Part shown: piece after piece, positions 1 to 64,000 of the stretch | Numbering within the stretch: position 1 is the stretch's first letter | Layout: each line of letters opens with the position of its first letter | DNA from: a bacterium | GTDB taxonomy: Bacteria > Armatimonadota > UBA5829 | Direction of reading: 5' to 3' | Assembly: GCA_021371935.1 (NCBI GenBank) | Contig: JAJFVF010000019.1 | Coordinates: 250,009-314,008 of the forward strand | Length of the DNA stretch: 64,000 bases | The notes under the pieces: model-generated | Databases searched by the model: none | What the model was told of the DNA's origin: nothing | The model's input: only the letters and a program-made list of their open reading frames with translations | Translations under genes and position numbers: made by a program

Positions 1-127
1 ATACCGGCTGATTCGGCGTGCAGGATGAGTGTAGACAAAATGATGAGCCATTTGATTTAGTATTTTATATTTTGGATTGATTATTGCTCTCTGTACCGAC
101 ACCTAACAACCAATTTTGGAGACTCCG

Positions 128-1327
128 ATGGCTGTTGATATAACTGAATTTACGCGCACATGCACAATGGGCACTGCTTCCATTTCCGATTTCGCCAAAA
201 CGAAAATTGCAGCCCTCAAGCTCGCATCGCAGAAGCGCAGTGGGATAGTGGACGCAAAAAGTCTGCGCAAGGCTGCATCACTCTTCGACATCGATACCGA
301 TGGCAGGGGCGATTATGAGATAGCATCCGACCTGGCTGATTTTTTTATGAGTCAATTCTCTTGGTCGGACCAGCCGAGCGCTGCATTGAACCTGGCTCCG
401 GTAAAACTCAGGCAGCACTGGAAGAATATCGGTGTCGAGCCGAGTGGAATCGATTCGGTAGTGATTGAAGCTCTGGCTGGTGCTGGTGACATGACTAAGA
501 CGTGTATGAAATGCGGCATAGCTGACGGCTGGATAGGCTCACTTGTCGCCACTATCACGTCGGACATACTTGATGGTTCGCCGGAGCCGTTTGTGGCTCA
601 TGCCGATCCTGATAAGCATGTCGAGTGTAAAAACTTCAATGATTCCATTAAAAGTGACACTGGTGTCGAGCTGATCGCAGGGTTCTCGAATGAGTCGATT
701 GCGCATATGCTCGGTGGGCGGTTCAGAGCAGGGTTCCAAGTCTTCTCGGATGCGATAACTGACGGCAGAATCCGCGGGATCGTATGCCTGTTCGGCTGCA
801 GTCAAAGTGATACCGGTTTGGCCGATATAGCGGGTGAGCTTATAAAGAAAAATGTCCTCGTGCTCAATATTGGGTGCTGTGCGGTCGAGTTGGCAAAGGC
901 CGGACTGCTTCTGCCTGAAGCGGCTGAACGTGCCGGTGAGACACTTGCTGAGATGTGCGAGATGATAGGGATGCCGCTTGTTCTGCAGATGGGATCGTGT
1001 TATGAAGGCGCTCGTGTGCTCTTATTGGCAAATGAACTACTCGCGTTGGGTGGACTCGGCGAGGACTTCTCTGATATGCCGCTAGCCGCATATTGTGGTC
1101 AAATTGATGGAAGAGGTGCTGCAATTGCGAGCTGCTTTGCAGCAAGTGGTCTATTCACGGTGATAGGCAAATCCGGGTTTTCCACTTTCCACTTTCCGCT
1201 TTCCACTGTTGACGATCCTGTCGACGCGATAATCACGCACATCGAGTCCAAGCGTGATGATCTGAAGATCAATGCTCAGCGCGAACGCAAATTACTGGAT
1301 ATGAAGGAGCGCAGGGAACTGGTATGA
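128..1327 (+). CDS. Shortened CooS-like carbon monoxide dehydrogenase homologue
   Basis: This 399-residue protein resembles anaerobic Ni-CO dehydrogenase (CooS), which is normally about 630-640 residues. ATG 128 is chosen because GGAG lies 6 nt upstream; an in-frame TTG at 116 has no such site. Residues 20-160 match the CooS helical region (EIASDLADFF, then APVKLRQHWKNIG and IADGWIGSLVAT). Residues 215-305 match the third domain, with three retained C-cluster-type cysteines: C224 (FGCS), C250 (IGCC) and C291 (MGSC). The amino-terminal B/D-cluster cysteines are absent; only one, in TCTMGT, remains. The middle domain that carries the C-cluster His and two further Cys is missing. The stop overlaps the start of the ACS fusion gene (ATGA), so the two are surely co-transcribed. 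CO oxidation by the usual chemistry looks impossible. A structural or accessory role beside ACS is my inference. Confidence 0.72.
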   Translation: MAVDITEFTRTCTMGTASISDFAKTKIAALKLASQKRSGIVDAKSLRKAASLFDIDTDGRGDYEIASDLADFFMSQFSWSDQPSAALNLAPVKLRQHWKNIGVEPSGIDSVVIEALAGAGDMTKTCMKCGIADGWIGSLVATITSDILDGSPEPFVAHADPDKHVECKNFNDSIKSDTGVELIAGFSNESIAHMLGGRFRAGFQVFSDAITDGRIRGIVCLFGCSQSDTGLADIAGELIKKNVLVLNIGCCAVELAKAGLLLPEAAERAGETLAEMCEMIGMPLVLQMGSCYEGARVLLLANELLALGGLGEDFSDMPLAAYCGQIDGRGAAIASCFAASGLFTVIGKSGFSTFHFPLSTVDDPVDAIITHIESKRDDLKINAQRERKLLDMKERRELV

Positions 1328-4300
1328 GCAAAATTATATCCTCCATAGCCATATCCGGCGCACAAAAAGTGGTTGGGGCAGTCGATTCGGCTGTGCGGCA
1401 GGTGATTGCCGACAAGGGCAGCGACTGCCCGGTGGGCTTTCCAGATACTGCCTATTATCTGCCGGTGATATACTCGCTGCTGGGTCATAAGGTCGAGACA
1501 CTCGGGGACATGCTGCCGGTGCTGGATGAGTGCAAGGCTCTGCTGGCTCCTCCGCCGTCTGAGAACGCATGGCTGCCGTATTTCGGCAGTACTCTGGACG
1601 CGGGTATGGCGACACTTTTTGCTGCCGAGATGCTTGAAGCGTGCAAATATCTGATCGGTCCGAACCCTGTGGATGGAATATGGCTGGGCGCTGCAAGCGA
1701 TGTGATTATACGCGAGCGAGGGATCGAGTTTGTGGACGGTTCCGCTCCGGGATTTGCCGCTATTGTGGGTGCGGCTCCTGATGTCGAAACTGCGGTCAGG
1801 ATCGCACGTGAGCTTCAAGAGAAGAACATCTACGTCTTCATGGCCGGTGAGACTGACGGCATATCCTTTGCTGAGCAGCTCGTCGAAGGCGGAGTGGAAG
1901 TCGGATGGGACACTCGTCTTGTTCCATTCGGCAAGGATGTCTCGGCTGCGATATACGCGCTGGGCTTTGCGAACCGCGCGGCACTGTCATTCGGCGGTGT
2001 CCAGCCAGGCGATTATGCTCGCAATCTCAAATATAACAAAGACCGCATCTTCGCATTCGTGATGGCTCTGGGCGCTGTGGATGAGATCAAATGCGCTGCC
2101 GCAGCCGGTGCGCTCAGTTACGGCTTCCCGATTATTGCCGACACTGCCATTCCGCAGATATTGCCCAGCGGCGTATGTACATATGAGCACATCATCTCGG
2201 ATGTGCCGCTGGATCAGATAGTCGAAAAAGCTCTTGAAGTGCGCGGGTGCAAAATCAAGATCACAAAAGTCCCGATTCCGGTTACCTATGGCGCGGCATT
2301 CGAGGGCGAGAGGATCAGGAAAGAACAGACCCACGTCGAGTTCGGCGGCAACCGCACGCCCGCATTCGAGTATGTGACCACAAAAGATCTCGATGAGGTC
2401 CAGGACGGCAGGATTGAAGTTGTCGGGCCGGATGTGAATGATGTCGAGCCGGGCACCGCTCTGCCGCTGGGTATATGGGTGGAAGTGGCAGGCCGTAAGA
2501 TGCAGTCCGACTTCGAGTCGATCCTTGAGCGCCAGATTCATCACCTGATCAACGGCGCCGAGGGTATCTGGCACATGGGTCAGCGCGACATCATATGGGT
2601 AAGGATCAGCAAAAACGCCCAGGCCAAGGGCTTTACTATCGCTCACCTGGGAGAAATTCTGCATGCCAAGCTCCTGAATGAATATCCGGCGATTGTGGAT
2701 AAGGTGCAGGTGACGCTCTTCACCAAGAAGGACGAGGTCGAAAAACGCCTGACTGAGGCGCGAAGGGTCTATCGTGAGCGCAATTTGCGTGTGGAGTCGC
2801 TTACTGACGAGACTGTGGACACGTTCTATTCATGCCTGCTGTGCCAGAGTTTTGCGCCCAATCATGTCTGTGTCATAACTCCTGAGAGGCTGGGGCTGTG
2901 TGGTGCATATAACTGGCTGGACGGCAAGGCAGCCTATGAGATCGACCCGACAGGTCCGAACCAGCCGCTGGTGAAGGGCGAATGTCTGGACCCGGTTCGC
3001 GGGCAGTGGAAGAATATCAACGACTACGTATATCAAAACTCCAAGCAGACTATCAAAGCGTTCAACGCATACTCGATGCTCAAAGACCCGATGACGAGCT
3101 GCGGTTGCTTCGAGGCGATAGTCGCGATGCTGCCGGAGTGCAACGGAGTCGCGATAGTGAGCCGCGAGTATCCGGGCAATACGCCAATGGGCATGAAGTT
3201 CTCCACTCTTGCGGGTATGATCGGCGGAGGCATTCAAACACCGGGCTTTATAGGTGTAGGCAAAGCCTACATCTCAAGCCGGAAGTTTATTGCATCCGAG
3301 GGTGGGCACAAACGCATCGTCTGGATGCCTAAAGAACTCAAAGATTCCCTGCGCGAAGAGCTGCTTCATATCGGCGAACAGGTTGGCATACCCGGCTTTA
3401 TTGATATGATCGCTGATGAAACAATCGCGATGGACGATGCCTCGATCCGTGCTCATATGGAGAAGGTGAGCCATCCTGCGCTGGATATGTGGGATATTAC
3501 CCAGTCATCACCGGAGGCCGAGGCATGGGATGCAAAGAAAGCTGCCGCTCCGGTGGCAGAGCCGGTGCATATCGAGACTGTCAAACCGGCTGAACCCGTG
3601 AAAACTGCCAAACCTGTAGTCAAGCCTGTAGAGGCAGTGGCTGCTGCGCCTGTGGTTTCACCGGACAGGCAATATACGTCGGCTGAGATTGTCATGCCCG
3701 GCAGGTTCAGTGTGCCCGGCGAGACGGCCAACATGCAGGTTCGCACAGTTACACTCGGCGGCGGCGGGACACGGACATCGGCTGTGACCATTGGAGGAGC
3801 GTCCACGCTGCCGTTCAGGCATTTCGAGGGCGACACGGGCTGCAGGCAGATAGTCGCGATGGAGGTCTTCGATCAGGTCTCGCCAAAGCTGCCTGAGAGC
3901 ATACTCGAAGCATACGGCAATCTGCTTGAAAATCCTGCCGGTATGGCTAAATACTGCGTTGAGGAGCTTGGTGCGGAGGCGATCAGCGTCAGACTCGACG
4001 GGACCCATCCCGATAATGGCGACAAATCACCAGAAGAAGCGGCAAAAGTAGTCGAGAGCGTGCTCAAGGCTGTAGGAGTGCCGATTATAGTGACTGGTCC
4101 GGGCAATTATGATAAAATGAACGAGGTAATCAAGCAGATAGCCAGTGAGTTTACCGGCGAAAACCTGCTCCTGAACTGGGCGGAGACGGATAATTACAAG
4201 ACACTCGCCGCCGCCGCGATGGGATATGGGCACTCTGTGGTCGCTCAGACGCCGATAGATGTCAATATGGCCAAGCAGCTCAATATTCTGATGACCAATA

Positions 4301-4662
4301 TGGGGATCGCACCGGAGAAGATAGTGATCGATGCTCTTACCGGCGCTATAGGCTATGGCCTTGAATATACATATTCTGTGATGGAGCGAATACGCACCGC
4401 GGCGTTTACTGGTGACGCTATGCTAGCTATGCCGATGCTGGGCACTCCGGGCTGCGAGGTCGCAAAGACAAAGGAGAGCAAGGCTCCTCAAGATGCATTT
4501 CCACTTTGGGGATCGGCTGAGAAGCGCGGAGCTTTACTTGAGATAGCGACGGCCATGAGCCTGCTGAATGCGGGTGCGGATTTGCTGATTATGTATCATC
4601 CTCTTGCCGCTAAGACAGTCAAGCAGAAGATTGCAGAGATGGGGGAAATAGGTAACAGGTAA
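1324..4662 (+). CDS. acsB: Acetyl-CoA synthase fused to corrinoid Fe-S protein small subunit (AcsB-AcsD/CdhD)
   Basis: This 1112-residue protein joins two Wood-Ljungdahl proteins. Residues 1 to about 735 are acetyl-CoA synthase (AcsB/CdhC), which builds acetyl-CoA from CO, a methyl group and CoA. All six A-cluster cysteines are present: C504, C507, C516, C526, C593 and C595 (CLLC, then VCVI, GLCGAY, SCGCF). The spacing is the same as in the Moorella enzyme, offset by two residues. A Pro/Ala/Val/Lys-rich linker runs about 741-780. Residues 785-1112 match the small (delta) subunit of the corrinoid iron-sulfur protein (AcsD/CdhD), including RLDGTHPDN and LLLNWAETDNYK. These are normally separate genes. 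The gene starts 4 nt inside the CooS-like gene. AcsC/CdhE, AcsE and a full CooS are not in view and may lie upstream of base 1. Confidence 0.9.
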   Translation: MSKIISSIAISGAQKVVGAVDSAVRQVIADKGSDCPVGFPDTAYYLPVIYSLLGHKVETLGDMLPVLDECKALLAPPPSENAWLPYFGSTLDAGMATLFAAEMLEACKYLIGPNPVDGIWLGAASDVIIRERGIEFVDGSAPGFAAIVGAAPDVETAVRIARELQEKNIYVFMAGETDGISFAEQLVEGGVEVGWDTRLVPFGKDVSAAIYALGFANRAALSFGGVQPGDYARNLKYNKDRIFAFVMALGAVDEIKCAAAAGALSYGFPIIADTAIPQILPSGVCTYEHIISDVPLDQIVEKALEVRGCKIKITKVPIPVTYGAAFEGERIRKEQTHVEFGGNRTPAFEYVTTKDLDEVQDGRIEVVGPDVNDVEPGTALPLGIWVEVAGRKMQSDFESILERQIHHLINGAEGIWHMGQRDIIWVRISKNAQAKGFTIAHLGEILHAKLLNEYPAIVDKVQVTLFTKKDEVEKRLTEARRVYRERNLRVESLTDETVDTFYSCLLCQSFAPNHVCVITPERLGLCGAYNWLDGKAAYEIDPTGPNQPLVKGECLDPVRGQWKNINDYVYQNSKQTIKAFNAYSMLKDPMTSCGCFEAIVAMLPECNGVAIVSREYPGNTPMGMKFSTLAGMIGGGIQTPGFIGVGKAYISSRKFIASEGGHKRIVWMPKELKDSLREELLHIGEQVGIPGFIDMIADETIAMDDASIRAHMEKVSHPALDMWDITQSSPEAEAWDAKKAAAPVAEPVHIETVKPAEPVKTAKPVVKPVEAVAAAPVVSPDRQYTSAEIVMPGRFSVPGETANMQVRTVTLGGGGTRTSAVTIGGASTLPFRHFEGDTGCRQIVAMEVFDQVSPKLPESILEAYGNLLENPAGMAKYCVEELGAEAISVRLDGTHPDNGDKSPEEAAKVVESVLKAVGVPIIVTGPGNYDKMNEVIKQIASEFTGENLLLNWAETDNYKTLAAAAMGYGHSVVAQTPIDVNMAKQLNILMTNMGIAPEKIVIDALTGAIGYGLEYTYSVMERIRTAAFTGDAMLAMPMLGTPGCEVAKTKESKAPQDAFPLWGSAEKRGALLEIATAMSLLNAGADLLIMYHPLAAKTVKQKIAEMGEIGNR

Positions 4663-4678
4663 TAGGTGTGTGAGACAG

Positions 4679-5869
4679 ATGGAACCGATAGAGATAAAGA
4701 AAAACATTTACTGGGTGGGAGCGCTGGACTGGGATGTGCGCGATTTCCACGGCTATTCCACTCCCCAGGGAACGACATATAATGCATATCTGGTCATAGA
4801 CGACAAGGTTACGCTCTTCGATACTGTGAAAAAAGGCCATGGCTGCGCGCTTATCTCCAACATAAAGCGCATTATCGACCCCGCAAAAATTGACTATATA
4901 GTAGTAAACCATGTCGAGCCGGATCACAGCGGGTCTATGCCCGAGGTGATGGAAATAGTCAGGCCGGAGAAAGTGTTCTGTTCGTCAAACGGCAAAAAGT
5001 CGCTGCTTGCGCATTATCATCGTGATGACTGGCCGTATGAAGTGGTCACCGACGGCCAGACTCTGAGCCTGGGTTCAAAGACAGTGCGTTTTCTCGAGAC
5101 CCGAATGCTCCACTGGCCGGACAGCATGTTTTCATATATCGAGCAGGACAAGTTGCTGATATCGCAGGATGCGTTCGGCGAACACTGGGCGACCACTGAG
5201 CGATTCGATGATGAGGTTGACCAGTCTAAACTGATGCACGAGGCTGCCAAGTATTACGCCAATATCCTGCTGCCTTATTCGCCGCTCGTGCAAAAGCTGT
5301 TGGCACGTGTGAGTGAGATGAACCTTGAGATAGAGATGATCGCACCGGACCATGGTGTGATCTGGCGGAGCAATCCCGGTTCCATCATCGAAGCATGGGG
5401 CAAATGGAGCAGGCAGGAGACAACAGCCAAGGCCCTGGTCGTCTATGATACCATGTGGCACAGCACAGAGCATATGGCCAACGCCATTGCCGAGGGTCTT
5501 GACGCCGAGGGCATAAGCGTCAAAGTCATGAATATGCAGTTCAACCACCGCAGCGATGTCGCGACCGAGATGCTGGACGCCAAAGCGATCATATTCGGCT
5601 CAGCGACCATCAACAACGGCATGCTCCCGCGAATGGCCGATGTCGTAAGCTATGTGAAGGGTCTGCGCCCGGCGAACAAGATAGGCGCTGCGTTCGGGTC
5701 ATACGGATGGGGCGGCGAGGCGGTCAAGCTGCTCAATGCTGCTATGGAAGAGATGAAGTTCGATATCATCGATCCGGGCGTGCGTGTGAACTATGTTCCC
5801 ACCGAATCCGACTTAGCAGGTTGTGTTGAGTTGGGGCGAAAAGTCGCCAAGGCGATAAAAGGTGAGTAA
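4679..5869 (+). CDS. Flavodiiron protein (A-type, FprA-like)
   Basis: Flavodiiron proteins reduce O2 or NO in the cytoplasm of anaerobes, using a diiron site in a beta-lactamase fold and FMN in a flavodoxin domain. The iron ligands are visible: HVEPDH at about residues 78-83, then H in RMLHWPDS, D in SQDAFGEH, and H in APDHGVIW. The flavodoxin half starts near residue 250 with ALVVYDTMWHSTEHMA, the FMN phosphate loop. The length of 396 residues is usual for the family. The start is either ATG 4679 or GTG 4670; the ATG puts the conserved IKKNIYWVGA at the usual distance. The gene lies 16 nt after the ACS fusion, so protection of the oxygen-sensitive ACS machinery is a reasonable inference. Confidence 0.93.
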   Translation: MEPIEIKKNIYWVGALDWDVRDFHGYSTPQGTTYNAYLVIDDKVTLFDTVKKGHGCALISNIKRIIDPAKIDYIVVNHVEPDHSGSMPEVMEIVRPEKVFCSSNGKKSLLAHYHRDDWPYEVVTDGQTLSLGSKTVRFLETRMLHWPDSMFSYIEQDKLLISQDAFGEHWATTERFDDEVDQSKLMHEAAKYYANILLPYSPLVQKLLARVSEMNLEIEMIAPDHGVIWRSNPGSIIEAWGKWSRQETTAKALVVYDTMWHSTEHMANAIAEGLDAEGISVKVMNMQFNHRSDVATEMLDAKAIIFGSATINNGMLPRMADVVSYVKGLRPANKIGAAFGSYGWGGEAVKLLNAAMEEMKFDIIDPGVRVNYVPTESDLAGCVELGRKVAKAIKGE

Positions 5870-6650
5870 AAGATTGAGGGTAGCCAGTTTCAATGCGAAC
5901 TCGATCAGGAACCGTCTGCAGGTAATCCTCGACTGGATGGGCGCGAATGAGGCCGATGTCGTCTGCGTGCAGGAGACAAAAGTCCGCGATGAAGAGTTCC
6001 CTCTCGATGCAATAACCAATGCGGGCTATCACACGGCTTTCAAGGGTCAAAAGGCCTTCAATGGCGTAGCAATTATAAGCCGGCATCCGCTGGAGGATAT
6101 AGTTATCGGTACCGGCAGAACCGACTGGGATGAGGAAGCTCGCATTATACGCGCCGGTGTGAATGGCATCACTATAGTCAACACATATATTCCACAGGGG
6201 ACGGCCATTGATTCGCCCAAATTCGACTATAAGCTCGCATGGATACAGAATATGCGAAGCTACTTCGATGTTTCATTTACTCCCGATGATTCGATTGTGT
6301 GGGTGGGAGATTTCAATGTCGCACGCGAGCCAATAGATGTGTATGACCCCGAGGGGCTGATGGGCAGTGTGTGTTATAACCCTAAGGAGCATGCGGCGCT
6401 CGATTTTGCGAAGGAGTGGGGGTTCGTCGACGTCTTCCGCAAGCATCATCTGGGTGAGTCGAACCAGTTTACATTCTGGGACTATCGTGTGCCCAACGCG
6501 CTTAAGCGCAGGATGGGATGGCGGCTTGACCATATATGGGCAACCGAGACGCTGGCCGCAAAGTCGACAGGCTGCTGGATCGACGCTGAGCCTAGGATGC
6601 TTGAAAAGCCGTCCGATCACACATTCATCGCCGCTGATTTTGAAATATAG
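5862..6650 (+). CDS. xth: Exodeoxyribonuclease III / AP endonuclease
   Basis: This is a 262-residue Mg-dependent DNA repair nuclease of the ExoIII family. It cuts at abasic sites and degrades 3' ends. The motifs are in order: FNANSIRNR at the N-terminus, VQETK (metal-binding Glu), WVGDFNVA (catalytic Asp and Asn), RRMGWRLDHIW and the C-terminal KPSDHTFIAADFEI with the catalytic His. The GTG start at 5862 overlaps the last 8 nt of the flavodiiron gene, so it is probably translated from the same message. Co-expression with an O2/NO scavenger fits a stress-protection theme, which is inference. Confidence 0.93.
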   Translation: MSKRLRVASFNANSIRNRLQVILDWMGANEADVVCVQETKVRDEEFPLDAITNAGYHTAFKGQKAFNGVAIISRHPLEDIVIGTGRTDWDEEARIIRAGVNGITIVNTYIPQGTAIDSPKFDYKLAWIQNMRSYFDVSFTPDDSIVWVGDFNVAREPIDVYDPEGLMGSVCYNPKEHAALDFAKEWGFVDVFRKHHLGESNQFTFWDYRVPNALKRRMGWRLDHIWATETLAAKSTGCWIDAEPRMLEKPSDHTFIAADFEI

Positions 6651-6664
6651 TGTATTAGGAGAGC

Positions 6665-7465
6665 ATGTTGAAGTTTGTTCGTTTTAAGAGTGCGAGATAC
6701 CCACAGGGCACATATGGAGTGTTTGCTGATGATGGGCAAATAGAAGTGATAAAGGGCAGCCTGTTCGATACTGTCGCAAAAACAGGCGATTCGATAGATG
6801 AGTCTGAGATAACGACTTATCTGCCGCCTGTTGACCCGCCTAATGTGCTGGCGATAGGCCTCAACTATGCCGAGCACTCGAAAGAAACAAATGATATTCT
6901 TCCGACTGCTCCGCTGCTCTTTATGAAGGCGAGCACGGCGGTTATCGCTCATGGTCAGAATATAGTGCTCCCTCATACAGCGCCGGATCATGTGGATTAT
7001 GAAGCCGAGCTGTGCGTCATAATAGGCAAAAGCGCCCGAAATGTCTCCGAGTCGGATGCGCTCGATTACGTTTTCGGCTATACATGTGCCAATGATGTTT
7101 CAGCGAGAGATGCGCAGAAAGCAGACGGTCAGTGGGTCCGTGCAAAGAGTTTCGATACGTTCGCGCCCATGGGACCATATGTGGTGACGTATCTTGACCC
7201 GACCAACTTGCGGGTTATCTCACGCTTGAATGGTAAGGTTATGCAGGACGGCAACACTAATGATATGATCTTTCCGGTAGCCAGTGTGGTCAGCTATTTG
7301 AGCAGGTGTATGACACTCCTGCCCGGTACTGCCATACTTACCGGTACACCGTCTGGTGTGGGTTTTGCGCGCACTCCGCCGGTCTACATGAGACCCGGAG
7401 ATGTTTCCGAGATAGAGATCGAGGAAATAGGCGTTCTGAGAAACACCGTCGTCTCGGAAAACTGA
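6665..7465 (+). CDS. Fumarylacetoacetate hydrolase family protein
   Basis: This 266-residue protein belongs to the FAH superfamily, which cleaves or decarboxylates 1,3-diketo acids (2-hydroxyhepta-2,4-diene-1,7-dioate isomerase, oxaloacetate decarboxylase and similar). The metal-binding pattern is present: DYEAELCVIIGK supplies two Glu and TCANDVSARD supplies the Asp. It is followed by WVRAKSFDTFAPMGP and the C-terminal LTGTPSGVGF signature. AGGAG lies just before ATG 6665. The gene follows xth by 14 nt and ends the plus-strand run that began at 128. The substrate cannot be told from sequence; oxaloacetate or an acylpyruvate is as likely as an aromatic breakdown product. Confidence 0.88.
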   Translation: MLKFVRFKSARYPQGTYGVFADDGQIEVIKGSLFDTVAKTGDSIDESEITTYLPPVDPPNVLAIGLNYAEHSKETNDILPTAPLLFMKASTAVIAHGQNIVLPHTAPDHVDYEAELCVIIGKSARNVSESDALDYVFGYTCANDVSARDAQKADGQWVRAKSFDTFAPMGPYVVTYLDPTNLRVISRLNGKVMQDGNTNDMIFPVASVVSYLSRCMTLLPGTAILTGTPSGVGFARTPPVYMRPGDVSEIEIEEIGVLRNTVVSEN

Positions 7466-7473
7466 TGGTTGGC

Positions 7474-7830
7474 TCAGTCGTGATCGGCGGAGTCCTGCCG
7501 TGTCGCCTGCCATGGCCATCTGCCTTCGAGTTCAAACTGCAATGCGGTGCTCAAAAATGTCCGGATGAGGACTATCAACCCCAGCACCACCACATTCTCC
7601 AGTGTGGGCGCAACCACTACCGTGCGAATTATGTCTCCAGCTATTAGAAATTCAAGTCCCAGGAGTATGGCGCGACCAAGGTTCAGCCTATAGAGTTGGT
7701 ATGATGCGGCAGGCTCCCGCCGGAATAGGAAACGGCCTGTAGCGTATACGGCTCCGATCACGATTACCACGACTCCCATCGCGTCTATCACTGTGCCGAT
7801 ATCTCCCATAAGCTGACGATAGTCGTTCAT
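7474..7830 (-). CDS. DUF1622 family membrane protein
   Basis: This small integral membrane protein (118 residues) has three predicted membrane segments: MGVVVIVIGAVYATG, ILLGLEFLIAGDIIRT and VVLGLIVLIRTFLS. The family signature LGLEFLIAGDIIRTV, then LIRTFLS and RWPW, is clear. The function of the family is unknown. Start choice: ATG 7830 has GAGG 8 nt upstream. In-frame ATG 7860 and TTG 7884 lie upstream but have no ribosome binding site. It converges on the FAA-hydrolase gene, with stops 8 nt apart. Confidence 0.8.
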   Translation of the reverse strand: MNDYRQLMGDIGTVIDAMGVVVIVIGAVYATGRFLFRREPAASYQLYRLNLGRAILLGLEFLIAGDIIRTVVVAPTLENVVVLGLIVLIRTFLSTALQFELEGRWPWQATRQDSADHD

Positions 7831-7914
7831 TTGTGATGCCTCGGAATTGCTTATACCCATTGGTGGCGGTTGGTGGGGCGGCAAAAATTTAAGCTGGCAA
7901 GAACGTCTTAGTTA

Positions 7915-7943
7915 TTGACAAGCAAGCGTATTGGGGCTAGACT
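7915..7943 (+). promoter_or_regulatory. Sigma-70-type promoter for the beta-helix/GH42 pair
   Basis: A consensus -35 TTGACA (7915-7920) is followed by a 17-nt spacer and TAGACT (7938-7943, 4 of 6 consensus bases). A start near 7950 would give a leader of about 145 nt that contains the paired-hairpin repeat at 7962-8029. The same TTGACA-N17-TAGACT arrangement drives the DeoR gene at 32955-32983. Confidence 0.5.
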
Positions 7944-7961
7944 ACAATGACCTTTATACCT

Positions 7962-8029
7962 GGATTACGCGCTTCACGCATAATTCGGGTCTCCGAGAGC
8001 ATTATTCACGTTTCTCGTGAATAATGCGG
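7962..8029. repeat. Paired-hairpin repeat, copy 1
   Basis: This 68-bp element consists of two stem-loops joined by GGTCTCCGAGA. The first stem (7962-7971 with 7977-7986) is imperfect. The second is a perfect 12-bp stem (7999-8010 with 8016-8027, arm GCATTATTCACG) and a 5-nt loop. The element matches the copy at 16014-16081 at 60 of 68 positions. The changes in the second hairpin sit in or beside its loop, so the pairing is conserved. It resembles REP/BIME-type intergenic palindromes. Here it falls in the presumed leader of the beta-helix gene. Confidence 0.8.
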
Positions 8030-8093
8030 TACAGCTGTCATGGCTTCGCATTTATGCCCAATAACAATCTCAAATTACAGGAGTTGGTGAGAA

Positions 8094-9728
8094 ATGTGTG
8101 ATAGGATGACTGCAATATACATCTTCGCTGTGTTATGTCTCTCTTGTATTGCCGGACCTGCTTCGTCCAGCATATGGTATGTGAAATGGAATTCCACAGG
8201 TAATGAGTCGGGTTATACCTGGGCAAACTCTTTTCATGCCATATCAGACGCGATCGATGCTGCCATCCCAGGTGATGAAATATGGGTTGCAGGCGATATC
8301 ACTCATCCTTACAAGGAATGTATCATACTTCCATCGGGTGTTGCGTTATATGGCGGATTTGCCGGCAGCGAGAGCGCAAAAAATCAAAGAAACTGGCTTG
8401 CCAACAATACAATCATTGACGGTAATCAGGCGGGCACAGTCATAACTATACCTGATTCTGCGATCTCTACCACACGTATAGATGGGTTTACAATACAAAA
8501 CGGGAAATATTCAACCTCCGATACAGGCAGCGGGATACATTGCCTTTATGCTGGGTCGCCTGTTATAGCCCACAACACAATTACCGGTAACAATGCCAGT
8601 AATGGCGGCGGAATTTATTGCTCAGGTGCTTCTCCGACGATAATTAACAACTTGATAGTAGGCAATGAGGCGGGCGATGGCGGCGGTATATACTGCACAA
8701 GTTATTCATCACCTATCATTGCAAACAACACTATTTTGTCGAACACATCATTGTGTTTGGGTGGTGCAATATATAGCTTTGCTTCTTCGCCGTCTATATC
8801 CAACAATATAGTGGTATTCAACAGTTCGGGAATTTATCGATACGGCGGATTACCTGTCTTGCGGAACAACGATTTTTATCAGAATATTTATACCGATTAT
8901 GATGGCATATCTGCCGGAGATGGCGATATTTCGGTAGATCCGCAGTTCGCTGATTATTGCTATCACATCAAATCGACCTCACCTTGTGTCGATGCAGGCA
9001 TAATAGTGGATGGTGTATCTGATGACATAGATGGACAGGGGCGCTATTCAGGCACATCGTTTGATATTGGCGCGGATGAATATTCGGCTCCTATCGAAGT
9101 TAAGAAAGCGAGAGACGGCAATAGCGTTGTGCTGAATAACGTGGTTATCACTGCATCATTTGACGACTGTTGTTATGTTGAGACCACCGATCGCACGATG
9201 GGAATCAGGGTGGAAAATTCTGCTTCTAGCTATAGAATTTTACCGAATACGCTGGTTAATGTGATTGGGCAGTGCAACACAAATGAGAACGGAGAGCGCT
9301 ACATTGCAGCAGCCATAATCAACCAGACTAAGTTTAGTTATCAGTTGAAACCGTTGGGCTTAAGCAACAGCAGCATTGGTAATGGATCACTCGGATATCA
9401 GAGAGGCGTTTATGGCTGGATTATCAGACTGGATGCGGAAAAGAAACCTTATCGTGTATGGGGGCCTGTATCCGGCCTGAATAACATCGGCCTCCTGATT
9501 AAAACATGGGGTAAGGTGACAGATAAGGAGCAAGACACAGCTACATGGTTCACGATTGATGACGGCAGCGACCTTGATATCAAGTGTACCTGCTCCAGTG
9601 GCGTGAGCGTGAATGTTGGAGATTCGGTGTTCGTCACTGGCGTTGTGTCGTGTGAAAAAGTCGGAGGTGAATTGCGTCCTGTAATTAGGATGCGAGGGTC
9701 CTCTGATCTTGCTTGGGGCGATAAATGA
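8094..9728 (+). CDS. Secreted right-handed beta-helix protein with C-terminal OB-like region
   Basis: This 544-residue protein has an N-terminal signal peptide (hydrophobic core IYIFAVLCLSCIAGPA, cleavage near residue 24). Residues about 27-330 form a right-handed parallel beta-helix, seen as repeated rungs such as SPVIAHNTITGNNASNGGGIYC and SPIIANNTILSNTS, and ending with the SPCVDAG...GQGRYSGTSFDIGADEY cap typical of these proteins. Residues about 345-540 look like repeated OB-fold-like beta domains (WGKVTDKEQDTATWFTIDDG, then VTGVVSCE). AGGAG lies 10 nt before ATG 8094. Such proteins bind or cleave polysaccharides, but no catalytic triad of a named lyase family is evident. Translation is coupled or nearly coupled to the next gene. 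Confidence 0.85.
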   Translation: MCDRMTAIYIFAVLCLSCIAGPASSSIWYVKWNSTGNESGYTWANSFHAISDAIDAAIPGDEIWVAGDITHPYKECIILPSGVALYGGFAGSESAKNQRNWLANNTIIDGNQAGTVITIPDSAISTTRIDGFTIQNGKYSTSDTGSGIHCLYAGSPVIAHNTITGNNASNGGGIYCSGASPTIINNLIVGNEAGDGGGIYCTSYSSPIIANNTILSNTSLCLGGAIYSFASSPSISNNIVVFNSSGIYRYGGLPVLRNNDFYQNIYTDYDGISAGDGDISVDPQFADYCYHIKSTSPCVDAGIIVDGVSDDIDGQGRYSGTSFDIGADEYSAPIEVKKARDGNSVVLNNVVITASFDDCCYVETTDRTMGIRVENSASSYRILPNTLVNVIGQCNTNENGERYIAAAIINQTKFSYQLKPLGLSNSSIGNGSLGYQRGVYGWIIRLDAEKKPYRVWGPVSGLNNIGLLIKTWGKVTDKEQDTATWFTIDDGSDLDIKCTCSSGVSVNVGDSVFVTGVVSCEKVGGELRPVIRMRGSSDLAWGDK

Positions 9729-9745
9729 GTGTGAGGAGTAGAAAA

Positions 9746-11953
9746 ATGCATAGAACGTTACTTATTATTGCTTGTGTTTTTTGCATGGTTTGTGTGGCTT
9801 CTGTAGCTATTGCAGATACAAGAACTGATCTGCAAGTCATCAAGTTATCCCTGCCTACTATTAAGACGAAGCTGGACAGGATCAAAGCCAGTGGGCAGGA
9901 TATCTCATATCCGATGGTGAGTTATACAGTGCTTGAGAATTTTGTGGATTATGCGCTGACGGATGTAGATACTAATGCCACGCTGGCGGCGACTGAACTG
10001 TCTGAACTACAGACGATTAAAAGCGACCTTGATCAGCAGATTGCCCAGGCTTTAGCGGGCAGCCTGGTTTTTCCCATACTCCCCAGGTGGACAGGAGACA
10101 CAAGACCTGTAATAAGCGGCGGTTCATTTATGGCTCCAACCATTACTTTCGGCAGCGATTGTCGCGAAATACGCCCGGTCTTCTTTACCGGATTTGGTCA
10201 CTTTGGGCAGGTTAGAGCGGATATGGAAAAGTGGCCGAATTATGGGATCAATATGGTCCAGTTTGAAATTGGACCATGGAGCCTATATGGTGATGGAACA
10301 GAGATAAACCCACCTGACCTGACGCCTGTCCAAAGCATTAAGGCAGACCTGGACAGAGCACAGAAGGCCGGTGTAGCAGTGAATCTTCTTATAAGCCCGC
10401 ATTATTTTCCTGCTTGGATGAAAGCTAAATATCCAGAACTTGTGAAGTCTCGCAGCGGGTTTATAGCGTTCTGTATCCATGCGCCTTCCGGTCAGGAATT
10501 TCTGAAGGAGTATATCACGGAATTGATAACTCCGATCAAAAATCATCCTGCCCTTCACAGCATTTGTTTGACGAACGAGCCGGTGAATATCGAGGAGCCC
10601 TGCGAATATGCGACTGCTGCGTTCCATACATGGCTGTGGAAGCGCCATGTGAGCGTAGACCTCCTTAACAGACGTTGGGGGACGAACTATGCCAGTTTTG
10701 ATGACATTACAATTCCAATTTCGGGTTTGAGTGCAGTTACCACACCTATGGGACGTTGGGCTGATTATGTGCGGTGGAACCAGGAATACTTCGCTGGCTG
10801 GCATAAGATACTTGCCGATGCCGTTCATGCCGTAGCTCCCAATCTGCCAGTTCACGCAAAGGTTCAGGATTGGACTTTTGGCAACAAAAGCCAGATGATC
10901 TGTGGCAACGATCCATATTTATATGCAGGCATATCCCAGATCAACGGCAATGATGGTTCCAATTACTACGTCGATCCATCTCCCTACTTTAACGAATGGC
11001 TGGGCTGTTACATGTATGCCGATCTCCAGCGGTCTATGAAAGATGCTCCGGTCTTTAATTCTGAAAACCATATGGTTGGGGATTACAGTCTCGAAACTGT
11101 GTTGTGGAGGCATATGCGTACTGCTCTTTGGCAGGAGGCAATCCATGGGCAGAGCGCAACAACTCTTTGGGTTTGGGAGCGTTCCGGCACTCCCGACAGC
11201 CAGATATATGGCCATTATATGTACCGGCCTTTATGCACAAAAGCAGTTGGTATTGTAAACTGTGATCTGAACCGTGCCGCGAAAGAGGTTACCGCTTTGC
11301 AGAGTCTTCCCGAGCAGGTCGACCTCCTTTATTCCACAAGTTCGCTGATTTGGGATACCGGCAACGAATATGACTACCTTACGATGCGGGCATATAATGC
11401 TTTGGTTTTCAGCAAGGTGAGAACAGGCTTTATATCTGAAAGGCAGTTGGAAGACGGGATTCTGCCGAAGGCACCGGTGCTCGTGGTCCCGAATGCCAAA
11501 CACCTGTCAAACGCAGCGTTTGCGACACTCAAAAATTACACAGGACGCATAATATATCTGGTCAATTCATCTCTTCTGGCTTATGACGAGTATGACAAAC
11601 CCAGATCTGAAACATTGAACGCTACTGTCCTTTCCTTCACTTCAGCGTCTGCTGCAAATATAACGGCACTATACAAGGTCCTGTCACCTCAACTCATTTC
11701 CTGGGGGATAAAACCCAAGATTACAATGACGGATACGGCAGGCAATCAGTTAATGGCGGTTGAGTATCTGGAAGCCAGTACCGCTGACGGCATAATCGTG
11801 GATATGTGCAACTACTATGATGGGTCTGTCAATGTGAGATTGTCCAGAGATGGTGAGCCTGTTACTGCCGTTGATGTTCTTACCGGCGAAACCGTGACTG
11901 GAATTATTACGCTCGAAACGCTTGAGTTCCGGTTGCTGAAGATTGCCAACTGA
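9746..11953 (+). CDS. Secreted GH42-like glycoside hydrolase
   Basis: This 735-residue exported enzyme has a clan GH-A TIM barrel most like the family 42 beta-galactosidases. The signal peptide is clear (LLIIACVFCMVCVASVAIA). The probable acid/base is E278 in CLTNEPVN and the probable nucleophile is E440 in PVFNSENHM. FPAWMKAKYPELV is a typical GH42 stretch. The C-terminal half holds a glutamine-amidotransferase-like trimerisation domain (LVVPNAKHLSNAAFATLKNY). An N-terminal helical segment (about 25-100) precedes the barrel. Start: ATG 9746 has AGGAG 7 nt upstream and gives a clean signal peptide; ATG 9725 overlaps the previous stop and is less likely. A plant or algal galactoside or similar sugar is the likely substrate. 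Confidence 0.8.
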   Translation: MHRTLLIIACVFCMVCVASVAIADTRTDLQVIKLSLPTIKTKLDRIKASGQDISYPMVSYTVLENFVDYALTDVDTNATLAATELSELQTIKSDLDQQIAQALAGSLVFPILPRWTGDTRPVISGGSFMAPTITFGSDCREIRPVFFTGFGHFGQVRADMEKWPNYGINMVQFEIGPWSLYGDGTEINPPDLTPVQSIKADLDRAQKAGVAVNLLISPHYFPAWMKAKYPELVKSRSGFIAFCIHAPSGQEFLKEYITELITPIKNHPALHSICLTNEPVNIEEPCEYATAAFHTWLWKRHVSVDLLNRRWGTNYASFDDITIPISGLSAVTTPMGRWADYVRWNQEYFAGWHKILADAVHAVAPNLPVHAKVQDWTFGNKSQMICGNDPYLYAGISQINGNDGSNYYVDPSPYFNEWLGCYMYADLQRSMKDAPVFNSENHMVGDYSLETVLWRHMRTALWQEAIHGQSATTLWVWERSGTPDSQIYGHYMYRPLCTKAVGIVNCDLNRAAKEVTALQSLPEQVDLLYSTSSLIWDTGNEYDYLTMRAYNALVFSKVRTGFISERQLEDGILPKAPVLVVPNAKHLSNAAFATLKNYTGRIIYLVNSSLLAYDEYDKPRSETLNATVLSFTSASAANITALYKVLSPQLISWGIKPKITMTDTAGNQLMAVEYLEASTADGIIVDMCNYYDGSVNVRLSRDGEPVTAVDVLTGETVTGIITLETLEFRLLKIAN

Positions 11954-12099
11954 TGAAGTATATGATGGCTTCTAGAAACCCATAAGAGCATTTTCATGCT
12001 GCCGTATTGTCAGGACTGATGATAGATGTGTGGGAATATGAGTCTTGCGGCAAGCTTTGTTTACTCAAGAATAATTAAACTGTCCCTATCGTCTGAAAG

Positions 12100-12129
12100 T
12101 TGACAGTAAGTATGGCAGCATGATATGTT
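12100..12129 (+). promoter_or_regulatory. Sigma-70-type promoter of the RiPP operon
   Basis: TTGACA (12100-12105), an 18-nt spacer and TATGTT (12124-12129, 4 of 6 consensus). The ATG at 12125 lies inside the -10 box, so it cannot be the start on this transcript. That supports ATG 12167 for the first gene. All following genes to 22407 are on the same strand, and the only wide gap is 15880-16221. Confidence 0.5.
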
Positions 12130-12166
12130 ATTTCTGGGTGGTTTTTATCGAGGGTTGCTGGTGGGA

Positions 12167-13015
12167 ATGTGTAAATCAAGTGCCTTTTGGTCATGCAATT
12201 GTCTTCGGTTTGTTGTAATTTTGGCTTTAGCAGTCGTTCTGTTGGTGGCATCTCCACATGGTGTACTGTCCACAGGTAAACACAAGCAGGAGAAGAAAGA
12301 AAAAATTGCGAGAAAAGTCTATATAACGAACGATCCTGTCTCTGCAGGTGTGTTCAATGAGCTGACTAAGGCAGTTATATCGTCGACTAAAAACCTGGAG
12401 GATTTGAGTTTTCAAGTCAAGATAGTGAAATCAAATCCGAAAGTGCTTCAAAAGCTCAAGAATGATTTTATGCCGTTGAAAGGGATGCGAAGGGCGTCAG
12501 TCTGGTATAAACCCCCCAAGATCAAAGTTGAAGTCAAAGTCGGGTCCATGACACTGACCGAAAAATCCGATGGCATAAAAAGAAGTCTTTCTGTTCGGCC
12601 TCTGCGATACAAAAAAAATGAATCGTCGGACGAGAGAGAGTCTGCCAGCCTACTGGATGCATATTTTGGACTGTTGACAGAGAATATCTGGCAAAATTAT
12701 GTCGTCAAATCGGCATCCAGGGCGCAAGATGGCCGTTCGGAGAATTGCACAGTGTGTTTTTCGCTTGGAAACAAAACCAGCGGCAGTCATAACTGCGTCA
12801 TAGACATGTCGGATATGAAGCTGCTCAAGATAAACCAGTATGATTCATCCGGTGTGTTGCAGGCTAAGTATGTGTATTCCGATCACAAACGATATTGCGA
12901 CGGATTTTGGGTTCCAAGACACATAGATATATATAATGCAAAATCGGAACTGGCTGCAAGTGTTGAATATGTAGACATAAAAGTGAATGCCGGCATACGG
13001 GATTCAATTTTCTAA
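12167..13015 (+). CDS. LolA-like / outer-membrane lipoprotein-sorting-type secreted protein
   Basis: This 282-residue exported protein has a long hydrophobic signal segment (FVVILALAVVLLVASPHG). The body is beta-rich with features of LolA/LolB-type folds: SVWYKPPKIKVEVKVGSMTLTEKSDG, then LLKINQYDSSGVLQAKYVYSDHKR and DGFWVPRHIDIYNAKSELAASVEY. That half-barrel pattern is used by lipoprotein carriers and by MucB/RseB-like sensors. I do not recognise a precise family. It is the first gene of the RiPP operon, 9 nt before the B2-like gene. Its role there is unknown; periplasmic handling of a hydrophobic peptide would fit but is speculation. ATG 12167 is chosen from the promoter position. Confidence 0.45.
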   Translation: MCKSSAFWSCNCLRFVVILALAVVLLVASPHGVLSTGKHKQEKKEKIARKVYITNDPVSAGVFNELTKAVISSTKNLEDLSFQVKIVKSNPKVLQKLKNDFMPLKGMRRASVWYKPPKIKVEVKVGSMTLTEKSDGIKRSLSVRPLRYKKNESSDERESASLLDAYFGLLTENIWQNYVVKSASRAQDGRSENCTVCFSLGNKTSGSHNCVIDMSDMKLLKINQYDSSGVLQAKYVYSDHKRYCDGFWVPRHIDIYNAKSELAASVEYVDIKVNAGIRDSIF

Positions 13016-13024
13016 AAACAGCCG

Positions 13025-13462
13025 ATGGGTTTGGAACCACTTGATTCAAATATAGAAGAGACCTTGAAACGAATGGTCGTGCATGAGGGGGCTAGGGGAG
13101 TTCTCCAGAGACTGGGCTGCCGAGTGGGGCTTGTGCTATTTGCGGCTGCACGCCTGGTTATTCCCGCTTTTCGCAAACAACCATGTTATTGGCGAGTCTG
13201 CCTGATATGGTGCACCCTCAACGAGGAACAAAGAACAGCTGTGCGGATCAATATATCTCTGGACGTAAGCAATATGCACTGCGTCTGCGGGCATATATGG
13301 CTGACAAAAGATGGAGAAGCAATAGGCGAGAAGAGGGATGCTTCGAGAAGGCCGTTGAAACTGGTGGGGTCGTGCGGTCGTGTCGATTATTGGATCGATA
13401 CGCCTGCTTGCAGCATCGATTACCGGCTGACCGATTTGTCTGAAGGCAGGTTCTTACATTAA
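13025..13462 (+). CDS. Lasso-peptide B2-like (transglutaminase-fold) protein, candidate leader peptidase
   Basis: This 145-residue protein resembles Transglut_core3/lasso B2 proteins, cysteine proteases that remove RiPP leader peptides. The order fits: a helical N-terminus with VGLVLFAAARLVIPAF, a candidate nucleophile in KQPCYWRVCLIWC, a variable strand region (VRINISLDV), then a His motif GHIWLTKDGEAIGEK like the usual 'AHAWVE.DG'. The match is weak. The Cys position is uncertain because several cysteines are clustered, and the third catalytic residue is not obvious. Context supports the call: a PqqD-like protein (the B1 partner) lies 2 kb downstream and no other leader peptidase is in the operon. 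The stop codon overlaps the next ATG by one base. Confidence 0.5.
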   Translation: MGLEPLDSNIEETLKRMVVHEGARGVLQRLGCRVGLVLFAAARLVIPAFRKQPCYWRVCLIWCTLNEEQRTAVRINISLDVSNMHCVCGHIWLTKDGEAIGEKRDASRRPLKLVGSCGRVDYWIDTPACSIDYRLTDLSEGRFLH

Positions 13463-14430
13463 TGGCAAACATATTTCTAACCCCCCATTGCGGTCGGAAT
13501 TGCGCTTTCTGCTTTGCGAAAGAAGGCCCATGGTCGGATGAATATCAGGCGCGTGAACTGAGCCTGGATGAAGTCGAATGCATTCTGGAGACGGGCGACA
13601 GGTCTGTATGCACTGAATGCGGCTTCATAGGCGGAGAACCACTGACCTACAAAAACCTCTCCAAGGTCATCAGAATGTGTCTTGACAGAGGGATTCGTGC
13701 AAAGGTGTTCACCAGCGGCAGTTGCGTATGTCCCGAGGGTATGGACGAATTCGTCGGTGTCGAAAACCTGAGCTTCATTGTAAACGTCAGCCCACCTCAC
13801 ACATATGAAGAGACTCGAATGAAGAACCTTGATGCTTTTTTCAAAACATTTGGAGGAGCATGCACACTGTCATATACTCTTTCGCCGTCACAGCCCGATG
13901 GACGATATTTGGTGGACTATATTCTCAAATATGGACTATCCAAGCATATCCGGGTGGGCATCGCGGTCCCTATGATAGGCGGGGGAAATGAGCACGTTGC
14001 GCCAACCAAATTCAGGGAAGCTGCGCTGGCATTTATCGATCTTGCACGATATGCCGCAAGGTTCAATATATCTTTGGGCACGGACTGCGGGTTCGTGGCG
14101 TGTATGTTTACGGAGCGCGAGATCGGTGAACTGCAGTGGCTGGGAGCAAAACTCATATTCACATGCGGTCCTGTGATGGATATCGGTCCCGATTATGAAG
14201 TGTGGCACTGTTTCCCGCTGGCCAGGATAATGCGGGTCAAAATGGAAGACAACAAGATGCCGATTGGTGCTTTCAAAGACGCGGCACAGACCTTGAGGGA
14301 GCATTTCAGAGCAGGTGTCTTCGAGAGATGCTCAATATGCGACTTTCGCAGGAAAGGCATATGCATGGGAGGGTGTTTGGGCCACATCATCCCGAGCGTC
14401 AATGAAGGAATCTCTGCTTTGTCCGGTTAG
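13462..14430 (+). CDS. Radical SAM/SPASM-type RiPP-modifying enzyme A
   Basis: This 322-residue radical SAM protein has its cluster motif at the very N-terminus: C10, C14 and C17 (HCGRNCAFCF). It is followed by the SAM-binding FIGGEPLTYKNL. The C-terminus has a cysteine-rich auxiliary region (FERCSICDFRRKGICMGGC), as in SPASM or twitch enzymes that carry extra Fe-S clusters and act on peptides. It shares layout and many motifs with the next gene (SFIVNVSPP against TWVVNVNPP), so the two are tandem paralogues. There is almost no sequence before the motif, and hence no leader-binding domain; the separate PqqD-like protein probably supplies substrate recognition. Confidence 0.85.
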   Translation: MANIFLTPHCGRNCAFCFAKEGPWSDEYQARELSLDEVECILETGDRSVCTECGFIGGEPLTYKNLSKVIRMCLDRGIRAKVFTSGSCVCPEGMDEFVGVENLSFIVNVSPPHTYEETRMKNLDAFFKTFGGACTLSYTLSPSQPDGRYLVDYILKYGLSKHIRVGIAVPMIGGGNEHVAPTKFREAALAFIDLARYAARFNISLGTDCGFVACMFTEREIGELQWLGAKLIFTCGPVMDIGPDYEVWHCFPLARIMRVKMEDNKMPIGAFKDAAQTLREHFRAGVFERCSICDFRRKGICMGGCLGHIIPSVNEGISALSG

Positions 14431-14462
14431 GCTGAAAGAGAATTATTCGGGGGAGAGACTAG

Positions 14463-15452
14463 ATGCCGAATTTGATCCTGACTACAAAATGCAATCTGGA
14501 CTGCTCATATTGCTTTGGACGCGATGTGATGCAAAAGGGCGGCAACAAGATCGCCGACATGTCGATGGAAATCTTCCATGAGCTGAAAGCATGGATAATC
14601 CGGGAACGTCAGAAGATCACAAGCGTACATCTGATGGGCGGTGAGCCGACACTAAACCATAATCTCGTCGAAATGGCATGCTCTCTCCTTGATGAAGGCC
14701 TTGCTGTCTCAATCTTCTCTAACTGCTCAACGAGCGAAAGCCCCGTCTGCGCGCAGTGGCTCAAAGATAAAAATGTGACCTGGGTGGTGAATGTGAACCC
14801 ACCCGAGTCAAGAACCGCCCAACAGGACAGCTTCCTGAGAGAATCACTCGAGACTCTGGGAGAGGCAGTGGTCATCACACTCAACATTCTCCCTCAGCAG
14901 ATGGATTATGAATGGACGCTCGACCTGATTGCCCAGTATGGCCTGGCGAGGAAAATAAAGATCGGGTTTGTCCTGCCGACGCTCAGTAAGACGAATGAAT
15001 ATCTTTCGGATGAGGACTATCCGGTTGTCGCCGAACGTGTTGTCGAGTTCGCACGGCTTTGCAACAGGTTTGACGTGAAACTGGAGTATGAATGTGGAGT
15101 GCCCTGGTGTTCATTTACCACCGAGCAGCTCGGGGCGCTGTGGGCGTGCAATTCCTCATTCTTTTCGTCATGTGATTCCCGGCTGGATATATTGCCCGAC
15201 GGTCGTGTGATATACTGTCTGCCTCTGGCGGAGCTTTGCTCTGTGGCTTACAGTAATTTCTACTCATATAGAGAGGCAAAAAAATGGTTCGAGGGCAGCC
15301 TGTCTCCATACAGGCCGTTGGGCTCAAAAACTGAATGCCCGAGCTGCCGTTTGATGATTCAAGGACCATGCAGAGGCGGATGCCTAGCTCGCACGTTGTC
15401 GGGTGCGAAAAATATTGAAATAGGAGGCAGAACTATAAGCAATGTCTCATGA
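14463..15452 (+). CDS. Radical SAM/SPASM-type RiPP-modifying enzyme B
   Basis: This 329-residue paralogue of the preceding gene has C10, C14 and C17 in KCNLDCSYCFGR, the GGEPTLNHNL motif, and a C-terminal auxiliary cluster (TECPSCRLMIQGPCRGGC) with further cysteines upstream (CNSSFFSSCDS, VIYCLP). GGGGGAG lies just before ATG 14463. Its end overlaps the PqqD-like gene by 11 nt, which suggests coupled synthesis of enzyme and recognition protein. Paralogous enzymes in one operon may modify different residues of the same core peptide; that is inference. Confidence 0.87.
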   Translation: MPNLILTTKCNLDCSYCFGRDVMQKGGNKIADMSMEIFHELKAWIIRERQKITSVHLMGGEPTLNHNLVEMACSLLDEGLAVSIFSNCSTSESPVCAQWLKDKNVTWVVNVNPPESRTAQQDSFLRESLETLGEAVVITLNILPQQMDYEWTLDLIAQYGLARKIKIGFVLPTLSKTNEYLSDEDYPVVAERVVEFARLCNRFDVKLEYECGVPWCSFTTEQLGALWACNSSFFSSCDSRLDILPDGRVIYCLPLAELCSVAYSNFYSYREAKKWFEGSLSPYRPLGSKTECPSCRLMIQGPCRGGCLARTLSGAKNIEIGGRTISNVS

Positions 15453-15708
15453 AGTTGCTCCAAATGCTACTTGGAAAGAACTGGACGGTTCCATCGTTGT
15501 TGTTAATACTGTTTCAGGAGCGTATTACTGCCTGAACGAAAGTGCCGCGGTGATCTGGCAGGATGTGGCCGCGGGCAAAGACAATAATTCCATTATCGAG
15601 CATTTGTCGGGGGTCTATGAAGTCGATCCGACAATGGTTGCAGCCGATCTGCAAAAATCAATCGACTATTGGATACAGGAAAACCTGATTGTCGCAAAAG
15701 ATGCTTAA
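15442..15708 (+). CDS. PqqD-like RiPP recognition element protein
   Basis: This 88-residue protein matches the PqqD family (lasso B1-like). These are winged-helix peptide-binding proteins that hold the leader of a precursor for its modifying enzymes. The features are LDGSIVVVNTVSGAYYCLNESAAVIW, which carries the 'YYxLNxxAxxIW' signature, followed by helices with IIEHLSGVYEVDPTMVAADLQKSIDYWIQENLI. It overlaps radical SAM B by 11 nt and sits 27 nt before the precursor gene. That is the usual position for the recognition element. Confidence 0.92.
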   Translation: MSHEVAPNATWKELDGSIVVVNTVSGAYYCLNESAAVIWQDVAAGKDNNSIIEHLSGVYEVDPTMVAADLQKSIDYWIQENLIVAKDA

Positions 15709-15735
15709 ACCACTCTAGAGAAAAGGAGGAAAGGG

Positions 15736-15879
15736 ATGGAGATTAACGAGGAAAGCAAGACTGTAAAAAAGAAGTATGTCAGCCCTGAAACAGTCAAGCA
15801 TGAGCCGCTTGACATTGTTCGCGGTTCCGGCAGCTATTCGAGCCTGTACTACACATATTATTACTACTATTATTACTAG
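15736..15879 (+). CDS. RiPP precursor peptide with C-terminal poly-tyrosine core
   Basis: This is a 47-residue peptide with a perfect AGGAGG (15724-15729) 6 nt before ATG 15736. The first half is a charged leader rich in Lys and Glu. It holds a Y14-V-S-P17 element like the 'YxxP' recognition motif in leaders of PqqD/B1-dependent RiPPs. The probable core is SGSYSSLYYTYYYYYYY, ending directly at TAG 15877. Nine of the last ten residues are Tyr, written with mixed TAT and TAC codons, so the run is not just a simple DNA repeat. The core has no Cys, Met or Trp and no Gly-Gly cleavage site; cleavage near G30-S31-G32 is a guess. I know of no described RiPP class with such a core. The peptide was found by direct translation between the PqqD-like gene and the hairpin array. 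Confidence 0.85.
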   Translation: MEINEESKTVKKKYVSPETVKHEPLDIVRGSGSYSSLYYTYYYYYYY

Positions 15880-15920
15880 CCCGTATTATGGAAACAGTTC
15901 AGTTTTACGGGAGCGAATAT

Positions 15921-15985
15921 GGCTCGGTGGGAACCTCGCCCTCCCGGCAAGCTCAATATTGGGAGGGTGAAGCTCCTGCTGAGCC
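15921..15985. repeat. Long inverted repeat (hairpin family 2), copy A
   Basis: Two 25-nt arms (15921-15945 and 15961-15985) pair almost fully if G-U pairs are allowed, around a 15-nt loop. The left arm begins GGCTCGG and ends CCTCCC; the right arm mirrors it. The element is followed by TAAAATTC. A second copy lies at 52677-52739, with 23 of 25 left-arm and 19 of 25 right-arm positions identical. It lies 41 nt after the stop of the poly-Tyr precursor and could end or protect that message, although no T-run follows. Confidence 0.75.
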
Positions 15986-16013
15986 TAAAATTCCAGGGTA
16001 ACTGAGCTTTCTC

Positions 16014-16081
16014 GTATTATGCGCTTTCCGCATAATACAGGTCTCCGAGAGCATTATTCACGTTCCTTGTGAATAATGCGG
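16014..16081. repeat. Paired-hairpin repeat, copy 2
   Basis: This is the second copy of the 68-bp element at 7962-8029. Here both stems are perfect: GTATTATGCG (16014-16023) pairs with 16029-16038, and GCATTATTCAC (16051-16061) pairs with 16069-16079. The joining sequence GGTCTCCGAGA is unchanged. The element stands directly after the long hairpin and before two more palindromes. Confidence 0.8.
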
Positions 16082-16110
16082 GCTAGAGGGCAGAATGGCA
16101 GTGAGTATGT

Positions 16111-16169
16111 CCGCCATATGGCGGGCGGCTTGACAGTCGTTTGGTGATCGTGTGCAAACACGATCACCA
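16111..16169. other. Two further palindromes before the HprK-like gene
   Basis: CCGCCATATGGCGG (16111-16124) is a perfect palindrome. TGGTGATCGTG (16142-16152) pairs perfectly with 16159-16169 across a 6-nt loop, giving an 11-bp stem. Neither is followed by a T-run, so a simple terminator is not clear. A TTGACA at 16130-16135 and another at 16212-16217 have no convincing -10 box. With the two repeats upstream, the 342-nt gap 15880-16221 holds five hairpins and no supported gene. Confidence 0.6.
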
Positions 16170-16221
16170 TATTTGCTGGTACGTCAAAAGCGTATCCTAC
16201 CACTTATTTTGTTGACAGACA

Positions 16222-17199
16222 ATGGTATACAATACTGCTGACCATACAATTGTGATGTGCCTTGCCGGCGGCAGGTTTCGGATCAGGACTTCATGTGCGC
16301 AGACCATGCAAACTCTCGAGAATATGTTCAGCTATCACAGCACTGATGATATCGCGGAGGCGGGTTTCGAGCATGAGGTATGCATACGTCATCGTCGTGT
16401 CGATCAGGACATAATCGATCTGCTGGATAACGCGAATGATCCATGGCTTGGACGGACGGCCATAGACATACCGGTTATGGCTGTAAGGGACTCCGATAAG
16501 GGCATTGCACTAAAAATTGGTGATGAAGCGTATTCATATACCGATATCGGACGGCACAAGACTGTATGCTATCTGAAGCCTGAGTGCAGCGGTGATGCAT
16601 CGATATGCCCACAGCCGTGGGTCTATCTGCTGCCGATCTTGCAGGCTCTGCTGGCATTATACGGCATTTATGTCATACACTCCGCTGCGGTGACATATGA
16701 AGACAAGGCTCTGCTGCTGCTCGGCGAGTCAGGCGCTGGAAAGACGACCATGTGCCTGGCTCTGGCGCGCGCAGGAATGGCTTATATGGGCGATGACCTC
16801 GTGGGGCTGCAGCGGCACGAAAATACGATTTATGCGCATGCCATCCTGCTCAGACCCAAGCTGGTTATAGATGAAAGCGGCGAAAAGTGCACGGTCGATG
16901 CGGTCGCCGATGAGAGACTTGCCTGCATGCGATTCGCTCCGGTGGGAGCGCTGGTCCATCTGCAGCGAAGTGTGCCGGAGTTGAAGCAGACCGCGAGAAT
17001 GCAGAGACCGCAAATGATGTCGCAGCTTTTGTCTATGGGCAATTCACCTGTGATGACGAATGATATGAAGCAGTGGTTCGATACTGTTTTTGAACTGTCG
17101 CAGCAGGTGCCGGGATGGATATGGTCGCCTCCATTTCCTGATGCGGATAATATCGATGCAGTTTTCGGACACATGCGGAGGATGATGAATATTGCGTGA
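16222..17199 (+). CDS. HPr kinase-like ATP-binding protein of RiPP operons
   Basis: This 325-residue protein has a C-terminal HprK/P-type P-loop domain. It shows HSAAVTYEDKALLLLGESGAG with Walker A at 168-176 (GESGAGKTT), then the conserved acidic pair in YMGDDLVGL (191-192). The N-terminal half (1-130) is beta-rich and not recognised. HprK homologues are common in lasso and related RiPP loci, where some phosphorylate a residue of the peptide. Here, tyrosine or serine hydroxyls of the core would be possible acceptors, which is inference. ATG 16222 has no good ribosome binding site, and the true start could be ATG 16255. The end overlaps the next gene by 8 nt. Confidence 0.8.
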   Translation: MVYNTADHTIVMCLAGGRFRIRTSCAQTMQTLENMFSYHSTDDIAEAGFEHEVCIRHRRVDQDIIDLLDNANDPWLGRTAIDIPVMAVRDSDKGIALKIGDEAYSYTDIGRHKTVCYLKPECSGDASICPQPWVYLLPILQALLALYGIYVIHSAAVTYEDKALLLLGESGAGKTTMCLALARAGMAYMGDDLVGLQRHENTIYAHAILLRPKLVIDESGEKCTVDAVADERLACMRFAPVGALVHLQRSVPELKQTARMQRPQMMSQLLSMGNSPVMTNDMKQWFDTVFELSQQVPGWIWSPPFPDADNIDAVFGHMRRMMNIA

Positions 17200-18601
17200 A
17201 CCCGGCCTGGCAGGGATATCGACACTTCTTGCGTCGAGAGATTGCGTCTTTCATAATGTCGGCATACAACAAGTTCTGGAGAACTTGCCATATTCTATCG
17301 CGCCGGCTATCGAATACCTCGCTCAGGCAGAAGCTGATATGGCATATAGGCTCATAGACAGCATAAATAAATTCTGCCCGTATTTGCAGCGGCCATATTC
17401 GACCCAACAGGACATTTCCGGCAGGACATTTCCCATTTTCGATGATCTGCGCAGTGAAATGGAACTGTTTCTTGCGGCTGTGCAAAATAAAATTTCTTAT
17501 TGCAGCGCACATGAGCGGCATGTGTTGACCAAAAGGCTTGCCCGTTTCCTGGGGGTCAGGCAGGAGGTGCGTGAAATTGTCCGTGCTGCTGTGGGAGATG
17601 ACGCCGCGGACGAGTTTGATGCAGCAGTGGCCTCAGAAGAGTCCAAAGCCATGGACCGGCAGTTGATGCTTTTCCTGTCATACAGGTGCAATCTGGATTG
17701 CCCGTATTGCTTTGCAAAGGGCAATCAGGGCGATATGCCGCTTGACATGGCTGTTGAACTTATTGATTGGGCAAAAGAAAACGGCGCAACTGTCATAACT
17801 TTTCTGGGCGGCGAACCCACAATATATCCCCACTTCATTGATGTTTTACATGAGCTAAAATGCAGGGGGCTATACACATTCTTTGCGACAAACCTGCTGG
17901 CTGAACCGGATGTGATCCATGCACTGGAAAAAGATTTCGTGCGCTCGCTGGTGGTTCATGTCGCCCACAAAAATGTATACAAACCGGGACAGTGGGATAT
18001 GTTGAATCGCAATCTCGCGGATGTGCTATCCAAGGGTTTGGCGGTTTCGCTGCGCGCGAATGCGTATGCCCATGGGCACGACTGGTCGCACTTATTTGAG
18101 CTTACTGATAAATTCGGCGTAAAGGAAGTGCAGTATGCGCTTACGTTTCCCGGAGGAGACGGCTCCAATGCGTTCGTAAAGAGGGATGACCTGGCCGCGA
18201 TGATACCCGAAGTGATGGAGATGCAGCGGCTTTGTGATGAAAAAGGGCTGCACCTGATAATAACAAAACCTCTGCCGCCATGCCTCTTCCCGCTACACAT
18301 GCAAACGAGAATTGCCAGGCTTCACGAATATCAGATCTCATGTACGGCGCCATGCGACGGGTATTCCCACAACCTTTGCGTGCTGCCGGACGGTGGTTTT
18401 GTGCCATGTATGGCTATGCTGGATGTAAAATATCCAGCGACTGAGCCACATGATTACGACCGGATTGCGGATTTCTGCAAATCTCAACTGCAGCCTTGGC
18501 TGGATAAGCCGCTGTTTGAGGATTGCGTGGGCTGCTTCCTTTTTGCAAGAAAAATCTGTCAGGGCAGCTGCATCGGGCATAAGCGGGAATTGGGTCTATG
18601 A
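17192..18601 (+). CDS. Radical SAM/SPASM enzyme C with N-terminal helical domain
   Basis: This 469-residue protein has C166, C170 and C173 in YRCNLDCPYCFAKG, then TFLGGEPTIYPHF. The C-terminal auxiliary Cys region includes SCTAPCDGYSHNLCVLPDGGFVPC and FEDCVGCFLFARKICQGSC. The first 155 residues are a helical domain (AIEYLAQAEADMAYRLID, then LTKRLARFLGVRQEVREIV), which may be a substrate or partner-binding module. TTG 17192 is the start: GGAGG lies about 10 nt upstream, and the next in-frame ATG (residue 50) would cut the N-terminal domain. It overlaps the HprK-like gene by 8 nt and the next gene by 4 nt (ATGA). Confidence 0.85.
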   Translation: MREPGLAGISTLLASRDCVFHNVGIQQVLENLPYSIAPAIEYLAQAEADMAYRLIDSINKFCPYLQRPYSTQQDISGRTFPIFDDLRSEMELFLAAVQNKISYCSAHERHVLTKRLARFLGVRQEVREIVRAAVGDDAADEFDAAVASEESKAMDRQLMLFLSYRCNLDCPYCFAKGNQGDMPLDMAVELIDWAKENGATVITFLGGEPTIYPHFIDVLHELKCRGLYTFFATNLLAEPDVIHALEKDFVRSLVVHVAHKNVYKPGQWDMLNRNLADVLSKGLAVSLRANAYAHGHDWSHLFELTDKFGVKEVQYALTFPGGDGSNAFVKRDDLAAMIPEVMEMQRLCDEKGLHLIITKPLPPCLFPLHMQTRIARLHEYQISCTAPCDGYSHNLCVLPDGGFVPCMAMLDVKYPATEPHDYDRIADFCKSQLQPWLDKPLFEDCVGCFLFARKICQGSCIGHKRELGL

Positions 18602-19596
18602 GCTTATCCAATGTCGACTGGCGGCAGGTGCTTGGTCTGAGGGTCTCGCTGCCGAAGAAAATAGATATCGAGCCGACGAACACATGCAACCTTGCATGTC
18701 CGTTGTGCCCACAGTCTTCATCGCACACGCGAAAACGGGGTTTCATGACCTTGGAGACCTTTGGAAATGCGATTTCGAGCTTTGACGGACGGGTATCCGA
18801 GGTGTCTCTATATCTTCATGGAGAGCCGTTCCTGAACCCGGACCTGCCCAAATTTGTGAAGGCGCTCTCTGAAGCCGGCATACAAACCACTATAGCCACG
18901 AACGGCCTGGCGATAACCGATGAATGCTGGCGGGGCGTGCTCGATGAAGGAGTCAATGCCGTACGGTTTTCGATGGACCTGATAAGCCGGCAGGGGTTTC
19001 TGGCATATAAGGGTCTGGACTCATATGATGAAGCGCGCAGCAGGCTCGACGAACTGATCGAGATCAAACTGGGTCAGAAGTCTGATGCTCACCTGGGGAT
19101 TCGCACCATATACAGTGGGCAGTCGCGTGAGGAACTGCTATCGTTCCTGGAATACTACTTCAAGAAGCCCGGAATAGACGATATCTGGTTTACGCGCCCA
19201 TGCCCATGGCCTGGATCAAAAGACCCGGAGATGCTGGCGGGACGCCTGATGAAAGACAGGAAACAACCGTGCTCCATCGCCCGCGAGTCGATCAGTATCT
19301 GTTGGGACGGCAGCGTGGTGCCCTGCAGCTTCGATCATAATGCGGAGTATGTGTTGGGAAATGTCAATGATGCGCCGCTTGACGAGATCGTCAACTCGGA
19401 GGCTGCGCGCAGCTTCAGAAAACTGCATGCAAATGGCAGACGTGATAAAATACAGCCATGTGCAGACTGTATGCTCCCAAGATTTTTCTTTCGGGAGATA
19501 TCGCTGAACGGAGCGCTTTTCAACAAGGCAAATACTGCGCAGATGGATAATCTGTTTGGCCGTATAGAGGCGTTGATGCCCAAACTGGAGATTTGA
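18598..19596 (+). CDS. Radical SAM/SPASM enzyme D
   Basis: This 332-residue protein has C30, C34 and C37 in PTNTCNLACPLCPQ. SLYLHGEPFLNPDL replaces the usual GGEP as the SAM-binding motif. A SPASM-like tail follows: QPCSIARESISICWDGSVVPCSFD, then VLGNVNDAPLDEI and CADCMLPRFF. This layout (HGEPLLNP, WDG.VVPC, LGN..) is typical of SPASM proteins distinct from enzymes A-C. It therefore probably performs a different reaction. It is translationally coupled on both sides: ATGA upstream, and 1 nt from the ABC transporter gene. Confidence 0.87.
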   Translation: MSLSNVDWRQVLGLRVSLPKKIDIEPTNTCNLACPLCPQSSSHTRKRGFMTLETFGNAISSFDGRVSEVSLYLHGEPFLNPDLPKFVKALSEAGIQTTIATNGLAITDECWRGVLDEGVNAVRFSMDLISRQGFLAYKGLDSYDEARSRLDELIEIKLGQKSDAHLGIRTIYSGQSREELLSFLEYYFKKPGIDDIWFTRPCPWPGSKDPEMLAGRLMKDRKQPCSIARESISICWDGSVVPCSFDHNAEYVLGNVNDAPLDEIVNSEAARSFRKLHANGRRDKIQPCADCMLPRFFFREISLNGALFNKANTAQMDNLFGRIEALMPKLEI

Positions 19597-19597
19597 T

Positions 19598-21379
19598 ATG
19601 GCAGGCACTCGAATTCCAATCGGCATACCCGGAAGACCGATAGAAGACGACCGGTCGAAGTCGCCTTCGATAGAGACCCGCGACCTGCTCAGATGGGCAT
19701 GGAAACACTCGCGCTCGGAAGTGCCGCTGATTGTCCTCGGCATGATATTGGCGCTTATCATATCGTCTCTGTCGGGGTTGGTGCTGATTAAAGCACGCGA
19801 GTTTATCGAAGTTGTCAGTTCGGGAGTGGGACCCAGACACGGCCTGAACCTGGCTGTCATTCTGAGTGTTATATTTCTTGGGCGCTCGCTGCTGGGTATG
19901 GTGGCCACGATGCTGGGTTCCTTTGCATCGGCGAATATCCGTAAAAACCTGGAATGGGCATGTCTCGACCACCTTTCGTTTCTTCCATATGAGAGAATGG
20001 CTTCCAAGTCCGGCGGGCTGGTTAGCGCTGCGCTTTTCAATGAAATCCCTATGATGGCGGATATCCCGGTAATGATTACCCGCTCGTTTGCCAGAGCGCC
20101 GTTCACCATACTGATACTGTGCATCATACTCTACAAGAACCTGCCTCTGATGGGAATATTGGTCCTGCTGGCTACGCCTCTTGTTTTTATCGGGATGTCG
20201 ACCCTGGCAAAAGCAGCGAAAAATGCAAGCGCACGGGCTCACGATGCGATTTCGCTTCTATATGCGAGAATGAGCGAATATCTCGGAGGTATGCGGACGA
20301 TTCGCACACTTGGTCTGATGGACTGGTATACACGAAAGCTGAAGGCGCTGTCAGTCGAGATTGCGCAAAAGATGAAAAGGACCATCTTCGTTACCTCGCT
20401 GCAGGGAGCCGTCCAAGAGGGCATTTCGCTGATACTGTTGATGTTTGCTCTATGGTGGTGCGCGGTGTGTGTCAACATGGGCCTGATCTCACTAAGCAAA
20501 GCTCTGCTTATTCCTGTGGCGCTGATTATGATAAAGGATGAAGCCCTCGCGATATCTGGAGGCATTATCGGGCTGCGCAGGATCGAAGGTGCTGCCGCGC
20601 GTATACAAAACCTCCTTTCAGAACGGCAGTCTGGAAATGGACAATTGAACCCGAAAGAACCGGTCGAAGAAGTGAGGCTGTGTAATATCACGTTTGGATA
20701 TGAGGGCTGCGGGCTGATCCTTGAAGATGTGAACCTGGAACTGAGCTCAGGCGGTATCACCGTGCTGCTTGGTGAAAGTGGTGCGGGCAAATCGACTCTG
20801 TGCGACATTGTGCTCGGGCTGCGGCAGGCGAAAAGCGGTGAGGTCAGATTTAATGGACACCTGCTTCGGGAATTGTCTGAGGAATATGTGATGAGCCAGA
20901 TCGCTCTCGTGGATCAACTGCCGTACCTCTTCGAGGGTACAGTGCGCGAAAACCTGCTTTTCGGAGATATGACTGCCACGGACAGCCGGGTCTGGGAAAT
21001 GCTGGAAGCTGTGAGTTCCGCGAATTTCGTCTCTGAAATGGATGGAAAGCTGGATGCACATATTACCCCGATGGGGTCGAACCTGTCGATGGGGCAGAGA
21101 CAGAGACTGGTGCTGGCGAGGTCACTGCTGCGCCAGCCGCATCTGCTTGTGCTCGACGAGTTTACCAGTGCTCTCGACCCGGCAAACGAGGATTCGATCA
21201 TGGATACCATATCGAGTCTGAGCAAAGATATTATTGTGCTTTGCACTACGCATCGAATGTCTGTGGCACGCAGAGCTGCGCATGTATATTGTCTGAGGGA
21301 AGGGCAAATTTCAGCGGTACCATCAGATGATTTTGCGCTGTGGGCATATGGCCGGACAGGCCGCGCAGGGGAGCGTTGA
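19598..21379 (+). CDS. ABC exporter (permease-ATPase half-transporter) of the RiPP operon
   Basis: This 593-residue protein has an N-terminal membrane domain (about 40-330; hydrophobic runs VPLIVLGMILALIISSLSGL and IPVMITRSFARAPFTILILC) and a C-terminal ATPase. Walker A GESGAGKST is near residue 392, the signature LSMGQRQR near 496, Walker B LLVLDEFTSALDP, and the switch His is in CTTHRMS. There is no C39 peptidase domain, so leader removal must be done by another protein, plausibly the B2-like gene product. It is the expected exporter for the mature tyrosine-rich peptide. GGAG lies before ATG 19598. Confidence 0.9.
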   Translation: MAGTRIPIGIPGRPIEDDRSKSPSIETRDLLRWAWKHSRSEVPLIVLGMILALIISSLSGLVLIKAREFIEVVSSGVGPRHGLNLAVILSVIFLGRSLLGMVATMLGSFASANIRKNLEWACLDHLSFLPYERMASKSGGLVSAALFNEIPMMADIPVMITRSFARAPFTILILCIILYKNLPLMGILVLLATPLVFIGMSTLAKAAKNASARAHDAISLLYARMSEYLGGMRTIRTLGLMDWYTRKLKALSVEIAQKMKRTIFVTSLQGAVQEGISLILLMFALWWCAVCVNMGLISLSKALLIPVALIMIKDEALAISGGIIGLRRIEGAAARIQNLLSERQSGNGQLNPKEPVEEVRLCNITFGYEGCGLILEDVNLELSSGGITVLLGESGAGKSTLCDIVLGLRQAKSGEVRFNGHLLRELSEEYVMSQIALVDQLPYLFEGTVRENLLFGDMTATDSRVWEMLEAVSSANFVSEMDGKLDAHITPMGSNLSMGQRQRLVLARSLLRQPHLLVLDEFTSALDPANEDSIMDTISSLSKDIIVLCTTHRMSVARRAAHVYCLREGQISAVPSDDFALWAYGRTGRAGER

Positions 21380-21381
21380 GA

Positions 21382-22407
21382 GTGGCTGAGGGCGCTTTGA
21401 TACATGAGGGGCTGAAGGCGTTTGTCGATGGACGTCGAGGACTCATCCCGGGCGATGGGGTTGACTGGCGAATATTACTTGATAAAGCATCGGCTATGCG
21501 CATCGGTCCGGTCCTGCTCGAAGTGTTCGATAATTCCATGCTGCCGCAGGAGGCACTGGATCGATGGAAGAATGAGCGGCAGATCACTTTTGTCCGTTAT
21601 GCCAGGGCTGCTCAGGCCGCTGCACGGCTGTCCGGCATTCTTGATGAATCAGGCATTGCGCATGTGTTCACGAGGGGGCTGGTCACCGCTCATACGCTTT
21701 ATCACAACCCCGCATTGCGTATCATGACGGATGTCGACATGCTCATATCCAGACAGGATGTCGACGGTTTTCAAGAGTGCCTGACAAGACACGATATTCA
21801 CCCCGAAAAGCTGCTGCGCAGTCAGATAGTGTACTCTATCGACGGTATGGTCTTTGAGGTGCACTGGTCACTGACCAGCATCAAACGGTTCAAATCGGTT
21901 GGGCTGACAGACGCTTTTATGAATGTGCGCATGCCTATGGATACGGAATACGGCCGAATCCGGCGACTGCCGAACGGAGCAGAGCTGAGCATTGCGCTGG
22001 CGCACAGTTTTCTGCATCATGACATGGAAGAACCGCGTCAGCTTCTCGATATTGCCCTGCTCATGTCCTCTGAAGAAACCGACTGGCGATGGCTTGGCGA
22101 ATGGAGCCGGAAAGTAGGTTTTGCGCGTGCAACAGGATTTATTCTTCAGTTTGTGAATAAAAGCTTTGGCCTTGAGCTGGATGATACTCTGCGGCGTGAG
22201 TTTTCCGAATCGACCGTGCCTGCCGAAAGAGTGTTCCAGGCCTATTACTGTGCACTTTTTGAGGAAGAATATCTGAGCCATTATCTGATAAAACAAGCCA
22301 ATTTGGTCACCATGTCTGAGACGATGGGGGACAAAATGCGTCAGATAATCAGAAACTTTTCATCGGACCGCATCAGGCTGCTGGGCAAATTTGTCAGGAA
22401 ATCGTAG
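21382..22407 (+). CDS. Nucleotidyltransferase-family protein (RiPP-associated)
   Basis: This 341-residue protein matches the nucleotidyltransferase family often found in lasso and HprK-containing RiPP clusters. Key features are FTRGLVTAHTLYHNPALRIM followed by TDVDMLI, the metal-binding Asp pair. Further on are VFEVHWSL and a helical C-terminal part with ALAHSFLHHDMEEPRQLLDIALL. The GTG start at 21382 lies 2 nt after the ABC stop and has GGGGAG 8 nt upstream; an in-frame GTG at 21340 lies inside the ABC gene and is less likely. The reaction is unknown; transfer of a nucleotide to the peptide or to a tailoring intermediate is possible. Its 3' end overlaps the convergent radical SAM gene by 14 bp. 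Confidence 0.8.
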   Translation: MAEGALIHEGLKAFVDGRRGLIPGDGVDWRILLDKASAMRIGPVLLEVFDNSMLPQEALDRWKNERQITFVRYARAAQAAARLSGILDESGIAHVFTRGLVTAHTLYHNPALRIMTDVDMLISRQDVDGFQECLTRHDIHPEKLLRSQIVYSIDGMVFEVHWSLTSIKRFKSVGLTDAFMNVRMPMDTEYGRIRRLPNGAELSIALAHSFLHHDMEEPRQLLDIALLMSSEETDWRWLGEWSRKVGFARATGFILQFVNKSFGLELDDTLRREFSESTVPAERVFQAYYCALFEEEYLSHYLIKQANLVTMSETMGDKMRQIIRNFSSDRIRLLGKFVRKS

Positions 22408-23305
22408 ACTCATCCACACGGTGGCCGGGCGCGCGAATCGAATGCTTGCCGCTGAGCAGGATCGTCTCCATGTCGGCTATTTTGTTAATTTCGTCCGCAT
22501 ACTTGTGCTCAAGCACCGGCTCGAGATATGTCCGACCAAGTTCTTCTTCCATACCACAGCACACCCTGCTGAAAACGCATTTGCCGCACGATTCACCAAT
22601 TGCCGGAACGACCTGCCTGTCATATATCTCCTGGCAGTGATACTCCAGCCCTCCGACCACGCAAAAAGGAAATCCGCTCAATACAGGCCATATCCCGGCG
22701 TCTAAAAGCTTGGGTATACAAGCCCCTATAGCGGATATGGAATCGCGATAGTCAGCATTGCCCGCATATTTATATACAACTCGATCCGGCCTGTATTTGA
22801 TTATCTCCTTTGTGATTGCGCTGACATGCTCTATATTGCCGCCAAAGACCGGCACGCTCAGAAACAAAAACAGTTCATTGATCTGGAAACCGCGTGGTCT
22901 GACCTGCTTTATCGACCGAATCGCGCGGCAGGCATCACTATATGCGCCGCTTCTTCCGGCAATATCGTCGTGTGTTTTGGCGTCCGGGCCCAAAATATCG
23001 ATCTCATATAGAAGTATGCCGGCATGCACAAGCTCCATCAGACGGTCGTTCTGGAGAAGAGGCGTGCCGGTCGTCTTCAGCTTGACTCTGCGAAGTCCCC
23101 ATATGGAGGCCGTCTTCAACGCCTTGATGACGTGGGGTGAGCCTGCCGCGTCACCCTCGCCGAAATACAGGTTGCATGGTGGACGGGTATCGTTAATTTC
23201 GGAGACGATTGACGTCAGGTCGATATATTTGCCCCCACGCTGAGAGCAAAATTCGCAGTTGTTGGGACAGACTGCCCCTGTGTGGATGAAGTCGTATTTG
23301 TTCAT
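22394..23305 (-). CDS. Radical SAM protein converging on the RiPP operon
   Basis: This 303-residue radical SAM protein has C13, C17 and C20 in AVCPNNCEFCSQRGG and a late Cys group (GESCGKCVFSRVCCGMEEELGR) that may hold another cluster. LYFGEGDAAGSPHVIKAL occupies the place of the GGEP motif. It is 13 nt downstream of the next radical SAM gene on the same strand and shares that transcript. I do not recognise its subfamily. Its proximity to the precursor and its convergent layout suggest, but do not prove, a role with the RiPP. Confidence 0.75.
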   Translation of the reverse strand: MNKYDFIHTGAVCPNNCEFCSQRGGKYIDLTSIVSEINDTRPPCNLYFGEGDAAGSPHVIKALKTASIWGLRRVKLKTTGTPLLQNDRLMELVHAGILLYEIDILGPDAKTHDDIAGRSGAYSDACRAIRSIKQVRPRGFQINELFLFLSVPVFGGNIEHVSAITKEIIKYRPDRVVYKYAGNADYRDSISAIGACIPKLLDAGIWPVLSGFPFCVVGGLEYHCQEIYDRQVVPAIGESCGKCVFSRVCCGMEEELGRTYLEPVLEHKYADEINKIADMETILLSGKHSIRAPGHRVDESTIS

Positions 23306-23318
23306 AGGTTCTCGATTG

Positions 23319-24665
23319 TCAGGTCATTGCGGTCGCGCCGTGTTCTTTGGTGATCGTTTCGGCAAAGACTTTTGCCATGGCAAGCTCGGCTTCGCTGAAA
23401 GTGTCATTTTTCAACACGAAATACGGCGGATCCTGCATATAAGTTATGCCTAGACGTGCGGCATCGGTGCGTAACTGGGTGCCGTTGAGCACACACAGCA
23501 AATTGATAAAGAGCTTGTCGACATTGAGCGAATATACGAAGCGAACCCCTTCGAGAAACGAGAAAAAGTTGTCACCCGCAAGCCCCAGCAGCAAATATAC
23601 GCTCACATGTTTGTTGAGAGCCTGCAGAAGTCTGACACCGTTGATAAAGCGGTCACGCACAAATGTGCGGTTAATTGCTGTAAGCGCTGACGGGTTGATG
23701 CTCTGCAAGCCAACGTCGAATAGAGTGAAATGCTTCAGCAGGCCGACATTCTTATCATTGATAAGCTCTGCATATATCTCCACGGAACACGTGTACTTTC
23801 CGCAGCCTGCCACATGTTTCGAGAGAATATTACTGATCTGCTCGAGCCGTGAGATATCGTTGTTGCCGACAATCGGGTCGAGGAAATGGAAATGTCTGAC
23901 GCCGTTTTTCACTGCATCTGCTATCTCTTTTTCGACCCTCGAAATGGAAAAATAGCGGACGCCAGCATATTTTTTGCCCTCAAAACAAAAAGTGCATCTG
24001 AAACGGCACCCTCTGGATGTCTCGATCATGATTCCCAGGTGATTGTGCTTGCCTATCCTGATCTCATGAGCAAGATATGGTGAGGGTATCGAGTCGAGAT
24101 TGTCGATGAGCATACCGGGTGGATTGGATACTTGCCTGTCACCTTTACGAAACGAAATTGCCGGGATGTCATCCAAGCTCGACATATCGTCAAATATATA
24201 AGACCGGAGCAGGCGTCGAAAAGTCTCTTCTCCTTCTCCATCCACGCAGATATCGACTTCGGGATGTTCTTTGAGGTAATCGATCTCTGAGTTCGTGATC
24301 TCCTGGCCGCCGATGATGACAACGACTTTTGGCAGAAGCCGTTTAAGGATTCGTATCGTCTCCAGCGTGCGCCGGATGTTCCATATGTTGCATGAAAAGC
24401 CTGCGATGCTCGGTCTGGTGAGAGCAATCCTCAATGCGGCAAGCACGGGACTTATGCGGACTCCCATCTCGATTATGTTTATGTTCAGTCTGTCTCTGAG
24501 GTCCGGGTCCTGCAAGGCATATAACTTTAGGTAATACAGCGCCAGGGCATAGTTTCTTTCGATATTCAGAGAAATCAACGCTATTCTTGCCCGTTTGAGC
24601 GTGGTGTCTGACAATTCGTTCACCCATCGTTGCAACTTACCACTTGTAAACTGTATACCGATCAA
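23319..24665 (-). CDS. B12-binding-domain-type radical SAM protein
   Basis: This 448-residue protein has an N-terminal Rossmann region like cobalamin-binding domains (RARIALISLNIERNYALALY, then VVVIIGGQEITNSEIDYLKEHPEVDI and DGEGEETFRRLL). A radical SAM core follows with C220, C224 and C227 (SRGCRFRCTFCFEG). The classical B12 motif DxHxxG is not seen, so cobalamin may bind without a protein His ligand or not at all. Such enzymes methylate or rearrange unreactive carbons, including in natural product pathways. The start is uncertain: TTG 24665 has almost no leader after the promoter at 24685-24714, so GTG 24623 may be the real start. Confidence 0.8.
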   Translation of the reverse strand: MIGIQFTSGKLQRWVNELSDTTLKRARIALISLNIERNYALALYYLKLYALQDPDLRDRLNINIIEMGVRISPVLAALRIALTRPSIAGFSCNIWNIRRTLETIRILKRLLPKVVVIIGGQEITNSEIDYLKEHPEVDICVDGEGEETFRRLLRSYIFDDMSSLDDIPAISFRKGDRQVSNPPGMLIDNLDSIPSPYLAHEIRIGKHNHLGIMIETSRGCRFRCTFCFEGKKYAGVRYFSISRVEKEIADAVKNGVRHFHFLDPIVGNNDISRLEQISNILSKHVAGCGKYTCSVEIYAELINDKNVGLLKHFTLFDVGLQSINPSALTAINRTFVRDRFINGVRLLQALNKHVSVYLLLGLAGDNFFSFLEGVRFVYSLNVDKLFINLLCVLNGTQLRTDAARLGITYMQDPPYFVLKNDTFSEAELAMAKVFAETITKEHGATAMT

Positions 24666-24684
24666 TACAACTGTCGGATAAATC

Positions 24685-24714
24685 AGTTTACTTTTTATGC
24701 GGGTATGCTGTCAA
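24685..24714 (-). promoter_or_regulatory. Promoter for the minus-strand radical SAM pair
   Basis: On the minus strand, TTGACA (24709-24714), an 18-nt spacer and TAAACT (24685-24690, 4 of 6 consensus). The -35 sits in a palindrome, TGCTGTCAACAGCA (24705-24718), a possible repressor site. This would let the radical SAM pair be expressed apart from the sulfatase operon upstream. Confidence 0.4.
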
Positions 24715-24767
24715 CAGCAACGTGTATCCCGGCAAGCATGGGACGGAGATTTACTTTTTGAATGATA

Positions 24768-25190
24768 CTAAAACGGTCCAGTCCGCAGGAGCACGTTGAT
24801 GAATGCGAACACGCCTATGAGCGTCAATAGTAGAGCCGTTATGACAGCCAGAGACCAAGTGTTGATTCGCTCAGCAGCCCCGATCTTCTTGAGGAAATGC
24901 CAGTGCTGGCCGACGGCCAGCACCAGTGCGATCGTCCCGAGAGCGATAAGTGCCAGCCCGAGATGCCGGGGAGCCTGTGCTCTCATAGTGTAGTGGAAGC
25001 CCTCGGCTTGGCGAAGGTAGTCGAAAAACTTGAAGATGGTGAAACCGAACCCGATCAGAGAGATCGAGGTTCTGATCCAAGCCATCAGAGTCCTGTCGGC
25101 AGCGATGACGGTGCGTTGAAGCGCAAGATCAGTTCGTTCCTGAGCGAGATGGTCGGCATTAGCCTCATTATTTTCCGGTGTCTCACTCAT
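24768..25190 (-). CDS. DUF202 (YidH-like) inner-membrane protein
   Basis: This 140-residue protein carries the DUF202 signature ERTDLALQRTVIAADRTLMAWIRTSISLIGFGFTIFKF. It has three membrane segments: SLIGFGFTIFKFF, LGLALIALGTIALVLAVG and LAVITALLLTLIGVFAFI. AAAGGAGAT precedes ATG 25190. Its function is unknown across the family. It is the last gene of the minus-strand sulfatase operon, 20 nt after the maturase gene. Confidence 0.88.
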   Translation of the reverse strand: MSETPENNEANADHLAQERTDLALQRTVIAADRTLMAWIRTSISLIGFGFTIFKFFDYLRQAEGFHYTMRAQAPRHLGLALIALGTIALVLAVGQHWHFLKKIGAAERINTWSLAVITALLLTLIGVFAFINVLLRTGPF

Positions 25191-25210
25191 TGCGCGTATC
25201 TCCTTTCGGC

Positions 25211-26398
25211 TTAACGAGTTGAATTATCGCTCAAAACCTGCATCACCTCGTCTGCAAAACGCCCGCTTCTAATCAGTTCTGCCATAATGCGCATGGGCTT
25301 TTCAGTGTGGCTGAAAAATGCTTTCAGTCCTTCGCATAAATAGTTGATGCCTGAATCGGAGATGCGGTTCTTCGGGCATTCGCCATAACAAGTAAACAGA
25401 TACTTGCACTCGCGGCAGTATTCAGGCAGGGCATTGAACTTGGCCGAGCCGAACCACCTCTGCCTTTCACCAAGGACCAGTTGGTCGATAGGCGTCTCGG
25501 TGATATTGCCAAGCAAGTGCTCCGGCTCGACGAAATGATCGCACGAGTACACGTCGCCGTTGTGCTCCAGCACGACACTGTCACCGCAGGTTGGACGCAA
25601 TACACACAGTGTCGAATATCCTCGAACCCAGGACGCAAGCACACCATCGAAGAAAATTACAAACATCTTTCCCACGTCTCTGCGCACCCACTCGTCGAAT
25701 ATCTCGATGAGAAACCGGCCGTATTGTGCTGGATGCACCGACCTGTCGGTGACGCGGTCTCCATCCTGGAATCCGGTATCATTGTCCCTTTCGACAATAG
25801 GAATAAACTGCAGATATGGCGCTTGAAGTTCGTCCCGAAAGAATTTGTAGACTTCCAGTGGATGCATGCTGTTCACTGCGTTGACTGTGCAGAGGATGTT
25901 GAATTGCACATCGTGTGTCCGCATAAGTTTTGCCGCCCGAATCACACGGTCATAAACAGAATTGCCCGAACGGTCTCTACGATAAGCATCATGAAGCTTC
26001 TTGGGACCATCAAGACTAAGACCCACCAGGAAGTTGTTCTCGCGCAGAAAAGAGCACCATTGCTCATCAATCAGAACTCCATTGGTCTGCATGGTATTTT
26101 CAACTTGCATCCCAGGCTTGAGATATCTTTTCTCCACCTCAATCGCACGCTTGAAGAAATCCAAGCCCATCATGGTCGGCTCACCACCCTGCCATGCAAT
26201 GGTTACTGCAGGAGCGTTATGCGCCTCGATTGTCTGGCGGATGTAGGTCTCCATCACTTCATCCGTCATTCTCAGTGTGCTCCCTGGATAAAGCCCGGCT
26301 TTTTTGAGAAAGAAGCAGTAGTCGCAGCGGAGGTTGCAGTCCGCTCCGGTCGGCTTTGCCATTACGTGAAACGAGCTAAGTGTGTCTGGACGTTTCAT
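25211..26398 (-). CDS. Anaerobic sulfatase-maturating radical SAM enzyme (anSME)
   Basis: This 395-residue enzyme oxidises the active-site Cys of sulfatases to formylglycine without oxygen. The N-terminal SFHVMAKPTGADCNLRCDYCFF carries C21, C25 and C28. It is followed by IAWQGGEPTMMGLDFF and MQTNGVLID. The SPASM tail contains CDHFVEPEHLLGNI and CRECKYLFTCYGECPKNR for two auxiliary [4Fe-4S] clusters. Length and motifs match the AslB/ChuR/anSME family closely. The cognate sulfatase, with a Cys-type CSPTR site, is encoded at 28034-30358 in the same operon. Confidence 0.94.
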   Translation of the reverse strand: MKRPDTLSSFHVMAKPTGADCNLRCDYCFFLKKAGLYPGSTLRMTDEVMETYIRQTIEAHNAPAVTIAWQGGEPTMMGLDFFKRAIEVEKRYLKPGMQVENTMQTNGVLIDEQWCSFLRENNFLVGLSLDGPKKLHDAYRRDRSGNSVYDRVIRAAKLMRTHDVQFNILCTVNAVNSMHPLEVYKFFRDELQAPYLQFIPIVERDNDTGFQDGDRVTDRSVHPAQYGRFLIEIFDEWVRRDVGKMFVIFFDGVLASWVRGYSTLCVLRPTCGDSVVLEHNGDVYSCDHFVEPEHLLGNITETPIDQLVLGERQRWFGSAKFNALPEYCRECKYLFTCYGECPKNRISDSGINYLCEGLKAFFSHTEKPMRIMAELIRSGRFADEVMQVLSDNSTR

Positions 26399-27006
26399 TT
26401 GAACAACCCCAGTCTCTCAAACGCTGTTATGAGCACATCAACTGCGAGTGCTGTCTGAAATAGATACAATACAACACCGACAACAGCGAGAGTCACTGCG
26501 CCGCCAAGCGATTTTAGAATTTTGTCTGCAGTGAGCATAGCAACAAGGTTAAGAACCATAACCCCGATCAGGATTGCGATAATAATTCCGATACCCGCCC
26601 AATCGCGTGCTGTCATAGTGAAATACATAATTGCCGCAATTCCAGCAGGCGTGATGGAATGCGGCAGTGTGAGTGGAAAGACCGACAGGCTCAGCCCCGG
26701 TTCCTCTGGTGGTGCCGGCGGCTTTGTGGGTCGACGCAGTGTGTGAATACTTTCAAGTCCCCACAGAAACAGCACAAGCCCTCCAGTTATGGCAACTGCG
26801 TTCTGCGATATCCCCCAACTGGCAGTCAGACGATTTGCTATCAGGGCTAGAATGACAACTATAAGTGTCGACAGCCTGAATGTGCTGAATGCGATGGCAC
26901 GACGAAGAGATGGATCAGCATTCGTGGTAAGGTTTGTGAACGGTACAATGAGCTTGATCGGACCAAGAGTTATAAAGAAGAAGATAAACACCTTACTCAG
27001 TTCCAC
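26395..27006 (-). CDS. MarC-family integral membrane protein
   Basis: This 203-residue protein has about six hydrophobic segments and the MarC-type opening FIFFFITLGPIKLIVPFTNLT. The second conserved repeat is FPLTLPHSITPAGIAAIMY, where most family members have PLAIPLLAGPG. Its function is undefined; MarC proteins are unrelated to the drug-resistance regulator despite the name. The stop overlaps the ATG of the maturase gene by 4 nt. Confidence 0.85.
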   Translation of the reverse strand: MELSKVFIFFFITLGPIKLIVPFTNLTTNADPSLRRAIAFSTFRLSTLIVVILALIANRLTASWGISQNAVAITGGLVLFLWGLESIHTLRRPTKPPAPPEEPGLSLSVFPLTLPHSITPAGIAAIMYFTMTARDWAGIGIIIAILIGVMVLNLVAMLTADKILKSLGGAVTLAVVGVVLYLFQTALAVDVLITAFERLGLFK

Positions 27007-27031
27007 ATGCGATCCCCCGAGTTTTCATTCG

Positions 27032-27970
27032 TTACAAAGTGAGCGCCAACTCCAGCCATCCCGAGTTACCTTCAAATCTGTGCTGAGTGTCAAGCTCGGT
27101 TATAAACTTGCCGATTAGGGTTATTGTCGTATTTCCAGCTTGTGCGTCATATGTGATGAGCGGTCCTATCCCAAATGTTCTGCCTTTGAAACCTCCCAGT
27201 CTGGCTCCTGGTCCGCTGTCTGGCGTTGTCTGCCATAGTGCATAACCAGTCAGTCCAGCTCCAAGTTTATTAGGAAAACGTTTTAGCGCGGCATAGTCCA
27301 CGTGCAGTTCCTGACCGCTTGTGTAATCCGTATCCGGGTTGCGAAACGGAATAGTGTAACCCGGGGCAAGGTCTATTTCAACGCCTGTCTTCGGATCAAG
27401 AAATGTGTACCAGTAATCGAACTCGATCGCCCAGCGGTTCAAGCCCGAATTGACCAGCCTTTCGACATTGTAGTTGCCGCTCGGCACATATACTACAAAC
27501 TGAGCCAGTTTATGAGATCGCCCGTTATGCCATCCGAGCACTATCGGGGCAAGCACTATGTCGCCAAATCCAATCATGCTCTTATCGAAGTTTCTTACGG
27601 GTGGCGGTGATTCTATTGTGGCGGACAGACGGGCCTTAAGCACTGGAATTACGGCAGCAAACGCATAGTTCGACCCCAGAACTTTCGTCTTGGTGACATG
27701 GCTGAGCGCGGATAGGCTGAGTGGAGTTCTGAGTTTTGCGTTAGCCTGAATCCGCCCTTCCGCCACCATACGTGATACGTTTCCCGCGTAGTATGTGAAA
27801 TACTGCTTCAGGTAGGTTCCCGGAGGCGGCAAAATGCCGGTCATGACGTCCTGGAAACCGGGAAGGTAGTTACTCGTGCCGCCTTCACTGGCATGCAAAT
27901 TGGACTGATTAGTCAGACAGATAAAAAAGGCTAATGTAGTCAGCCACTTTGAACGCACTCCAGGAAGCAT
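27032..27970 (-). CDS. SphA-like outer-membrane beta-barrel protein
   Basis: This 312-residue exported protein has a signal peptide (WLTTLAFFICLTNQSNLHASEG). The beta-strand-rich body is typical of SphA/phenol-degradation 'meta-pathway' transporters: FGDIVLAPIVLGWH, then VYVPSGNYN, YTFLDPKTGVEIDLAPGY, TSGQELHVDYAALKRFP and GIGPLITYD, ending in a strand with alternating hydrophobic residues. These are believed to be channels for hydrophobic substrates in the outer membrane, and they are evidence for a diderm envelope. ATG 27970 is preferred because GAGGGAG is upstream and the signal peptide is clean; ATG 28024 adds 18 residues without a binding site. It directly follows the sulfatase gene. Confidence 0.82.
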   Translation of the reverse strand: MLPGVRSKWLTTLAFFICLTNQSNLHASEGGTSNYLPGFQDVMTGILPPPGTYLKQYFTYYAGNVSRMVAEGRIQANAKLRTPLSLSALSHVTKTKVLGSNYAFAAVIPVLKARLSATIESPPPVRNFDKSMIGFGDIVLAPIVLGWHNGRSHKLAQFVVYVPSGNYNVERLVNSGLNRWAIEFDYWYTFLDPKTGVEIDLAPGYTIPFRNPDTDYTSGQELHVDYAALKRFPNKLGAGLTGYALWQTTPDSGPGARLGGFKGRTFGIGPLITYDAQAGNTTITLIGKFITELDTQHRFEGNSGWLELALTL

Positions 27971-28033
27971 ATCTCCCTCATTCCTCATGGCGGGCCGGAC
28001 GACATCAAGCCGTCCGGCGGCCATGTACGACTG

Positions 28034-30358
28034 CTATTCTCTGGCAAGCATCGAACGTGCTTCGGCTTCTTCATCTACGTAGTGCTCGCCGCTGAGATTG
28101 ATGGAAACCCGTTTGATCGTGCCGCCATGGAACTCGAACGGCGCACTGATCTCACGGCTTACAGCATCCGCAGTGCTGCGTCCGATGACGAACCCACCTG
28201 TCAGACCGAATTTGCCCGGCTGAGTGCGCATCTTTGCTTCCGCGACGACATCATCGTCGATGTAGAGTCGAGTAGTGCCGTTGGCGACACCTTTCGGTTC
28301 CTCTTTCTCTTTGGTGAATTCTGCGCCAAGTACGTGCTTGCCGGTAGTTATGTCCCTGGAAGAGATGACCTGTTGTTCCTCTATGCCGAGGAAGTTATAG
28401 ACATAGCAAAGCTTGCTGTCTTTCACAAAAAGCGTATGACCGCCAAAACGGCTGCCCATGGCGAAAATCACACCCTCGGCTTCCGATGTGTCGATCTCCA
28501 CATTCGCCAGGATCGAATATGAGCGGTTTCGTATATTCGGAGCGACGCCCTCAGGCACAGGACTTGTATCAGAGTAGTAGATATAACTGTTACGCGGCGC
28601 GGATAGTTCTGGCCGCTGCTCGCCAAGCACCTCAACAGGAGTGCGATCATCCAGAGGAAAACCGTTGTTTCTGCCGGCGACCGCAAACCATGTGGCTATC
28701 AACTCCTTGAGCTTTTCCGGCTCCTGGTCCGCAAGATCATGAACCTCGGACCGGTCTTCCTTCACATTATAGAGTTCCCACTTATCATCCATAAAGTGGC
28801 CCTTGCCCGAAATGGCACCGTGTCTGGCAACAGCTTTCCAGCCATTGTGATAGATTGCGCGTGTGCCGAGCATTGAGTAGAACTGTGTATGTCTGGTGCT
28901 TTCGGCTTCCGGCTTGTCGAATGTATATCGCATACTCACGCCCTGAATAGGCGACTGCTGATATCCCTTTATAAACTCAGGCGACTCTATTCCAAGGCAG
29001 TCCAGTATCGTCGGCACGATATCAATGGCATGGTGATACTGATCGCGAACCTGGCCTGAGACACTCGACATAGATTTTGGCCAACAGATAATGCATGGAT
29101 CGGCAATGCCGCCCTCAAGAGTGTAGCGTTTGAACATCTTGTATGGAGCATTGAATGCCCATGCCCATCCGGTGGGATAATGATTGTAAGTATTCGGGCT
29201 GCCCAGCTCGTCGATCTTTTCGAGGTTTTCCTGAAGATCGTCAGGCCAACCGTTGAAGAACTTGTTTTCGTTAACGGAACCGTTCGGTGTCCCCTCACCA
29301 CTGGCGCCGTTGTCTGAAACTGCCACTATCAGCGTGTTCTCCATTTGGCCGGACGCCTCTAGATAGTCCAGCAAGCGCCCGAGTTCATGGTCAGTGTAGC
29401 TGGAGAACCCCGCATAGACTTCTGCCATTCGAGTAAAGAGCTTCTTTTGATCGTCAGATAGTGAATCCCATGGGAGCACCTGGTCGGCATCGGATATGAC
29501 CTCTGGCCATGGCCAGGGATTAATCTGGGAGATTTCAGTATCCTGCGGCACAGTCCCCATTTTCTTCATGTTCTCGAGGACCATTTCTCGATATTTCTCG
29601 TAGCCCATATCGAACTTGCCCTTATATTTGTCAACCCATTCATTTGGCGTATGGTGCGGCGCATGGTTGGCTCCGAATGAGAGATACATCAGCCATGGTT
29701 TCTCCGGCGCAATCTGCTTGGAATCCTGAATGAACCGTATCGACTTGTCCACCAGGTCCTTCGACAAGTGATAGCCCTGCTCCGGCTTGTACGGCTGGTC
29801 GACGAAGTGGTTATCGAATGTGAGTTCGGGATACCACTGATTGGTCTCGCCTCCCAGGAAGCCGTAAAAGCGCTCGAACCCACGTCCTGTCGGCCAGGTG
29901 CGCTTTGAGCCGGCCATGTTGGACTCGGTCTCAGGGGTCAGGTGCCACTTGCCCACACAGAACGTGCCATAGCCGTTCTGCTGCAGTATCTCAGCGATTG
30001 TGCCGTTTTCGGGAGGAATGACCCCACATGAGCCTGGATATCCGCTTGAGGCTTCAGTGATACAGGACATACCGTTCATCGTTGCGTTGCGACCGGTCAT
30101 GAGACACGATCTGGTTGGGGAACAAAGCGCTGTTGTATGCCAGTTTGAATACCGCAGTCCTTTGTCCGCAATACGCTTCATATTGGGCATTTCGATTAGG
30201 CCGCCGAAAATATCCCATGCGGCAATGCCTGTGTCGTCCCAGACAATGTAGAGCACGTTGGGAGCGCCTTCTTTCGCCATTGGAGGCTGATACGGCTCCC
30301 AATCGGGTTTTGAGTCCCTGATGTCGAGATTAATGATTCCATTGAATTGTTTTGCCAA
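28034..30358 (-). CDS. Type I arylsulfatase (Cys-type formylglycine)
   Basis: This 774-residue sulfatase is of the large AtsA-like group and hydrolyses sulfate esters. The metal site starts with YIVWDDTG (Asp 41-42). The formylglycine site is C79 in ALCSPTRSCLMTGRN. Further conserved stretches are VGKWHL, SFGANHAPHH, VAVSDNGASGEG and DIVPTILDCLGI. The C-terminal 200 residues form the beta-sheet extension. No obvious signal peptide is present, so it may act in the cytoplasm or leave by another route. TTG 30358 is the start, with AAGGAGG 9 nt upstream. Activation by the operon's own anSME is expected. Confidence 0.94.
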   Translation of the reverse strand: MAKQFNGIINLDIRDSKPDWEPYQPPMAKEGAPNVLYIVWDDTGIAAWDIFGGLIEMPNMKRIADKGLRYSNWHTTALCSPTRSCLMTGRNATMNGMSCITEASSGYPGSCGVIPPENGTIAEILQQNGYGTFCVGKWHLTPETESNMAGSKRTWPTGRGFERFYGFLGGETNQWYPELTFDNHFVDQPYKPEQGYHLSKDLVDKSIRFIQDSKQIAPEKPWLMYLSFGANHAPHHTPNEWVDKYKGKFDMGYEKYREMVLENMKKMGTVPQDTEISQINPWPWPEVISDADQVLPWDSLSDDQKKLFTRMAEVYAGFSSYTDHELGRLLDYLEASGQMENTLIVAVSDNGASGEGTPNGSVNENKFFNGWPDDLQENLEKIDELGSPNTYNHYPTGWAWAFNAPYKMFKRYTLEGGIADPCIICWPKSMSSVSGQVRDQYHHAIDIVPTILDCLGIESPEFIKGYQQSPIQGVSMRYTFDKPEAESTRHTQFYSMLGTRAIYHNGWKAVARHGAISGKGHFMDDKWELYNVKEDRSEVHDLADQEPEKLKELIATWFAVAGRNNGFPLDDRTPVEVLGEQRPELSAPRNSYIYYSDTSPVPEGVAPNIRNRSYSILANVEIDTSEAEGVIFAMGSRFGGHTLFVKDSKLCYVYNFLGIEEQQVISSRDITTGKHVLGAEFTKEKEEPKGVANGTTRLYIDDDVVAEAKMRTQPGKFGLTGGFVIGRSTADAVSREISAPFEFHGGTIKRVSINLSGEHYVDEEAEARSMLARE

Positions 30359-30396
30359 CTGACTCGTCCTCCTTTGTGGTCTTGTACCGCTTGCGT

Positions 30397-31200
30397 CTAC
30401 TTCACCTCGCGACTGTGTGCCTCGAACCCGGATAGGCTGTCGCGGAGATCAATCATACTCTGCTGGCTTACCTTCGTAGGCCCTGTTTGAGGCCGATCCA
30501 AATCCACGATCATTATTATTACCGCCGCCACCAGTACCGAAACGAGGCCTAAAACAATCCAATCCCGTTGTCCTGAAAGCCCAAAACTATAGCCTGTGAT
30601 AGCCAGCCCGGCTATTGCTATGAATGCAAGTATCCACAATACACTATCCGGGACACGGTTTCTGAATGCGGCAACTCGGGCAGAATAGAGGTCAATGGAT
30701 TCGTTTAAAGTCTGGAGGAATATGGCGGTAATTGGATTGGGATAGCGCCTTGCCGCCGCAGCAGCCTGTGCCCACATATCTTGCTGCAGTCTTTCTGTCT
30801 TGCTTTTCACACGCGCAAGAGCCTTTGGATTGTTTATTACCGAAATCGATTGAAGGCGCAGGTCGACATATTTACGGATCATTTGTGATGTTCTCGTCCT
30901 ATATGGTTCGGGCAGAGTCTGTGCACGCAAGAACGTGGTTCCAAGGGCATTTGCTTCTTCGACCGCCAGAATCCTGCGAGCATCGTATCGGGCTGATGCA
31001 GCAGCGAATGTAAACCCCATCATTAAAGCCAATAAACCCAGTATGGAAGCCTGGACTGCACCGATTTGAGAACGCTCCCCGACACGACCGCTGACAATGT
31101 GCCCAATCATATAGCCGATCAGTCCGGCTGCAAAAAGCACCAAGCTTGTCTCAATAAAGACAAAGAGTGCCCTTTGACAGTAAAACAAATGTCCTTCCAT
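30397..31200 (-). CDS. DUF4239 (bestrophin-like) membrane protein
   Basis: This 267-residue protein has membrane helices near the N-terminus (LVLFAAGLIGYMIGHIV, QASILGLLALMMGFTFAAA) and C-terminus (VLWILAFIAIAGLAITGYSF, IVLGLVSVLVAAVIIMIVDLDRP). The motif GLLALMMGFTFAAASARYDARR and the end DLDRP.TG are typical of DUF4239. It may form a channel by analogy to bestrophins, but no function is established. It lies 8 nt from the ZIP-like gene and 38 nt before the sulfatase gene. Confidence 0.85.
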   Translation of the reverse strand: MEGHLFYCQRALFVFIETSLVLFAAGLIGYMIGHIVSGRVGERSQIGAVQASILGLLALMMGFTFAAASARYDARRILAVEEANALGTTFLRAQTLPEPYRTRTSQMIRKYVDLRLQSISVINNPKALARVKSKTERLQQDMWAQAAAAARRYPNPITAIFLQTLNESIDLYSARVAAFRNRVPDSVLWILAFIAIAGLAITGYSFGLSGQRDWIVLGLVSVLVAAVIIMIVDLDRPQTGPTKVSQQSMIDLRDSLSGFEAHSREVK

Positions 31201-31208
31201 TGTTCACC

Positions 31209-31937
31209 TCACAGCATTAGTAACAGCGAATAGACAGCGGCTCCCAACGCAAATGGTGCGAGTCTGCCTTCACCTGACCTGGGAAGTTCATCCCTTATGC
31301 CGTTGATAGTCACTCCTCCAGATACAAAACCTACCATTGCTCCGACAACTTGCTCAGGCAGAGATATCGTCAGGCCGCATACCCAGCCGACAAATACTGA
31401 TGTCATCAGGAGCCACCGACCCTGGTGATCATAAAGGCTTCCATACTCATTTCTGAGAGTGTGATCGTATACGAGCAAATGGAAAGCCATAGCAAGTGTG
31501 TAGAAGAAGAGAGAACGCGGGCTTTTATTCCAGTCGACAAGCAGGTAACTAATTAGCGCAACATTGAGCGCCATTGCTATTATGTGCAGCCGGTAAGCCA
31601 GGTTGCCGCCATGGTGCGTACGGTCTGTTTTGTGCTCTGCGGTTCTGGAAGAAACCGCCATAGTGTATAGGCCAAAAAAAAAGATAAATCCGACCAGTGC
31701 TGCCAGGTAGACGTGGACTTCCGAGAAGAATGCACTTCTGCCGGTTGCTTCGGCATATGCTGCCTGCTGTTCGCTAAGCTCAGGAAGAATGTGAACGAAG
31801 ATATAAGCTATGGATGCGCCCGATGCTGCGGAGATCCACCTGCGTCTATGCCTGAACTGACCGACCTGGATCAGCCAGCCATAGGCAAACGGCAAACAGA
31901 GAATGAGAGCGCTGATAAGTAAATATAAGGCTTCCAT
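31209..31937 (-). CDS. ZIP-like polytopic membrane protein
   Basis: This 242-residue protein has about seven to eight hydrophobic segments. The stretch AASGASIAYIFVHILPELSEQQ resembles the metal-binding helix of ZIP divalent-cation transporters (H and E on one face), but the second ZIP motif (HN-PEG) is not obvious. It may be a ZIP-superfamily relative without proven transport. Start: ATG 31937 is preferred over the TTG one codon upstream; no strong binding site is seen. It is the first gene of the sulfatase operon. Metal supply for the sulfatase is possible, but this is inference. Confidence 0.6.
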   Translation of the reverse strand: MEALYLLISALILCLPFAYGWLIQVGQFRHRRRWISAASGASIAYIFVHILPELSEQQAAYAEATGRSAFFSEVHVYLAALVGFIFFFGLYTMAVSSRTAEHKTDRTHHGGNLAYRLHIIAMALNVALISYLLVDWNKSPRSLFFYTLAMAFHLLVYDHTLRNEYGSLYDHQGRWLLMTSVFVGWVCGLTISLPEQVVGAMVGFVSGGVTINGIRDELPRSGEGRLAPFALGAAVYSLLLML

Positions 31938-32137
31938 CAATGTATGATTGCCGGAGAAATGATAACTGAAACTTGCAGCGTGTGGTGTGAGGTCAGAGAT
32001 GAGGATATTTACGTGTCAATCATTTCAATGTTACAGAAGCACCAACCCTCTTCTGGGGAACTTATCCTTCCAAAAATTATTGAGTGCCTTGGGTACTTGC
32101 CACTGTATCTCGCCAGTTGTTAATTGCAGAGTATGTG

Positions 32138-32923
32138 CTAGCTTTGTGTGGTGTTCGCGATCAAAACCTTTACCCCGGCTTCCTCGAGGTTTGCTTTGTC
32201 TGTTTGGGATATGCCTGGGTCTGTGATGATGGTATCTATTTCATACGGAGCGGCAAACCTTGCGAATGTACAGCGCTTGAACTTTGTGCTCTCAGTCACA
32301 AGGATTACTCTATCAGCCACTCGGATCATCGCTCTCTCCTGGCCGGATGCGTTGAGATCGGACATATAAAAGCCGTTTTGGCTGTCCGCACCATCACAGC
32401 CGATAAAAAGCGTGTTTACATGCAAATTACTCAGAATGCTATCGGTTATGGGTCCGATTAGCCCTGGGAAATCGCTGCGAAGGATTCCTCCCAATACCAT
32501 TACCTGTATAGGCGAGCCATATAATTCCTGCGCCACGCACAATGAAGTTGTCGCAATTGTTAAGCCAAGACTTTTTGGCAGATGTCTTGCCACTTCAAGT
32601 GTTGTCGATCCTGAGTCAACCATAATGGTTTCACCAGGCGATACGAGGCTTGCTGCAAGCTCACCAATGGCTGATTTGGTCACTGATGCGGTGTAGTGCA
32701 GGAGTGCATTTTGAAGAAATTTAAGCTTTCCGGCTGGTGCACCGCCGCCGTGAGTCCTTTGCAGCAGTCCCCGGTTTTGAAGTCGAGCCAGGTCACGCCG
32801 TATTGTCATCTCAGAAACCGCAAAATCACGCGCCAGATCCTTTACACTGACTGAGCCGCAGTCCTGGAGCTTGTTTATTATTTCAATTTGTCTGGTGGAT
32901 ACGTCTGTGACAGATGAGTTCAT
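32138..32923 (-). CDS. DeoR-family transcriptional regulator
   Basis: This 261-residue protein has an N-terminal winged helix-turn-helix (VKDLARDFAVSEMTIRRDLARLQNRGLLQRTHGG) and a C-terminal DeoR sugar-phosphate sensor domain (ETIMVDSGSTTLEVARHLP, GCDGADSQNGFYMSDL, LVTESTKFKRCTFARF). ATG 32923 is used; a longer reading to 33004 would run across the gene's own promoter. It is divergent from the sugar-catabolic operon that starts at 33097 and shares a palindromic site with it, so it is very probably its repressor, released by a sugar phosphate. Confidence 0.92.
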   Translation of the reverse strand: MNSSVTDVSTRQIEIINKLQDCGSVSVKDLARDFAVSEMTIRRDLARLQNRGLLQRTHGGGAPAGKLKFLQNALLHYTASVTKSAIGELAASLVSPGETIMVDSGSTTLEVARHLPKSLGLTIATTSLCVAQELYGSPIQVMVLGGILRSDFPGLIGPITDSILSNLHVNTLFIGCDGADSQNGFYMSDLNASGQERAMIRVADRVILVTESTKFKRCTFARFAAPYEIDTIITDPGISQTDKANLEEAGVKVLIANTTQS

Positions 32924-32954
32924 ATAATCGGACCTTGTTCGATTTACATATTTC

Positions 32955-32983
32955 AGTCTACATTCAATCGCGCATGCTGTCAA
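32955..32983 (-). promoter_or_regulatory. Promoter of the DeoR-type regulator gene
   Basis: On the minus strand, TTGACA (32978-32983), a 17-nt spacer and TAGACT (32955-32960). The -35 box directly abuts the palindrome at 32984-32994. A protein bound there could block both this promoter and the divergent one. Confidence 0.55.
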
Positions 32984-32994
32984 GTGAAATTCAC
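32984..32994. promoter_or_regulatory. Candidate DeoR operator palindrome
   Basis: GTGAAATTCAC is a perfect inverted repeat (5-bp arms, 1-bp centre). It lies between two divergent promoters: adjacent to the regulator's -35 and 21 bp upstream of the -35 at 33016. Position and symmetry suggest an operator. No second copy was noticed nearby. Confidence 0.4.
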
Positions 32995-33015
32995 GCACAA
33001 ACACGTTCGACAGGA

Positions 33016-33044
33016 TTGACAGAACACTGCTGAGGAGATATCAT
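33016..33044 (+). promoter_or_regulatory. Strong sigma-70-type promoter of the sugar-catabolic operon
   Basis: TTGACA (33016-33021), a 17-nt spacer and TATCAT (33039-33044, 5 of 6 consensus). The leader to ATG 33097 would be about 45 nt. This is the best promoter match in the window. Confidence 0.65.
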
Positions 33045-33096
33045 AATAACATAATAAACACTATACCGCACACATAACGAACATCGGGGGTTGGCC

Positions 33097-34458
33097 ATGC
33101 ATAAGAGTAATTGGGCAAAGGTGGAACCAGGCGCTGTGCCGAATATCGTATCCGAGACTATTCCAGGCAAAAAGTCATGTGAACTGAATAAGCGAGGCAT
33201 GGCTCATATGATTGGATATTCAAGTCAGGTAATACTGTGCCCGGTTGTCTTCGAGAAAGGGCATGGCGTAACCTTGACGGATGTTGACGGCAACACCTAT
33301 ATAGACTTTTCCAGCGGCATATATGTCACTACTCTCGGCCATTGCCATCCGAAGATCAGTGAGGCTATCGCTTTTCATGCAAAGAACCTCATGAACTGCC
33401 ACGATTTCAATACTCCGATAAAGGTGGCGCTGCTTGAAAAGCTGGCCGAGGTCCAGCCATGGGATTTGACGGGCATTCAGCTATATGACAGCGGTACCAC
33501 GGCTGTCGAGGCCGGACTGCGAGTATGCAGAGCCGCAACAGGCAAGTCCGAGTTCATCTCATGTTTCATGGATTTCCACGGCAAAACCGGTCATGCGGTG
33601 AGCTGCGGCAAGATGAACCAGACCAACGGTGTGGGCAGAAGCCAAGGCTTCTACATGGTTCCAAGACCGTATCCATACAGGCCGATGTTCAAGAAACCCG
33701 ACGGCTCCATAGACACGGACGCATATATCAATTTCTATGCGGATTTCATCGATTACGCGACCACCGGCAACATCGCGGCATTTGTGCTCGAACCTGTTCA
33801 GGGCTGGGCCGGGTCTATATTCCCGCCGGAGGATTTCTTTCCGAAACTGCGTAAGTTTTGTGATGACAGGAGCATCCTGTTGATGGCGGATGAGGTGCTG
33901 ACTTCGATGGGCAGGACCGGAAAATACTTCTGCATGGAGCACTACGACACCAGGCCGGATGTCACCACTGTCGGCAAGGGTTTCGGCAATGGCTTTCCAG
34001 TGACCGGTATGCTGGTCTCCGAGCGTTACAAGGAGAGCATAAACAAGATATCCGCATCCACCAGTTACGGCGGCAACCCCATGGCATGTGCGGCTGCGTT
34101 GGCAAGTCTCGAAGTTATAGAAGAAGAAAACCTGCTTGAAAACTCGAGTATGCTCGGTGAATATTTCGACAAACGCATGCGCCAAATCAAGCAGTCACAC
34201 CCCATAGTGGGCGATGTGCGCGGAAAGGGTTGCCTTTTGGGTGTGGAACTGGTCAAAGACCGCGAGACCAAGGAGCCGTTTCTTGAGGCAGGCAAGCTGG
34301 TCTACCAAAAGGCATTTCGCAAGGGGCTGGCATGGGTTCCGGCAGGCCATATTCTGCGAATGTCGCCGCCGATTGTAATGGGGATTGACATAGCCACCAA
34401 GGGGATGGATATTATAGAAGAAGCAATCGCTGAAGTAGAGAAAGAGTTTGGCTACTGA
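33097..34458 (+). CDS. Class III PLP-dependent aminotransferase
   Basis: This 453-residue aminotransferase is of the omega-amino acid/acetylornithine/4-aminobutyrate type. The cofactor site shows YDSGTTAVEAGLR (phosphate binding), LMADEVLTSMGRTG (Asp to pyridine N) and TTVGKGFGNGFPVTGM (Schiff-base Lys). ATG 33097 is two codons after an in-frame TTG at 33091. The substrate is unknown. With a kinase, dehydrogenase and isomerase downstream, an amino sugar or sugar-derived keto compound is plausible. It overlaps the kinase gene by 11 nt. Confidence 0.9.
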   Translation: MHKSNWAKVEPGAVPNIVSETIPGKKSCELNKRGMAHMIGYSSQVILCPVVFEKGHGVTLTDVDGNTYIDFSSGIYVTTLGHCHPKISEAIAFHAKNLMNCHDFNTPIKVALLEKLAEVQPWDLTGIQLYDSGTTAVEAGLRVCRAATGKSEFISCFMDFHGKTGHAVSCGKMNQTNGVGRSQGFYMVPRPYPYRPMFKKPDGSIDTDAYINFYADFIDYATTGNIAAFVLEPVQGWAGSIFPPEDFFPKLRKFCDDRSILLMADEVLTSMGRTGKYFCMEHYDTRPDVTTVGKGFGNGFPVTGMLVSERYKESINKISASTSYGGNPMACAAALASLEVIEEENLLENSSMLGEYFDKRMRQIKQSHPIVGDVRGKGCLLGVELVKDRETKEPFLEAGKLVYQKAFRKGLAWVPAGHILRMSPPIVMGIDIATKGMDIIEEAIAEVEKEFGY

Positions 34459-35905
34459 TAAACGAACTTTTCTGACATTCGATATAGGCACCACGGCTCT
34501 CAAGACCGCGCTCTTTGCCGATGACGGCTCTCTGCTGGCTCTGCATGCGTCCGAATACTCGTTCAGATCGCCCAAGCCGCATTGGGCACAGCAGCATGCC
34601 GACACGTACTGGCAGGCGGCAGTCGAAGGCTCTCGCACGGTTATTGAACAGTCAGGCACCGATCCGTCGCAAATTGCGGCAATAGGGTTCAGTTCGCAGG
34701 CACAGACTTTTGTGCCGGTGGACGCAAACGGTAAGCCGTCATATGACGCAGTAGTGTGGGTTGACAAACGTGCGGATGGTATCGCCGATGAGTGGTTTTC
34801 GGACCGGCTTTCGCCTGAATATCTCAAGCGTATAAGCGGCTTTCCTGACGCGCCGCGCGACCTGTCCGTGTTCAAGATCGCATGGCTGATGCGCAATATG
34901 CCGGAAGCGCGCAAAGCAGCCGGATTCTTATGGATACCCGATTATCTGATATACAAAATGACGGGGCGTGCCGCCACAGATTCGGTCACAGCCTCGATGG
35001 GCGGCCTGTTCGATATGAGCCAAGGCGTCTGGGATGCCGGGATGCTGGATGCGGCGGGAATAGACGAGTCTCGACTGCCCGATGTGCTCGCACCCGGCTC
35101 TGTGGCGGGAGAGCTTAATGCAGAGGCTGCCGAAGCGCTCGGTGTAAGGTATGGCGTGCCGGTATGTGTCGGTGCGAACGATCAGATAGCCGGCGCTCTG
35201 GGAGCGGGCAACGTGGAGCCTGGGATAGCTACTGAGACTACGGGCACTTCACTGGCTGTGATAGTGACCACCGAACAGCCTCTGAGCGACGGAGGTTCCT
35301 GTATTGGTCGTCACCCGGCGGAGGGTCTGTATTACGCTATGCGGTTCACAAACACTTCCGCGATCATTCTAAAATGGTTTCGTGACATATGCTCGTCCGA
35401 AGAGAGCTACGAAGAGTTTCTGAGGGGGATAGTTGATATTCCCATAGGGTGCGATGGCCTGACCGTCCTGCCGCATTTCAATGGTATGGCGTCAAATCCC
35501 AACGCAAAGGGCGCGTTTATCGGTCTGACTCTCGGGCACACGCGCGATCACATATCCAGGGCGATCATGGAGTCATGCTGCTGCCTTTTGCGGGAGCTTT
35601 TGAGTGATATCGGAAGGGTGCAGAGCATACGCTCATTGGGGGGGGCGGCGAACAGCGGCGCATGGCTTCAGATGAAAGCGGACATGCTCGCTATCGAGGT
35701 CGAACGGCCAAAATGCGCGGAGGCGGCATCGCTGGGCGCGGCTATGATGGCTGCCGCTGGTATTGGCCGATTCAAGTCTATAAAAGAGGCGTCGAATGCA
35801 TGGTATCGACCGTCGGAAATATTCAGGCCGAATGCAGATTTGCTTAATCGCTATAGTGAAGTATACGAGCGTTATAGCTTACTCAATAAACTGATATACG
35901 GATAG
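34448..35905 (+). CDS. FGGY-family carbohydrate kinase (xylulokinase-like)
   Basis: This 485-residue sugar kinase has the two FGGY domains. It opens with FLTFDIGTTALKTALF (ATP phosphate loop). VVWVDKRADG and WIPDYLIYKMTGR match the first domain, and VGANDQIAGALGAGNVEPG holds the catalytic Asp. SLGGAANSGAWLQMKADMLAIEVERP is the second signature. The likely substrate is a ketose such as xylulose, fuculose or rhamnulose, or a polyol. TTG 34448 starts inside the aminotransferase gene. The fucose-isomerase-like gene two positions downstream supports a ketose substrate. Confidence 0.9.
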   Translation: MATDKRTFLTFDIGTTALKTALFADDGSLLALHASEYSFRSPKPHWAQQHADTYWQAAVEGSRTVIEQSGTDPSQIAAIGFSSQAQTFVPVDANGKPSYDAVVWVDKRADGIADEWFSDRLSPEYLKRISGFPDAPRDLSVFKIAWLMRNMPEARKAAGFLWIPDYLIYKMTGRAATDSVTASMGGLFDMSQGVWDAGMLDAAGIDESRLPDVLAPGSVAGELNAEAAEALGVRYGVPVCVGANDQIAGALGAGNVEPGIATETTGTSLAVIVTTEQPLSDGGSCIGRHPAEGLYYAMRFTNTSAIILKWFRDICSSEESYEEFLRGIVDIPIGCDGLTVLPHFNGMASNPNAKGAFIGLTLGHTRDHISRAIMESCCCLLRELLSDIGRVQSIRSLGGAANSGAWLQMKADMLAIEVERPKCAEAASLGAAMMAAAGIGRFKSIKEASNAWYRPSEIFRPNADLLNRYSEVYERYSLLNKLIYG

Positions 35906-35917
35906 AGAGGATCGATA

Positions 35918-37066
35918 GTGGAGAGTTTAGGTGTCGGGGTCATCGGGTTCGGGTTTATCGGCAAGGTGCACACGTATGGGTATTTGAACATACCTCTCTT
36001 CTATAATCCCGTTCCGCTGAAGACAAGGCTTGTAGGGGTCGCTACATCCAAGGATTCCACGGCAAAGGCGGCAGCAGAACAGGGTGGTTTTGAGTTCGGC
36101 ACATCCGACTGGCATGAACTTATTGAGCGTGATGACATTCAGATAATCAACATCTGCTCGCCCAACAGTCAGCACGTCGATCAACTGCTGGCTGCGATGA
36201 AAGCGGGCAAGCATATATATTGTGACAAGCCCCTCATCGTCAGTGATGAAGATGCAGGGTTCATAGCCGATGCGCTGGCTGATTATCATGCCGTCGCCCA
36301 GATCACACTGCAATACAGGTTCTATCCGGCGACCCTGCGCGCAAAGCAGATGATAGATGACGGATATCTGGGCAATATCGTCAGTTTTCGCGCGGCATAT
36401 ATGCATTCGGGGAGTGTGGACCCGTCAAAGCCTATGGGCTGGAAGCAGTTGAAGTCCGAAGGGGGAGGGGTGCTGCGCGACCTCGGCTCGCACATTCTTG
36501 ACCTGATGGACCATTTGATCGGACCTACGACCGATATCTTCGCGCACTCGCGCATTCTATATCCCGAAAGGCCGGATGGAAGCGGACGAATGGTCTCAAT
36601 TGAGGCTGAAGATCAGGCGCTGATGATTGTAAAACTCAAAAAAGGAGCCGTCGGCACTATCGAAGCCACGAAGATAGCTACAGGCGCAGAGGACGAATTG
36701 AGGTTCGAGATTCACGGAGACAAGGGTGCTCTCAGATTTAACTTGATGGACCCGAACTATCTGGACTTCTACAGTTTGGATGATCCCGAGGCTCCACTGG
36801 GCGGCGAGCGCGGCTGGCGCAGGATCGCGACTGTTCAGAAATACGAAAAACCCGCAGGCTTTCCCGGACCTAAGTTTTCGATAGGCTGGATCAGGGGTCA
36901 TATGCACTGTCTGTATAGCTTTTTGGATTCGATTGCAAATGGCCGGCACGCCGAGCCGTCATTCGAGCGCGGTCTGCATCTGCATCACATGCTTTCCGCC
37001 GCAGAGAAATCGGCTGCCACATCGACCTGGCAAAAGCTGCCCGAAAGAAAAGGTGAGTCGATATGA
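35918..37066 (+). CDS. Gfo/Idh/MocA-family oxidoreductase
   Basis: This 382-residue NAD(P)-dependent sugar or inositol dehydrogenase has an N-terminal Rossmann fold (GVIGFGFIGKVHTYGY). The EKP motif has become DKP (HIYCDKPLIV). The C-terminal beta-sheet domain holds GGGVLRDLGSHILDLMDHLIG, with the conserved D-x3-H. GTG 35918 is preceded by GAGAGG at good spacing, 12 nt after the kinase stop. It overlaps the next gene by 4 nt. Substrate specificity cannot be read from sequence. Confidence 0.92.
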   Translation: MESLGVGVIGFGFIGKVHTYGYLNIPLFYNPVPLKTRLVGVATSKDSTAKAAAEQGGFEFGTSDWHELIERDDIQIINICSPNSQHVDQLLAAMKAGKHIYCDKPLIVSDEDAGFIADALADYHAVAQITLQYRFYPATLRAKQMIDDGYLGNIVSFRAAYMHSGSVDPSKPMGWKQLKSEGGGVLRDLGSHILDLMDHLIGPTTDIFAHSRILYPERPDGSGRMVSIEAEDQALMIVKLKKGAVGTIEATKIATGAEDELRFEIHGDKGALRFNLMDPNYLDFYSLDDPEAPLGGERGWRRIATVQKYEKPAGFPGPKFSIGWIRGHMHCLYSFLDSIANGRHAEPSFERGLHLHHMLSAAEKSAATSTWQKLPERKGESI

Positions 37067-38457
37067 AACGCAAGAAACCGCTGCTGGGGCTTTGCCCGAT
37101 AGGCAAGTTCGTTTTCAGCCATGAAGACGCGCTCAAATATAAGGCGATCATAGAAAACAAGCTCAAGTTATGGAATGTCGATTTTGTCGGGGTTGATGAT
37201 GCGATAGCCGACGGCATGGTCAGGTCACAGAACGATGTGAGGCCGGTTGTAGAATACCTGAAGCAAAAGAATATCGACGCGCTCTTTATCCCGCACTGCA
37301 ATTTCGGCACCGAAGGGGCTGCGGCGGTTATTGCGCGCGACCTGAATGTGCCGACTCTGCTCTGGGGACCCAGGGATGAAGCCCCTATGCCCGACGGCAG
37401 GAGGCTACGCGACACTCTGTGCGGTATGTTTGCCACAAGCAAGGTACTGCGAAAGCTGGGGGTGAGGTTCACATACATCGAGAACTGCAGCCCGGATGAT
37501 GATATATTCCGCGATGGTGTGGACAACTTTACGCGCGCGGCGAATGTGGTGCGAAAGATGAAGGGCATGCGCATCGGACAGATAGGCGGGCGCATCGACT
37601 TTTTCTGGACAACAATCATCAATGAGAGCGAGCTTTTGGAACGCTATGGTATCGAAATTTTGCCCATAGATATGGTGGACTTCATCAAGGATGTGGAGGA
37701 GCTTGCTGGCAGAGATCGAGATCGATATATCGAAGAGATCGAAAAAACCGATGGAAAAAAGCAACTGAGCTTCGACGATTTCGATTCTATCGATCAGATC
37801 ATAAATATATACGCCGTGCGGGATGCTATGCTTGCGATAGCGGAAAAATATGGGCTGGATGCGATATCGGTTCAGTCGTTTATGTCTATCTGTGATGCCC
37901 TCGGGTGCATGATCGAATACTCGTGCGCTATGGTGACGGACACGGGAGTGCCTGCGGCTTGCGAATCGGATATTCACGGCGCGATCAGCTCGGTTATGCT
38001 TCAGGCCGCATCGTTTGATACGGAGCCGGTGTTTCTTGCCGACCTGACTGTCCGCCATCCTCAAAACGACAACGCCGTGCTGATATGGCACTGCAATTTC
38101 CCTGAGAGCCTAAAGCATCCCGACAAGCCTGCATCTATAGGTTCGCACTGGATCCTGCCGGGTCAGGCGCCGGGCTCATGTCACTGGGAGATGAAAGAGG
38201 GCCCGATAACCATTTTACGGTTCGACGGCGACAGGGGAGAATACGGCGCTATCTGCGGGCAGGGTCACAGCGTGGAGGGTCCGCCGACTCTCAACACGTA
38301 TGTATGGATGGAAGTGACGGACTGGCCTGCTTGGGAGAGAGCGTTTATGATGGGTCCGTACATCCACCATGTTGCCGGATGCTATGGAAACTACGCCTCG
38401 GTTATGAAAGAGGCTTCAAAATATATACAGGGACTGCATTACGAGCAGTTGCCATAG
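37063..38457 (+). CDS. L-fucose/L-arabinose isomerase-family protein
   Basis: This 464-residue protein has the fucose isomerase fold, which interconverts aldoses and ketoses with a divalent metal. The N-terminal domain has GLCPIGKFVFSHEDALKYK and NIDALFIPHCNFGTEGAAA. The C-terminal domain has GVPAACESDIHGAISSVML (metal-binding Glu and Asp) and IWHCNFPESL with a late HHVAGCYG. It sits with the FGGY kinase in the same operon, which fits the isomerase then kinase order of deoxy-sugar catabolism. It starts with ATGA overlap to the oxidoreductase. Confidence 0.85.
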   Translation: MKRKKPLLGLCPIGKFVFSHEDALKYKAIIENKLKLWNVDFVGVDDAIADGMVRSQNDVRPVVEYLKQKNIDALFIPHCNFGTEGAAAVIARDLNVPTLLWGPRDEAPMPDGRRLRDTLCGMFATSKVLRKLGVRFTYIENCSPDDDIFRDGVDNFTRAANVVRKMKGMRIGQIGGRIDFFWTTIINESELLERYGIEILPIDMVDFIKDVEELAGRDRDRYIEEIEKTDGKKQLSFDDFDSIDQIINIYAVRDAMLAIAEKYGLDAISVQSFMSICDALGCMIEYSCAMVTDTGVPAACESDIHGAISSVMLQAASFDTEPVFLADLTVRHPQNDNAVLIWHCNFPESLKHPDKPASIGSHWILPGQAPGSCHWEMKEGPITILRFDGDRGEYGAICGQGHSVEGPPTLNTYVWMEVTDWPAWERAFMMGPYIHHVAGCYGNYASVMKEASKYIQGLHYEQLP

Positions 38458-38471
38458 AGGGGAGTTTTGAA

Positions 38472-39248
38472 ATGTCATACTTGTTTAGAGACCAGTCTTG
38501 GGTTCAAATCCAGGAGCATGTGGACAAAAAGTCACTCGTGATTCTGCCTGTTGGAACCACAGAGGAGCATGGTCCGCATCTACCTGTCGATACGGATGCA
38601 CGGATTGCTGAAGCATACGGCAATGCTCTTGCCGAGGCTTTGTCGCCGGATATGCCCGTTCTTGTTATGGACACGGTCAGATACGGCTACTCGATGAAGA
38701 TCATGAAAAACTGGCCGGGGACAGTGGTTGTTCGTTCACGGGTGTTTATGGATATGATCTTCGACATATGCAAATCGCTTTTCGATATGGGTTTCACCAA
38801 GATTGCACTGCTGGACTGCCACGGTCATCACAGCGGCCCGTTAAACACTGTATCGCGTGAGCTTTGTGATGCATGCGATATGGCTATATCGATAATAAAT
38901 CCTGCCGTTATGTCCAAGGATGAGTTCAATGCAGTCAGGAAATCCGGTCCCGGAGGCGCAATTCATGCATGCGAATGGGAAACATCGCTCGCACTGTATA
39001 TCAGCCCTGAGGTTGTGGACATGTCCAAAGCTACAAACGAAGACATCATGCGATATCACTCCGATTTTGTGGCGGGAGACAATTTCCTGGGCCACCAGAA
39101 AGTGGTCTGGACGAGTTGGTATCTGCAGGACAGTAAAAATGGTGTATATGGCGATCCAACACTGGCCTCAGCCCAGACCGGTAAAGTAATCATGGATGCC
39201 GCAGTATCCAATGGTGCTGCATTTCTAAAGGAATTCTGGGAAAGCTAG
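38472..39248 (+). CDS. Creatininase-family amidohydrolase
   Basis: This 258-residue protein has the creatininase fold with a two-metal site: VGTTEEHGPHLPVDTDARIA (Glu, His and Asp), then LLDCHGHHSGPLN and IHACEWETSLALY (catalytic Glu). Relatives include creatininase, N-formylaminopyrimidine hydrolases and MftE, the mycofactocin peptidase. In a sugar operon its substrate is unclear. The true start is ATG 38472, with GGGGAG about 7 nt upstream; a longer reading back to 38178 only overlaps the isomerase in another frame. It is the last gene of the DeoR-linked operon. Confidence 0.88.
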   Translation: MSYLFRDQSWVQIQEHVDKKSLVILPVGTTEEHGPHLPVDTDARIAEAYGNALAEALSPDMPVLVMDTVRYGYSMKIMKNWPGTVVVRSRVFMDMIFDICKSLFDMGFTKIALLDCHGHHSGPLNTVSRELCDACDMAISIINPAVMSKDEFNAVRKSGPGGAIHACEWETSLALYISPEVVDMSKATNEDIMRYHSDFVAGDNFLGHQKVVWTSWYLQDSKNGVYGDPTLASAQTGKVIMDAAVSNGAAFLKEFWES

Positions 39249-39284
39249 AGATCAATCAATTTAGGAAACAATTACATTAAGTCG

Positions 39285-39465
39285 GACTGTGTTGATACCG
39301 GCATATGTGCGAGCGGAGAGACAAGACTTTTGTATGCTTTCCGCTCGTTTTGCTTCAGCCGTGGCACTTCGATGTGGATATCTATTCATCGGAGCAGTGG
39401 ATCTGATTGTGCCTCTGGATCATGCGTGGCGTGCAGGTGCAGTTTTTAAGATGGTCATTCTGGTA
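39285..39465 (-). pseudogene. comM: Decayed fragment of comM (YifB-type Mg-chelatase-like ATPase)
   Basis: The minus strand reads as broken comM. One stretch gives CTCTPRMIQRHNQIHCSDE, matching the family's Cys-rich region and IQRYL.RISGP. A frameshift and a stop follow, then an IDIHIEVPRLKQNE-like stretch. Forward bases 39344-39383 match the comM copy at the window's right end (63922-63961) at 33 of 40 positions. Several small deletions break the frame. No intact reading frame remains and no flanking comM parts are visible. This is the main content of the 334-nt gap between the creatininase and GH130 genes. Confidence 0.7.
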
Positions 39466-39582
39466 CATCCGTCTTCACGCTCAGAAACCAATTCTCATGC
39501 GGCATTCAGCCAAGCTGAAAACTGTCTGCGAACACTTCAAAAATAAGCGACGGACCGAAGATATCAATCCCGATGTGCCCGT

Positions 39583-40497
39583 TCAGGTGACAAGCTTGAA
39601 AATTTCATCGATTTTACCGACAGCAAGTCCAACGCAGGTATCTGCGGCGCCATAATACATCCATATCTCATCTCCTCGCACGAGCGCGCCGCAAGTAAAC
39701 ACCACTCCCGGCATCAAGCCCTTGAACTCGTAGTCCGCCTCAGGGGCAAATATCCAATCGTCTCCACGAGCGATGACCTTTGTCGGATCGGCCTTGTCGA
39801 GCAGTGCCACACCCAGACGGTATATCGATTTGCTGCCCATAGCCTTAGTTCCGTGGTATATAAGTAACCAACCATACTGCGTTTCTATAGGGGGACAGCC
39901 GGCACCGATTCGCTCACTGTCCCAGTATGGGCCACCTCTGTTCTCCATCAACAGGCCGGGATCAGTCCAGTCTACAAGGTGTTTGGAAGTCGATGTATAG
40001 TAGATGTCTTCCTTTCCTCCGATATCGGGACGGTGGAGCATATAATACCTGTTGCCTATCTTTTTGGGAAATACCGCCGCGTCTTTGTTCGTCGGAATAA
40101 AAGCAGGACCCAATCGATTGACTTGATCGAAATCGGATGTGGTGGCAAGTGAAACAGTGGCGCCATGGCGCGAGTAGGCCGTGTATGCAATCACCCATTC
40201 GTCTGCGGCGATCTTTGTAACACGCGAGTCTTCGCAGCCCCATTCTTCATGAGGATAGCCCGGCAGAGCAGGCGCCAAAATAGGTTGATCGGCAAACTCC
40301 CAACTGTCGACACCGTTATGGCTCCTTGCAACACGAATGTGAGACATTGCATTCTTGCTCTCTATTCTCAGGAGCAGAACGACATCACCGTCATTCTCTG
40401 CCACACCCGGGTTCAGCACTGCATTTGCCTCGCAGGGAATGTTATTGACAGTCAAAATAGGACCGGCACCCTGGCGGACGAAATATCTTTTGTTCAT
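39583..40497 (-). CDS. GH130-like glycoside phosphorylase/hydrolase
   Basis: This 304-residue five-bladed beta-propeller protein resembles family 130 (beta-mannoside phosphorylases and mannosidases). Its features are CEANAVLNPGVAENDGDVVLLLRIES, then PHEEWGCEDSRVTKI with the conserved acid, NKDAAVFPKKIGNRYYMLHRPD, and the C-terminal GVVFTCGALVRGDEIWMYYGAADTCVGLA. The last motif, YYGAAD..I.LA, is a family hallmark. GGGAG lies upstream of ATG 40497. Cytoplasmic breakdown of a mannoside would feed the phosphomannomutase and ManA genes downstream. Confidence 0.9.
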   Translation of the reverse strand: MNKRYFVRQGAGPILTVNNIPCEANAVLNPGVAENDGDVVLLLRIESKNAMSHIRVARSHNGVDSWEFADQPILAPALPGYPHEEWGCEDSRVTKIAADEWVIAYTAYSRHGATVSLATTSDFDQVNRLGPAFIPTNKDAAVFPKKIGNRYYMLHRPDIGGKEDIYYTSTSKHLVDWTDPGLLMENRGGPYWDSERIGAGCPPIETQYGWLLIYHGTKAMGSKSIYRLGVALLDKADPTKVIARGDDWIFAPEADYEFKGLMPGVVFTCGALVRGDEIWMYYGAADTCVGLAVGKIDEIFKLVT

Positions 40498-40696
40498 CTG
40501 TTTTCACTCCCGAGATAAGTCTTTGTGGGTCGAACGATGACGTACATACCCAGTTGCACAATCTCATTACCCCCAATGGTTCAGCGTTTGAATGTCCCAC
40601 AATCTGGCAAAGAGTAAGCAAATCAGAACTCCTGTGTTGCGATCAACATAATTCATTTTCCGCTAAATTGACTAATAGACTAGGAGTTGCTTGCCC

Positions 40697-43168
40697 ATGA
40701 CAACAGATGCCCAGATGAACAAAGACTCGATCGACAAACTAGAAAATACCTCTCTTGATGACGTATACAGCCAGTTGAAAACATCTTCAGATGGCATTTC
40801 GTCATCCGAAGCTCAGAGCCGAATAGGGCAATATGGATACAATGAGCTGCCCGAAAAAAAGGAAAATCCCATACTGACATTCCTCTCTTATTTCTGGGGT
40901 CCGATACCATGGATGATCGAGATCGCAGCTATTCTTTCCGCAATACTTCAGCATTGGACAGACTTCGGACTTATTTGTTTCCTGCTTGCGGCCAATGCAC
41001 TTGTGGGATTTTGGGAGGAGTTTCAAGCGGGCAATGAAGTTTCCGCGCTCAAGGCAAAATTGGCACTCAAGGCGCGAGCAAAACGGGACGGCAACTGGCA
41101 AGAGGTGGAGGCGAGAACACTCGTGCCGGGCGATATCATCCGCCTGCGCATGGGTGATATAGTCCCAGCCGATGCGAAGCTGCTCGAAGGCGACCCTATA
41201 AGTGTGGACCAATCGACACTTACCGGTGAGTCACTGCCGGTCGACAAAGCATCCGGCAAGGTGATATTCTCGGGATCGATAGTCAAAAAAGGCGAGGCAG
41301 AGGCTGTTATTACCTCCACCGGCGTCAACACATTCTTTGGAAAGACGGCGCAATTGGTCGCCGAAGCACGCACGGAAAGCCATTATCAAAAAGCCGTCAT
41401 GAAAGTCGGCGACTATCTCATCCTGATCGCAGTCGGGCTGGCAGTCGTGGTGTTCTTCGTTTCGCTCTTCCGTCACGAACCAGTGCTGGATACTCTACAA
41501 TTCCTGCTGGTTTTGATCGTGGGAGGAATTCCCGCCGCAATGCCGACAGTTTTGTCGGTGACAATGGCTATCGGAGCAAGATGCCTCGCGAAGGAGTCGG
41601 CAATCGTTACAAAGCTCTCGAGTGTTGAAGAAATGGCAGGCATCGACGTGCTGTGCTCGGACAAGACCGGCACGCTCACCATGAACCAGCTTGCACTCGG
41701 CGACATAGCGCTTATCGAGTCTGCGGACGAAGAGAGTGTAGTTCTTGCCGGAGCACTCGCCTCGCGGGAAGAGGATCAGGACGCAATAGACCTTGCCGTT
41801 ATTGCGGGGCTCAAAGATAAGGACAGCGTAAAAGGTTATCAGGTTGAGCACTGGACTCCATTCGACCCGGTGCACAAACGCACCGAAGCAGAAATCAAAG
41901 GCCCCGACGGCTCTGATTTCAAGGTCACAAAGGGAGCGGCTCAAGTGATCCTTGATCTGGTCGCCGATAAGGACAAAATAGCCGACAAAGTGCAAAACGC
42001 AGTGGACGGCTTCGCTGCGCGTGGGTTCAAGTCACTCGGAGTTGCCAGAGCAGATAACGGCGGCTGGAAGTTCCTCGGTGTGTTGTCGTTGTCAGACCCT
42101 CCGCGCCCGGACTCCAAGGACATGCTTGCGAAAGCTGCAGAGTTGGGGGTGCGCGCCAAGATGGTGACGGGTGACCAGGTCGCCATAGCAAAGGAAACAG
42201 CACACAATCTCGGACTTGGCACCAACATACTCGACGCTTCTATTCTGGATACTGAGAAAGACCAGACGAAACTTATTGCGGAGATCGAAGCTGCCGACGG
42301 ATTTGCACAGGTGTTTCCGCAGCACAAATTCACCATAGTCTCATCCTTGCAGCAGGGTGAGCATATAACAGGAATGACCGGAGACGGCGTCAATGACGCT
42401 CCGGCGCTCAAAAAAGCTGACGCTGGAATTGCAGTCAGCGGTGCGACCGATGCCGCACGTGCCGCTGCCGCATTGGTGCTTATGAAATCGGGATTATCCG
42501 TGATAGTCGATGCCATCGAAGAAAGCCGGAAGACATTCAATCGAATGAACGCATACACCATCTACCGAATCGCCGAGACGATAGGACTGCTGTTTTTCAT
42601 AACACTGTCTATATTGGTATTCAATCTCTTTCCCGTCACGACGATTCAGATCATCATTCTGACCATTCTCAACGACGGCGGCATCCTCGGGATTGCATTC
42701 GACAACACAACGCCATCGAAAAAGCCGGAACGCTGGAATATGCCGCGAGTCCTGCTGGTATCCACGATGCTCGGAATATTCCGTCTGTGCGTGTCGTTCA
42801 GTCTCTTGTGGATGGCAATAAACGTCTTCGATCTGGACGTGCGTCACCTTCAGACATTCATATATCTGAACCTCTCCATCGGCGGCCATTGGACCATATT
42901 CGCTTCGCGCACCCGTGGACCATGGTGGTCTATCGCTCCATCCGGGATATTTCTCGCCCTCGTAATGGGCACCAACGTAATTGCAACGCTGATATCGGTC
43001 TACGGAATCTTTATGCCCAACATAAACTGGGCACTCGCCGGTTTCATATGGGGATTCACATTCGGCTCATTCCTTATTCAGGACATGATCAAGCTAAAGG
43101 TATACAAATATCTGGTTCCTGAAATATCCATACTTGCTTCGGGCAGACGAGCCCCAAAAGCAGCTTGA
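40697..43168 (+). CDS. Plasma-membrane-type H+-translocating P-type ATPase (P3A-like)
   Basis: This 823-residue proton pump is of the fungal/plant PMA group, also found in archaea and anaerobic bacteria. The phosphorylation site is VLCSDKTGTLTMNQL. The actuator loop shows LTGESLPVDKASG, the hinge GMTGDGVNDAPALKKADAGIAV, and the first transmembrane pair begins FWGPIPWMIEIAAILSAIL. The C-terminus has the usual six membrane segments and ends at SGRRAPKAA, with no long autoinhibitory tail. ATG 40697 has AGGAG 10 nt upstream. It stands first in the carbon-metabolism island, 21 nt before tkt, so it may be co-expressed. It would export protons made with acetate production, which is inference. Confidence 0.93.
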   Translation: MTTDAQMNKDSIDKLENTSLDDVYSQLKTSSDGISSSEAQSRIGQYGYNELPEKKENPILTFLSYFWGPIPWMIEIAAILSAILQHWTDFGLICFLLAANALVGFWEEFQAGNEVSALKAKLALKARAKRDGNWQEVEARTLVPGDIIRLRMGDIVPADAKLLEGDPISVDQSTLTGESLPVDKASGKVIFSGSIVKKGEAEAVITSTGVNTFFGKTAQLVAEARTESHYQKAVMKVGDYLILIAVGLAVVVFFVSLFRHEPVLDTLQFLLVLIVGGIPAAMPTVLSVTMAIGARCLAKESAIVTKLSSVEEMAGIDVLCSDKTGTLTMNQLALGDIALIESADEESVVLAGALASREEDQDAIDLAVIAGLKDKDSVKGYQVEHWTPFDPVHKRTEAEIKGPDGSDFKVTKGAAQVILDLVADKDKIADKVQNAVDGFAARGFKSLGVARADNGGWKFLGVLSLSDPPRPDSKDMLAKAAELGVRAKMVTGDQVAIAKETAHNLGLGTNILDASILDTEKDQTKLIAEIEAADGFAQVFPQHKFTIVSSLQQGEHITGMTGDGVNDAPALKKADAGIAVSGATDAARAAAALVLMKSGLSVIVDAIEESRKTFNRMNAYTIYRIAETIGLLFFITLSILVFNLFPVTTIQIIILTILNDGGILGIAFDNTTPSKKPERWNMPRVLLVSTMLGIFRLCVSFSLLWMAINVFDLDVRHLQTFIYLNLSIGGHWTIFASRTRGPWWSIAPSGIFLALVMGTNVIATLISVYGIFMPNINWALAGFIWGFTFGSFLIQDMIKLKVYKYLVPEISILASGRRAPKAA

Positions 43169-43189
43169 TTGTAGAAAGGACAGCAAAAC

Positions 43190-45271
43190 ATGCAAAAAGA
43201 TATCGACCAGTTGTGCATCAACACGATCAGGTTTCTCTCCGTCGATGCCGTCGAGCGTGCCAACAGCGGACATCCGGGCATGCCTATGGGCGCGGCGGCA
43301 ATGGCATATGTTTTGTGGACGAAGTTTCTCAAGCACAATCCCAAAGATCCTATGTGGATAGACCGTGACAGGTTCGTGCTGTCCGCCGGACACGGCTCGA
43401 TGCTGCTCTATAGCCTGCTCTATCTGACCGGTTATGACCTGCCGCTCGAAGAGCTGGAGCACTTCAGGCAATGGGGCAGCAAAACCGCCGGACACCCTGA
43501 GCACCAGTTGATCCCCGGCATATCCATCACCACCGGGCCGCTGGGCCAGGGGTTTGCAAGCGGTGTTGGCTTGGCAATAGCAGAGGCCAACCTTGCGGCA
43601 ACCTATAACAAGCCTGATTATAAGCTGATTGACCACTACACATACGCGATTGTGGGCGATGGAGACCTCATGGAGGGCATATCCTCAGAAGCTGCCTCTA
43701 TTGCAGGTCATCTTAACCTGGGCAAATTGATATATTTGTACGACAACAACCATATCACGCTGTCGGCTGCAACGGATATGACATTCACCGAAGATGTGGC
43801 AAAACGCTTCGAGTCATACGGATGGCACGTTCAGAACATCGACGACGGCAACGATCTGGATGAAGTCGATTCTGCTCTGCGCGCAGCTCAAGCAGAGACT
43901 CAGCGGCCTTCACTTATCATTGCAAGAACGCATATAGGTTATGGATCGCCGCACAAGCAGGACACATGGCATGCGCATGGTTCGCCTCTGGGACAGGAAG
44001 AGGTGAAACTGACCAAGGAAAATCTCGGATGGCCGATAGATCCGCCATTCATAGTTCCCGCCGAGGCAGTTATGCATTTCAGGGAAGCCGTGGACACGGG
44101 TAGAGAAGCGGAGACAGAATGGAAAAAACGCTTTGCTGATTATGCGAAGGCATTTCCTGATTTTGCGAAAGAGTTCGAGCAGAGAGTACAGGAGATTCTT
44201 CCCGACGGCTGGGACAAAGCCATCCCTGACTTTCCTGCAGACCCGGAGGGTATGGCCACACGGGTCGCTTCCGGCAAGACGCTGGATGCGCTGGCAGCAA
44301 AGATACCGGCCATAATCGGGGGCTCGGCAGACCTCAACCCATCCACTCATACGGCACTGCCTGAGCTTGGGGATTTTGAAAGTCCAACTGACGTTCCAGC
44401 AGATAAGCAGGGTTCCGTGGGTCCGGGATGGGATTATGCTTCCCGAAACCTCTGGTTCGGCATACGGGAACACGCCATGGCGGCCATTTTGAACGGGCTG
44501 TCCGAACATGGAGGTTTCATACCCTACGGCGCCACTTTCCTGGTGTTCTCAGACTATATGAAGCCCGCAATCAGACTGGCCGCGCTGATGAAGGCCGAAG
44601 TGATATATGTGTTCACGCACGACAGCATCGCACTCGGTGAAGACGGACCTACTCATGAGCCGGTTGAACACATACTCGCTCTGCGCGCAATTCCCAACAT
44701 GATAGTTATCCGCCCTGCCGACGCCAATGAGACCGCCCAGGCATGGAAAGTCGCGGTCGAGCATAAGGACGGTCCGGTCGCACTGATCCTGACCCGGCAG
44801 GAAGTGCCTACTATCGACAGGAGTCAATACGCTTCGGCAGACCAGCTTACCAAAGGGGCATATATACTCTCTGATGCGCCGGATGGCAAACCCGATATCA
44901 TACTGATTGCCTCCGGGTCGGAAGTGAGCCTGGTGTTGGAAGTGCAAAAGAAACTCGCAAGCCAGGAAATTCAGGCCAGAGTGGTATCCATGCCGAGTTG
45001 GGAACTCTTCGACCAGCAGCCCGAGGAATATCGCCAGGCAGTGCTGCCGCCGTATATCAAAGCCCGGCTTGCCGTGGAAGCCGGCAGCCCGATAGGCTGG
45101 AACAAGTATGTCGGAGACGGCGGAGCCGTATTTGGAGTCGACCGCTTCGGGGCATCTGCTCCCGGCGAGGTCATTATGCGCGAATACGGCTTTACCGTCG
45201 ATAACATCTGGAACATCGCCCTGGAAGTGCTCGGCCAGGAGAAGGGAGAAGAGATATGCGCATCGGTGTAG
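43190..45271 (+). CDS. tkt: Transketolase
   Basis: This 693-residue thiamin-diphosphate enzyme transfers two-carbon ketol units between sugar phosphates. Visible signatures are [20 protein letters not shown], then [17 protein letters not shown], the TPP motif [21 protein letters not shown]...YDNN, and the pyrimidine-domain [35 protein letters not shown] is the classical transketolase motif. AAAGGA precedes ATG 43190. The end overlaps rpiB by 16 nt, an indication of coupled translation. Confidence 0.97.
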
Positions 45272-45729
45272 CTGCCGACCATGGCGGATTCGATCTGAAA
45301 GAGCAGATCATCAAGGATTTGCGCGACGCAGGTTATGATGTTCGCGACTACGGAAATACTATCCTTTCTCCGGGAGACGATTACCCGGACTATATAGTCC
45401 CCATGGCAAACGCCGTAGCCTCAGGAGAAGTCGAGCGCGGCATAGCCATCTGCGGAAGCGGAGTTGGGGCATCTGTTGCGGCCAGCAAGATACATGGAGT
45501 GCGCGCGGCGCTGATTACGGACGCATTCTCCGCCCACCAGGGCGTCGAGGATGATGATATGAACGTTATTTGCCTTGGCGGAAGGGTAATGGGCTACTCG
45601 CTGGCATGGGATTTGGTTCAGGAGTTTCTGAATGCGCATTTCAAGGGTGAAGAACGTTTCAAGCGCAGATTGGCTAAGGTCGCCGCGATAGAGACCTGCC
45701 GGCATGAAGAGCACAGAGAGGTGGCGTAA
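45256..45729 (+). CDS. rpiB: Ribose-5-phosphate isomerase B
   Basis: This 157-residue RpiB/LacAB-family isomerase interconverts ribose 5-phosphate and ribulose 5-phosphate. Markers are [13 protein letters not shown] at the N-terminus, [24 protein letters not shown] with the catalytic Cys, and [29 protein letters not shown] lies before ATG 45256, inside tkt. It overlaps the next gene by one base. Confidence 0.95.
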
Positions 45730-46346
45730 TGGCGTCGGCAGTGAGGGCACTTCTTCTGGATTTGGGCGGGGTCATACTCACAAAGGGGTGGGGACACATA
45801 TCCCGCCAGAAAGCCGCCAAAAAGTTTGGCTACGATTATGAAGAATCAAATGAGCGGCACGAGTTCGCACTGCCAATATACGAGGTCGGCGACCTGACAC
45901 TCGACGAGTACCTCGACATGACCGTCTTCTATTGCAAACGGGATTTCACGCGTGATGAATATAAAGATTTCATGTTCGCCGAGTCCGAACCGATGCCCGA
46001 TATGATGCACTTGTTTTCCTGCCTCAAGACCAAATACGGCCTAAAGGCAGTCATGGTCAGCAATGAAGGGCGGGAACTTCAAGTGCACCGAATTCACAAA
46101 TTCGATCTGGAGTCGCTTTTCGATATGTTCGTTGTATCGAGCTTCGTAGGTCTGAGAAAACCCGACCCTGCAATATACCGCATTGCGCTGGACCAGATGC
46201 TTGTGCCCAAAGAAGAAGTGGTCTATATCGATGACACTCCGGTGCTGGCGGAAGTCGGCAGGAAGCTGGGAATACCGACAATACTCCACACCGACTACGA
46301 GTCCACAGTGAATGCACTGGCAGATATGGGACTGTCATTACAATAA
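45729..46346 (+). CDS. HAD-superfamily hydrolase (IA-type)
   Basis: This 205-residue phosphatase-like protein has motif I ALLLDLGGVILT (the second Asp is replaced by Gly, as in several HAD-IA proteins), motif II MVSNEG, motif III KPDPAIY and motif IV VYIDDTPVLA. The cap domain is helical. The substrate is unknown. In this operon a sugar phosphate is likely. A fructose-1,6-bisphosphatase function would fill a gap in the pathway, but the sequence does not show that. Confidence 0.85.
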   Translation: MASAVRALLLDLGGVILTKGWGHISRQKAAKKFGYDYEESNERHEFALPIYEVGDLTLDEYLDMTVFYCKRDFTRDEYKDFMFAESEPMPDMMHLFSCLKTKYGLKAVMVSNEGRELQVHRIHKFDLESLFDMFVVSSFVGLRKPDPAIYRIALDQMLVPKEEVVYIDDTPVLAEVGRKLGIPTILHTDYESTVNALADMGLSLQ

Positions 46347-46376
46347 ACGAAACGCTGGAAAGGACTATATCAGGGC

Positions 46377-47570
46377 GTGAACAGCAATAAAAAGTTATCG
46401 ATATTGACACTTAACGCAGGCTCATCGAGCCTCAAGATAGCATTGTTTGAAATGGATGAGCCCGAGTTCTGTATGCTCACGTCTGAGATCGACCGGATCG
46501 GGCTGAAAGCAAGCAGGTTCAAGGTTAAAGGCGGCGATGGGGCAACAATTGTCGACCAGCATATGGATATAGCCGACCATGAAGCTGCGCTGCAGACGTT
46601 CTTCCACTGGTTCGACTCGCATCCCTCAAGCAGACCACTCGACGCAATCGGCCATAGAGTCGTCTTCGGAGGAACAAAACATAGCCAGCCGACTGCGGTA
46701 GATGCAAAACTGATTGCGGCGCTCAAAGAACTGGTCCCACTTGACCCCGAACATCTTCCGGCAGCTATTCGGACGATGGATACGGTGAGTCGTTTGTATC
46801 CCGATGCCGCGCAGGTTGCCTGCTTCGACACTGCGTTTCACAGGACGATGCCGCCGGCAGCCCAGACATACGCAATACCTGCATCTTATACTCAAGAAGG
46901 GGTCATCAGATACGGTTTCCATGGCCTGTCATATGAATATATAGTCTATGAGCTTGCAAAGCTGGGTGAGCCGGACGGCAGGGTCATAGCCGCCCACCTT
47001 GGCAGTGGAGCCAGCATGGCGGCCATACGCGACGGCAAAAGCATCGATACGACCATGGGCTTCACGCCGACTGCGGGGCTTGTTATGAGCACTCGATCCG
47101 GTGATATGGACCCGGGCATCATTACATACATGACCCAGGAAAAGAAACTGTCGTCTAAGGTAGTCAGCCATATACTCAACGAGCAGTCCGGCCTGCTTGG
47201 AGTGTCCGGCTCGACGTCGGACATGAAAGAATTATTGGATCGGGAGAAGACCGACCCGGACAGCGCATTGGCAGTCGAGATGTTCTGTTATGTCGCAAGC
47301 AAATTCATTGGGGCATTCGCCGCTGCGCTCGGGGGACTTGACCGTCTGATATTCGCCGGAGGGATCGGAGAAAACGCCCCTGGGATCAGAAAACGCATCT
47401 GCGCCGGATTGGGATTTCTGGGAATAGAGCTCGATGCGGACGCGAACAAAGCTAATGCGCCTGTTATATCGCCGGATAATGGGCAGGTGAAAGTGAGAGT
47501 CATAAAGACGGACGAAGAACTTATGATTGCAAGACACACCAAGAATATCGTTGAGGGAGGAACCAAATGA
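46377..47570 (+). CDS. ackA: Acetate kinase
   Basis: This 397-residue enzyme makes ATP and acetate from acetyl phosphate and ADP. Signatures are ILTLNAGSSSLKIALF at the N-terminus (acetate and sugar kinase family), CFDTAFHRTMPPAAQTYAIP, YGFHGLSYEYIVYELAK, VIAAHLGSGASMAAIRDGKSIDTTMG, and FAGGIGENAPGIR. The start is GTG 46377. It overlaps the phosphoketolase gene by 4 nt, so substrate-producing and ATP-producing steps are directly coupled. Confidence 0.96.
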   Translation: MNSNKKLSILTLNAGSSSLKIALFEMDEPEFCMLTSEIDRIGLKASRFKVKGGDGATIVDQHMDIADHEAALQTFFHWFDSHPSSRPLDAIGHRVVFGGTKHSQPTAVDAKLIAALKELVPLDPEHLPAAIRTMDTVSRLYPDAAQVACFDTAFHRTMPPAAQTYAIPASYTQEGVIRYGFHGLSYEYIVYELAKLGEPDGRVIAAHLGSGASMAAIRDGKSIDTTMGFTPTAGLVMSTRSGDMDPGIITYMTQEKKLSSKVVSHILNEQSGLLGVSGSTSDMKELLDREKTDPDSALAVEMFCYVASKFIGAFAAALGGLDRLIFAGGIGENAPGIRKRICAGLGFLGIELDADANKANAPVISPDNGQVKVRVIKTDEELMIARHTKNIVEGGTK

Positions 47571-50011
47571 GTAAGATCAGCGAAGACCGAATACAGCAGC
47601 TCAACACCTACTGGCGCGCCGCGAACTATCTCGGGGCGGCGCAAATTTACCTGCGCAAGAATACCTTGCTCAAGGAACCGTTGAAACCTGAACATATCAA
47701 GCCGCGCTTACTGGGTCACTGGGGCACACAGCCCGGCCTCAATATCGTCTATGCACATCTGGACCGCCTGATACAGGACACAGACGCAAACATATTGCTC
47801 GTCGTGGGACCAGGTCATGGCGGACCAGGAATTCTGGCCAGTCTGTTCCTCGAACACACAATGACCGACTACTATCCCGAGATAAGTTATAATGCCGCAG
47901 GAATAGACCAGTTGATCCGGCGCTTTTCGTGGCCATACGGCGCTCCGAGCCATCTGGTTCCACAGACACCTGGGGTCATAAACATCGGCGGCGAGTTGGG
48001 GTATTCGCTGCTGCACGCATACGGCGCGGCGATGGACAACCCTGATCTCATTGTGGCGTGCGTTGTCGGCGACGGAGAAGCTGAAACAGGACCGGCTGCG
48101 GCCTCATGGATGTCTAATAAGTTCTTGAACCCGGTCACATCGGGAGCCGTCCTGCCGATATTGGACCTGAACGGCTACAAACTCTCCGCGCCCACCATAT
48201 ATGCCAGAACGAGCAATGAGGATTTGGAGAAATTGTTCTCAGGGTTGGGCTACCAGGTGCGAGTTGTCGAAGGCGACGACCCGTTTGCCGTTCACACGTC
48301 GCTGTGGGAAACGTTGGATTGGGCATATGACCAGATCAAAAATATTCAGCAAGAAGCGCGCAGCGGCAAGGACGTAGGTGTTCCTCGCTGGCCGATGATC
48401 GCACTTCGCACACCCAAGGGCTGGGGATGTCCGAAGACGTTGGACGGCAAGCCTCTCGAAAACACTTTCCATGCTCACCAGGTCCCTATCACCGATCCGG
48501 CAACCAACCCTGACCATCTGGACCTTCTGGAAAACTGGCTGCGCAATTACAGGCCGGAAGACCTTTTCGACAAGGATGGTGTTCCGATCCCCGAGGCGAC
48601 CAAAATCTGCCCCAAAGGCGACAAACGTATGGGAGCCAACCCGCATGCCAACGGCGGCAAGCTGAGGGTTCCCTTGAAGCTGCCGGAGTTTTCAAACTAC
48701 GCCGTGGATGTGTCTGCTCCAGGCCAGGTCAAAGCGGAAGCTACCAGGACGCTCGGAAAATACGTGCGCGATATCTTTAAGGCAAATGCCGGTGCAAACA
48801 ACTTCAGAATGTTCTCGCCGGATGAGAGCACATCCAACAGGATGGCGAGTGTGTTCGATGTGACCGAGCGCGCCTGGATGCAGCCAATAATCGAGAGCGA
48901 TGAGTATCTTGCGCGAGATGGCCGCGTGATCGAAATACTCAGCGAACACTGCTGCCAGGGATGGCTGGAGTCATATCTGAAGACAGGCCGCTACGGCATA
49001 TTCAACTGCTATGAAGCGTTCATCCCGATTGTGGAATCAATGATGAACCAGCATGCGAAATGGCTCAAAGATGCAAGCGAGACTCCATGGCGGGCGCCTA
49101 TTGCATCTTTGAACTATCTGCTCACATCGCATGTCTGGCGGCAGGACCACAACGGTTACAGCCACCAGGTCCCCAGCTTTATCAGCAACGTGGCCACAAA
49201 GAGAGGCTCCATGGCGCGCATATATCTGCCGCCGGACGCCAACTCGCTGCTGGCTGTGATGGACAACTGCTTCAACTCGCTTGGCATGATCAACCTGGTA
49301 GTCTCCTGCAAGCAGCCGGAGCTTCAATGGCTGGATATCGACGAAGCGAAAGATCACTGTGAAAAAGGTATCGGTATTTGGGACTGGGCAAGCAATGACC
49401 AGGGAGAGCCGGATATCGTGCTGGCAGCCGCCGGTGATATACCCACCACTGAGATATTGGCTGCAGCCTGGCTGCTCGGACAGGAAGTGCCCGATATGAA
49501 GGTAAGGGTGGTCAACGTCGTCGATCTGTTCACCCTGATGACCCACAATGAGCACCCGCATGGGTTGGACGATCATGAGTTCAATCGCATCTTCACTTCG
49601 GACAAGCCGGTCATATTCTCGTTCCATGGTTATCCCAGCCTTGTTCACGAGCTGATACACCGTCATGCCAACCCGCATAGGTTCCATGTGCATGGATATA
49701 TCGAGGAAGGCCGCACGACAACGCCTTTCGACATGCTTGTGCTGAACGAAAATGACCGATATCACTTGGCAATCGATGCGATCCAGCGCGTGCCCAGGTT
49801 CCGTCACAAAGCGGGCACTGCCGTCAGCCGGTTCAATAGTGAACTCAACAAGCACAAGTCCTACATTTATGAGAACGATGAGGATATGCCCGAGATTACC
49901 GATTGGAAGTGGAGTGACGAGCGCCCAAAACCGGTTGCGGCGGCGGTGAAACATACTGCAGGAGGCGAGTCGGATGAAAACACTGGATCCGAGCATGTTC
50001 AAAGCATATGA
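47567..50011 (+). CDS. xfp: Xylulose-5-phosphate/fructose-6-phosphate phosphoketolase
   Basis: This 814-residue thiamin-diphosphate enzyme splits xylulose 5-P or fructose 6-P with phosphate to acetyl phosphate plus an aldose phosphate. Typical stretches are YWRAANYLGAAQIYL, RLLGHWGTQPGLNIVYAHL, GPGHGGPGILASLFLEHTM, VGDGEAETGPAAASWMSNKF (TPP site) and FRMFSPDESTSNRM. The C-terminus shows NVVDLFTLM and GYIEEGRTTTPFDMLVLN. Length matches the family. The last 38 nt overlap the phosphomannomutase gene, an unusually long overlap. Confidence 0.97.
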   Translation: MSKISEDRIQQLNTYWRAANYLGAAQIYLRKNTLLKEPLKPEHIKPRLLGHWGTQPGLNIVYAHLDRLIQDTDANILLVVGPGHGGPGILASLFLEHTMTDYYPEISYNAAGIDQLIRRFSWPYGAPSHLVPQTPGVINIGGELGYSLLHAYGAAMDNPDLIVACVVGDGEAETGPAAASWMSNKFLNPVTSGAVLPILDLNGYKLSAPTIYARTSNEDLEKLFSGLGYQVRVVEGDDPFAVHTSLWETLDWAYDQIKNIQQEARSGKDVGVPRWPMIALRTPKGWGCPKTLDGKPLENTFHAHQVPITDPATNPDHLDLLENWLRNYRPEDLFDKDGVPIPEATKICPKGDKRMGANPHANGGKLRVPLKLPEFSNYAVDVSAPGQVKAEATRTLGKYVRDIFKANAGANNFRMFSPDESTSNRMASVFDVTERAWMQPIIESDEYLARDGRVIEILSEHCCQGWLESYLKTGRYGIFNCYEAFIPIVESMMNQHAKWLKDASETPWRAPIASLNYLLTSHVWRQDHNGYSHQVPSFISNVATKRGSMARIYLPPDANSLLAVMDNCFNSLGMINLVVSCKQPELQWLDIDEAKDHCEKGIGIWDWASNDQGEPDIVLAAAGDIPTTEILAAAWLLGQEVPDMKVRVVNVVDLFTLMTHNEHPHGLDDHEFNRIFTSDKPVIFSFHGYPSLVHELIHRHANPHRFHVHGYIEEGRTTTPFDMLVLNENDRYHLAIDAIQRVPRFRHKAGTAVSRFNSELNKHKSYIYENDEDMPEITDWKWSDERPKPVAAAVKHTAGGESDENTGSEHVQSI

Positions 50012-51332
50012 CATAAGGGGCATATATCCAGACCAGTTCGATGAAGATGCCGCCTATCGTGTGGCACGCGCATATGCGCAGAAAATGAAGCCTAAACTCA
50101 CAGTCGTGGGCCACGACATGCGCACCAGCGGCCCTGCATTGCTGGGACCCGTAATGCAGGGCATTATGGACGAAGGTGGCGACGTGATAAACATCGGACT
50201 CACGACTACGCCGATGTACTACTATTCAGTCTGCGTGCTCGATGCCGACGCGGGTATTCAAATTACGGCCTCGCATAACCCCGAGCAGTATAACGGCGTG
50301 AAACTGGTCGGACCGAAGGCAATACCGGCAATAGATTATGTGAGCAACTCGGAACTCTACGATATCGCAAACTCCGGGGACTTTCCAAAACCGTCTCAGA
50401 CCGGCAAAGTTCGAGAAACATTATATATGGTGGACAGATACGTTAGCGACGTACTCGCTGCCGGTGGGCTCAAGGACTTCGGGGCGATGAAGCTGGCAGT
50501 CGATGACGGTAACGGCATGGACGGAATCGTGCTGCCGAGGCTGTTTATGAACACCAACTGCGAGGTCTATCCGCTCTTCTGGAACCTGGACGGTCGGTTC
50601 CCCAACCATGAGGCAAACCCGCTCAAAGAAGAGACTCTCGACAGCTTAAAAGAGACTGTAAAGAACTTCAGACTTCAATTGGGCGTTGCATATGACGGTG
50701 ACGGAGACCGTGCGGGTTTTGTCGATGAAAATGGGCAGCGCATATCCGGTGATATAGTGACGGCTATTCTCGCCAAGGAGATGCTTAAGGAAAGACCCGG
50801 CGCGACAATCATATATGACGTTCGCAGTAGCCGTGCAGTCCCGGAAGAAATAGAAAAAGCCGGAGGCAAACCGCTTATGTGGAAGGTGGGTCATGCGTTC
50901 ATCAAGGCGAAAATGCGCGAGACTGGCGCATATTTCGGAGGGGAACTGTCGTGTCACTACTACTACGACAAGTTCCATATCACCGACAACGGCGACCTGA
51001 CAATGCTTACAATGATACGCACGCTGCTTGGCGAAGGCAAGACCCTATCTGAGCTTGCCAAGCCAATCATGCGTTATTCCCACAGCCCTGAGATCAACTT
51101 CCAGGTAACCGACATCCCCGGCATTCTCGCTAAGGTGAAATCTCACTATCAGGACGGGAAAGTGACCGAACTCGATGGGCTGAGGGTCGATTATCCCGAC
51201 TGGTGGTTCAACCTGCGACCCAGCCAGACGGAGCCACTGTTGAGGCTCAACGTCGAGGCGGACACACAGGACAATATGCGCCAAAAAATAGAGGATATCG
51301 AAGGGCTGATCGGCGCAAAGGGCACATCCTGA
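49974..51332 (+). CDS. Phosphomannomutase/phosphoglucomutase
   Basis: This 452-residue alpha-D-phosphohexomutase interconverts 6- and 1-phosphates of mannose or glucose. The four conserved loops are visible: TASHNPEQYNGVKL with the catalytic Ser, GDGDRAGFVDE for Mg, GGELSCHYYYDKFH for sugar binding, and RPSQTEPLLRLNVEA for phosphate binding. AGGAGG precedes ATG 49974, which lies within xfp. The N-terminus MKTLDPSMFKAYDIRG is what homologues have, so the 38-nt overlap appears real. It links the pathway to mannose metabolism together with ManA on the opposite strand. Confidence 0.93.
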   Translation: MKTLDPSMFKAYDIRGIYPDQFDEDAAYRVARAYAQKMKPKLTVVGHDMRTSGPALLGPVMQGIMDEGGDVINIGLTTTPMYYYSVCVLDADAGIQITASHNPEQYNGVKLVGPKAIPAIDYVSNSELYDIANSGDFPKPSQTGKVRETLYMVDRYVSDVLAAGGLKDFGAMKLAVDDGNGMDGIVLPRLFMNTNCEVYPLFWNLDGRFPNHEANPLKEETLDSLKETVKNFRLQLGVAYDGDGDRAGFVDENGQRISGDIVTAILAKEMLKERPGATIIYDVRSSRAVPEEIEKAGGKPLMWKVGHAFIKAKMRETGAYFGGELSCHYYYDKFHITDNGDLTMLTMIRTLLGEGKTLSELAKPIMRYSHSPEINFQVTDIPGILAKVKSHYQDGKVTELDGLRVDYPDWWFNLRPSQTEPLLRLNVEADTQDNMRQKIEDIEGLIGAKGTS

Positions 51333-51362
51333 TGTGGATTGTTTTGTGAAAGGAGTCTGCGA

Positions 51363-52634
51363 ATGTCTGATAAACTCGCAAAGGAAAAACCTGTGGTGCA
51401 CGAAGATGAAAAGCTGGCCGCTTTTGTGCGCGATCTGGCACTGAAGGACTACAAGCCTCCAAGCGGCCTCAGCTTCGCCAGTCAAGTCAAATACGGGTGG
51501 CTCCGCGAAGCAGGCAGCTTATTGTGGATAGATACAGGAGATGCATCTGCCGCCGAGAAAGTCTGGGCATACGAAACTCAAGCGCTGACCACCAACAATG
51601 CTCTGGTGGATCAGGTCGTTCAAACAGGTGTAATGGACGGACTGATCGCCCTCGCCGCAAGAGAAATACGCAAAGTCAGCCCACACATTTCCGAACAGGA
51701 GATGGTCTACGAGATAGGATTTCTTGTAAATGCAAAACTGGCGCTGTCTCTGGTGGAGAAGTTCGGTGCGCATGTGAGCGTAGAGCTTCACCCTGACATG
51801 GCGTTCAATCAAGCAGGCACATTAGCGTTCGCCAGGCGTTATTATCAGATCAACCCGGAGCATTTCTACATAAAAGTGCCGTTTACCAAAGACGGGCTGC
51901 CGGCCGCCAGAGTTCTGTCTCGGGAAAATATACCGGTGAACCTGACGATAGGCTTTTCCGCCAGGCAGAATTACCTTGCAGCACGGTTTTCAAACCCAAG
52001 TTTTGTAAATGTCTTCCTGGGCAGGCTCAACTCGCTGGTCGAGGAAAACTCTCTTGGAAAGCCGGAGAACGTGGGCGAAAAAGCCGCGCTTGCCTCTGAT
52101 GAAATGATGAAGAACTTGAGGTCGTCCGGCGCCGCAAAGACCAATCAGATAGCCGCCAGCATCAGGAGCGGACAGCAAGTGGCGGATTTGGCAGGAATGG
52201 ATGTTTTGACGATCCCTCCACAGCATGCCGCGGAATATCTTGCAATGGATATCTCGCGCGATGACATTCAATATAAAGACTGGCGGGACCTTGACGTGAA
52301 CTTGCAGGCAAACGGACCTGTGGAGCCTCGTGATTTCGACGCACTGTGGCAGATTGACGAGAAGTTCGTATCGTTTGTCGATGATGTGATGAAGAAAGCA
52401 GATACAATCGAGACAGGAGACGAACTCAAGGAGCTTGCGGATCAGCATGAAGTAAAACTGTTCCACGATTGGACTTCGGAAGAGCGCGAAAAAATCCGCA
52501 ATCAGGGCAAGATACCAAAAACCAGCGACTGGCCTGGTATTGCATTGGACACTCTGATGAATATGGCTGCGCTGGAGTTTTTTGCCCATGACCAGATCGA
52601 AGTCGATGAGCGCATCCGCAGTTTGATATCGTAG
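51363..52634 (+). CDS. tal: Transaldolase-family protein
   Basis: This 423-residue member of the transaldolase family is longer than the usual 220-320. Barrel motifs include LLWIDTGDASAAEKVWAYE, LTTNNALVDQVVQTG, SVELHPDMAFNQ, HFYIKVPFTKDGLPA (probable Schiff-base Lys), IPVNLTIGFSARQNYLAA and VFLGRLNSLVEEN. The last 90 residues are helical and extra. ATG 51363 has AGGAG 7 nt upstream. Its place after xfp supports a true role in sugar-phosphate interconversion, though the C-terminal extension leaves some doubt over exact substrates. Confidence 0.83.
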   Translation: MSDKLAKEKPVVHEDEKLAAFVRDLALKDYKPPSGLSFASQVKYGWLREAGSLLWIDTGDASAAEKVWAYETQALTTNNALVDQVVQTGVMDGLIALAAREIRKVSPHISEQEMVYEIGFLVNAKLALSLVEKFGAHVSVELHPDMAFNQAGTLAFARRYYQINPEHFYIKVPFTKDGLPAARVLSRENIPVNLTIGFSARQNYLAARFSNPSFVNVFLGRLNSLVEENSLGKPENVGEKAALASDEMMKNLRSSGAAKTNQIAASIRSGQQVADLAGMDVLTIPPQHAAEYLAMDISRDDIQYKDWRDLDVNLQANGPVEPRDFDALWQIDEKFVSFVDDVMKKADTIETGDELKELADQHEVKLFHDWTSEEREKIRNQGKIPKTSDWPGIALDTLMNMAALEFFAHDQIEVDERIRSLIS

Positions 52635-52676
52635 GATAGAATCTGTTCAGTCTTGTGAAAGCTAAAACTAAAACAA

Positions 52677-52739
52677 GGCTCGGCGGGAGCCTCGCCCTCC
52701 CATACGCTTATCTCAGCAGGACGAAACTCATGCTGAGCC
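52677..52739. repeat. Long inverted repeat (hairpin family 2), copy B
   Basis: This is the second copy of the element at 15921-15985. The left arm is 52677-52701 (23 of 25 identical) and the right arm 52715-52739 (19 of 25). It is followed by the same TAAAATTC block. The right arm has drifted, so pairing is weaker here. It lies between the transaldolase stop and the convergent terminator. Confidence 0.7.
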
Positions 52740-52781
52740 AGAGCTAAAATTCACGGACGTATTAATTTCTCTCGTAGGACA

Positions 52782-52809
52782 ATGGGGCTCACAAATCGGT
52801 GAGCCCCAT
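52782..52809 (-). terminator. Stem-loop between convergent operons
   Basis: ATGGGGCTCAC (52782-52792) pairs perfectly with 52799-52809 around a 6-nt loop. It begins 7 nt past the stop of the minus-strand aldolase gene, the expected place for its terminator. No T-run follows on either strand, so it may act as an RNA-end stabiliser or factor-assisted terminator. Confidence 0.55.
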
Positions 52810-52816
52810 CATGTCG

Positions 52817-53839
52817 CTAAGCAGCAATCTGCTCCATCTCACCGGAATATTGGCCGCGAGATGCCGCGCCGTTGCACATGGCTCTCTTTAAGAACACTCT
52901 CTGAGCCTCTGCGACATTCGATGCGTTTCCTCTCCAGATATCCAGAGCCGGTCCTTGGAGGGCCCGTGCAAAGGAGAATGTGACTTTCCATGGCAGGCCG
53001 CTCGTCTGCGCTATGGTGTTGAGACGCTGGGTTGCAAGCACTGCATCCTGCCCGCCCGAAAGAAAGACTATTCCAGGCACGGCAGCCGGGACCACTTCTT
53101 TGAACAGCGTTATAGTCCTATCAGCGACTTCGCCGTCAGAGACCTGCCTGGAGCAGTCCTTTCCAGGCAGAATCATGTTAGGTTTCAGAAGAATGGAGTC
53201 CAATGCCACCCGGCGATCCAACAGATGGGCAAACACACTGCGCAGCACCATTCTGGTAACTTCTTCGCATCGTGCAATGTCATGCCCGCCGTCCATCAAG
53301 ACTTCAGGCTCCACAATCGGCACAAGTCCCACATCCTGAACCAGAGCAGCATATTCGGCAAGCATTTGGGCATTGGCGTCGATGCACGCATGTGTCGGGA
53401 TTCCGTCGCCGATACTGATGGCGGCACGCCACTTGGTAAAACGTGCTCCAAGATCGCGATATTCGACCAGGCGGTCTCGCAGACCGTCCAACCCGCCTGT
53501 CAGTTTCTCACCGGCAAGCATCGGCATGTCCGCTGTGCCGGTGTCGACTTTTATACCGGGAATAATTCCCTTGCCGGTCAGCACATCACGCAAAAATCGT
53601 CCACTGGAGTCTTGCTGGCGAATAGTCTCGTCATAGAGAATCACACCGCTTATGTAGTTCTCTATCCCAGGCGTGCCAAAGAGCATTTCACGATATGCGC
53701 ACCGGCTCTCCTGCGTGGATTCTACCCCAACCGCCTCAAGCCGCTTCTTTATGGTCTTGAAGCTCTCGTCCGCCGCAAGCAGTCCCTTACCCGGCGAGAG
53801 TAGTTCATAAATTGTGTTCTTGATTTCACTCTTGCTCAT
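52817..53839 (-). CDS. Class I fructose-bisphosphate aldolase
   Basis: This 340-residue eukaryote-like class I aldolase uses a Schiff base and no metal. It opens with LSPGKGLLAADES and continues with TKWRAAISIG, IVEPEVLMDGGHD, SILLKPNMILPG (Schiff-base Lys region), GIVFLSGGQDAVLATQRLN and FSFARALQGPALDIW. The C-terminal Tyr common in vertebrate enzymes is not at the end (QIAA). ATG 53839 has GGAGG 9 nt upstream; a longer start at 53869 has none. It is the last gene of the minus-strand rpe-manA-aldolase operon. Confidence 0.95.
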   Translation of the reverse strand: MSKSEIKNTIYELLSPGKGLLAADESFKTIKKRLEAVGVESTQESRCAYREMLFGTPGIENYISGVILYDETIRQQDSSGRFLRDVLTGKGIIPGIKVDTGTADMPMLAGEKLTGGLDGLRDRLVEYRDLGARFTKWRAAISIGDGIPTHACIDANAQMLAEYAALVQDVGLVPIVEPEVLMDGGHDIARCEEVTRMVLRSVFAHLLDRRVALDSILLKPNMILPGKDCSRQVSDGEVADRTITLFKEVVPAAVPGIVFLSGGQDAVLATQRLNTIAQTSGLPWKVTFSFARALQGPALDIWRGNASNVAEAQRVFLKRAMCNGAASRGQYSGEMEQIAA

Positions 53840-53858
53840 AGCTGTCTGCCTCCATGAA

Positions 53859-54812
53859 CTAACCGGCAAGCGGGCTTATAAGGACTTCCCCGCTGCCCTG
53901 GGTGTCGATTGTGTATGGTTTATCGGTCGGCGGAACCAGGCACGAAAAAGTGTAACGCAAGTCGATATTCCATTGCGGATTAGCGCCGCTGATTGAGCAG
54001 TTTCCGCCGCTTGCCGTTAACAGATGCTGATGCCCCGCCGATTCGATCTCGATCTTGTCTCCCGTTGCTTTGATCACACAAAACGTAGAAAACGCAGCAA
54101 TTACATTAGTCTCTTGCACATCCCGGACATCGAGCTTAGGATCGAGAGGTTTTTGTGGAGAAACGGTAGTTGTTAACGCCTCGCATCCGGCATCTATATC
54201 CAGATGACCGCGGCTTCTGGCACGGTCATAATCATAGAGCCTGTAAGTCACCTGCGACCGCTCACTTATTTCAAACGTAAGCAGACCCTGTCCCAGAGCA
54301 TGCACACTTGGAGCAGGCACGCTGAAATGCGTACCGCGTTCGAGATTGCGGCGGCAGTTCAGGGATTTCATTATACTTTTGCCGTTTTGCGGATCTTCAC
54401 GAAGCAAACTGCAAAACTCATCGGCATCTACTCCGTCAGCAAAGCCAAGGTAGATATAAGCATCCTTGTTCGCCTCGAAGATATACCACATCTCATTTTT
54501 GTGCTCGTCAGGAGTGTGGGGATGACACTGAACCGAGAGCGGCTGACCAGAGTCTATCACTTTGACGACTACCGGAACCTGCGCCACATCACCCAAAGGC
54601 ACACCCGCCAGAGGACCATTCGTGATTTTTGACATCGTATCGAGTGAACTGTCGTCAGGGGCGGTCGGCCATGTGCTGACATCCCACGACTCTCCGGTAT
54701 GAGTCGTCTCATCGATGCTTTTGCGTCCCGGTATGGCGGCCAGTTTATCACCTGCCCACACCTTAGGAACAGGTATGGGTTCAAATAGCAGTGGATAGTC
54801 GAACTTTCTCAC
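53859..54812 (-). CDS. manA: Mannose-6-phosphate isomerase (type I, cupin)
   Basis: This 317-residue Zn-dependent isomerase interconverts mannose 6-P and fructose 6-P. Zn-binding motifs are visible: SVQCHPHTPDEHKNEMWYIFEA and SVPAPSVHALGQGLLTFEISE. The N-terminus reads YPLLFEPIPVPKVWAGDKL. GTG 54812 is chosen, with GGAGG 9 nt upstream, overlapping the rpe stop (GTGA). This gives the length usual for Bacillus-type ManA. With the phosphomannomutase it connects fructose 6-P to mannose 1-P. Confidence 0.92.
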   Translation of the reverse strand: MRKFDYPLLFEPIPVPKVWAGDKLAAIPGRKSIDETTHTGESWDVSTWPTAPDDSSLDTMSKITNGPLAGVPLGDVAQVPVVVKVIDSGQPLSVQCHPHTPDEHKNEMWYIFEANKDAYIYLGFADGVDADEFCSLLREDPQNGKSIMKSLNCRRNLERGTHFSVPAPSVHALGQGLLTFEISERSQVTYRLYDYDRARSRGHLDIDAGCEALTTTVSPQKPLDPKLDVRDVQETNVIAAFSTFCVIKATGDKIEIESAGHQHLLTASGGNCSISGANPQWNIDLRYTFSCLVPPTDKPYTIDTQGSGEVLISPLAG

Positions 54813-55489
54813 AGACCGGCACCTCCCAAATCCTTCACTGCGTCTTTGAGCTGCAGACATGCTTGGCGCGGTGGTATTTTGTCGGCGTAGATGTCAGAGC
54901 CAGCCACCAGGACATTTGCACCTGCAGCTACTGCTCTTCGTGCCGTGTCCGGGTCGACCCCGCCATCTACTGCGATATCGATCTCACGCTGCACCTCTTT
55001 GGCCATGTTCCGAACCGCCGTAATCTTCGGAAGCATCATCTCAATGAATTTTTGCCCACCATAGCCCGGCTCAACCGTCATTACAAGAACCACATCGACA
55101 TTGTTTATAATATTATCCAACATGCAAACAGGTGTTGCAGGATTGAGCGCGACTCCCGCGGCAAGCCCATAATCCTTGATTTGCTCTATAGTGCTGTGTA
55201 AGTGCACGCACGTCTCCGTATGCACGGTAATCTCACACGCGCCTGCTTTAGCGAACCCATCGATATGCTGTTCGGGAGACTCAATCATAAGGTGAACAAA
55301 AAGCGGCATGGACGTCAGTTCACTAATCGCTTTTATAATCATTGGGCCAAACGTAATATCCCGCACGAACCGGCCGTCCATGACATCGCAGTGCAGGCCG
55401 TCGGCGCAGCATTCCACTTCTGCTAAAGCCTTCTTAAGGTGACCGAAGTCTGCCGACAATAGTGACGGGTGGATTTTCACGGTTTTCAC
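54809..55489 (-). CDS. rpe: Ribulose-phosphate 3-epimerase
   Basis: This 226-residue TIM-barrel epimerase interconverts ribulose 5-P and xylulose 5-P. Signatures are IHPSLLSADFGHL, then GLHCDVMDGRFVRDITFGP (metal His and Asp), FVHLMIESPEQHI, VALNPATPV, VLVMTVEPGYGGQKFI and IAVDGGVDPDTARRAVAAGANVLVAGSDI. GTG 55489 is preceded by GGAG. It supplies the xylulose 5-P used by the phosphoketolase encoded on the opposite strand. Confidence 0.96.
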   Translation of the reverse strand: MKTVKIHPSLLSADFGHLKKALAEVECCADGLHCDVMDGRFVRDITFGPMIIKAISELTSMPLFVHLMIESPEQHIDGFAKAGACEITVHTETCVHLHSTIEQIKDYGLAAGVALNPATPVCMLDNIINNVDVVLVMTVEPGYGGQKFIEMMLPKITAVRNMAKEVQREIDIAVDGGVDPDTARRAVAAGANVLVAGSDIYADKIPPRQACLQLKDAVKDLGGAGL

Positions 55490-55676
55490 TGCGTAATCTC
55501 CGGCTCCTTGATAGGTGGGCGTGCCTTCGGCCTTCTTTTACCCACTTCTCCGGCCAATACAATAGAATATGGATTACGCATACTGGCAGAAGTAAATTCA
55601 TAGTGCGCAAAATTTCTTACGCAGTGGCAAAGGCATCTCACCGACTGTTGCCGTTTTACAAGTTTGTACTTTGGAC

Positions 55677-56873
55677 TGTCCCTTCTTTTTCGGACAGGTA
55701 ATATAGTAAATTTATCTATATGAGGTGTCCGATGAAGAAAGAGTATGCTGAGGACTTTAAGAAAGAATCCGTGAATTTTTGAGAGCGGAAATGTAAGCAG
55801 AACGCAGGTGGCCCATGAGTTGGGCGTGAATCAACATACGTTTTACAATTGGGTCGAGTAATATGGCGAGAAACCAAAGGATACTGATGTTGGCAGGGAG
55901 GATTTATCAGCCGAAAACAGACGGCTACGTCGTGAACTCAAACGCGTGGAGTTGGAGCGGGATATATTAACAAGCCGTGAGTATCTTCTCGAAGGGGCTG
56001 CCGTGAGACACTCGGTTATAGATGAATATTTCGGCCAGTTCCCGATACTTGCGATGTGTCGAGTTCTGGGAGTCTCCGCGAGCGGCTATTAGCATTGGTA
56101 GGGTCGTCCGACGAGTGCACCTGGTCTGCGTCATGAGCAGATTTTGTCGGCAATCAAGGAGATTCACAAAGGTATTCGGCGTGCTTATGGCTCTATCGGC
56201 GAGTTTATGAGGAGCTTGTTGCTGACGGAATCGACTGTAGTGAGAGCACTGTTGGTTATGTGATGCGCAAGAACGAAAAGGAAGCGTAAGTTCATAGCAA
56301 CAACCGATTCGGATCACGATCCTCCTGTAAGACCGAATCTGTTGGAGCGCAACTTCAACGTGCATGAGGCGAATCGATACTGGGTCGGCGATGTCACTTA
56401 TATTCCGACTGACGAGGGCTGGTTGTATCTTTGTAGTGGTGATCGATCTGCACAACCGTGGTGTGGTTGGCTGGTTGATGAGCGATAGAATCAAGAAATT
56501 GCTCGTGATCAACGCTCATTGTCGTAAGAAAACCGACTCCTTGTCTGATTATGTACACTGATCGCAGCAGCGTGTATGCAAGCCGCAAGTTTCAGAAGCT
56601 GTTGGAGAAAGACGGAATGCTTTCTTCAATGAGCAAGAGAGGTGATCCGTGGGACAATGCGGTTGCTGAGAGCTTCTTCAAATCACTAAAGTCCGAACTG
56701 GTTGATTGGCAGCATTACAAAACTCGTGACCAGGAAAGGATGGATATTTTCCAATACATAGAAGTCTTCTACAACAGGCAGAGGTTGCATTCCAAGTTGG
56801 GCTACATGTCACCACTGCAGTTTGAACTTGCTGCGGCAGCTGCATGAGTTACCTGGCCGAAAAATAGAATGCA
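55677..56873 (+). mobile_element. Degenerate IS3-family insertion sequence
   Basis: This 1197-bp element is bounded by imperfect 25-bp terminal inverted repeats. The left end, 55677-55701, starts TGTCCCTTCT. The right end, 56849-56873, read on the minus strand starts TGCATTCT. They share TTTTTCGG and CAGGTAA. The ends have the TG...CA form of IS3 elements and the length is typical. No target-site duplication is evident in the adjoining bases. The transposase genes inside are broken at several places, so the element is immobile. Confidence 0.85.
55733..56847 (+). pseudogene. Broken IS3-family transposase (orfA and orfB)
   Basis: The orfA part begins MKKEYAEDFKKES, then meets a frameshift. It continues as SRTQVAHELGVNQHTFYNWV, a helix-turn-helix, to an in-frame stop. 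A leucine-zipper-like stretch (ENRRLRRELKRVELERDIL) follows. The orfB part shows HSVIDEYFGQFPILAMCRVLGVSASGYY-like sequence with stops, and later AYGS, then several frame changes. The last 98 codons (56551-56847) are open and hold YTDRSSVYASRKFQ and DPWDNAVAESFFKSLKSEL, the second Asp and the Glu of the DDE site. At least five lesions are needed to explain the reading frames. Confidence 0.87.
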
Positions 56874-56976
56874 CTCCACTTTGAGCTTCAAGCTCAGAAG
56901 ACTGGAGTCCGAAGTAAAGGAGGCGGACCTACACCAATAACGGGTAGGCCCGCAGACCAAAGAAGTTGCCGGTAGC

Positions 56977-59900
56977 CTAGTAGCACCTAAGAACGTGCTC
57001 ACCTGCTGGTAACTCAAACATAAGTTGTCCGCTGTTCCAAGTCACCGAAAGAGGATTACCATCCAAGGTAATCGTTGTCGGCTCGTTTGTACAGAGTAAT
57101 GTCACGTCGCCAGTAGTGTCTGTATGCATCTTTGCTACGTTTGGATTACCCTGTGATGGTGTGTGTTCCATGCGAGCATATAACGATACGGGTTCATCAG
57201 AAATTAACAGAGTTGTGCTGCTGTCAATCACAGAAGTTGCTTCTCGAGCAAAAAATGCCGGGGAATCAGATCCTGAATATCTTCGTCCGGTCATTGTTCC
57301 TGTTACAGTCCATCCATCCGAATTCGTGCACGAACCACTGTCAGGCCACAGCACATCGAGAACGTCTCCACCTATGTCGGTCACATGGACTCCTTCGTTA
57401 CCACTACTCCATTTCAAAATCGTCCAATCAGTAGTAGTTTCGTCGTCGAAGCATAGAGCAACCAGCGAAGTGGTCGCATTCGATTCGCAATCTCGACGCA
57501 GTATTCCTCCGAATTGGAACGTGCTGCAGGCAGGATAGTTGGATCCTCCATTTGGATTATCGCCTGGGACATAGTAAAATGCCTCTAGTGTTCCTGACCA
57601 ACCAGTATCTTCAGACAAGTCTATGACATCGAGATCATCGGCGCCTTGTCGTGGAGAGATTGTCCAAGGGCCTGTCCCGCTCCACGGTGTTGTAAGGCGA
57701 TCATTTACAAACTCGTAACTCCCATAATAGCTCTGGCTCTTAAACGAATGGAGAAATAGTTGAAATTCTGGCTCATATCCATATTCTGCCTCCATTGTGT
57801 CGCGGACAAGGAAGAGATCACCTAATCCAACGCATTCTCGTGTCCATTCTTCAAGATGAGCATTGTCTGAATTATATGCGGGAGTCGGATTACAAACCAC
57901 ATCGAAGAACGATCCAGGGTTTTCGCTCTCCCCTGTGGCAAGTACTTGGGTGATGCTGCCCCAATAGTCTGAGCCAGGATTTTCAGGATCGCTAAACCAC
58001 GTATTTCCTTCTCCGTATTGCCCCACAACCGCAGAAGGACTGTCATATTCCAGAAGCAGCACATTGTGATCCGCTGTCATTTTCTTGTAGCAGTACCCAT
58101 AGTCGACAATATACGGAACGTCTGCACGGTGCAAGATAAAGCTACCTGTGTCCGGATGCGCATGATCCATCAGACTGCGCCCACACTTCAGAGAAAAATA
58201 AGTTGCATCATTATCCCATGAGGATCGCCAGACAAATATACCGCTACTATAATCAACGCCATTGTGCAAATTTTCATCTTTAAAACATGCCCAATTTGGC
58301 AACGTGTCCAGATCAACAACATCGACTGTAGGATCGTACCAGAGGTATCTTAGAGGTGAATCATCAGCATTGATGTTCTGGTCTAGTTCTGTTGCAAGCC
58401 ATTGAGCAATCGGATCGTTGAGATGACGTGCAAGTAAAGGTACAACTGCCATTGGATAGTTCCACCCACTTTGAGGGCTATCACCAATAGGAGCGAATCC
58501 TCCACAGTTGTCACTTCCCCCTGGCAACATTGAGTACAATAGCCATCGACTATGATTGTCGAACCATGGATCATCTTCATAACCAAGCTCGCTGTTCGCT
58601 ACACGACGCATCTCGACCCATCGATTTAAGTGCTCTAGGCCATAGCAATCGTATCCAACCCCTTCGGGATTGCTTCCATCTTCGCTGAGTGCTGCCATTA
58701 TCCTGTCCCATGCGTCCTCGCAACTATTGTTCCAAGTGGATCGCAGAGTCTCGTCCATTTCATCTTCAAGCGCGTATACTATGGCGGCAAGCCCCGAGTA
58801 GTCAATCCATATATGATTGTGAAGATCATATTCTATTCCCTCAAGGTCAAACTGCCATAAGTCTTCCAGAGAACGTTTGGTATATTCGACCAAGCGATGA
58901 CGCACTTCCTGTCGCTCGGTCGCATCCAATTTGTCATAATGCCAGTCATACGCTATGGCAAGAGCGAGAAGGGAATGCATTGCCATAAGGTCTTGGTAGT
59001 TATTGTACCAGAGAGTTGTGGAGTCATCGTACCAGTTGGGATAGCGCAACATTGTCCAGAAATACTCCCACATCTTTGCTTCATACGATGACATGGCCGG
59101 GTCGACCTTTACAGCAAGTGCTAAGGCGAGAAGTCTGTTTCCATACCTGCGAATATCAGTTCCGGTGGTAGGAATTTTCAAAGGATCATTGGTATTGTTT
59201 ACAATACTGTTGCAGTGCGCTTGGAGAGCAGTCCACTCATTTATGTGAGTAGTGTTCTTTCGAGCTTGTATACTTGAAACGTCTGCTTGTGAAAACATAA
59301 CATGAGGATGGGCGGCGCCTTCCAGGACTTCTACTTCTTTTGATGCAACGACGGTCTCACCCTGCAGAACTTCAAGCGTCCATATTCCCCAATCTTCATT
59401 CGATTGCACTGTGTATGATCCTTCAAGGCGTCCCGTCTCTGTCTCAACAAGAGCAACCGATATATCAGACAATGTAGGGCGATCCCATCGGGCAGTGAGT
59501 TCCGCGTCGAATGGATTCCATATATCAATGGGAATATTGTCACCTGGCACATATACATCATCTTCCTTAGGTTGAGCAATAGTTACGTGTCCCTCGGGTT
59601 CACCAATGCTCCATGCAGTGCCCATCGATTCGAACAGATCTACAATACTATCGCGTTCGCCAAGAACCCAAAGGTATCTGTAAGTGTTGTCCTCATCGAC
59701 TCCAGGTTCATAGGTGTCAAATATTTCAATTGTTCCGCTGTTATCCCTTGTGCGTAGGCAACCAGGCTTAAACATATACCAACCAACTGCTTTTTTATTT
59801 TCGTCAGTGTGATCGTAAACAACCAGCCATTTAATATCTGTATACCACTGCGACGAAATGGATTGATCTGTATACTTGTTCGATACCATGTAGTCAAAGC

Positions 59901-62900
59901 CGCATTCACTGGTATTGAAATACAGCGTCTTCGGGTCCCAAGCTCCGCCAAGCAGTTCGACATCGTCGGACACATTCATAACAAACTCACACCACGGAAG
60001 TCCTTTGATGAGCCTGTAAGTCTCCTCTGCAGAATGCGTAGGAAAGTTCAGCGGGGTTGCAGGTGTAATGTTGGAAAAGCTGAATGACAGCGAAACTTGG
60101 GTGTCAGAGCTGTCCGTTTGCCAATTAGGTGAGACTAGGTTCTCAGGCGTTACGCCATTGCTTTGCAATTCACCGCTTGTCGCCGTATATGAATTATGAA
60201 AACCATTCACTGGTGACCAGCTATCGGACAACCGCTCGATTTTGGAATACGTACCATAGTTGTCCACTCTAAGTTTCCCAGTGGATTGGTTCCACGACCT
60301 CTCGAGCCCAAGGACATCAGACTCAAGTCTCATGTAATCATCACCTTCTGGAGACTCACGATCATCCTCTTCATATGATCCCCAGTTCGGGTTACTCCAC
60401 GAATAAGCTACTGGGTTGCTAATCAAGTCATAGTAGACGAAAAAGCGCCGCTGTGTATTAGCCTGAGTTGTGCCTGTAGCGGTAAAATATACCTCGGCTA
60501 CTTTTCCTGATGGTTGTGCCCAAGCGTCAGAGTCAACAGATACAGCAGTTCCTGTGGTTATTTCATCGACTGTCACTGAAGTTGTATCGACGTATAGCCC
60601 ATCAGGCGCTTGTATCCTCACAAAAAGTGGCACATCTTCCCGCTCACTGTCAGATGGATTTAGAACAACCTCCCGACGATAATCGAGGCTGCTATACTGA
60701 TGCCATGCATGTACTGAATCCCTCTCAAGTGCAGCATCGTCAATATAAGCCGAATAAGGAGTTGCTGATGTATTTTGCGCTTTCACAAACACAGTCATAG
60801 ACTGGGTAAGAGAAGTCATGCTCACTTCGATTTGAGTCCAGGACGTGGCTGTGGTCTCATTACTCCAAACTGTGCTGGCCGATGTCGGATCGGTGCAGCC
60901 ATAAGGGTTCAATCCTACCCGGAACTTCACGTCACTGTTTTCGCCCATGACCCAGACGGACGCTGTGTAGCTCGCGCCGACGGCTATGTTGGATACTATC
61001 TGGTAGACACCTCCGGTCCAGCTCGATCCTGTCAGCTTCTGAGAGTAACTTGCAGAATGATAATAGGTACTGTCATCGTCAAACGTTGGCGTGCCAGAAA
61101 TGGTGAATTTGTTCCAGTAATCCGCCACGACTCCAGGGTCACCGGGTAATCCCTCCTCGAAGTTGCCATTTCTCAAGCCTGTCCCAACAATAATTCCATC
61201 GCTGTTACCTGCACTGCTCCAGTCGCCTTGGCCATTTTTTGCCTTCACAGTGAAATAGTAGATCTGTCCGTTTGTCAAACTCAGGCCGGTCTTAGTGACT
61301 GATGCAGTCGTACCAGTCGATGTCCAGCCGAGTACATCAGTCCCACCCGAAGTCGTACCGATTGCATACTGATACTCGACTATGCCCGATTCGAGATCAC
61401 TGGAAGTCCAAATGGCGTGCAAACTGCTGCAGGAAGATGTATAATCACCATCATCTGTCACAACGGGCGTACTGGGCGCAGTGGTGTCGGGATACTCGTA
61501 AGCGCCTATATCGACTTTAGTATCCCCTGACACATGGTCAACTTGCCTGAAATTGCAATCCAGATCAAGCCAATCCTCATCGACCTCATTATCATCACCC
61601 GCATCAATACACGGAGAGTTGGATGCCAGATGGTAGTCACTATTGTATATGTTCACAAACAGCGGATTGACATTGATATCGGAAGTCGGCGTGATGCCGC
61701 TGTAATTCCTGTCGTTGTTATCATAAACGCAGTTGTGCGAAAGCGTCGGAGTCGCGCTTGTACCGACTCTTATACCGCCATATGCGTTGAACGCGACGAT
61801 GTTATTGGCTATCGTCGGTGAAGAATAGTCCGCACACTCAATAGCGTATAATTTCCCATCCGGGTTTGATTGCACAACTGTATTGTTTGCAAAGATAGCG
61901 GAACCATCGCATGAGATGCAAGTGTTCCAAGCGAAAAGGTTGTTGGCAACTATATCATCGCCTGAGCATGTTAGCGCCGGCAGCATTCCATACATGCCTG
62001 AATTCGACAAGATGTTATGCGAGAATGTGGAGCTTCCACTGCAACTAATTCCTCCATAGATATTGAACCCGTCGACTGTGGCTCCACTGCCAATACTGAT
62101 TCCCTCAAAGTAAGAAATAGAAGTAACATTAGTCGCCCAATCTCTTGCGTCTCTTGAATTCTCGGTGCCGACGAAGCCGCCGAGTAGCATTACACCGGCA
62201 GGCATTGTTACACCATAAATCGAATAATCATACGTTCCAGCTGCTACCCAAACCTCATCGCCGCTTTGCGCAATATCGAGCGCTCCGTCAACTGTATCTT
62301 TTGCTGTATTCCAGCTATAGCCGTCGTCCTCGTCGTCACCATCGGTCTTAACGTAGATAACAGCGAACTCGTAGGCTCCGATATCCACTATGTCGTCACC
62401 AGATACATACGAGATATCGACCTTCCTTTCGCCATTGTCCAAATCGACCCAACCGGCGCTAACCTCAGTGTCTTCACCCGCATCTATACAAGGAGAACTA
62501 GATGCAAGATGATAGTTATCATTGCCCGAATCGACAAAGAGTGGGTTGGCATTAATTTCTGTGCTCGGCGGAGTCCAATATATACCAAAACCCAAATATT
62601 CGCCGCAGGGACAGTAAACGCAATTGTTGACAAGCCCTACATAGCCATTACCTAATATACCGCAACCGCTTCTTATAATGTTATTGGATAAAACTGCCGC
62701 AGCGCTGCTACTGTCTACTGCGAGAGCGCATTCTCTACCGTTGTTAGAAATGGTGTTATTTGTAAGAGTCGGGCTGCCCTGATTGGATAAACATTTGATT
62801 CCAACAAAACTATCTCCATGCCGGCAGGAATTTTCATATATGAGGTTATTGGCAAGCAAGACCGGTCCAGAACATGTGATAAGAGGAGTCTCGTCACTTG

Positions 62901-63360
62901 GCGTCGTATTGCCTGCAAGTATATTGTGTGAGAATATTACATCACCAGTAAATGTAAACGAAAGCGAACCGCAACCCGCGAACTTGAAACCATCAATTGC
63001 GATTTCACCACTTGTGGTTGTCGCACTGACTGATCCGCTGGTTACTATCGTGAGATTTGTCGCCCAATCTCTATCATCGCGGCTGCTTTCAGTTCCTTCG
63101 AAGCCTCCATACAAACTCACGCCATCAGGAACTGAGGTGGAAATCGAATAGCTGGTTCCTGCGGCCACCCATATTTCATCGCCGCTTGAGGCCGCGCCAA
63201 GTGCCGAGTTGATGCTCTGCTTTGCCAATGCCCAAGTTGAGCCGTCATAGTTATCGTTGCCGTCAGATTTGACACGAATAACGGCGGCCTCGGCATATAC
63301 GGCCCAAAACACTAAAATACATATTGCCAGTACTACCAAAATACGAGACTTGCATTCCAT
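56977..63360 (-). CDS. Giant secreted multidomain protein: two beta-helix regions plus heparinase II/III-like lyase
   Basis: This protein has 2127 residues. A signal peptide (ILVVLAICILVFWAVYAEA) leads into a first beta-helix region (about 28-330) and a second (about 333-625), each opening with the same DG.D...WA.AK..I..AL pattern and closing with SPCIDAG...VDIGAYEY. A fibronectin-III-like domain follows (about 627-728), then a CBM4/9-like jelly roll (LRNGNFEEGLPGDP, about 729-860), then beta-rich domains. From about 1350 there is an alpha/alpha toroid and beta-sheet typical of heparinase II/III-like lyases, with LHNHIWIDYSGL and SLMDHAHPDTGSFILH. Uronic-acid polysaccharide cleavage is likely. 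ATG 63360 has AAGGAGG 6 nt upstream; the 18-codon longer reading overlaps the promoter region. Confidence 0.85.
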   Translation of the reverse strand: MECKSRILVVLAICILVFWAVYAEAAVIRVKSDGNDNYDGSTWALAKQSINSALGAASSGDEIWVAAGTSYSISTSVPDGVSLYGGFEGTESSRDDRDWATNLTIVTSGSVSATTTSGEIAIDGFKFAGCGSLSFTFTGDVIFSHNILAGNTTPSDETPLITCSGPVLLANNLIYENSCRHGDSFVGIKCLSNQGSPTLTNNTISNNGRECALAVDSSSAAAVLSNNIIRSGCGILGNGYVGLVNNCVYCPCGEYLGFGIYWTPPSTEINANPLFVDSGNDNYHLASSSPCIDAGEDTEVSAGWVDLDNGERKVDISYVSGDDIVDIGAYEFAVIYVKTDGDDEDDGYSWNTAKDTVDGALDIAQSGDEVWVAAGTYDYSIYGVTMPAGVMLLGGFVGTENSRDARDWATNVTSISYFEGISIGSGATVDGFNIYGGISCSGSSTFSHNILSNSGMYGMLPALTCSGDDIVANNLFAWNTCISCDGSAIFANNTVVQSNPDGKLYAIECADYSSPTIANNIVAFNAYGGIRVGTSATPTLSHNCVYDNNDRNYSGITPTSDINVNPLFVNIYNSDYHLASNSPCIDAGDDNEVDEDWLDLDCNFRQVDHVSGDTKVDIGAYEYPDTTAPSTPVVTDDGDYTSSCSSLHAIWTSSDLESGIVEYQYAIGTTSGGTDVLGWTSTGTTASVTKTGLSLTNGQIYYFTVKAKNGQGDWSSAGNSDGIIVGTGLRNGNFEEGLPGDPGVVADYWNKFTISGTPTFDDDSTYYHSASYSQKLTGSSWTGGVYQIVSNIAVGASYTASVWVMGENSDVKFRVGLNPYGCTDPTSASTVWSNETTATSWTQIEVSMTSLTQSMTVFVKAQNTSATPYSAYIDDAALERDSVHAWHQYSSLDYRREVVLNPSDSEREDVPLFVRIQAPDGLYVDTTSVTVDEITTGTAVSVDSDAWAQPSGKVAEVYFTATGTTQANTQRRFFVYYDLISNPVAYSWSNPNWGSYEEDDRESPEGDDYMRLESDVLGLERSWNQSTGKLRVDNYGTYSKIERLSDSWSPVNGFHNSYTATSGELQSNGVTPENLVSPNWQTDSSDTQVSLSFSFSNITPATPLNFPTHSAEETYRLIKGLPWCEFVMNVSDDVELLGGAWDPKTLYFNTSECGFDYMVSNKYTDQSISSQWYTDIKWLVVYDHTDENKKAVGWYMFKPGCLRTRDNSGTIEIFDTYEPGVDEDNTYRYLWVLGERDSIVDLFESMGTAWSIGEPEGHVTIAQPKEDDVYVPGDNIPIDIWNPFDAELTARWDRPTLSDISVALVETETGRLEGSYTVQSNEDWGIWTLEVLQGETVVASKEVEVLEGAAHPHVMFSQADVSSIQARKNTTHINEWTALQAHCNSIVNNTNDPLKIPTTGTDIRRYGNRLLALALAVKVDPAMSSYEAKMWEYFWTMLRYPNWYDDSTTLWYNNYQDLMAMHSLLALAIAYDWHYDKLDATERQEVRHRLVEYTKRSLEDLWQFDLEGIEYDLHNHIWIDYSGLAAIVYALEDEMDETLRSTWNNSCEDAWDRIMAALSEDGSNPEGVGYDCYGLEHLNRWVEMRRVANSELGYEDDPWFDNHSRWLLYSMLPGGSDNCGGFAPIGDSPQSGWNYPMAVVPLLARHLNDPIAQWLATELDQNINADDSPLRYLWYDPTVDVVDLDTLPNWACFKDENLHNGVDYSSGIFVWRSSWDNDATYFSLKCGRSLMDHAHPDTGSFILHRADVPYIVDYGYCYKKMTADHNVLLLEYDSPSAVVGQYGEGNTWFSDPENPGSDYWGSITQVLATGESENPGSFFDVVCNPTPAYNSDNAHLEEWTRECVGLGDLFLVRDTMEAEYGYEPEFQLFLHSFKSQSYYGSYEFVNDRLTTPWSGTGPWTISPRQGADDLDVIDLSEDTGWSGTLEAFYYVPGDNPNGGSNYPACSTFQFGGILRRDCESNATTSLVALCFDDETTTDWTILKWSSGNEGVHVTDIGGDVLDVLWPDSGSCTNSDGWTVTGTMTGRRYSGSDSPAFFAREATSVIDSSTTLLISDEPVSLYARMEHTPSQGNPNVAKMHTDTTGDVTLLCTNEPTTITLDGNPLSVTWNSGQLMFELPAGEHVLRCY

Positions 63361-63402
63361 TGTCTGCCTCCTTAGTATTACTTGACTTTTAACAACTACC
63401 GC

Positions 63403-63431
63403 ATTAAACCTCATCTATTAGTTTTTGTCAA
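63403..63431 (-). promoter_or_regulatory. Promoter of the giant lyase gene
   Basis: On the minus strand, TTGACA (63426-63431), a 17-nt spacer and TTTAAT (63403-63408, 5 of 6 consensus). It lies about 42 nt before ATG 63360. That rules out a start at 63414 and supports the shorter reading. Confidence 0.6.
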
Positions 63432-63586
63432 TGACATATGTGTGATAATATCGTCTCCTGGTGGATATGTATTGTGCAATATTGGGGAGGTGGCAAGATG
63501 TGTACATATCATCTTTGATGCTGCTACATTACCGATAGATTATTCTTTGCTGCCTCTCCTTCAATAGCTCCAATGATATTGGCTAT

Positions 63587-64000
63587 TTAGCTCCAGTACT
63601 TTCTGTCAAGACTGCGATACTGCACTGCCTCAGCCAAATGCTCGACCTTGATATCTTCAGACGCGGCAAGGTCGGCTATTGTGCGGGAGAGTTTGAGGAT
63701 TCGGTCATATGCGCGAGCCGAAAGGTGAAGCTGTTCTATAGCTTGCTTGAGCATGCTTTCTGCTTCGGTGTTGAGCCTGCAGTGCTGCTTCATATGACGT
63801 GGGGTCATATGCGCATTGCAGAATATTTTGGTGCCTGCAAACCGCGTGTTTTGTATTACACGAGACGCCTTAACCCTGGCACGTATGCTTGCGGATGGTT
63901 CGCCAGGAGCTTTGCTTATCAGTTCGTTCTGCTTCAGGCGTGGAACCTCGACGTGGATATCGATTCTGTCGAGCATTGGACCGGAGATTCGCTGAAGATA
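63587..64000 (-). CDS. comM: ComM/YifB-type Mg-chelatase-like ATPase, C-terminal part (cut by window end)
   Basis: The visible 137 codons are the C-terminus of a YifB/ComM protein, an AAA+ helicase involved in handling incoming single-stranded DNA during transformation. The reading frame is open to the last base and starts YLQRISGP. It then has MLDRIDIHVEVPRLKQNEL, NAHMTPRHMKQHC, and the helical bundle LHLSARAYDRILKLSRTIADLA followed by VEHLAEAVQYRSLDR, the usual end of the family. The N-terminal LON-like and Walker regions lie outside the window. A decayed fragment of the same gene is present at 39285-39465. Confidence 0.93.
   Translation of the reverse strand, partial: YLQRISGPMLDRIDIHVEVPRLKQNELISKAPGEPSASIRARVKASRVIQNTRFAGTKIFCNAHMTPRHMKQHCRLNTEAESMLKQAIEQLHLSARAYDRILKLSRTIADLAASEDIKVEHLAEAVQYRSLDRKYWS

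Follow-up and report, generated by a model that had tools for sequence, protein, structure and literature searches.

A cassette pairing up to four radical SAM enzymes with a Leu-Tyr-(Tyr) repeat precursor, a candidate new class of ribosomal peptide

The window, a stretch of 64,000 nucleotides from a bacterium of the phylum Armatimonadota, contains a plus-strand cassette (13025-22407) with the gene order B2-like protein, radical SAM enzymes rA and rB, PqqD-like protein, precursor, HprK-like kinase, radical SAM enzymes rC and rD, ABC exporter and NTP_transf_5 protein. The reading that we favour, with confidence a little above even, is that the cassette makes a ribosomal peptide natural product whose radical SAM enzymes modify, and probably cross-link, Leu-Tyr-(Tyr) repeats, LY(Y), in the precursor. 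More tentatively, and with rather more doubt than belief, we suggest a new RiPP class in which three to four radical SAM enzymes would stitch Leu-Tyr-Tyr pentads into a tyrosine ladder and a kinase with a nucleotidyltransferase-like enzyme would build a phospho-sugar head on an invariant serine, the class being Bacteroidales-wide and sporadic in other phyla. The gene content and order, the precursor family, the selection on its codons and the conserved catalytic motifs are established from the sequences, and a radical SAM gene beside a conserved precursor with a leader and a predicted RRE, the general criterion for a radical SAM RiPP, was found at 28 of 28 loci.

The cassette and its enzymes

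The features of the cassette are as follows.

13025..13462, plus strand: B2-like protein, 145 aa, predicted leader peptidase (invariant residues; remote family matches)
13462..14430, plus strand: radical SAM enzyme rA, 322 aa (PF04055 39.2 bits, cut-off 29.5)
14463..15452, plus strand: radical SAM enzyme rB, 329 aa (PF04055 40.8 bits)
15442..15708, plus strand: PqqD-like protein, 88 aa, predicted leader-binding RRE (PF05402 41.9 bits, cut-off 23.4)
15725..15729, plus strand: ribosome-binding-site-like GGAGG, six bases 5' of the precursor ATG (sequence)
15736..15828, plus strand: leader part of the precursor, through the invariant Ser31, with a putative leader/core border (leader block in 119/120 listed relatives)
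15829..15879, plus strand: Tyr-rich precursor core GSYSSLYYTYYYYYYY and stop codon (sequence, family profile)
16222..17199, plus strand: HprK-like kinase, 325 aa (P-loop; PF07475 below cut-off)
17192..18601, plus strand: radical SAM enzyme rC, 469 aa (PF04055 49.7 bits)
18598..19596, plus strand: radical SAM/SPASM enzyme rD, 332 aa (PF04055 49.6 bits, PF13186 59.7 bits)
19598..21379, plus strand: ABC exporter, 593 aa (PF00664 and PF00005, both passed)
21340..22407, plus strand: NTP_transf_5 nucleotidyltransferase-like protein, 355 aa (PF14907 111.7 bits, cut-off 31.2)

A first-pass annotation made from the sequence alone had begun the locus at 12167. That boundary was given up: none of the other clustered loci has a counterpart of the LolA-like gene (12125-13015), which was rejected as a member, so the cassette is taken to start at 13025. 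The last ORF as listed overlaps the ABC gene and its start codon is uncertain. The cassette shows no contrast in GC (51.2%) with its flanks (50.8% and 51.0%). Converging on it from the minus strand, and overlapping its last gene by 14 bases, is a radical SAM gene (22394-23305) just above the PF04055 cut-off. This gene was rejected as a cassette member, its best blastp match to the ORFs of the other loci having an E value of 0.5, as was the minus-strand gene behind it (23319-24665, presumably a B12-type radical SAM protein), for which blastp found a distant match (5e-6) in locus L009, described below, and weak matches to rD (0.02 and weaker). The minus-strand region 25211-26398 / 28034-30358 holds a further radical SAM/SPASM gene, near a gene which we take to be an arylsulfatase; the two are probably a sulfatase and its maturase. 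Between precursor and kinase (15880-16221) lie dispersed repeat modules (15891-16014 and 16013-16088) that recur across the genome, with at least 42 matches when 40 of 231 candidates were scored, and perfect hairpins at 16014-16038, 16051-16079 and 16142-16169.

Four radical SAM/SPASM genes had been proposed, and four proteins (rA-rD) did pass the PF04055 cut-off, but that of the SPASM model PF13186 was passed by rD alone, as was that of the NCBIfam SPASM model TIGR04085. No named maturase reached its NCBIfam cut-off among the best 25 shown of the 45 to 76 families matched by each of the four. In rA the CxxxCxxC motif and eight further Cys are conserved in 27/27 sequences, and in rC some 150 N-terminal residues lack a Pfam match. 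A database search with rB gave 88 matches, itself included. Its structure model (pLDDT 92.1) has peptide-modifying SPASM enzymes as the closest solved folds, with SuiB the best fold match, TigE (8vpo, E 2.5e-14) the best PDB sequence match and PqqE among the matches of both kinds.

The PqqD-like protein, the NTP_transf_5 protein and the ABC exporter named by the first-pass annotation all passed their Pfam cut-offs, and the exporter was, as claimed, without a peptidase domain in the domain search. The PqqD-like protein is the sole PqqD match genome-wide, and Asp131 and Asp133 of the NTP_transf_5 protein are conserved in 27/27 sequences. The assignment of the kinase is upheld by its residues (a P-loop, with K174, D191 and D192 in 36/36 family members and H153 in 31/36) but not by its score against Hpr_kinase_C (PF07475), which at 21.8 bits is below the cut-off of 33.3, and the match to NCBIfam HprK_rel_A (E 2.5e-7) is likewise below cut-off. 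A profile of the kinase family matched HPr kinases in the PDB (1jb1, E 4.9e-7), with P-loop proteins such as midasin scoring alike.

For the B2-like protein the proposed kinship holds for the family and not for the member in the window, which matched neither the Transglut_core3 nor the lasso B2 models: Transglut_core3 was matched by 12/26 family members (best E 3.6e-6) and lasso_biosyn_B2 by 4/26 (best E 1.9e-5). Cys54, Asn76, His90 and Trp92 are invariant in 26/26, and the Asp of a Cys-His-Asp triad is not evident in the alignment. There was no PDB sequence match, nor any protease among the Foldseek or VIA-align matches of its medium-confidence structure model (pLDDT 76.4).

The precursor and its repeat core

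A 47-residue tyrosine-rich ORF directly behind the PqqD-like gene was the starting point of the first-pass annotation, and it stands: the ORF (15736-15879), MEINEESKTVKKKYVSPETVKHEPLDIVRGSGSYSSLYYTYYYYYYY, begins 27 nt 3' of that gene, with GGAGG ahead of its ATG. Searching some 5.8 billion proteins with this single sequence returned one relative, P0002, with 84% identity across 68% of the query and nine Tyr at its end, and a search with a family profile returned 192 proteins, of which the 120 listed provide the family statistics given here. An 18-residue leader block, [Y/W]xxPxTxxHxxx[N/D]xVQGS, is present in 119 of the 120. Its Pro, Thr, His, Val, Gln, Gly and Ser residues never vary, and it opens with Tyr in 118 proteins and with Trp in the other. 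In the remaining protein, P0174, the called start falls inside the block, and it was left out of the column counts.

The core had been described as poly-tyrosine. It is indeed rich in Tyr, but a run of six or more Tyr was found in only 1/120 listed relatives, so the seven-Tyr run of the window's core, which it shares with P0002, is an extreme variant. The hallmark of the family, as far as the listed proteins go, is instead a LY(Y) pentad repeat behind the invariant VQGS. Cores contain 2 to 9 LY or LH units in 11 to 51 residues, and the spacing between units is five residues in 283 of 400 cases, whereas 500 within-core shuffles gave 11 such spacings on average and never more than 22. Composition over 118 cores was Tyr 41%, Leu 18%, Thr 13% and Ser 10%, with D at 0.4% and E at 0.0%, and the final residue was Tyr in 59, His in 46 and Arg in 10 of the 120 listed precursors. 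Of the 120 cores, 9 contain Cys, 4 Trp and 27 Asn, and that of the window has neither Cys nor Asn. This scarcity speaks against thioether, KxxxW or Aro-x-Asn bonds as the general chemistry.

The number of units also bears on the suggestion that the peptide serves as the source of a small redox cofactor derived from Tyr, as in the cases of PQQ and mycofactocin. Such a role would suit a PqqD protein and radical SAM enzymes acting on Tyr, and PqqE is among the matches of rB; we consider it improbable, however, as there are 2 to 9 repeat units per core instead of one reactive pair and an exporter is found in 24/28 loci.

That the ORF is under selection is indicated by its codons. The 11 Tyr codons of the window's precursor are mixed (TAT 6, TAC 5), as are those of all the precursors in the codon test (TAC 154, TAT 135). 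Comparing 28 precursors (the window and 26 loci), pN was lower than pS in 378/378 pairs, which are not independent and were aligned with protein guidance, a procedure biased toward low pN; the precursors of L028 and L034, missed by the leader regular expression and seen by other scans, were outside the test. Between the precursors of L012 and L018 there are ~30.5 synonymous and 5.5 nonsynonymous differences, and those of L025, L026 and L030 encode identical proteins from DNA that differs at synonymous sites only. The pattern points to purifying selection on the precursor codons and bears out the first-pass annotation on one of the two checks that it had set, codon-level conservation. The other, a Tyr-rich ORF kept at the same place in homologous loci, gave the same answer at all 28 cassette loci. 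An ORF that is open by chance, or a microsatellite, might have been suspected from the single relative found directly and from the chance background in the scanned loci, where five short ORFs rich in Tyr but lacking the leader motif lay at unrelated positions. With the ORF kept throughout the cassette loci, the mixed Tyr codons and the direction of every pN/pS comparison, that explanation was rejected as having a negligible probability.

Recurrence and distribution of the cassette

A search of genome contigs with a single protein gave nothing, and a scan with an alignment of the rB matches gave 31 loci, among which no viral contig was confirmed. The cassette is present at 28 of the 31, each with a Tyr-rich ORF bearing the leader motif, and these are divided, going by record title, among Bacteroidales (26), Lentisphaerae (one) and Spirochaetes (one). 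The other three (L038-L040) are distant rB matches with neither cassette nor Tyr precursor. Six-frame searches of the 28 loci, with profiles built from the same loci, found rA, rB, PqqD, kinase and NTP_transf_5 in 28/28, the B2-like protein and rD in 27/28 each, the ABC exporter in 24/28 and rC in 22/28, with all nine in 17/28. The lack of rC in 6/28 and of the exporter in 4/28 was counted against our main reading, although assembly gaps may explain some of these absences. As far as the genes were found, 19 of the 26 Bacteroidales loci share the window's gene order, rB being farther downstream in the other seven (L019, L020, L022, L025, L026, L030 and L032); in the Lentisphaerae and Spirochaetes loci the genes are rearranged and there are two kinases. 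Pairwise distances of the cassette proteins are correlated (r 0.68 to 0.94), for which the shared descent of the hosts alone could suffice. One locus, L036, has two precursors in one cassette (11221-11388 and 11459-11623), the first of which has an unusual core, ALYYRIEEEPKNLYYYHPCYYY, and may be a diverged copy.

This recurrence bears on whether the cassette is a lasso-peptide cluster that has lost its cyclase. Genes for PqqD/B1, B2, kinase and nucleotidyltransferase are known lasso companions in the sections available of PMC7533575 and PMC9266682. The Asn-synthetase-like cyclase is absent from the cassette, as the first-pass annotation had claimed: there are three matches genome-wide, of which the only one on the window's contig is ~146 kb off, and none was found on the precursor contig in 15/15 genomes in which that contig was located. 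The cassette thus recurs without a cyclase in the loci examined, and radical SAM genes recur in 28/28 loci. A lasso core carries an acidic acceptor residue, and the cores here are almost without acidic residues. We regard decay from a lasso cluster as very improbable.

Within genomes the precursor is a rarity. Whole-genome searches of 15 carriers with its profile gave one match each, except for two on one contig of G304, and in the order of genome G291 there were matches in 2/393 genomes, both known carriers. In the window's phylum a convincing match was found in 1/291 genomes, the window's own, together with three weak matches (E 0.002 to 0.09) covering the leader part only. In 60 other genomes around the window there were just three weak precursor matches (E 0.18 to 0.69) and a single distant match to rB (28% identity), at locus L009 in a genome of the same order, with neither cassette nor Tyr precursor. 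That the window's relatives are nearly all without the system was also counted against the main reading. L009 does contain, at 9949-13566 on the minus strand, an rA-like radical SAM in a 662-residue ORF, a 455-residue radical SAM-type protein and a 94-residue ORF that is PqqD-like by eye, possibly another RiPP system. In a tree of rB the window's protein falls into a group with 20 other database proteins (support 0.86), next to the clade of the Bacteroidales. From this sporadic distribution it appears that the cassette has probably moved between phyla.

Some cassettes have accessory genes beside them, identified by Pfam on one representative each (L022 for the set L022, L025, L026 and L030): a DUF6056 protein at 6 loci, a lipid A acyltransferase-type protein at 5 (in L020 farther off and on the other strand) and an FGE-sulfatase-type protein at 4, all with two kinases. 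At the downstream end of the cassette in L022, L025, L026 and L030 the acyltransferase-type gene comes after the NTP_transf_5 gene and has the DUF6056 gene ahead of it. It may be conjectured that accessory genes contribute lipid, sugar or oxidation, and the product of these four loci might be lipidated. Several of the Bacteroidales MAGs that carry the cassette name ruminant-gut samples in their titles, and in such a habitat a secreted or surface peptide could, by inference, matter for competition or signalling.

Proposed maturation and relation to known systems

In the pathway that we propose, the PqqD protein would bind the YxxP motif of the leader and present the precursor to rA, rB, rD and usually rC, which would act repeatedly on the Leu-Tyr-(Tyr) units, the preferred outcome being Tyr side chains linked through C-C or C-O bonds. 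Phosphorylation of the invariant VQGS serine would fall to the HprK-like kinase, and the NTP_transf_5 protein would add to this phosphate. The B2-like protein would cut off the leader near VQGS, and the ABC protein would export the product. A rather less probable alternative keeps the same RiPP without cross-links: the radical SAM enzymes would epimerise, oxidise, decarboxylate or excise at the tyrosines and leave a linear peptide with phospho-Ser. The Leu/Tyr repeats could suit such modification equally well. The strict five-residue LY(Y) spacing and the SuiB fold match favour a defined side-chain reaction and count against this alternative; neither decides the matter. As a substrate code for radical chemistry at tyrosine the regular Leu-Tyr-Tyr units are unusually clear, and natural variants, with 2 to 9 units and at some loci no rC, make the assignment of enzymes to residues directly testable.

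Established radical SAM peptides use other residues. In sactipeptides and ranthipeptides a core Cys is the thioether donor, and in streptide (KxxxW) the core has Lys and Trp; given how few of the 120 listed cores contain Trp or Cys, neither site is general here. Identity to the streptide maturase SuiB was 13% and to the ranthipeptide maturase CteB 18%. The motif of strained cyclophane RiPPs is Aro-Xaa-Asn (PMC9062424). Radical SAM/SPASM enzymes acting on repeat cores do have parallels, in TigE, to judge by its PDB title, and in the TvgB/TvgA poly-cyclopropylglycine RiPP. The tvg cluster, however, has TVGG repeats without Tyr and one radical SAM enzyme, and the available sections list no kinase or nucleotidyltransferase (PMC9062424). 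The view of the first-pass annotation that no class with such a core had been described was borne out by the open-licence papers searched on Tyr-rich or poly-tyrosine RiPPs and on radical SAM enzymes with HPr kinase or nucleotidyltransferase, and a description elsewhere is possible; the accessible parts of PMC10352776, PMC12710340, PMC13289728 and PMC7533575 contained no such cluster.

With the paeninodin-type lasso peptides and pseudomycoidin the cassette shares, on the text available, B1/PqqD, B2, a nucleotidyltransferase-like protein and an HprK-like kinase with His-Lys-Asp-Asp residues, and pseudomycoidin provides a precedent for a kinase followed by a nucleotidyltransferase-like protein (PMC9266682). 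It differs from the paeninodin type in having radical SAM enzymes in place of an Asn-synthetase-like cyclase and a core nearly without Asp/Glu. The lasso-type kinship first proposed is therefore real as regards accessory genes, but lasso peptides are not the only relatives, and the closest described one, alongside them, is the linear polyphosphorylated peptides (LPP) of the lpp cluster of Paenibacillus alginolyticus (PMC13381572).

The lpp cluster, as the accessible text describes it, has an RRE, an HprK kinase, an NTP transferase, an MsbA-like exporter and a signal-peptidase-like protein, LppS, and its leaders have the consensus YxxPxVLxHQxIxFETxxS (PMC13381572). A discrete RRE, HprK-like kinase, NTP transferase and ABC exporter are shared, as is a YxxP leader with His 8 residues past the Tyr, and an invariant Ser lies at +17 from the leader Tyr here and at +18 in LPP. 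The V, L, Q, I, F, E and T of the LPP leader are not shared. The analogy is only partial, because LPP have variable C termini, their available description makes no mention of radical SAM enzymes and they use a signal-peptidase-like protease, whereas the present family has a Tyr-repeat core, up to four radical SAM enzymes and, at 27/28 loci, a B2-like protein. In LPP the kinase LppK phosphorylates core Ser3 and does not accept Thr or Tyr there, and deletion of the transferase produced no change in a heterologous host, according to the same sections (PMC13381572). By analogy we infer that the kinase acts on the invariant VQGS serine and that this motif contains the end of the leader. The cassette joins the leader, kinase and nucleotidyltransferase machinery of lasso peptides and LPP with several radical SAM maturases, two sets of functions that stand apart in the literature compared.
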